From: a virus
Direction: 5' to 3' (one strand)
IMG/VR virus record: IMGVR_UViG_3300021091_000378
Location: 1 to 25,742 of that record
Length of the DNA: 25,742 bases
The notes under the pieces were generated by a model, which had not been told where the DNA came from, did no database searches, and saw only the letters and a list, made by a program, of their open reading frames with translations. A program made the translations under genes and the position numbers. Of the stretch, positions 1 through 25,742 are shown piece by piece (within the stretch, counting starts at the first letter, position 1; every line of letters begins with the position of its first letter).

Positions 1-195
1 AAAGCAAAAAAAGAAACTAAAGAAGAGAAAACACCATTTGATGAATTAGTAGCTAATATCGATGAAAGAATTACATTAGGTAAAGATTTGGATGGTAGAA
101 GTGCTAAAGCAGAATTCAAAAATGGTATTCTAACATTGGTTGTAGAAAGAAGGGAAGAATCTAAACCCAAAAAAGTTTCTATAAAAGTTGGTTAA
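1..195 (+). CDS. Small heat-shock protein (Hsp20/alpha-crystallin), C-terminal part
   Basis: The gene enters from the left edge; only its last 64 codons are present, ending at TAA 193-195. The visible part is an acidic/lysine-rich linker, then the typical end of an alpha-crystallin domain: 'SAKAEFKNGILTLVV' fits the A-x-x-x-NGVL-x-I/V-x pattern of the last beta-strands. A short tail with the I-x-I/V type motif 'KVSIKV' follows; in this family that motif docks into neighbouring subunits. Hsp20 proteins are ATP-independent holdases that keep unfolding proteins soluble in the cytoplasm, and they are known from T4-like phages of cyanobacteria. A terminator follows 25 bases after the stop, so this is the last gene of its transcript. 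The family call is good; the missing N-terminus prevents a length comparison. Confidence 0.8.
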   Translation, partial: KAKKETKEEKTPFDELVANIDERITLGKDLDGRSAKAEFKNGILTLVVERREESKPKKVSIKVG

Positions 196-218
196 TTTGG
201 TTTTTTTGTGTATATTTG
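188..218 (+). promoter_or_regulatory. Putative Bacteroidetes-type promoter (TTG, 20 bp, TATATTTG)
   Basis: TTG at 188-190 and TATATTTG at 211-218 are separated by 20 bp. This matches the Bacteroidetes -33/-7 arrangement (TTTG, 19-21 bp, TAnnTTTG). The upstream element overlaps the last codons of the Hsp20 gene. The predicted start, about 4-8 bases after the G, falls inside the left arm of the terminator hairpin, so a new transcript would lose part of that arm and should escape termination. It would drive the 58-aa gene at 271 and the membrane-protein gene at 447. Seen by eye only. Confidence 0.5.
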
Positions 219-219
219 T

Positions 220-250
220 AAGGTGGTAGGTTAGCTTACCACCTTTTTTT
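220..250 (+). terminator. Rho-independent terminator after Hsp20 gene
   Basis: AAGGTGGTA (220-228) pairs perfectly with TACCACCTT (237-245). A G-T and a G-C pair extend the stem to 11 bp around a TTAG tetraloop. A run of T follows directly (244-250). It ends the transcript entering from the left edge, 25 bases after the Hsp20 stop codon. Confidence 0.9.
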
Positions 251-270
251 ATTTAAAAATACTTATTATT

Positions 271-447
271 ATGAAATATAAAGATAAAATACAAACATTA
301 TTGGAATCTTTAGATGTAAAATTAAAGGTTATTGAAAATGTAGCTAAAGGTGTTCAACGTTTAGAACCAAACGAAGTAAGTTCCGTTATAAGCGATGCTA
401 GAAAAATAACAGAAAGAATTTCAGAACTAATCAGTATAGAAAGATAA
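271..447 (+). CDS. Hypothetical 58-aa helical protein
   Basis: ATG at 271 opens a 58-codon frame ending TAA 445-447. The stop overlaps the ATG of the next gene by one base (TAATG), which suggests translational coupling. The product looks wholly helical: it has heptad-like spacing of Leu/Ile/Val ('IQTLLESLDVKLKVIENV', then 'ISDARKITERISELISI') broken once around 'GVQRLEPNEV'. There is no signal peptide or membrane segment. It sits just after the promoter and terminator at 188-250, so it is probably the first gene of its transcript. No family is recognised. Because it is co-translated with a coiled-coil membrane protein, a small partner protein is possible, but that is inference. Confidence 0.6.
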   Translation: MKYKDKIQTLLESLDVKLKVIENVAKGVQRLEPNEVSSVISDARKITERISELISIER

Positions 448-1571
448 TGAATTGGCTTAAGATTTTAGTGGGTTTATCTGCACTAATTATTGCAGGATGT
501 GCAGCCTATTTCTCCGTGACAGGGTTAGGTGTACTATTTGCAGGTGCTTCTTTATCGGTAATGATAATGGCTTCCGCATTAGAACTCGCAAAGTTAGTTG
601 CTGCAACTTATTTAAAGCAAAAATGGGATGAAATTAGTGGTTTTAATAAGTGGTATATAACGATTTCAGTTGGTGTTCTTATGTTAATTACTTCAGCAGG
701 TATTTTTGGATACCTTTCAAACGCATTTCAACAACAAAACATTGAGTTAATGCGGATTGAGAGAGAAATTTCAGTTTTTGATACAAAAATTAAGCAAAAT
801 GAGAGTGAAATTGCTCGTTATACAACTCAATTAACGAATCAACAAAATATTCGTAACTCACAAGAGGCTAATATTTCAAAAGTTGTTGAAAGAAATGGGT
901 CTACATCACGTCTTTCACAAATGGTTCGTAATGCAGATGGTGAAATTACTAAAATTTCAGCAAAAATCAATACCTTGACCGAAGAAAATAACAAAAATTA
1001 CGAAAAAATCAATGAAATTAAGAACGCAAACATTGATATTGAAAAAGAAGTTGGTGGATTTCGTTTTGTTGCTCAGGCATTTAACGTAGAATTAGCTCAA
1101 GTAGTGAAATTTTTCATATTTTTGATAGTTTTAGTGTTTGACCCACTTGCAGTTGCTCTAATCATTGCATTTAATGGACTTATTTCTGATAAAAAAAGAA
1201 AACAAAAAGAAATTTTAAAACAAATAATGCAAAATGAATCAAAATTGGGATTATACGAAGTTTATGGTGATAAAAAAGAAGATATGGTAGAAAATATTTC
1301 AGAAAATACCGAAAATAGTGGAAAAAATTCTCCAAAAGAAGAAAAAATCAACAATTTAGTAGAAAACACGGAGTCAGTATCAACTGAATTACCGGAGTTA
1401 AAGTGGGAGGAGTTCATGCATCCAGAATTTCCGTGGAATAATCGTAGTTTATGGATAAACAACCCGAAAGCCGTTAATTATTGGATTACAAATAAGGGTG
1501 GTTCTCGTAGAGAAGCTGATAGATACGCCAAAGAAGAGAGAGATAGGATAGAAAACACAAAAACATATTAA
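447..1571 (+). CDS. Integral membrane protein with long coiled coil
   Basis: This 374-aa protein of unknown function has three hydrophobic segments near the N-terminus (about residues 4-23, 26-52 and 67-91). A charged helical stretch with coiled-coil character follows (about 95-205, rich in E/K/N/Q with regular I/L). A fourth membrane segment lies at about 218-246. The tail is hydrophilic and acidic (about 250-325, many EN/SEN), then a conserved-looking end with 'HPEFPWNNRSLWINNPKAV' and an Arg/Glu-rich helix. With four membrane passes the coiled coil and the C-terminal tail lie on opposite sides of the membrane. Membrane proteins of this plan occur in marine myoviruses without assigned function. 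Residues 16-19 (AGCA) look lipobox-like, but the flanking membrane segments make a lipoprotein unlikely. Its start overlaps the previous stop by one base. Confidence 0.75.
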   Translation: MNWLKILVGLSALIIAGCAAYFSVTGLGVLFAGASLSVMIMASALELAKLVAATYLKQKWDEISGFNKWYITISVGVLMLITSAGIFGYLSNAFQQQNIELMRIEREISVFDTKIKQNESEIARYTTQLTNQQNIRNSQEANISKVVERNGSTSRLSQMVRNADGEITKISAKINTLTEENNKNYEKINEIKNANIDIEKEVGGFRFVAQAFNVELAQVVKFFIFLIVLVFDPLAVALIIAFNGLISDKKRKQKEILKQIMQNESKLGLYEVYGDKKEDMVENISENTENSGKNSPKEEKINNLVENTESVSTELPELKWEEFMHPEFPWNNRSLWINNPKAVNYWITNKGGSRREADRYAKEERDRIENTKTY

Positions 1572-1575
1572 TTTA

Positions 1576-1607
1576 TTTGGTTTTTTGATATTTTTTGTTT
1601 ATATTTG
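1576..1607 (+). promoter_or_regulatory. Putative Bacteroidetes-type promoter for uvdE operon
   Basis: TTTG at 1576-1579, exactly 20 bp, then TATATTTG at 1600-1607: a full match to the Bacteroidetes consensus TTTG-N19-21-TAnnTTTG. It lies in the 59-base gap before the UV-endonuclease gene and predicts transcription from about 1611-1616, leaving a leader of some 15-20 bases. The same TATATTTG octamer occurs at 211-218. This is the strongest sequence evidence here for the host phylum. Confidence 0.6.
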
Positions 1608-1630
1608 GATATAATTGATAAACTTTAAAT

Positions 1631-2527
1631 ATGAATTTAGGTTACGCATGTATTAATATGAGTATGGGTAAAAAAGTTAGTACCAATCGTGCTATGATTA
1701 AGAAAACTTTTGAAACTAAAGGATTGGATTATGTTTCTGAGATTGCACTTCAAAATGCAGCTGATATAATCAAAATTTTAGAATGGAATCGTTTAAATGG
1801 TATCAATTTTTTCCGTTTATCTTCCGCAATTATTCCTTGGGGTGACCACATTGATTTAACTCAACTGAAAGATTACAAACAAATCAAATCAGAACTTAAA
1901 AAAGCGGGTGATTTTGCAAAATATCACAATATGCGTATTAATTCACATCCTGGTCCATTTTGTGTTCTAACTTCACCTAATGAATCCGTTATTACTAACT
2001 CTATTGCAGATTTAGAACTACATGGTAAGATATTCGATATGATGGAGTTATCTAAAACCCCCTACAATAACATTAATATCCATTGTAATGGTGTTTACGG
2101 AGATAAAAAGAGTGCGATGGATAGATTTATCACCAACTTTAAAAGATGCTCTAAATCGGTTCAAAATCGACTTACAATAGAGAATGATGATAAGGCTTCT
2201 ATGTACTCTGTAAAAGATTTGATGTATATTCATAATCAAACCAATATTCCGATTGTATTTGATTACCACCACCATCAGTTTTGTACAGGCGATTTATCCG
2301 AAGAACAAGCACTCAAACTTGCAGCAAGCACTTGGCCGATAGATATCAGACAAGAGGTTCATTATTCGGAATCAAAAGCATTGCACGAAAATAATCCAAA
2401 AGAAAAACCACAGGCTCACTCATTATACATTAATCAACTACCAAATACATACGGATTAGATATAGATGTTATGGTAGAAGCTAAAGGTAAAGAGTTAGCT
2501 ATATTACCTTATTTAAAAAAAGTATAA
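1631..2527 (+). CDS. uvsE: UV damage endonuclease (UvdE/UvsE family)
   Basis: This 298-aa protein is a TIM-barrel metal-dependent repair endonuclease that nicks DNA 5' to UV photoproducts, starting an alternative excision pathway. The conserved blocks are in family order: N-terminal 'NLGYACIN', 'RLSSAIIPWGDH' (62-73), 'NSHPGPF' (104-110), 'NIHCNGVYGDK' (149-159), 'LTIENDD' (181-187), 'IPIVFDYHHH' (206-215), 'VHYSES' (243-248), 'AHSLYI' (262-267) and 'DIDVMVEAKGKELAIL' (277-292). Candidate metal ligands (family knowledge) are H73, H106, H151, E184, D211, H214, H244 and E283; K285 is conserved. Its length is typical for the bacterial family. The ATG follows the promoter at 1576-1607 with an A-rich leader. 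It probably repairs phage DNA after UV exposure. High confidence on family; UvsE and UvdE are names for the same family. Confidence 0.92.
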   Translation: MNLGYACINMSMGKKVSTNRAMIKKTFETKGLDYVSEIALQNAADIIKILEWNRLNGINFFRLSSAIIPWGDHIDLTQLKDYKQIKSELKKAGDFAKYHNMRINSHPGPFCVLTSPNESVITNSIADLELHGKIFDMMELSKTPYNNINIHCNGVYGDKKSAMDRFITNFKRCSKSVQNRLTIENDDKASMYSVKDLMYIHNQTNIPIVFDYHHHQFCTGDLSEEQALKLAASTWPIDIRQEVHYSESKALHENNPKEKPQAHSLYINQLPNTYGLDIDVMVEAKGKELAILPYLKKV

Positions 2528-2701
2528 ATGAAAAATTATTTCGATTATTGGTATAAAAGAACCATAAAAGATGGATTAAAAGCTATGAAATTAGTAATAG
2601 GATTGGGATTAGCAGTATCATTTGGATATTCCGTTAATTTACCAATTGGTATTATGTTTTTTGGATGGGTTTTAATTGAATCACTTATAGAAAAAAATTA
2701 A
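2528..2701 (+). CDS. Small membrane protein, 57 aa
   Basis: ATG at 2528 follows the UV-endonuclease stop directly (TAA 2525-2527). The frame ends TAA 2699-2701, two bases before the next ATG. The product has a basic N-terminus with aromatic residues ('KNYFDYWYKRTIKDGLKAMK'). Two hydrophobic stretches follow (about residues 21-33 and 38-53) joined by a short turn at 'YSVNLP', suggesting a helical hairpin in the membrane. Positive charges at the N-terminus favour that end staying in the cytoplasm. No family is recognised. The tight spacing on both sides and an uninterrupted frame support it as a real gene. Confidence 0.6.
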   Translation: MKNYFDYWYKRTIKDGLKAMKLVIGLGLAVSFGYSVNLPIGIMFFGWVLIESLIEKN

Positions 2702-2703
2702 TT

Positions 2704-3063
2704 ATGAAAAAATACGCATTGTTCATAGGCAGATGGCAGAATTGGCACAAAGGACACGAATGGTTAATCCGCCAACAAATGGATAAAGGAAAAAATGTAT
2801 GGGTTGCAATTAGAGATGTTCTAAAAGATGAGAACAATCCTAAATCAGCTCAGGAAGTTTTAACTATGTTACAAAACGAACCATTTTTTCAAAACAATTG
2901 GGATAAATTATTTGTATCAATTATTCCAGATATTGAATCAGTAAATTATGGAAGAGGAGTTGGATATGAAGTAATATACCACGAACCACCAAATGAAATC
3001 GCTGAAATCAGCGGAACTAAAATTAGAAATGGTCAGATAAACTCTGATGGTAGTAAAAATTAA
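2704..3063 (+). CDS. HxGH-type nucleotidylyltransferase (NadM/cytidylyltransferase-like)
   Basis: This 119-aa protein has an N-terminal 'YALFIGRWQNWHKGHEWLI' (residues 4-22). It corresponds to the GRFQPxHxGH nucleotide-binding motif, with HKGH at 15-18. Near the C-terminus 'EISGTKIRNG' (101-110) matches the IS-x-T-x-I-R motif. Together these define the HxGH nucleotidylyltransferase superfamily, which moves a nucleotide monophosphate from NTP onto a phosphorylated substrate (NMN, FMN, pantetheine phosphate, CTP-dependent substrates). It is shorter than bacterial NadM (about 170-180 aa), so it is a minimal version. The canonical F-Q-P before the first His is changed to W-Q-N-W. The exact substrate cannot be read from sequence; NAD synthesis is one option because some large phages carry NMN adenylyltransferases. 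It sits in a row of small metabolic genes. Confidence 0.75.
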   Translation: MKKYALFIGRWQNWHKGHEWLIRQQMDKGKNVWVAIRDVLKDENNPKSAQEVLTMLQNEPFFQNNWDKLFVSIIPDIESVNYGRGVGYEVIYHEPPNEIAEISGTKIRNGQINSDGSKN

Positions 3064-3080
3064 TTGTAAAATCAAATTAT

Positions 3081-3581
3081 ATGATTTGGATTAATGAAAA
3101 TTTTAATTTATTAAGTGAAAAAGAATTAATCTTTTTAAAAAACAAATGTGATAATTTTGTTAAAAAAGATGAAAATATTAAAAATAATTATTATAATAGA
3201 CAACCTCTTAATAACGAAAATTCTGAAACTATTGATATAGTTCAAAAAATAATTGAATATTTAAAAACTATTATAAATGAAGATAAAATAGAGTGTTTAG
3301 CAATATGGATTAACAAAGTAGATAGTGAATCAAATAAAAATGATGAGTTTCACAAAGATAATTCTGATTTAACCTTTTTATTATACCTAAACGAAAATTT
3401 TTCCGGTGGTGAATATGAATACATTGCTAAAGAAAGAATTAAAATAAAACCAAAAATAAACTTATCTATAATATCAAATAATAAAGTTTCTCATAGAGTT
3501 TTACCTGTTACAAAAGGAGAGAGATTCAGTTTGGTAATATTTTTTAATATAAATAAAAAAAACAATAAAACATTAATATAA
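3081..3581 (+). CDS. 2-oxoglutarate/Fe(II)-dependent oxygenase
   Basis: This 166-aa protein has the facial triad of the 2OG-Fe(II) superfamily: H91 and D93 in 'EFHKDNSD', the distal H138 in 'NKVSHRVLPV', and R148 in 'GERFSLVIFF' to bind 2-oxoglutarate. The strand pattern 'LTFLLYLNENFSGGEYEY' between them is typical of prolyl-4-hydroxylase-like members. Such enzymes hydroxylate proteins, small molecules or nucleic-acid bases using O2 and 2-oxoglutarate. The substrate is unknown. The length fits a single-domain phage member. It is extremely AT-rich, with long A/T runs even against this background, which could mean a different origin. The next gene starts immediately at the stop. It is not a recognisable TET/JBP-type DNA hydroxylase, but a modification role near the carbamoyltransferase is possible. 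Confidence 0.8.
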   Translation: MIWINENFNLLSEKELIFLKNKCDNFVKKDENIKNNYYNRQPLNNENSETIDIVQKIIEYLKTIINEDKIECLAIWINKVDSESNKNDEFHKDNSDLTFLLYLNENFSGGEYEYIAKERIKIKPKINLSIISNNKVSHRVLPVTKGERFSLVIFFNINKKNNKTLI

Positions 3582-3788
3582 ATGCCGTTAGTTAAAAGAC
3601 ATATAGCAAAAAGTATTAGTTATCGATTTATAGGAACTATAACTACAATTGTTCTTACTATGGCCGCCGGATTACCTATAAAATGGGCAGGAATGGTTGG
3701 GTTGGGTGAACTATTGTTTAAACCAATTATTTACTTTTTACATGAAAGATTTTGGTATCAATATATAAAATACGGGTTAAAAAGATAA
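3582..3788 (+). CDS. DUF2061 family membrane protein
   Basis: This 68-aa protein starts at the base after the previous stop. It follows the DUF2061 pattern: a basic N-terminus 'KRHIAKSISYRFIGTITT', a hydrophobic segment (about 14-33), a second one (about 35-52) with 'GLGELLFKPIIYFLHERFWY', where the K-x2-Y-x2-HER-x-W block is the family hallmark. It is likely a two-helix membrane protein. The family has no proven function. In some marine bacteria DUF2061 is linked to sulfate-assimilation enzymes, but no such enzyme is identified here. High confidence on family, none on role. Confidence 0.8.
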   Translation: MPLVKRHIAKSISYRFIGTITTIVLTMAAGLPIKWAGMVGLGELLFKPIIYFLHERFWYQYIKYGLKR

Positions 3789-3799
3789 AAATAAATTAT

Positions 3800-4438
3800 A
3801 TGAAATTAATTACAGATAAAAAATCAAACGGAATAACGAATTCCGATTTTATCAAATATTTAAAAAATCCAGTTGAAAAATCTGAGCTAAATCAATTAGA
3901 GGTAGATGTATTAAGAGATACACTATTTGCAGCACTCAAAGGAATGGGTGGGGTAGGATTATCTGCAAACCAAATCGGCGTAAATAAAAGAGCATGTGTT
4001 ATTAAATTTAACGATGTTGAACTATTCCTATTAAACCCTGTTATTACAGAACGTTCTAATGAAGGCTTTATATTTTATGAAGGTTGCTTATCAATTCCTG
4101 ATACAATTAAAAAGCCTGTAAGAACTATACGTGCTACCTACGTTGTTGTACAAACTGATAATTTAGGTGAATTAAGATTTGAAATTAATCCAGAAGAAGA
4201 TAGAAAATCAGATGGGCAAGTTTCCGAAGATACTATGAAAACAGTTATAGTTCAGCACGAAATTGACCACTTAGATGGTATTACCATTAAAGATAGAGTA
4301 TATTCAACAACTGTTGTTAAGAAACAATCGTATGGTAGAAATGATAAGATTGTTATGAAAGCTCCCGATGGAGAGTTAGTTGAAGTTAAATACAAAAAAG
4401 CAAACAATTATTTTTTAAAAGGATATGAAGTAGTATAA
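3800..4438 (+). CDS. def: Peptide deformylase
   Basis: Peptide deformylase removes the N-formyl group from nascent proteins. All three family motifs are present: motif I 'GVGLSANQ' (51-58), motif II 'EGCLS' (94-98, with metal-ligand C96) and motif III 'QHEIDHLDG' (152-160, HEXXH with H153, E154, H157). I start it at ATG 3800 (MKLITDKKS, 212 aa). An upstream in-frame ATG at 3752 would add 16 residues overlapping the DUF2061 gene and unlike the family. A segment between motifs II and III (about 126-148, 'INPEEDRKSDGQVSEDTMK') is longer than usual. About 45 residues follow motif III, including 'GRNDKIVMKAPDGELVEVKYKK', whereas many phage deformylases are truncated there. Phage deformylases are known from cyanophages and others. 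The gene follows DUF2061 by 11 bases and precedes the next ATG by one base. Confidence 0.9.
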   Translation: MKLITDKKSNGITNSDFIKYLKNPVEKSELNQLEVDVLRDTLFAALKGMGGVGLSANQIGVNKRACVIKFNDVELFLLNPVITERSNEGFIFYEGCLSIPDTIKKPVRTIRATYVVVQTDNLGELRFEINPEEDRKSDGQVSEDTMKTVIVQHEIDHLDGITIKDRVYSTTVVKKQSYGRNDKIVMKAPDGELVEVKYKKANNYFLKGYEVV

Positions 4439-4439
4439 T

Positions 4440-4679
4440 ATGGAATATGTAATTTTAATATTTGTCTTTATGTTAATCGCTTTATTATATGCGGTATATA
4501 ACTTATTATCTAAAGTAGAAAAATATGAAGATTTTATAGACCAGCAAGAACTAAATAACCAAACATTACTGGAGACTTTGCGTAGAATAGATTCTAAGCA
4601 GATGTTTGAGAAGGATGATGAAGTAGGTTCTTTATTTTTACAAATAAAGGATATCATCAATCAATTCAAACAATTCTAA
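4440..4679 (+). CDS. Small membrane-anchored acidic helical protein
   Basis: This 79-aa protein begins with one membrane helix (residues 3-24, 'YVILIFVFMLIALLYAVYNL'). It continues as a charged helical stretch ('VEKYEDFIDQQELNNQTLLETLRRIDS') and ends with 'FEKDDEVGSLFLQIKDIINQF', an acidic turn followed by an amphipathic helix. The single N-terminal helix without a cleavage site suggests an anchor with the rest on one face of the membrane. Similar short proteins occur in marine T4-like phages with no known role. It lies one base after the deformylase stop and two bases before the sigma-factor gene, so it is co-transcribed with them. Confidence 0.65.
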   Translation: MEYVILIFVFMLIALLYAVYNLLSKVEKYEDFIDQQELNNQTLLETLRRIDSKQMFEKDDEVGSLFLQIKDIINQFKQF

Positions 4680-4681
4680 AA

Positions 4682-5371
4682 ATGCCAAGAAAAAGAGTAC
4701 CCAGAATTTATTTTACAAAAGATACTGAAGATGCTATCATCGAATATAATAAAACCGATGACCAGCGTATAAAGAATAGATTATATAAAGATAGAATACA
4801 ACATTCTTTCGAAAAACTCGCAGAGATAGTTTATAACAAATGGAAGTTTAGTTATTTTGATGATGACCCACAAGATGTGATGGCGGAAGTTGTTGCCTTT
4901 ATGATTGAGAAGATTCATATGTATCAAGAAGGTAAAGGAAAGGCATTTTCTTATTTTACTATTGTTGCTAGAAACTATCTTATACTAAACAACAACTCAA
5001 ATTACAAAAGATATAAAGATACCGATGTAATGTCATCTTTACCAGATAATTGGGATACCGAAAATAATTGGGCAGAAGAAGTTCGTAATGAGGAACACCG
5101 AACATTTAATGATAGAATGTTAGAATATTGGGATACTCATTTAGAAAACTTTTTTCAGAAAAAGAGAGACATACAAATAGCGGATGCTGTATTAGAATTA
5201 TTTCGTAGAGCAAATTATATAGAAAGTTTCAATAAAAAATCGCTATACCTACTTATTAGAGAAATGACAGGCTTCCCCACACATTACATTACTAAAGTTG
5301 TTAATAAGATGAAAGAAAAACAAATGGCACTTTATAATGAATTTGATAGAGAAGGCGATATAAAAATTTAA
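4682..5371 (+). CDS. 55: Late-transcription sigma factor, T4 gp55-like
   Basis: This 229-aa protein resembles the gp55 class of phage sigma factors that recruit host RNA polymerase to late promoters. The clearest part is 'KGKAFSYFTIVARNYLILNNN' (residues 85-105), equivalent to sigma region 2, preceded by a helix with 'DPQDVMAEVVAFMIEKI' (62-78). The C-terminal part has a helix-turn-helix-like segment 'KKSLYLLIREMTGFPTHYITKVVNKMKEK' (185-213) that might contact DNA or a co-activator. T4 gp55 is smaller (about 185 aa) and has only a reduced region 4 equivalent. Its position just before the structural cluster, and the recurrent ATATTTATA element upstream of those genes, fit a late regulator. No gp33 or clamp gene is in the window to complete the T4 scheme. 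Confidence 0.75.
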   Translation: MPRKRVPRIYFTKDTEDAIIEYNKTDDQRIKNRLYKDRIQHSFEKLAEIVYNKWKFSYFDDDPQDVMAEVVAFMIEKIHMYQEGKGKAFSYFTIVARNYLILNNNSNYKRYKDTDVMSSLPDNWDTENNWAEEVRNEEHRTFNDRMLEYWDTHLENFFQKKRDIQIADAVLELFRRANYIESFNKKSLYLLIREMTGFPTHYITKVVNKMKEKQMALYNEFDREGDIKI

Positions 5372-5375
5372 AATT

Positions 5376-7076
5376 ATGGTTTCATTAGGTATTTCCGCAT
5401 TTTATCACGATTCAGCAGTTTGTTTATTTGAAAATGGTAAAGTAATAGCAGCAATAGAAGAAGAAAAATTATCAGGCATTAAGCATGATAATTCATTTCC
5501 CAAACAAGCAATTAAGTGGGTTTTAGAATATTCTAAAAAAACAATATATGATATCGATACGATATGTTGGTATGAGAACCCTCAATTAAAATATGATAGA
5601 GTAAAAAACACCGTAGGTAAAAGATGGTGGAAGAATCGCAAGATTTGGAAACAATTTCAAAAAGAATTTTCCGAAACAGAAGGCGATTTAAGTTTATATT
5701 TAGCTAAAAAATTAAATTTCATAGGTAATATAGAATATGTAAAACACCACTATTCTCATCTAGCTTTTTCATATTATACATCTCCATTTGATGAATGTGT
5801 GGGTATTTCAATAGATGGTGTAGGTGAATGGGAAACGGCATTGGCAGTAAATTGTAAAAATAATACATTTAAAGAAATTACATCACTTTTATTTCCAAAT
5901 TCATTAGGATTAGTTTATTCAACTATAACTGCATACTTAGGTTTTAAACCAAATAATGGAGAATATAAAGTTATGGGATTGGCACCATATGGTGACCCGA
6001 TGAAGTATAAACACGTATTTGAAAAGATTTGTAAATTTGATATTCACGGTAGTATAGAGATTAAACAAAAATATTTTACTTGGCAATATTCAAACACCGA
6101 TATGTACACATATGAATTAATTAGTCTTATCGGAATTGAACCAAGAGAACCTGAATCTAAAATAGAACAACATCATATGGATTTAGCAGCTGCATTACAA
6201 AAATGGTATGAGAGCTGTTTTTATTACTTTACAAATAATTGTATGCAACAATCAGATACATCTAATTTAGTATTAGGAGGAGGTTCAGCATATAATGGGA
6301 CCGCTAATGGAAAATTACAAAAGCATGCGCCCGTTGGTAATTTATGGATTCCATTTGCACCATCAGATGCTGGTTCTGCTATTGGTGCTTGTTTATATCA
6401 TTGGCATAATGTTTTGGGAAATCCAAAAATAAAGGGAGGTGCAAATCAATCGCCATATTTGGGGCCTAAATGGGATAATGATGAAATTTTGTATATTCTA
6501 CTAAAAGAAGATATACTAATGAAACAAATAAAATATTATGATAAACCTACAATATTATGTAAAGATGTTGCTAAACTTATAAATGATGGAGCAGTAATTG
6601 GTTGGTTTCAAGGCAGAACTGAATTCGGTGCAAGAGCATTGGGTAATCGTTCTATATTAGCCAATCCACATTTACCAGATGTTAGGGATAGAATAAATAG
6701 AGTTATCAAAAAGAGAGAATTATTTAGACCATTTGCTCCCTCGGTTATTGTAGAAGAATACCAAAAATACTTTACATCAGAAGGAGAAGTTCCCTATATG
6801 AATCAAGTTGTTAAAGTAACAAATTATAAATCTATACCATCAGTAACACACGTCGATGGTTCAGCTAGAATACACACTGTTACTAAAAAACAAAATCCAT
6901 TATATCATACGTTGTTAAAAGAATTTAAAAAGGTTAGTGGTACACCAATATTATTAAATACATCCTTCAATTTAAGAGGACATACAATGACTAATGACCC
7001 ACAAAAAGCTATTTGGACATTCTTAAATTCGGATATGGATTATTTGGTATTGGGTAATTATTTGATAAGTAAATAA
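5376..7076 (+). CDS. Carbamoyltransferase, NodU/CmcH family
   Basis: This 566-aa, full-length, two-domain enzyme transfers a carbamoyl group from carbamoyl phosphate, through carbamoyl-AMP, to a hydroxyl group. The N-terminal domain has an ASKHA/Kae1-like fold: 'LGISAFYHDSA' (4-14), metal-binding 'HHYSHLA' (124-130), 'GISIDGVGEWETA' (143-155), 'NGEYKVMGLAPYGD' (194-207) and 'LVLGGGSAYNG' (298-308). The C-terminal domain has 'GWFQGRTEFGARALGNRSIL' (409-428), 'FRPFAPSV' (450-457) and 'LLNTSFNLRG' (526-535), the family signature. In bacteria the family acts in Nod-factor and antibiotic synthesis. Phage members have been linked to carbamoylation of hydroxymethylated pyrimidines in DNA. Substrate here is unknown. 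The gene is four bases after the sigma gene and is the last before the tail cluster. Confidence 0.92.
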   Translation: MVSLGISAFYHDSAVCLFENGKVIAAIEEEKLSGIKHDNSFPKQAIKWVLEYSKKTIYDIDTICWYENPQLKYDRVKNTVGKRWWKNRKIWKQFQKEFSETEGDLSLYLAKKLNFIGNIEYVKHHYSHLAFSYYTSPFDECVGISIDGVGEWETALAVNCKNNTFKEITSLLFPNSLGLVYSTITAYLGFKPNNGEYKVMGLAPYGDPMKYKHVFEKICKFDIHGSIEIKQKYFTWQYSNTDMYTYELISLIGIEPREPESKIEQHHMDLAAALQKWYESCFYYFTNNCMQQSDTSNLVLGGGSAYNGTANGKLQKHAPVGNLWIPFAPSDAGSAIGACLYHWHNVLGNPKIKGGANQSPYLGPKWDNDEILYILLKEDILMKQIKYYDKPTILCKDVAKLINDGAVIGWFQGRTEFGARALGNRSILANPHLPDVRDRINRVIKKRELFRPFAPSVIVEEYQKYFTSEGEVPYMNQVVKVTNYKSIPSVTHVDGSARIHTVTKKQNPLYHTLLKEFKKVSGTPILLNTSFNLRGHTMTNDPQKAIWTFLNSDMDYLVLGNYLISK

Positions 7077-7100
7077 TTATTAGTAGATAAAAGAAGAATT

Positions 7101-7505
7101 ATGGCATCAGAATTTCAATTGTTTGATGGGAAAAACCTATCATCATTGTTTAAAGATATATACGAAAACCAACAAAACAAAAAGAAAAATATTTCCGATT
7201 TGATTGAATCATTAAGGAAATTAATTAAGAATGTTGGTGAAGCAACTGTTATTGCTCCAATCATTAAAGACCTTATTGAAGTATCTGTTAAAAACGATGA
7301 CCATTTAATTAAACTTGCAACAATTGCACAAAGATTAGCAGCAGCTGAAGCAAAGGGTATTGGTGAAGATGGTTGGTTAAGTGAAACCGAAAAAGCACAA
7401 CTACTACAAGATATGGAAGAAACCATAAATGAAGTAGAAAAGAAAAACGAAGAAAAGTTGGATGATATCAAACTAGAATTAGATGAACTAAAATCTAAAA
7501 TGTAA
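7101..7505 (+). CDS. Hypothetical virion-associated helical protein
   Basis: This 134-aa protein is predicted almost wholly helical. The N-terminus 'MASEFQLFDGKNLSSLFKDIY' is followed by lysine-rich helices. A central segment (about 50-100, 'TVIAPIIKDLIEVSVKNDDHLIKLATIAQRL') looks like a helical bundle. The charged C-terminal coiled coil runs from about 98 to 134. There is no signal or membrane segment. It lies two bases before the gp5-like spike gene, so a structural or assembly role in the baseplate is likely by context. No family is recognised. The 24-base gap upstream carries an A/T-rich stretch that resembles the leaders of other structural genes here. Confidence 0.6.
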   Translation: MASEFQLFDGKNLSSLFKDIYENQQNKKKNISDLIESLRKLIKNVGEATVIAPIIKDLIEVSVKNDDHLIKLATIAQRLAAAEAKGIGEDGWLSETEKAQLLQDMEETINEVEKKNEEKLDDIKLELDELKSKM

Positions 7506-7507
7506 AA

Positions 7508-8767
7508 ATGGCAAACGAACCAACATCAAATAATCAAGGAGGCACATCATCGGTTATAGAATCATATTTAGCGGTAGTAACTAAAGTATATCTTAAGTCC
7601 GATAAAGAATTAGACAAAGAAAAAGATTATATAAAAATATATAATGATAATAAAAATTTTGATTCTAATGATATTCGTTTTTTAGGAGCTATCGAATTCG
7701 CAAGAGAATCTGCTATTATTAATGAAGGATATGCCTTTCCATTTGATAAAAATAATATGACTTACCCAATATTAGGCGAGACTGTATTGATAATTCAAAT
7801 TGGTAGAGATTATTATTGGCTTCCATATTCAAACACACATTACCCAAATTATAGAGAGGATGTTAAAACATCAATAGTAGGTAAGGAAAAAGAAATATCA
7901 AAAAATACTACTGATTCTAAAAGCAAGAATTATCAAGAAACAAAAGCAACAGGAACTCCAAATCAAAAATCAACACAAACAAAATCGGATTCCAAAAAAT
8001 ATAAAGTAAACGAAAAAATTAAATTTTTAAATCCAAAAGAAGGCGATACTATTATAAGTGGTAGAGTTGGTAATACTATTCGTTTTAGTGAGTTTCATTT
8101 AACTGAAGATGGTAAAACATCATCACCATCTATATTCATTCGTAATAAACAAAACCCCGAATTAGATGATAAAAAGATTGGAGAATTAATAGAAGAAGAT
8201 ATAAATAAAGATGGTACATCTATATACATTGTATCAAATAAAGTTAAAGTTCCATTTAAAGAAGAAATAAAAAAAGAAAAGAAAGGATTTAAAGAATATC
8301 CATCTTCATCTGATTTTAAAGGAGACCAACTATTTGTAAATTCAGACAGAATAGTTTTATCAGCTAAGGCAAAAGAGTTTATCATATTTGGTAAAGGAAA
8401 CACAGGCGTTATAACAGATGGTAACTTTTCAATTGATGCTGAAAAAGAAGTTTATATTCATAATAAGAAAAATATAACAATTCATTCGGAGGGTTCTAAT
8501 CAAATATTTTTAAATTCAGATAATGGTAAAATATATTTGGGTAAGAATAGTGGAGAGGGAGATGCAGGAGCGGCAGTACAAAAAATGGTATTGGGTGGAG
8601 AATTAGTTAAAATTATGGGTGAGTTAATAGATGCTATAACAAAGCAACAATATTTAACACCCGCCGGACCATCATCGGTGGGACCAACAAACGTAGCACA
8701 ATTTACTTCAATTAAATCGAAGTTAAAAACGTTACTATCTGCTAAAAACTTTTTAAGTAAATCATAA
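7508..8767 (+). CDS. 5: Baseplate hub spike protein, gp5-like (no lysozyme domain)
   Basis: In this 419-aa protein, residues about 12-118 look like an OB-fold: 'SYLAVVTKVYLKSD', a beta-rich stretch, 'YPILGETVLIIQIGRDYYWLPY'. This is the fold at the top of T4 gp5 and VgrG-type spikes. A Lys/Ser/Thr-rich linker follows (about 120-170). From about 275 there is a repetitive beta pattern ('LFVNSDRIVLSAKAKEFIIFGKG', 'VYIHNKKNITIHSEGSNQIFLNSDNGKIYLG'), the kind that forms the triple-stranded beta-helix needle. The last ~70 residues are helical. T4 gp5 carries a lysozyme between OB-fold and needle; no such domain is seen here. It would pierce the outer membrane at the tail tip. Its stop overlaps the next ATG by one base. 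Confidence 0.75.
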   Translation: MANEPTSNNQGGTSSVIESYLAVVTKVYLKSDKELDKEKDYIKIYNDNKNFDSNDIRFLGAIEFARESAIINEGYAFPFDKNNMTYPILGETVLIIQIGRDYYWLPYSNTHYPNYREDVKTSIVGKEKEISKNTTDSKSKNYQETKATGTPNQKSTQTKSDSKKYKVNEKIKFLNPKEGDTIISGRVGNTIRFSEFHLTEDGKTSSPSIFIRNKQNPELDDKKIGELIEEDINKDGTSIYIVSNKVKVPFKEEIKKEKKGFKEYPSSSDFKGDQLFVNSDRIVLSAKAKEFIIFGKGNTGVITDGNFSIDAEKEVYIHNKKNITIHSEGSNQIFLNSDNGKIYLGKNSGEGDAGAAVQKMVLGGELVKIMGELIDAITKQQYLTPAGPSSVGPTNVAQFTSIKSKLKTLLSAKNFLSKS

Positions 8768-9315
8768 TGTCTTGGAAAACATTCAAATCGACATTATTAC
8801 CACAAATGCAAAACAACTCTTATAAGAGTATTAGTGATTTTGCAAAAGCATTTACATTTGCATACGATATAGCAGTAAAATCAGGAAAAGACCCAATTAA
8901 TGGAGTTCCTTTATTAAAAGGTAATCCTGTTTTGATGCAAGAGGCAATTATTCAATTTTTAGAACAAACACAAAAAGCAAAAGTACTTACATTTTTAGAA
9001 GTAGTAGGGCCTGCTGTTATAATATATTGGGTTGGAGGAAAGATGTCTCCACTACCACCACCAACAATACCCGCTCCCGGCTCTATAAAAAATATAGCAA
9101 CTACTATGGGTATTGTATTGAAGCCAGGAACTTGGACTCCTTTTAAAGTACCACCAAACAATAATCCCGAACAATTTTTAGATTCGTTCATACGTTCAGC
9201 AAAAATACACTTAACAACTGTATCGGGAATATATTCAGTATTAGCACAATATCCACCACCAGCGCCACCAGCGCCTGGAGTTGTTCAATGGAGTGGGTAT
9301 AAAGTACCAGATTAA
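8767..9315 (+). CDS. Hypothetical proline-rich tail protein with hydrophobic segment
   Basis: This 182-aa protein starts in a TAATG overlap with the spike gene, so it is probably made in proportion to it. The N-terminal ~70 residues are helical ('SISDFAKAFTFAYDIAVKSG'). A strongly hydrophobic stretch follows at about 73-89 ('VLTFLEVVGPAVIIYWVGG'), long enough to enter a membrane. Then come a Pro-rich linker ('MSPLPPPTIPAPGS', 93-106), a short middle region and a second Pro-rich stretch near the end ('YPPPAPPAPG', 162-171). No family is recognised. Position between spike and wedge genes suggests a hub or tail-tip component. The hydrophobic segment might instead be buried in a trimer. Confidence 0.6.
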   Translation: MSWKTFKSTLLPQMQNNSYKSISDFAKAFTFAYDIAVKSGKDPINGVPLLKGNPVLMQEAIIQFLEQTQKAKVLTFLEVVGPAVIIYWVGGKMSPLPPPTIPAPGSIKNIATTMGIVLKPGTWTPFKVPPNNNPEQFLDSFIRSAKIHLTTVSGIYSVLAQYPPPAPPAPGVVQWSGYKVPD

Positions 9316-9333
9316 ATTAAATTTTCTATTTCA

Positions 9334-9342
9334 ATATTTATT
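9334..9342 (+). promoter_or_regulatory. Candidate late-promoter element (ATATTTATT, one mismatch)
   Basis: ATATTTATT differs at the last base from the ATATTTATA element found in other gaps of the structural cluster. It lies in a 41-base gap and ends 14 bases before the ATG at 9357, the same spacing as the copy before the gene at 16094. Confidence 0.35.
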
Positions 9343-9356
9343 AAAAAGTATCTATT

Positions 9357-9851
9357 ATGTCAAAATCAGATGTATTATTGGGTCTCATCAAAGAGGTTGT
9401 TAAAAATGAAGTTAAACAGCAGGTTAAAGAAGAAATCGTTAGACTTGTAAAAAGTGGTGCGATTACATTAAATAGCCCTAAACCGAAACCAGCAAAACCT
9501 TCTTTAAAAGAATCGATTGAAATTGACCCATTTGAAAAAGCTAATCAAGCTTTACAAAATAGTAGAAAGGTTACACCTAAGCAATCAAAAAAAGAGTTTA
9601 CAAAAAATCCCGTTCTAAATGAGATTTTAAATATGACTCAACCATTTACAGCGGCTGAAAGAGGCGAAGGTGGTAGTATCTTAGATGCTATTCAACCGGA
9701 AAGAAGCATGGAAGAAGATTGGGAAACATTAAGCTATTCAAATGCGAATATGCCATCGCACCAACTTCCATCTACGGATAATGCCGGTGTGGATGTTTTA
9801 GCAAAAGCATTAACAAGAGATTATTCGGAATTAGTTAAAAGATTTAAATAA
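9357..9851 (+). CDS. Hypothetical virion structural protein
   Basis: This 164-aa protein begins with an amphipathic, charged helix ('LLGLIKEVVKNEVKQQVKEEIVRLVKSG', 7-34). A Pro/Lys linker follows ('SPKPKPAKPSLKES', 40-53), then a region ending in 'NPVLNEILNMTQPFTAAERGEGG' (84-106), and a C-terminal helix 'DVLAKALTRDYSELVKRF' (145-163). Proteins of this general plan lie next to the gp25-like gene in other T4-like marine phages, where they are annotated only as structural. It overlaps the gp25-like ATG by one base (TAATG), which supports a shared role in wedge assembly. Function unknown. Confidence 0.6.
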   Translation: MSKSDVLLGLIKEVVKNEVKQQVKEEIVRLVKSGAITLNSPKPKPAKPSLKESIEIDPFEKANQALQNSRKVTPKQSKKEFTKNPVLNEILNMTQPFTAAERGEGGSILDAIQPERSMEEDWETLSYSNANMPSHQLPSTDNAGVDVLAKALTRDYSELVKRFK

Positions 9852-10285
9852 TGGCAATAGAGCTTGGTAAATATAATGTATCGGATTTAAAAGAAAACGA
9901 TTATAAAGTATTGGGTGTTTCTATAAACCAAAAATCGGATTCTAATGGTGCGTTTGCTGTAAATTTTACATCTATTAATCAAGCAAAAAGTAATTTACAA
10001 AATTTAATCTTAACCAAAAAAGGTGAAAGATTAATGCAGCCTGAATTTGGTTGTGATATTTGGAAAATAATATTTGAACCAATTATAGAAGGTGATATAG
10101 AATCTAAAATTGAAAGTTCTATATTAGATGCAGTTAATATTTGGTTGCCATATTTAAACATTGATACCATATTATTCGATTATGATGAAAACGATATTGA
10201 TACAAATAAAATACAATTAGAAATTCAATTTTCGTTAAAATCAAATAGTAATGTGGGAGCATCCGTAATAATAGACATAAAATAA
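9851..10285 (+). CDS. 25: Baseplate wedge protein, gp25-like (GPW/gp25 family)
   Basis: This 144-aa protein has the core family motif 'LQNLILTKKGERLMQPEFGCDIWKIIFEPI' at residues 49-78. It matches the pattern of T4 gp25 and P2 gpW-family wedge proteins: a helix, then T-x-x-GER-x-x-x-P-x-F-G. Gp25 links the wedge to the sheath in the baseplate inner ring and helps trigger sheath assembly. The length is close to T4 gp25 (132 aa). Although the family was once called lysozyme-like, no catalytic role is implied. It sits directly before the gp6-like gene, the conserved neighbour order in contractile-tail systems. Confidence 0.92.
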   Translation: MAIELGKYNVSDLKENDYKVLGVSINQKSDSNGAFAVNFTSINQAKSNLQNLILTKKGERLMQPEFGCDIWKIIFEPIIEGDIESKIESSILDAVNIWLPYLNIDTILFDYDENDIDTNKIQLEIQFSLKSNSNVGASVIIDIK

Positions 10286-10292
10286 TTAGATA

Positions 10293-12311
10293 ATGGCAAT
10301 AAAATCAAAAGATAAAAATTTTGGTAGTAATAGAAATATAAACTATGTTGGTAAGGATTTTGCTACATTAAAGCAAAATCTTATTGAATATACAAAAACG
10401 TATTTCCCAAATACCTATTCAGATTTCAATGAAGCATCTCCTGGTATGGTGTTTATTGAACAGGCGGCTGCTATTGGTGATGTGTTATCATTTTATCAAG
10501 ATACACAACTAAAAGAATCTATGTTAGCACACGCTTCAGAAAGAAAGAACGTTGTTGCATTGGCTCAAACAATGGGCTACAAACCAAAGATATCAACTCC
10601 AGCGGTAACCACACTTACTGTTTATCAGTTAGTTCCATCTATTGGTAGTGGTAGTGCAAATATACCAGATGAAACATTTTGTCTTAGAATAAAGGAAGGT
10701 ATGGAAGTTGCTTCTAATACGGATTCTAATATTATATTTAGAACAACTGATGTTGTAGATTTCTCTTTAAAATCCGATAGAGAAGTTGATGTGCATGAAA
10801 GAGGAGCTGATGGCGAACCAAACTTTTATCTTTTTACTAAAAAAGTAAAAGCAATATCAGCTACTCAAAAAGAGCAATCATTTGGATTTACAACATATCA
10901 GGAATATCCTAAAATCACAATAACTGATGATAATATAATTGGAATATCATCAGTAACATATCAAGATGGTACAAAATGGTATGAAGTTCCTTATTTAGCA
11001 CAAGAAAGTGTATTTGTAGAAAAAGCAAATACCGAATCAAATGGTGGAGAACTAAGTAGTTCATCATCAGTTGTACCATATATTTTAGAAGTACAAAAAG
11101 TTCCATATAGATTTGCTACAAAAGTAAATTCTGATAACACATTAGATTTACAATTTGGTAGTGGTGATACAAATATGGCTGATGAAATAATTTTACCAAA
11201 TACAAAAAATGTTGGATTAGGATTAGCAAACTCTGTAAATAGATTAAATCAAGGAATTGACCCATCTAATTTTTTAAAGACAAACACATTTGGAATTGTA
11301 CCAACATCAACATTGACTGTTAAATATTTAGTAGGAGGTGGTGTTACATCTAATATAAACTCAAACGAATTAAATAGAATTATTAGAGTAGAATACGATG
11401 AAGATTTATTAAGTTTAACATCAGACCAAATAAATCAATACAACGAAATGAAATTATCAATCGCAGTTAATAACGATGAACCTGCGGTTGGTGGTAGGGG
11501 TTCTGAATCTATTGAAGAAATTAGACAAAATGCATTGGCAATGTTCGGTTCTCAAAATAGAGCAGTAACTAAAGAAGATTATGTTGTAAGAGCATTATCT
11601 TTACCAGAAAGATATGGAAGTGTTGCAAAAGTTTATGTATCGCCGGATGGAGAGATAGATAATAATTCACCATCATCAATTCTTGCTTCTCCAAAAAACA
11701 TAGCAGAGTTTGTTGGTGTTGTAGAGAGTATGAAAGATAAATCTAAAAGTGAAATTCAAAAAGAATTAGTTAAGTATCTTTCACAAAAGAAAACGGCAAT
11801 AGCAGAAGTTAATAACCCATTTGCAATTAATATGTATGTATTAGGGTATGATAGTAATAAAAATCTAACTCAATTAAACAAAGCCGTAAAACAAAACCTT
11901 AAAACTTACTTAGGTGAATATAGGATGTTAACCGATGCAGTTAACATAATTGATGGATTTATTGTAAATATAGGAGTAGATTTTGAAGTAATATGTTATC
12001 AAAATTATAACAAAAGAGAAGTTGTTGCAAATTGCTTAACGGAATTACAATCATATTTTGAAATAGATAAATGGACATTCAATAAACCAATAAATATTTC
12101 AGAAATTGAATTAATATTAGCAAATGTAGAGGGTGTAATGAGTGTTCCATCTGTAAAGATTTATAATTTGTGTGGTGGTGATGGTAATTACTCACCAAAC
12201 AAATATAATATAGATGAAGCAAGTAAAGGTAAGATAGTTTATCCATCTTTAGACCCTTGCATATTTGAAGTTAAATATCCAAATAAAGACATAAAAGGTA
12301 GGGCATTATAA
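10293..12311 (+). CDS. 6: Baseplate wedge protein, gp6-like (baseplate J)
   Basis: This 672-aa protein has an N-terminus typical of T4 gp6: 'YVGKDFATLKQNLIEYTKTYFP' (18-39), 'DFNEASPGMVFIEQAAAIGDVLSFYQD' (44-70) and 'ERKNVVALAQTMGYKP'. The central baseplate-J signature is 'GGRGSESIEEIRQNALAMFGSQNRAVTKEDYV' (about 399-430). The C-terminal part has the alternating helix/strand pattern of the family ('VKYLSQKKTAIAEVN', 'INIGVDFEVICYQNYNK'). Gp6 dimers form the ring that ties the six wedges together and must separate during contraction. Length is very close to T4 gp6 (660 aa). It is seven bases after the gp25-like gene and overlaps the next gene by one base. Confidence 0.92.
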   Translation: MAIKSKDKNFGSNRNINYVGKDFATLKQNLIEYTKTYFPNTYSDFNEASPGMVFIEQAAAIGDVLSFYQDTQLKESMLAHASERKNVVALAQTMGYKPKISTPAVTTLTVYQLVPSIGSGSANIPDETFCLRIKEGMEVASNTDSNIIFRTTDVVDFSLKSDREVDVHERGADGEPNFYLFTKKVKAISATQKEQSFGFTTYQEYPKITITDDNIIGISSVTYQDGTKWYEVPYLAQESVFVEKANTESNGGELSSSSSVVPYILEVQKVPYRFATKVNSDNTLDLQFGSGDTNMADEIILPNTKNVGLGLANSVNRLNQGIDPSNFLKTNTFGIVPTSTLTVKYLVGGGVTSNINSNELNRIIRVEYDEDLLSLTSDQINQYNEMKLSIAVNNDEPAVGGRGSESIEEIRQNALAMFGSQNRAVTKEDYVVRALSLPERYGSVAKVYVSPDGEIDNNSPSSILASPKNIAEFVGVVESMKDKSKSEIQKELVKYLSQKKTAIAEVNNPFAINMYVLGYDSNKNLTQLNKAVKQNLKTYLGEYRMLTDAVNIIDGFIVNIGVDFEVICYQNYNKREVVANCLTELQSYFEIDKWTFNKPINISEIELILANVEGVMSVPSVKIYNLCGGDGNYSPNKYNIDEASKGKIVYPSLDPCIFEVKYPNKDIKGRAL

Positions 12312-13417
12312 TGATTAGATTTTTTACAGCATCTTTTGATGCAAGTGTATATCTTCAACAACCTGACCAAAATACAGGCAGAGATGAGGTATTAGAGGTT
12401 GGTAAACTATATTATGGTGATACTAAAGATATTGCTAGAACTCTTATTAAGTTTCCAATAAGTGAAATTATATCTCGTTTAAATGAAGTACATATGTATG
12501 TAACCGCTAGTAATTGGAAAGCATACTTAAATTTAAAATCAGTACAAGCAGAAGAAATACCATTAGAATATACAATACACGCCAATGCAGTTTCTCAAAG
12601 CTGGTCTATGGGAACTGGTACTAAATTTGATAATATAATATCAGATGGTGTAAGTTGGAAGTATAGAAATGGTTTTGATAGTTGGCAAGATAATACGATA
12701 GCAGGTACGGCTCAATATAGTATAGGAACAACAGGTTCTGCAAACGCTGAAGGTGGTACTTGGTACACCGCATCACAGGCATCACAATCATTCAATTACG
12801 AAGAAGCTGATATTAGAATGGATGTTACGGAAATAGTAAAACTTTGGAATACCGGTTCATTACCAAACCACGGATTTATAGTACATCATAGTTTAGAAAA
12901 TGAATCAGATACCTTAGATTACGGCATATTAAAATTCTTTTCAAAAGAAACTAATACAATATACGAACCTAAATTAGAAATTAATTGGTTTGATTTTTAC
13001 TATGCTACATCATTAGCGCCAATAACAGGTTCAGCTAATGATGGATATAAATTGGTTCTTCTAAATTTACAAAAAGAATATAAACAAAGTAGTAGAACAA
13101 AAATAAGATTGAAGGGTAGAGATATGTATCCATTAAAATCTTTTAATAGTACATTTGAATATGAACAAAATAAAGCATTACCAATTGCATCGTTTTATCA
13201 AATAGAAGATTATAAAACAGGAGATGTAATTTGTCCATTTAATAGTTTTACTCAAATAAGCGCAGATAATACTTCAAATTATTTTTGGTTATATTTTGAT
13301 AATTATCCAACAAATCGAACTTATAAAATTAAATTTAGAATAGATGATATAGATGATGAGGGTAGAACTTGGTCAACAATAATTGATGAAAAATACTTAT
13401 TTGAAATTATAGATTAA
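12311..13417 (+). CDS. Baseplate/tail protein with DNRLRE-like sandwich domain
   Basis: In this 368-aa protein the first ~225 residues resemble the DNRLRE/carbohydrate-binding sandwich seen in many extracellular proteins. 'FFTASFDASVYLQQPDQNTGRDEVLEVG' opens it (repeated 'D..V' strand), then 'ARTLIKFPISEI', 'LHANAVSQSWSMGTGTKFD' type strands (actual 'IHANAVSQSWSMGTGT' near 91-106), 'WQDN', 'MDVTEIVKLW' (about 175-184) and 'NHGFIVHHS'. The last ~140 residues are a second beta-rich part. The domain is usually linked to cell-surface or sugar binding, so an adhesion role at the baseplate rim is plausible, but a purely structural role fits too. TAATG overlaps on both sides place it in one translational unit with gp6-like and the coiled-coil protein. 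Confidence 0.65.
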   Translation: MIRFFTASFDASVYLQQPDQNTGRDEVLEVGKLYYGDTKDIARTLIKFPISEIISRLNEVHMYVTASNWKAYLNLKSVQAEEIPLEYTIHANAVSQSWSMGTGTKFDNIISDGVSWKYRNGFDSWQDNTIAGTAQYSIGTTGSANAEGGTWYTASQASQSFNYEEADIRMDVTEIVKLWNTGSLPNHGFIVHHSLENESDTLDYGILKFFSKETNTIYEPKLEINWFDFYYATSLAPITGSANDGYKLVLLNLQKEYKQSSRTKIRLKGRDMYPLKSFNSTFEYEQNKALPIASFYQIEDYKTGDVICPFNSFTQISADNTSNYFWLYFDNYPTNRTYKIKFRIDDIDDEGRTWSTIIDEKYLFEIID

Positions 13418-14568
13418 TGAACGGATTAACTCCATTAGAAACAATAGCACAAAAGCTAGAAGAAAAAAGAAAATCGGATTTAGAAACCATATTAAAGGTA
13501 TCCGGTTCAGCAGCTATTGCCAGAAATGAATATGGAATTACTGTTGTTGAAGAAAATAATATAGCATCATCTTTAGCTTTTAAAACATTGGTAAAGCCTA
13601 AATACGATGAGGTTGAAATTAAAAAAGCTATCAACGTTGAAGTTAAAGAACTTAGACCCGATATCCCAATACCAAATTTAGATTTAGTACCAAAACCATT
13701 ATATGATGATGAGGTTAATACTAATACTAATTTAAGAAAAGAAAATGAAGATTTAACTAAGAAGGTAGAAGATTTAACTCAAAAGGTAGCTGATTTAGAA
13801 ACTAAATTAAAAAGTGAAATAAATAATAGATTATCAATAGAGCAGACAAATGATGCTTTAGTTAATCAATTAAATACACTAACTCAAACAGTAGATGATT
13901 TTGCAATACAAATTCAAACATCATTACAAAAATCAGTAGAGGAAGGAATTCTTAGAGCATCACTACAATCACAAAATACTGGATTTAAAGCTCAGATACA
14001 AGCATTAATTAAACAAATTGACTCATTAAATTCTATTGTAGAAGGTTTACAATCACAATTAGGCGCAGTACAAAATCAACAGGCAATAGTTCAAGGAACA
14101 CAAGCACAAGCGGCAGCAGCAGGTGCAGATGTTGTAAATGATGTTGCTATTGTCAAATTAGAACCAGAGGCAGATGCGAATGCACCAAAAATATTTGCTA
14201 GATTCAAATCAGGAGGGGGTTCACAATGGAAAAACGGAAAATCATTAAGTATAACAAATAATGATAAAAAAGATATTACAGTACAACTAACAAAAACAAA
14301 TCCATCTGGCGCACCTGATTTTTATAATATACCACAATCTTCATTTACAATGACTCCTGGAGAAAATAAATCAATAGAGTTTACATTAAATGAAAATGCA
14401 GTTAGTGGGGTAGATTCTAAAAAGAAAGGTGGATTATTTGGCGGTCATACGAGTTCAAAAGATTACAAAGGTGGTTCATTAAAAGTAAATATCACTCGTG
14501 CAGATGGAACATCTAAAGAAAAAACATATGATGCCGGTTTTGGTAAATACCATCCTAACTCTTATTAA
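13417..14568 (+). CDS. Coiled-coil tail protein with C-terminal Ig-like domain
   Basis: This 383-aa protein has three visible parts. A globular N-terminus (1-100, ending in the Pro-rich 'LRPDIPIPNLDLVPKPLYDD') comes first. A long coiled coil follows at about 105-220, with heptads such as 'LRKENEDLTKKVEDLTQKV' and 'LQSQLGAVQNQQ', then an Ala/Gln-rich stretch ('GTQAQAAAAGADV'). The C-terminal domain (about 250-383) has beta-sandwich features: 'KIFARFKSGGGSQWKNG', 'KSLSITNNDKKDITVQL', 'SFTMTPGENKSIEFTLNE'. The plan is like phage whiskers or tail-fibre shafts: a trimeric rod with a small head. No specific family is recognised. It overlaps the preceding gene by one base. Confidence 0.65.
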   Translation: MNGLTPLETIAQKLEEKRKSDLETILKVSGSAAIARNEYGITVVEENNIASSLAFKTLVKPKYDEVEIKKAINVEVKELRPDIPIPNLDLVPKPLYDDEVNTNTNLRKENEDLTKKVEDLTQKVADLETKLKSEINNRLSIEQTNDALVNQLNTLTQTVDDFAIQIQTSLQKSVEEGILRASLQSQNTGFKAQIQALIKQIDSLNSIVEGLQSQLGAVQNQQAIVQGTQAQAAAAGADVVNDVAIVKLEPEADANAPKIFARFKSGGGSQWKNGKSLSITNNDKKDITVQLTKTNPSGAPDFYNIPQSSFTMTPGENKSIEFTLNENAVSGVDSKKKGGLFGGHTSSKDYKGGSLKVNITRADGTSKEKTYDAGFGKYHPNSY

Positions 14569-14578
14569 TAAATAAATT

Positions 14579-16069
14579 ATGAGTATTACAAAATATACAA
14601 ACTTTGATTCAATCGACATCAATAAATCCAATCAAGGTGAGTTTTTGATGAAGGATGACAAATTTATTGTCACAAAGAATGAAGTTGAAGAAACAGATTT
14701 TGGTGATTGTAAGTATGATGTTATGGAAGTATCGGTTTATGATATAAACAATAATTTACTTCCACATAAATCAGGTAAAAATGTTGCTTATATAAAAACA
14801 GGTGATATTAAAAATTATCTATATAATCTTACTAACAAAGGTGGTCAGCCGGAATTAGCTATTGATATTAAAAAGCTATTAAACGATTTGGGATTTTCAA
14901 ATGGTATTCTAAAAGTTATTATTAATTTTGTAAGAAATAGAGTTGGAACTGATAATGAACTTACGAGAGTTTGGATTCAACAAATATCCCCATCAAGAGA
15001 GGAAATAAGAGTACTGCCATTAAAAACGAGCGATACAAACGTAAACAAAAAAACCGAATCAGAATTCACAAATATAAATAATCTTAGTAAAGATTTTAAA
15101 TATTATAGAAAAAATATATTAACAGCTTTAGATTCTTTTGAAGTAACTTATTTAGATTCAATTACCGATGCTATGACAGCTCGATTTGGTAAAGATTTTG
15201 AATCAGTTCTTAGAAAAGATTTTGGATTATCCGATTTTAATGGTTTCAAAAAAAGAATATTTTCTGATTTTAAAGATAGTGTAACATATTGGGTAACTAA
15301 CAAATATTATAACGTAGCTGAATCCAATTTTGGAAAGCCATCCAATATTAGATTTGAAGATTGTGAACAATATGATTTCAGTAGATTATTGGGTGAAATA
15401 TATTCGATACTAAGAAATTGTATAGATTATCACACTAAAACTTTAAAAAGACGAGATATTTCTATTAAATCCCTTCCAAAAGAATTTGAAATTACAGAAC
15501 TTAAAAAAGAAGTTAGAGATTTGGTTGGTAATATAAAGGTTGATGAAAATAGAGTAAGAAACGTTTATAATCCAAAGCAAGTAGAAATTAAATCAGTTGG
15601 TACAAAAATAATAGATGTTAAAAAAGAAGTAATAAAAATATTGCCAGACCCTATTAAAGAAGAACCTATATTTGATTTACCACCAAACCCACCTGAAAAA
15701 GAAGAACCAATTAAGATTGAGCCAATAAAAATAGAGCCTATTAAAATAATACCACCAGACCCAATTATTAAAATAGACCCTATAAAAGAAGAACCAATAA
15801 AAGAAGAACCAATAAAAATAGACCCTATTAAAATAATACCACCAGACCCAATTATTAAAATAGACCCCATTAAAGAAGAACCAATAAAAGAGGACCCGAT
15901 TAAAATTCCAATTGTAGATTTACCACCATTCACCGGCGGAGGTGGTGGCGTAGTTGGTGGTGGCGGAAGCGGCGGAGGTGGCGGAACTGTAATACGTGAA
16001 CGTGGAACGGGGTTGGGAAGAGAAGTGGTTTATGATGATGATGTTAGGCAAAGAGAAAATATACAATAA
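14579..16069 (+). CDS. Structural protein with repetitive Pro/Ile/Lys and poly-Gly tail
   Basis: This 496-aa protein has a globular part (about 1-345) that starts 'MSITKYTNFDSIDINKSNQGEF'. It is beta-rich to about residue 150 and then helical, with 'YYRKNILTALDSFEVTYLDS' and 'RFGKDFESVLRKDFGLSDF'. From about 350 the sequence becomes low-complexity: EPIK/DPIK units and PPDP steps to about 447, including an 87-bp tandem duplication. A Gly-rich run (about 453-469, broken by VV and S) and a charged end ('RERGTGLGREVVYDDDVRQ') follow. The repeat region likely forms an extended, stiff linker, and the glycines a flexible joint. No family is recognised; the position between wedge genes and the 1759-aa gene suggests a baseplate or fibre-network role. 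Confidence 0.65.
   Translation: MSITKYTNFDSIDINKSNQGEFLMKDDKFIVTKNEVEETDFGDCKYDVMEVSVYDINNNLLPHKSGKNVAYIKTGDIKNYLYNLTNKGGQPELAIDIKKLLNDLGFSNGILKVIINFVRNRVGTDNELTRVWIQQISPSREEIRVLPLKTSDTNVNKKTESEFTNINNLSKDFKYYRKNILTALDSFEVTYLDSITDAMTARFGKDFESVLRKDFGLSDFNGFKKRIFSDFKDSVTYWVTNKYYNVAESNFGKPSNIRFEDCEQYDFSRLLGEIYSILRNCIDYHTKTLKRRDISIKSLPKEFEITELKKEVRDLVGNIKVDENRVRNVYNPKQVEIKSVGTKIIDVKKEVIKILPDPIKEEPIFDLPPNPPEKEEPIKIEPIKIEPIKIIPPDPIIKIDPIKEEPIKEEPIKIDPIKIIPPDPIIKIDPIKEEPIKEDPIKIPIVDLPPFTGGGGGVVGGGGSGGGGGTVIRERGTGLGREVVYDDDVRQRENIQ
15737..15910 (+). repeat. 87-bp tandem duplication in coding sequence
   Basis: Two adjacent copies of an 87-bp (29-codon) unit, 15737-15823 and 15824-15910, encode units starting 'PIKIIPPDPIIKIDPIKEEP'. 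The copies differ at only a few bases (for example CCTATAAAA against CCCATTAAA, and EEP against EDP near the end). Each unit is itself built of shorter 4-6 residue EPIK/DPIK steps that extend upstream to about 15650. The near identity points to recent duplication. Confidence 0.85.
15935..15985 (+). repeat. Poly-glycine coding tract, locally GC-rich
   Basis: Seventeen codons, mostly GGN, read GGGGGVVGGGGSGGGGG. The tract forms a sharp GC-rich island in otherwise AT-rich DNA. Protein-level role: probably a flexible hinge between the extended repeat and the C-terminal tail of the structural protein at 14579. Confidence 0.8.
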
Positions 16070-16070
16070 A

Positions 16071-16079
16071 ATATTTATA
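16071..16079 (+). promoter_or_regulatory. Candidate late-promoter element ATATTTATA
   Basis: An exact ATATTTATA starts one base after the stop at 16067-16069 and ends 14 bases before the GTG at 16094. The wider stretch, ATATTTATAGTAAATAA, closely resembles the copy at 24520 (ATATTTATACTAAATAA). Confidence 0.45.
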
Positions 16080-16093
16080 GTAAATAAAGAAGA

Positions 16094-19000
16094 GTGGTTA
16101 AAGCATTAGAAAAATTATTTGGGGGAGAGCCTACTTTAAATGCCTATAATGGTGATGGAGAATATTCTGCTTTTACAAATATAAAGGAGGATGTCGATGG
16201 AAGAGGAAGGGGAGGATATGAACCTCCCGTACCACCAAACCCAACATATTTACCAGGTGATATAAAAAGCAATATAAACAGTCAAATTGTAAAAATGAAT
16301 CTCTTCACTTCCCAAGGTGAAGTAGTTGAATTTTTAGAGAACGGAACGCCAATAGCATTTGGTAATAGTTGCGTTTATACATTTGCAACTATTGAATTTT
16401 CCGGTATTAAAAAATACGAAATCGTAAAAGAAGGAAGTATAGCTGAACAATATTATGAGGTTGGTGTCACAAAAAGGTATCCAATTCCAATAGAAATAGA
16501 TAGACCATTGGATTATTTGGATATAGATTATTTAGACCCACTATATCTAAAATTAGGATATTCGTCTAGAGGAAATTCATTTGGATTTGGTACAAACAGA
16601 AGAAGTATTTTTGGATTAGGAAATTCCTATGATGAATATGATAATAATTTACAAAATATTTATAATCCAAAATTCAAATATAATTTTAATCCAAGCACAA
16701 CCGCCATTGATTATAAATACGCAGAAGTTCTAAATATTTATGAATATAGATTACAAGACGATGGTAGTTATCGTTTAGATAATACACGAAACTTAGATTC
16801 TGATTTTGGTTCTATTAGTTTAAGCTTTTCAACTAAAACTAAGAAAAAACGAGATATCGGCGGAGGTGGTAGTACTATTAGTGAAACAATAATAGTAGAC
16901 CAAATATTAGAATATGAAATTGTATTTTCTTCTAATTTAAAAAATGAATTAGGTAATAATGTATTTTTAGATTATTCTATTTTCTCACAAGATGGATTAA
17001 TATTAGATTCAGACTCTATTTCATTAGAAGATGGAAATAGTATCAAAAAAATATCTTTAAAACAGTTAAATGGTAGTAGAGTTGATTTTCAATTAAAATA
17101 TAATAATCTACCAACAAACTATCTTTTAACAAACATATATCAAACAGCTAGCCCAACTGCTTTAGTAGGAATAAACACACCCGATTATAGTAAATGGAAT
17201 AAGCAACCATCTGCTTTTAGTGTATCTGGAGAATTATTAAAAGCTGGTATATCAGTTGTAACTCTTTTTGAAAAAGAAATAGCAGTTGAAAGACCTTTTG
17301 TTGATATTGATGATGTTTACAAAAAAATATCCGTTCAGGTAAAAGAATCAGATGATGATAAAACTATATCGATTCCATTTAAAACAAAAAATGCAGATGT
17401 TGTATTACTTTATGTTAATGGAAGTACCGATGTAATATCAATACCTACATCAAATGAATATATAACACTATCCTTTAAAAAAGATTTTGGTGAAGTTTAT
17501 GGTAACAAAACAATATTACTATTAGCTAAAAGCAAAAGATATGGTACAGGTGATTCTGCTACCGCATTAATTACATTCACAGCGGTAAATGATTTCCCAT
17601 CTATTACGGAAATAAACTTTCCACAAAACATAGATATACCATCGTTTTCAGATTTTAACATAGAATATAAAGTAGAATATACATCTTTTTCAACGACAAC
17701 AATTGATGTAGATTTATTATTAAAAGATAAAAGCAGAGTAAAGTTATTTAAAAACCTTAATCCAAATGGAGAGGTTTCAATAAATGTAAAAACTCTTAGA
17801 GAAAACTATCCAAACTGGGTAGGTAGTGATAATGTAACATTAATTTTCAAACCATTCAATAGGGGTGGCGCTGAAGAACTTATTGGTAATGAATATGAGG
17901 TAGTTACATCATTAGGATTACCTGGTTTACAAATAGATGAAACAATATTTTCAACTGCTATCTTTGAAGTATTTGCAGAAAAGCTAAGTGTAGTTGAACC
18001 AGAAAAAGAAAGTAAATATTTATCACACTTATCTAATTTTGGTAACGATGAACAAATATTAATTTCGTCTTGGGAAAATGATGATTGGACTTTATCAGAT
18101 AAAGAAACCGATGAAATAGGAAATACAAAGGTAACGAAAAAAGTAGATTCTTTAATTCTTAAATTATACACACCCTTAAATCCAAACATTTTAGTAAACT
18201 CTACTTTATGGATTACAAAATTAATGGCAAATCCATTAATTGAAACTGTAGTTCTTACGGAGCAAGATGAAGTTAAGTGTCCACCAATCAAAGGACCTAA
18301 TTTTAATATTGATGTTGATTTTGTAAGTGGACAATCTACTGCTTACGAATCTTTAGATAATCTTATTTTGAGCGGTTCTGCAACATCAACTCAATTAGTT
18401 TCTACATATTTAACTTCATCCTTATTTAGTACCGATGAGTTAAATGTTGAATACGTTAGTGGTTCTGATTATATATGGAATAATTTCGTACACTTTAGTT
18501 CAGCAAAAGAAAGAGTTTTAAATTTTGATTACAAAGTAAAATTAATAGAAGCATATGAAACATTGATAGATAGCTCATCAAATGGAGCTGGTTCCATTGC
18601 AGAACAAAATGAAATACAAAGACAACAATTTAAAAAAGATTTATTAATCGCTGGATTTGATGGGTTTGAAAAATTCCTATATGAATCATCTTCAATGGGA
18701 TGGCCTTATAATGGAACTGAAAGAAGATTAAGTACATCAAATGAAGTACAAAATTGGCTTGATAATGTTATAGATTTAGCAGAAGATTTTGATATAGAAA
18801 ACCAAAACTACGTTTTAAATAATATACCAGAATACATTGTAAATAATGAAAATAACGACCAATTTATATTATTCTTCACAATGATTGGTCAGCACTTTGA
18901 TAATATATACTTTCATACAAAAGCAATTGAAAAGAGTAGAGGATTAGGATATAAATCAAAAGATGGTATATCTGATAAATTATTATTTGATATTCTTAAA

Positions 19001-21373
19001 TCATTTAATTGGGATGCAAAAAATCTTGCAGCAGATTCTAAACTTTGGGAATATGCGTTTGGTATAGATGTAGATGGTAATGTCAAAAACGAAAATCCTG
19101 CTAAACAAAGAACATATGAAGTTTGGAGAAGGATTGTAAATAATTTACCTTACTTACTAAAACACAAAGGAACTCGTAGAGGTATTTACGCACTATTGAG
19201 TTGCTATGGTATTCCTTCATCAAATCTTTCTATATTAGAATTCGGTGGACCGGAAGTAGGTGAAGTTACAAAATCTAAATTAGTATTTGATAACCTTACT
19301 TATGGTTTGCGTATGAATAATGGTTCATACATTTCCATTGATTGGTGGAATACAAATCAAAATAGAAAACCCGATACGATAGAATTTTTTGTAAAACCAT
19401 CTGAAGCAGGAGAATATAATATTGTATCTGGAAGTGGTTGGGGAGTACATGTAAGTGGTTCGGCTAATCAAAACTATGGTAGAGTAATATTAAACTATTC
19501 GGGCTCAAACGCTATATCATCATCACTATTACCGATATTTAATGGTAGATTTTTTGGCGTAGAAGTTAGTAGAGAAGTTAGTTCAAGTTATCATAATTTT
19601 GAATTAAATTTAAGACAAGCAGACAAAGATAGAACCATATTTGAAGATTCAAAAACAATAAGTGTTTTAGCAACTAATTCGAATTGGAATAATGGATATG
19701 AATTAAAATTTGGTAATGATTTTACGGGTTCAGTTGATGAGTTTCGTTTATGGTCTACACCATTAAACAAAGAAAGGTTCTATGAGCACGTTTCTTTTCC
19801 TGAAATGATTAATGGTAATCATATATCGGCATCTACTGATGATTTACACTTTAGACTAGATTTTGAATATCCAAAAGATTTATCAGTATTTCAAACTTTA
19901 CCAAACGTAGATACAAATATTTACTTCGGAGAAGGTTCTGATAGAACTAATTATGAAAGTGGTAGTTCTACTGATTTATATTCACTAAACCCATCAGCTT
20001 CATTTTCAGCAAGTGTTAGTGGATTTAATCCAGCTGCAACATATCCATATCAATTTGAAGCAATAGATAGAAGCGTTGTGTTAGAAGTACCTGATATGGG
20101 GTCATCTCGTTATTCAACTAATAAAGTGAGATTTGAAGAACAAACACTGGTTTCAGATTTATCATGTAAGAGCAGAGCAACTAAAAAAGCATTTGACCAA
20201 GCACCTACCGATTCGAATAGAGTTGGTTTATTCTTCTCTCCTACAAAAGAGTTAAATATTGATATTGCTAAATCATTTGGTGGAATTAATTTAGATAACT
20301 ACATTGGTGACCCATCAGATAGATATAAAAGCAGTTATAAGAGCTTAGATAGATTGAGAAACTATTATTTCAAAAGATTTGATGATAGAGATATTTACGC
20401 ATACATTAACTTAATCAAACTATATGAGAAATCAATGTTTGAAGATATTAAGAAGATGTTGCCAGCCAGAGTTAAAGCAACTACCGGTTTATTAATTGAA
20501 CCACATATTTTAGAAAGAAGTAAACATCAATATATAAAACCAAATGGTGAATATAATGAATATGAATCTATAATAGAATATGGTGATGAACTACTTTCCG
20601 CAGAAAATATTCAAAAAGAGGTTACATTAGATACTACAACTGAATATTTTTTGAATGGTGAAAATAATCAATATTTAGCATTAATAGAATCAGCATCAGC
20701 AGAAATTATAGAGGGCGAAAATTATCAGTATGATTCATTAATCAATACAACAACTTTTACTTTAGCAGAGGGTAATTCTTATCAACACACAGCAAGTATA
20801 GATGCTAAGTTTGAAGAACCAACTATATTGACAGAAATTGATTTAATAGATGCAAATACTATTGTTGGACAAAATGATTTCGAAACTTTAGGATTTGGTA
20901 TTTTTGCTCAAAGTGGTTCTGCTATTAGAACTTACTACGATAAAGATGGTAATCTTAAAAAAGAAAGAATTAGAATACAAGTTGTAAAAGAAAAGAAAAC
21001 AAGAGAAGTTCTTAAATACAAAGTTTTAAATGCAAATGGTAGAGGAGATGAAAGAGGTGGATTTGAATTAACATCATCCGTATATTATGAATCATATGTA
21101 AACGTTCAACCATTTTCTGGCTCAAATCAATTTACATCTTCAAATGTAAATATAGAAGTGATACCAGTAGATGGATACTTACCAACACATTACAGAAACA
21201 CAACTGATTTGACTAGAGGATTACAAAATTCATTTTTTAAGGGTTGTAAAAACACCAGAGCCACTACATTAGATGGTACACCGCCTGTTGAAACATTCTT
21301 AACGAATCCAAACACATTAAGAGTTAACAAAGCAGGTAGAGATGCAAGTGAACCTATATTAGAAGTGGAATAA
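16094..21373 (+). CDS. Giant tail/baseplate protein with LamG-like domain, 1759 aa
   Basis: The start is GTG 16094; an in-frame TAA at 16085 and no ATG until about residue 67 support it. Parts in order: Gly/Pro-rich N-terminus (18-55); beta-rich region with repeated Tyr/Asn-rich strands (to about 380); Ig-like strands (about 400-640); helical, wedge-like region (about 800-1050) with 'YEVWRRIVNNLPYLLKHKGT' near 1007-1026, similar to tail proteins that connect wedge to fibre (P2 gpI or T4 gp7 type); LamG/ConA-like jellyroll (about 1085-1235, 'IEFFVKPSEAGEYNIVSGSG', 'GSVDEFRLWSTPLNKERFYEH'); a 'DIKKMLPARVKATTGLLIEP' segment near 1450-1475; a 19-residue repeat (about 1485-1578); and a basic C-terminal domain. 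The LamG part is a good candidate for receptor contact. It is the largest gene in the window. A precise T4 counterpart cannot be named. Confidence 0.75.
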   Translation: MVKALEKLFGGEPTLNAYNGDGEYSAFTNIKEDVDGRGRGGYEPPVPPNPTYLPGDIKSNINSQIVKMNLFTSQGEVVEFLENGTPIAFGNSCVYTFATIEFSGIKKYEIVKEGSIAEQYYEVGVTKRYPIPIEIDRPLDYLDIDYLDPLYLKLGYSSRGNSFGFGTNRRSIFGLGNSYDEYDNNLQNIYNPKFKYNFNPSTTAIDYKYAEVLNIYEYRLQDDGSYRLDNTRNLDSDFGSISLSFSTKTKKKRDIGGGGSTISETIIVDQILEYEIVFSSNLKNELGNNVFLDYSIFSQDGLILDSDSISLEDGNSIKKISLKQLNGSRVDFQLKYNNLPTNYLLTNIYQTASPTALVGINTPDYSKWNKQPSAFSVSGELLKAGISVVTLFEKEIAVERPFVDIDDVYKKISVQVKESDDDKTISIPFKTKNADVVLLYVNGSTDVISIPTSNEYITLSFKKDFGEVYGNKTILLLAKSKRYGTGDSATALITFTAVNDFPSITEINFPQNIDIPSFSDFNIEYKVEYTSFSTTTIDVDLLLKDKSRVKLFKNLNPNGEVSINVKTLRENYPNWVGSDNVTLIFKPFNRGGAEELIGNEYEVVTSLGLPGLQIDETIFSTAIFEVFAEKLSVVEPEKESKYLSHLSNFGNDEQILISSWENDDWTLSDKETDEIGNTKVTKKVDSLILKLYTPLNPNILVNSTLWITKLMANPLIETVVLTEQDEVKCPPIKGPNFNIDVDFVSGQSTAYESLDNLILSGSATSTQLVSTYLTSSLFSTDELNVEYVSGSDYIWNNFVHFSSAKERVLNFDYKVKLIEAYETLIDSSSNGAGSIAEQNEIQRQQFKKDLLIAGFDGFEKFLYESSSMGWPYNGTERRLSTSNEVQNWLDNVIDLAEDFDIENQNYVLNNIPEYIVNNENNDQFILFFTMIGQHFDNIYFHTKAIEKSRGLGYKSKDGISDKLLFDILKSFNWDAKNLAADSKLWEYAFGIDVDGNVKNENPAKQRTYEVWRRIVNNLPYLLKHKGTRRGIYALLSCYGIPSSNLSILEFGGPEVGEVTKSKLVFDNLTYGLRMNNGSYISIDWWNTNQNRKPDTIEFFVKPSEAGEYNIVSGSGWGVHVSGSANQNYGRVILNYSGSNAISSSLLPIFNGRFFGVEVSREVSSSYHNFELNLRQADKDRTIFEDSKTISVLATNSNWNNGYELKFGNDFTGSVDEFRLWSTPLNKERFYEHVSFPEMINGNHISASTDDLHFRLDFEYPKDLSVFQTLPNVDTNIYFGEGSDRTNYESGSSTDLYSLNPSASFSASVSGFNPAATYPYQFEAIDRSVVLEVPDMGSSRYSTNKVRFEEQTLVSDLSCKSRATKKAFDQAPTDSNRVGLFFSPTKELNIDIAKSFGGINLDNYIGDPSDRYKSSYKSLDRLRNYYFKRFDDRDIYAYINLIKLYEKSMFEDIKKMLPARVKATTGLLIEPHILERSKHQYIKPNGEYNEYESIIEYGDELLSAENIQKEVTLDTTTEYFLNGENNQYLALIESASAEIIEGENYQYDSLINTTTFTLAEGNSYQHTASIDAKFEEPTILTEIDLIDANTIVGQNDFETLGFGIFAQSGSAIRTYYDKDGNLKKERIRIQVVKEKKTREVLKYKVLNANGRGDERGGFELTSSVYYESYVNVQPFSGSNQFTSSNVNIEVIPVDGYLPTHYRNTTDLTRGLQNSFFKGCKNTRATTLDGTPPVETFLTNPNTLRVNKAGRDASEPILEVE
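20546..20827 (+). repeat. Five degenerate 19-residue protein repeats
   Basis: Inside the 1759-aa protein, units begin at 20546 (GEYNEYESII...), 20600 (AENIQKEVTL...), 20657 (GENNQYLALI...), 20714 (GENYQYDSLI...) and 20771 (GNSYQHTASI...). The last four are spaced exactly 57 bases; the first is 54. The pattern is about (G/A)-(E/N)-(N/S)-x-Q-(Y/H), then alternating hydrophobic residues, which suggests a short beta-solenoid or stacked hairpins. DNA identity between units is low, so the repeat is old. Confidence 0.7.
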
Positions 21374-21385
21374 CGGAATTTTAAA

Positions 21386-21400
21386 ATATTTATATTTATA
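21386..21400 (+). promoter_or_regulatory. Two overlapping ATATTTATA elements
   Basis: Exact ATATTTATA occurs at 21386-21394 and again at 21392-21400 in the 48-base gap between the 1759-aa gene and the next structural gene; the second copy ends 21 bases before the ATG at 21422. This is the only tandem copy seen. It may serve a highly expressed virion protein. Confidence 0.45.
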
Positions 21401-21421
21401 AACAAAGATAATTAAAAAACT

Positions 21422-22045
21422 ATGGGATATTTAAGTAATAATGAATTGACAGTTGATGCAATTCTTACTAAAAAAGGTAGAGAAAAATTAGCAGCAGGTT
21501 TGGGTTTAAATATTACCCAATTTGCTTTAGCAGACGATGAGATTGATTACTCCTTATATGAGCCAGCACACCCGTTGGGTTCGGCATATTATGATGCAGC
21601 AATCAAAAATATGCCTGTATTAGAAGCATCTCCTGATGAGACTCAGGTGATGAAATATAAAATCGTTACCCTTCCAAAGAATACTACAAGAATACCGGTT
21701 GTAGAATTTGGTGTTCCTAACGTAGCAGTTAACCAAAGAAGTGGTGAGGTTTCATTATCTCCAACTACATCTCCTGCCGGAAATAGAAGATTAGGATATA
21801 CAATTGTATTAGCAAATAAAAACGCTGGTGATATTGTAGGTGAAGGTGTAACTGCAGATGTTGGTACTGTACCTATTTTTATTGGTGATGATGTATCAGC
21901 AACAGCAGCAGTTGCAAAGGGATTAACTTTTAAATTTATTCCAAACCCATCTTTAACTTCGACTATCAAAACAACTATAACTGTTTATGGTAACGAAACG
22001 GGTGGTTCACAAACAATACCAGTAACAGTAACATACGTTCAATAA
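21422..22045 (+). CDS. Virion structural protein, 207 aa
   Basis: The N-terminus 'MGYLSNNELTVDAILTKKGREKLAAG' leads into 'ITQFALADDEIDYSLYEPAHPLGSAYYDAAIKNMPVLEA' (31-69). This block recurs in uncharacterised structural proteins of marine myoviruses (recognised from memory, no search). The rest (about 75-207) is beta-rich and ends with an Ig-like strand pattern ('KGLTFKFIPNP', 'TIKTTITVYGNETGGSQTIPVTVTYV'). There is no signal peptide. Double ATATTTATA elements lie upstream. The gap to the next gene is only eight bases, so the two are probably expressed together. It is likely a tail or baseplate decoration protein; the role is not known. Confidence 0.65.
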   Translation: MGYLSNNELTVDAILTKKGREKLAAGLGLNITQFALADDEIDYSLYEPAHPLGSAYYDAAIKNMPVLEASPDETQVMKYKIVTLPKNTTRIPVVEFGVPNVAVNQRSGEVSLSPTTSPAGNRRLGYTIVLANKNAGDIVGEGVTADVGTVPIFIGDDVSATAAVAKGLTFKFIPNPSLTSTIKTTITVYGNETGGSQTIPVTVTYVQ

Positions 22046-22053
22046 TATAAACT

Positions 22054-23268
22054 ATGGCAGTAATTAGAGATAATAGAGGAGCCCTTTTAGCAAGTAATTT
22101 ATCACAATACTTAGCAGGTGCAGCTAACACCGCAGGAACTCCTATCGATACAAACGAATTAGTAAACATTGTAAACCAATTCTTAGGACAAGGTGAACAA
22201 ATTAGTGCCGATGTAACTACCGTAACAAATGGTATTTACAAAAAGTTTGGCGCTATTGATAAAGTAACTAATAGAACCGAAGTTGTAACTTCAGGTATTT
22301 GGAGTGGTGATGTGGGTTCTTTAGAAACATTTTTCTCTTCATCAGAACAAAGCTCATCAGTAAGTGGTAAATATTATTTGGATGTATATAATGAAGTAAC
22401 ATCATCTGATGCAGCAGAAGTGCAGTTTTCAATAGCATATGCACATATTAGTGGTGGTGGTGCACCAACACTATCCCAAACGGATACTTCTACTGTACCA
22501 ACTAAAGCCATCTATTCTCAATTGAGAAACTTATTGTTAGATGGCGGTGATACTTACTTTAGTGTTTATAATGGTTCTACCGAAGGTGGATATGATTTAG
22601 AGCATTTTTACGCATTAAACATTAATAGAGCTAGATACAAAGAAAAATTAGACCCAGGTAACATACAAATCGACCTATCGGGTTCTAATGGTCTAGTAAC
22701 CCTAATAGATGATTCTGGCCAAACTGAAACCGTTGGTTCAAGTGGTAGAGTATTTAATATGGTAAGTGGTGCATTGAATATTGGTACTAACAACGAAGGT
22801 ACAATTAGTTCGGTAACAGCATCAAATGGACAAGGATGGGGATTATTTTATCCAGATGCAGGTATTTTCATTTTAAATCCATCGGCTATTAGTGCATCAG
22901 TTGGAACAACATTTGTTTCATCATCAGCGGCTAATACATACAGTAACGTATCTAATATGCACAATTTATTTGATGCATTGAAAAAAGGAGCAGATTTCCA
23001 AGCTCGTAGAACTGAAAACGTTTCTACATCTCATTACTTTGTGAGAGCCAATAATAGAGAATTTAATTTTTCAAATAATCCAACGTTTGTGACTGGTTCG
23101 GTTGGAGCATTTAAAAATGTAACATTTGAAAGAGACCCTAAAGTATATATTACTACTGTAGGTCTTTATGATGATGCAAACGAATTATTAGCAGTAGCAA
23201 AAGTATCTAAACCAATTGAAAAATCATTTGATAAAGAAGTTGCAATTAAAGTTAAATTAGATTTTTAA
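22054..23268 (+). CDS. Virion structural protein sharing C-terminal module with next gene
   Basis: The N-terminus of this 404-aa protein is helical and Ala/Gly-rich ('RDNRGALLASNLSQYLAGAANTAG'). Then come a beta-rich region rich in Ser, Thr and Gly, a segment 'HFYALNINRARYKEKLDPGNIQIDLSG' (about 188-214) and a C-terminal block 'DPKVYITTVGLYDDANELLAVAKVSKPIEKSFDKEVAIKVKLDF' (about 361-404). The last 40 or so residues are clearly related to the C-terminus of the next protein. A repeated conserved C-terminus on neighbouring structural proteins suggests a common docking site on the baseplate or a shared assembly tag. A terminator follows the stop codon. No defined family is recognised. Confidence 0.7.
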   Translation: MAVIRDNRGALLASNLSQYLAGAANTAGTPIDTNELVNIVNQFLGQGEQISADVTTVTNGIYKKFGAIDKVTNRTEVVTSGIWSGDVGSLETFFSSSEQSSSVSGKYYLDVYNEVTSSDAAEVQFSIAYAHISGGGAPTLSQTDTSTVPTKAIYSQLRNLLLDGGDTYFSVYNGSTEGGYDLEHFYALNINRARYKEKLDPGNIQIDLSGSNGLVTLIDDSGQTETVGSSGRVFNMVSGALNIGTNNEGTISSVTASNGQGWGLFYPDAGIFILNPSAISASVGTTFVSSSAANTYSNVSNMHNLFDALKKGADFQARRTENVSTSHYFVRANNREFNFSNNPTFVTGSVGAFKNVTFERDPKVYITTVGLYDDANELLAVAKVSKPIEKSFDKEVAIKVKLDF

Positions 23269-23295
23269 TCAGAGAGTAACTTATAACGGACTACG

Positions 23296-23323
23296 AAACC
23301 CAACCCTAAAAAGTTGGGTTTTT
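23296..23323 (+). terminator. Rho-independent terminator after structural gene
   Basis: AAACCCAAC (23296-23304) pairs with GTTGGGTTT (23313-23321), a 9-bp stem with the 8-base loop CCTAAAAA, followed by T (TTTTT at 23319-23323). It lies 27 bases after the stop at 23268 and ahead of the element at 23334, so the next gene needs its own promoter or read-through. Confidence 0.85.
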
Positions 23324-23333
23324 AGTTAAAAAG

Positions 23334-23342
23334 ATATTTATA
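23334..23342 (+). promoter_or_regulatory. Candidate late-promoter element ATATTTATA
   Basis: This exact ATATTTATA lies just after the terminator at 23296-23323. A promoter is expected here because the upstream transcript ends. The element finishes only six bases before the ATG at 23349, so the transcript would have almost no leader. Confidence 0.5.
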
Positions 23343-23348
23343 TGTGAT

Positions 23349-24515
23349 ATGTTAAAAAGAATACCAAAATCAGATATTAGTATTAGACCTTTCAAAGCTT
23401 ACAAAGAATGGAGTTATGAAAGTGGTTCTACTCAAATTACCGTATTAGAAGCTGATTTAACTTCTACGAATTTATCTGGCTTATATCCAAAAAATTCCAT
23501 ACACGGACAATTAAGAGCACAATTTTATAATGGAAATGAAGATAACCCATTTTTAAGATTTGGTGCAAAAAGTAGCAATTACGAAACATCTACTATTGCA
23601 AAAGAAAGATATTTTGAAGATTATGCAAAAGTAATCAGTATTCCACAAATAGCAGTAGGTGAAGGAATAAAAAAGTTTTCAGTTACATTAGTAGATTCAT
23701 CTACAACTTATGTTGATGATGGTTATGGAAATATACAAGACCCAAGAGATAGTATAATTTTATCTTTAATAGATAATCAAACAAACGAAGTTAATTTTAC
23801 CGATTATATTAATAACGTATATAGTGCATCATCACCATATCCAGCAACTGTATTTGTAGATATTGAAAATGAGGAAATAAGAATTGTATATAGTGGAGAT
23901 GAATACTCTCAACAATTAGTATCGTATGATGTAGAATCTGGCATATTGGTTGCAGATGATTTACCATTTTTACCTGAAGCAGCGCAAGGTATAAAAATAG
24001 GTAACGTATTCTATACACAGGGTTTAATAGTATTAACTAGAGATGCGGCAAATAGATTAAATAGTGGTTGGACTTTAGATTATAAATCAACCGAAACTAT
24101 TTATGAAAATGAATTTTTATTAATAGTTCAACCGGATGAATTCAATGTTTCACAAAACCCATCAGCAGTAGAAGTTGTTGGCAAAGAAACATCTACATAC
24201 GTTGATTCCGATGGTGTAGTTAGAAAAGTTACAACAAACCCTGGCGTAAAATATATTCGTAAAAAATCCGTATTAGAAAATGGGGATATTTTAGATTATA
24301 GATTTAGCGGAACTACGGGAAGTGCGAAAGCCGGATTTGAACATTGGGAAGCAAGTAGTTCGGTAGATTCAACAGGTTCATTCTTAGCACCATTTATTAC
24401 AACGATAGGGTTATACGATGATAATTGTGATTTAGTTGCAGTAGCAAAATTACCACAACCAATTAAATCAGACCCGGAATTACCTGTAAACTTTATTGTT
24501 CGTTTTGATACTTAA
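23349..24515 (+). CDS. Virion structural protein with shared C-terminal module
   Basis: This 388-aa protein has the N-terminus 'MLKRIPKSDISIRPFKAYKEW', a beta-rich body with many Ser/Thr/Asp ('KKFSVTLVDSSTTYVDDGYG', 'IILSLIDNQTNEVNFTDYI'), and a C-terminal end 'ITTIGLYDDNCDLVAVAKLP' (about 349-368) leading to 'FIVRFDT'. That end is the same module as in the preceding protein. The body does not resemble the previous protein, so only the module is shared. It is the first gene after the terminator at 23296, so it probably has its own promoter. Another in-frame ATG lies nowhere near the N-terminus; the start at 23349 is supported by the basic conserved-looking beginning. Its function in the particle is unknown. 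Confidence 0.7.
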   Translation: MLKRIPKSDISIRPFKAYKEWSYESGSTQITVLEADLTSTNLSGLYPKNSIHGQLRAQFYNGNEDNPFLRFGAKSSNYETSTIAKERYFEDYAKVISIPQIAVGEGIKKFSVTLVDSSTTYVDDGYGNIQDPRDSIILSLIDNQTNEVNFTDYINNVYSASSPYPATVFVDIENEEIRIVYSGDEYSQQLVSYDVESGILVADDLPFLPEAAQGIKIGNVFYTQGLIVLTRDAANRLNSGWTLDYKSTETIYENEFLLIVQPDEFNVSQNPSAVEVVGKETSTYVDSDGVVRKVTTNPGVKYIRKKSVLENGDILDYRFSGTTGSAKAGFEHWEASSSVDSTGSFLAPFITTIGLYDDNCDLVAVAKLPQPIKSDPELPVNFIVRFDT

Positions 24516-24519
24516 TCTT

Positions 24520-24528
24520 ATATTTATA
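24520..24528 (+). promoter_or_regulatory. Candidate late-promoter element ATATTTATA
   Basis: An exact ATATTTATA ends 16 bases before the ATG at 24545. An upstream TTG (24496-24498) is 20 bases before TATATTTA, so this copy could also be read as a one-mismatch Bacteroidetes promoter. The downstream sequence CTAAATAA matches the copy at 16071 except for one base. Confidence 0.45.
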
Positions 24529-24544
24529 CTAAATAATACAAATC

Positions 24545-24754
24545 ATGGCAAAAATTTTAGAATTATACAAAGCAGCACAAGCATCATTAGGTGTTGATAA
24601 AATTTCATTCGAAGCAGGAGTTAATGCAAAAACTCCATACACCACTAATGATTTAAAGAAAGTAGATGACCAAGTATTAACTGCGGCTAAATTCAAAACA
24701 GGTAGAGGTGGAGAAATTAGTGGCAAAAAATATTCGGATTCTGTAAAGAAATAA
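24545..24754 (+). CDS. Hypothetical small basic protein, 69 aa
   Basis: This 69-aa protein begins 'MAKILELYKAAQASLGVDKISFEAG' and ends Lys-rich ('GRGGEISGKKYSDSVKK'). It has one predicted N-terminal helix and a mostly polar rest, with no membrane segment. A good upstream element (24520) and a six-base gap to the resolvase gene support it as a real gene in one operon. No family is recognised. The end of this protein is basic enough to contact nucleic acid or a virion protein, but the sequence does not show which. Confidence 0.6.
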   Translation: MAKILELYKAAQASLGVDKISFEAGVNAKTPYTTNDLKKVDDQVLTAAKFKTGRGGEISGKKYSDSVKK

Positions 24755-24760
24755 TTTTTA

Positions 24761-25177
24761 ATGGCTAAGAAAAAAGTTACAAAAAAGACCAACTCTAAAT
24801 GGGTTGCTAGGAAATATGGTTTTAAATCCGGTCTTGAAGAAAATATTTCAAATCAAATCAAAGGTAAAGGAATTAAGGTTGAATATGAAACCGAACAGGT
24901 ATCTTATACTATACCTGCTTCTGAACATACTTACTATCCTGATTTTAAGTTACCAAATGGAATAAGAGTAGAAACTAAAGGTAGATTTGTCCTTGCAGAT
25001 AGGAAAAAACACCTATTGGTAAAGGAACAAAATTCTAATTTAGATATTCGTTTCGTATTTTCCAACTCAAAAAACAAAATTAGTAAAAAATCCAAAACCA
25101 CCTATGGAGATTGGTGTGAAAAGCATGGATTTAAATATGCTGATAAGGAAATTCCAAATAGTTGGTTTGAAGAATAA
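24761..25177 (+). CDS. Holliday junction resolvase, T7 endonuclease I type
   Basis: This 138-aa protein resembles T7 gp3 (149 aa) across its length: 'KSGLEENISNQIKGKGIKVEYE', 'YTIPASEHTYYPDFKLPNG', 'VETKGRF', 'DRKKHLLVKEQNSNLDIRFVFS', 'TTYGDWCEKHGFKYADKEIP'. The PD-(D/E)XK catalytic residues are present as E26, D61, E71 and K73, in line with E20, D55, E65 and K67 of T7. The enzyme cuts branched DNA, resolving recombination and replication junctions before packaging. A Lys-rich N-terminus ('AKKKVTKKTNSK') is added. The T4 counterpart (gp49, endonuclease VII) is unrelated, so this is a module swap. It lies three bases before the polymerase gene, with which it probably forms a DNA-metabolism unit. 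Confidence 0.93.
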   Translation: MAKKKVTKKTNSKWVARKYGFKSGLEENISNQIKGKGIKVEYETEQVSYTIPASEHTYYPDFKLPNGIRVETKGRFVLADRKKHLLVKEQNSNLDIRFVFSNSKNKISKKSKTTYGDWCEKHGFKYADKEIPNSWFEE

Positions 25178-25180
25178 GTT

Positions 25181-25742
25181 ATGTGTAAAGTGCTGATAGA
25201 TAAATTTGTAAAAGAATATCCATTACACTTTGATTATGTTAGAAGGTTAAAAGAAGAGTTTCAAATTATTGAGGAGAAAGGATTTATTGAAACCTACAAA
25301 CAGGTCTGGGATATTATACAAATTATAAAAAGAAAAGGCTCGCTTTGGTTATTAAGGGGTAGCGGTGCAAGTTCATTAGTTGCATATTATATGGGTATTC
25401 ACGACATTGACCCTATAAAAGAAAATATACCATTAGAAAGATTCCTTAATTGGACTAGAGAGGACCAACCCGATTTTGATATTGATGTTCCTTATGATAT
25501 AAGAGATAACATACTATCTGAAATAGGCGAAAAGTATCCTAATATGGTTTCTCGTATCTCCAATCGTGTCAAATATACAGAAAAATCAGCATTAAGAGAG
25601 GCAATACGCAAATGTGGTTATAGAAAATTTGTGCCAAAATATTTTCGTATTCAAAAAATATTTTCCGATACATACACTCAAAATAAATGTTTAAGAATCG
25701 CAGAGGAATTAATAGGTAAACAAAGGATGTGGAGTAAACATT
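25181..25742 (+). CDS. DNA polymerase, C-family (DnaE-like), N-terminal part; truncated by window
   Basis: ATG 25181 opens a frame that runs off the right edge after 187 codons. Residues 59-69 'RGSGASSLVAY' match the 'RGSGAGSLVAY' block of bacterial DnaE/PolIII alpha almost exactly. 'ERFLNWTREDQPDFDIDVPY' (86-105) corresponds to 'ERFLNPERVSMPDFDVDF' and keeps the palm DxD (family catalytic aspartates D100 and D102). 'KYTEKSALREAIRKCGY' (131-147) and 'EELIGKQRMWSKH' (175-187) follow the palm pattern. There is no room for the usual 270-residue PHP domain: only about 50 residues precede the palm. So this is a PHP-less version or one half of a split polymerase. It is likely the replicative or a repair polymerase; the 3' part is unseen. 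Confidence 0.8.
   Translation, partial: MCKVLIDKFVKEYPLHFDYVRRLKEEFQIIEEKGFIETYKQVWDIIQIIKRKGSLWLLRGSGASSLVAYYMGIHDIDPIKENIPLERFLNWTREDQPDFDIDVPYDIRDNILSEIGEKYPNMVSRISNRVKYTEKSALREAIRKCGYRKFVPKYFRIQKIFSDTYTQNKCLRIAEELIGKQRMWSKH

Follow-up and report, generated by a model that had tools for sequence, protein, structure and literature searches.

A probable late promoter octamer of T4-related myoviruses that differs from the T4 octamer at two central bases

The DNA considered here, a fragment of 25,742 bases from an IMG/VR virus record (called the window below), raises an unusual question. An AT-rich element recurs in the gaps of its structural gene cluster, not far from a gene for a sigma factor, and the reverse complement of this element contains the late promoter octamer of phage T4, TATAAATA, facing away from the genes. 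What is the element, and why should the T4 octamer appear on the wrong strand? The analysis described below argues that the core of the element, TATTTATA, is very probably the -10-like element of late promoters, read by a phage sigma factor, in a large clade of T4-related myoviruses. It would then define a late promoter class that works like that of T4 but lacks its defining octamer.

Within the window, exact copies of the usual form, ATATTTATA, occur on the + strand at 16071, 16656, 21386, 21392, 23334 and 24520, and the - strand has none. The copy at 9334 that an earlier note had described as having one mismatch is indeed present, as ATATTTATT (Table 1). When the distance from the end of the motif to the start codon was measured again, values of 14, 14, 27/21, 6 and 16 nt were obtained for the sites at 9334, 16071, 21386/21392, 23334 and 24520, and the sites at 16071 and 24520 share the longer match ATATTTATA(G/C)TAAATAA, as had been reported. 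The placement in gaps also held up, with five exact copies in 439 intergenic bases and a sole other exact copy inside a gene, at 16656. A first-order Markov null for the gaps gives a mean of 0.08 copies, and 0 of 20,000 simulations reached five, a count in which two copies (21386 and 21392) overlap. The total for the whole window is unremarkable (6 copies against 3.1 expected, with 9 of 100 shuffles reaching 6). Because that total is ordinary and the gap count is far above chance, the signal of the motif is its location. TATAAATA showed no enrichment in the window gaps, with 0 intergenic copies on the + strand. ATATTTATA is its own mirror image, and a control in which this word is read backwards is therefore void. 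Adjacency of terminators to the element is a weak tendency only (11/93 versus 15/265 gaps).

Table 1. Features of the window that bear on the putative late promoters
Feature	Position	Strand	Remarks
Host-type early promoter (predicted), TTG-N20-TATATTTG	188..218	+	before gene 271; TATATTTG at 211
Host-type early promoter (predicted), TTG-N20-TATATTTG	1577..1607	+	before gene 1631 (endonuclease); TATATTTG at 1600
Sigma factor gene, 229 aa	4682..5371	+	sigma-2 domain ~10-115; predicted sigma-4-like helix-turn-helix ~161-224
Putative late promoter element, variant ATATTTATT	9334..9342	+	14 nt before gene 9357, first of baseplate block
Putative late promoter element ATATTTATA	16071..16079	+	14 nt before GTG of gene 16094
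Chance copy within a gene, outside the system	16656..16664	+	absent in 17/17 orthologues
Two overlapping putative late promoter elements ATATTTATATTTATA	21386..21400	+	before gene 21422
Stretch with a probable intrinsic terminator (AACCCAACCC TAAAAA GTTGGGTT TTT)	23276..23320	+	upstream of 23334 element; hairpin scan
Putative late promoter element	23334..23342	+	6 nt before ATG of gene 23349, near-leaderless; same spacing in G001
Putative late promoter element	24520..24528	+	before gene 24545; conserved in G001 and G003

Because the window is a fragment, the genome-wide test was made in relatives. The baseplate protein encoded at 10293-12311 has 490 relatives in IMG/VR and the sigma gene at 4682 has at least 581, and both match the same two named phages, Flavobacterium phage Immuto and Microcystis phage Mel-JY01. 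These two were read whole, along with the large relatives G001 (245 kb) and G003 (209 kb) and the more distant G010, G011 and G013, whose sigma factors are about 45-47% identical to the product of gene 4682. Genes in the relatives were called by a custom longest-ORF script, and since individual start calls may be wrong, the argument rests on counts and not on single cases. Mel-JY01 is filed under Microcystis, yet many of its promoters have the Bacteroidetes form TTG-N20-TAnnTTTG, and its true host may be a co-cultured member of the Bacteroidetes. A metagenomic phage, LR756508 (484 kb), has a sigma factor that is 47% identical, and there is no obvious TATTTATA in its baseplate gaps within the 12.6 kb that were read.

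The core TATTTAT is conserved upstream of the orthologues of gene 9357 in 68 of 68 relatives, so that the one-mismatch site at 9334 is real, and upstream of those of gene 16094 in 17 of 17, 14 of them at the identical offset of -23. For gene 21422 the count is 23 of 23, including Immuto, where the protein is 43% identical, and including one doubtful alignment, that of Mel-JY01, in which the copy lies farther upstream; all three tallies come from related sequences and are not independent draws. The in-gene copy at 16656 is missing from all 17 orthologues, among them the 14 that hold the upstream copy at -23. On the coding strand of the relatives, TATTTATA has a density of 1.2-3.5 per kb in gaps versus 0.03-0.1 in genes, and the corresponding enrichment of TATAAATA is far below this. 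In coding-strand upstream regions of G001, G003, Immuto and Mel-JY01, ATATTTAT and TATTTATA rank with the most over-represented 8-mers, beside early-promoter words, and TATAAATA is near or below expectation in the same kind of analysis of four relatives. As a positive control, the identical script puts TATAAATA first in the late region of T4; it gave no comparable signal in crAss001, phiST and FCL-2, which are Bacteroidetes phages outside the clade. The comparison of gap motifs with chance that the earlier note had proposed, carried out in the window and in the relatives, thus came out as enrichment in the gaps before late genes. The spelling is usually ATATTTATA, with CTATTTATA in part of Immuto. 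Among 123 non-redundant sites there was no -35-like conservation; the biases seen upstream, at -15/-14 and -21, are weak. Purines are weakly favoured 4-5 nt past the element, which fits a start site.

The orientation of the element provides a way to approach the puzzle of the T4 octamer. Reverse-complementing TATTTATA gives TATAAATA exactly, and this identity is what recommends the idea that function lies with the T4 octamer opposite the coding strand, with promoters that fire backwards or with a sigma factor that reads the template strand; in the jumbo phage AR9, an nvRNAP is reported to read its promoter on the template strand (PMC9209446). A test of strand bias had been called for, and in the relatives the orientation of the element follows transcription: 145 of 165 sites in co-directional gaps face the genes (122:19 in + gaps and 1:23 in - gaps; Fisher p 1e-15). 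Sites that face the wrong way include five in G010 and six in Immuto, and several of them overlap a forward copy, e.g. CTATTTATAAATA. Furthermore, G001-G007 have a lone opposite-strand gene that encodes 59-61 aa, and in 7 of 7 cases a copy of TATTTATA lies 37-60 nt upstream of this gene and points the same way as it does. The turning of the element with the gene, together with the bias toward the genes, makes backward firing very unlikely; template-strand reading is compatible with the sequences. The identity itself has a simple origin, since TAT..ATA is palindromic and two central substitutions, from TAT-AA-ATA to TAT-TT-ATA, are all that is needed to make the octamer resemble its reverse complement. 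The opposite-orientation octamer noticed earlier is therefore real as a matter of reverse complementarity, but it is better described as a same-direction variant of two bases than as a reversed promoter, and a functional role for the other strand in either form seems quite improbable. The opposite-strand gene (MKYAMLQIKKETHELLK...; 82131-82310 in G001) is itself conserved, follows a probable SbcC-like gene, and has a leader rich in AAAGAAAACTAA repeats.

A second alternative is that the element is a variant of the -7 element of the host primary sigma factor, so that no phage sigma would be needed. The promoters of Bacteroidetes hosts follow the grammar TTTG / TAnnTTTG at -33/-7 (PMC6847099, PMC9723704), and promoters of this kind, with the TTG-N20 spacing, serve the early-type genes of these phages. 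There is some likeness: both elements are AT-rich and lie at the same position, TATTTATA agrees with TAnnTTTG at T-12, A-11, T-8 and T-6, and the early promoters of Immuto, TTG-N20-TAT[AC]TTTAG, which are in the same genome and similar to the eye, indicate that the -7 element can drift. However, the late sites have no TTG at -33 and no final G and are different at -7, so that the host combination of TTTG at -33 with TAnnTTTG at -7 is not found at TATTTATA sites. A TTG at exactly N20 upstream accompanies 41 of 52 TAnnTTTG sites and 24 of 28 TAT[AC]TTTAG sites of Immuto, versus 2 of 103 TATTTATA sites. The Immuto early promoters, unlike the late sites, are bipartite, and they are absent from the late gaps: the broader pattern TA..TTT[AG]G occurs in 0 of 25 late gaps versus 25 of 66 others, and TATTTATA in 16 of 25 late gaps versus 7 of 66 elsewhere.

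The genes behind the two kinds of element differ accordingly in character. Those behind TATTTATA include terminase, portal, sheath, tube and tape measure genes in Immuto and head-tail adaptor, tail fibre, sheath and tube genes in G001, and the downstream genes with a named function are mostly virion genes. The genes behind early elements in G001 include those for an endonuclease, an exonuclease and GroEL, with one exception, a portal gene that has a host-type promoter. Not every virion operon carries the element; the capsid gene of Immuto has no exact copy. A further comparison comes from phages with other early promoters. In G011, half of the genes have Shine-Dalgarno-like sites and the early promoters are of a TTGAC type with a spacing of about 18 bp, which implies a host that follows other rules. 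Nevertheless G010, G011 and G013 retain an unchanged TATTTATA in gaps other than those with TTGAC promoters; the tally for G011 is 20 gaps with the late element only, 19 with TTGAC only, and 1 with both. Because G011 has the same sigma family and the same late element under different host rules, the hosts of the clade probably belong to more than one phylum. This persistence of TATTTATA, together with the N20 counts, makes it highly unlikely that the element is a variant of the host -7 element. The suggestion that the late promoters have their own form and differ from the TATATTTG promoters is thus supported by gap enrichment, by orientation, by the missing TTG at -33 and by co-occurrence with the sigma gene.

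A third possibility is that the element acts in translation or as part of the mRNA 5' leader. Its closeness to start codons would fit, as would the A-rich leaders that Flavobacterium uses in place of Shine-Dalgarno sequences (PMC6847099), but a leader element should not be so rare where upstream regions overlap genes (the genic and gap densities given above), nor should its distance to the start range from 1 to 52 nt. In G011 the element lies upstream of separate Shine-Dalgarno sites, and gaps that contain both it and the other promoter class are very rare, so that this explanation is extremely improbable. AT-rich coincidence, for which only the whole-window count speaks, can be practically dismissed in view of the gap-restricted simulations, the conservation across many relatives and the lack of comparable enrichment of the reverse complement.

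If TATTTATA is a late promoter element, the product of gene 4682 is the candidate for its reader. Pfam and PHROG gave no match to this protein itself, and the top PDB matches of its AF2 model (pLDDT 81.6) are sigma factors. T4 gp55 (7d7c_F) is among the best of these, with Z 10.1 over 126 aligned residues and an rmsd of 6.3 A, tied with other sigma factors. The conserved, predicted C-terminal helix-turn-helix, searched alone, gave sigma region 4 as its best matches, which are weak (Z 5-6). Sequence kinship with gp55 is also weak: hhalign gave E values of 2.7e-4 and 0.019 (the T4 gp55 query is 100% identical to X01804), and the gp55 family model phrog_234 has the orthologue as its sole match in Immuto, at a weak E of 0.008, and no match in G001, G003 and Mel-JY01. 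The description of the protein as a gp55-like sigma thus stands for the sigma-2 fold, and needs amendment for the additional predicted C-terminal sigma-4-like domain and the weak sequence similarity. The element co-occurs with this phage sigma, and phages that have a sigma about 45% identical but other early promoters and ribosome-binding sites keep TATTTATA. A proposed covariation of specificity, between H95 of gp55 (which reads A-9) and F89 here, was dropped when alignments by eye showed that the gp55s of pf16, HTVC008M and Syn33 also have F.

The comparison with T4 shows both likeness and difference. In the T4 structure, gp55 contacts A-12, A-9 and A-8 and no -35 is used (PMC7892883). The T4 late promoter, served by gp55 with gp33 and the sliding clamp gp45, is a single -10-like octamer before late virion genes, and the TATTTATA sites likewise consist of one -10-like element with no conserved -35, paired with a phage sigma that has the sigma-2 homology domain of the gp55 family. 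TATTTATA keeps the A at -12 and at -8 and has T,T at -10/-9 where T4 has A,A; on the coding strand before late genes it stands in place of TATAAATA. The sigma differs from gp55 in its predicted sigma-4-like domain and, as judged by eye, has no recognisable clamp-binding tail of the gp55 type. No match to phrog_223 (gp45) was found in the relatives searched, for which phrog_223 and phrog_168 replaced PF02916, a model that matched nothing even in controls. The clamp loader gp44 was found in G001, G003 and Mel-JY01 and not in Immuto. Shortly upstream of the clamp loader, G001 encodes a 237-aa protein (8882-9592) with relatives in G003 and Mel-JY01, and this may be a very divergent sliding clamp.

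The simplest way to model late transcription in these phages begins with the early genes, for which the host RNA polymerase and its primary sigma would use the TTTG-N20-TAnnTTTG promoters. From gene 4682 the phage would then make its own divergent sigma, which would join the host core and read TATTTATA as melted non-template DNA, without a conserved -35, and the transcript would begin a few bases past the element and run with the genes. What can be read directly from the genomes is the element with its conservation, orientation and class specificity, the missing -35 and the co-occurrence with the sigma. Its action as a transcription start signal, and its recognition by the gene 4682 sigma, are what we infer from these features, and the gene content downstream suggests that it acts late. 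A broader proposal can be offered only tentatively, as somewhat more doubtful than not: that this is a distinct late-transcription system, in which a sigma-2 plus sigma-4-like phage sigma reads a fixed octamer in phages whose hosts follow unrelated rules for promoters and ribosome binding, perhaps without coupling to a sliding clamp, which would make the late promoter code a property of the phage lineage, not of the host.

A known late promoter would allow late operons to be annotated from sequence in the hundreds of uncultured contigs that carry this sigma. It would also mean that nature offers a gp55-like sigma with a second specificity (AA in T4 to TT at -10/-9), so that the choice of bases by a minimal sigma becomes testable, and the isolated phage Immuto offers a practical system with a laboratory host. 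No paper that names TATTTATA as a phage promoter was found among the open-access papers searched, which is no proof of novelty, and the presumed source paper for the Baltic Flavobacterium phages says nothing of promoters and does not use the name immuto.

Some further features of these genomes deserve mention. In the window, a gene for a Nol-like carbamoyltransferase (5376-7076) separates the sigma gene from the baseplate block, and at the other end gene 24545 is followed, in 24761-25742, by an endonuclease I gene (Phage_endo_I) at 24761 and then by a DNA polymerase III alpha-like gene that runs off the window. In G010 and G013 the late element often ends only 3-7 nt before the ATG, which suggests that their late messages are leaderless, if the element is indeed a -10.
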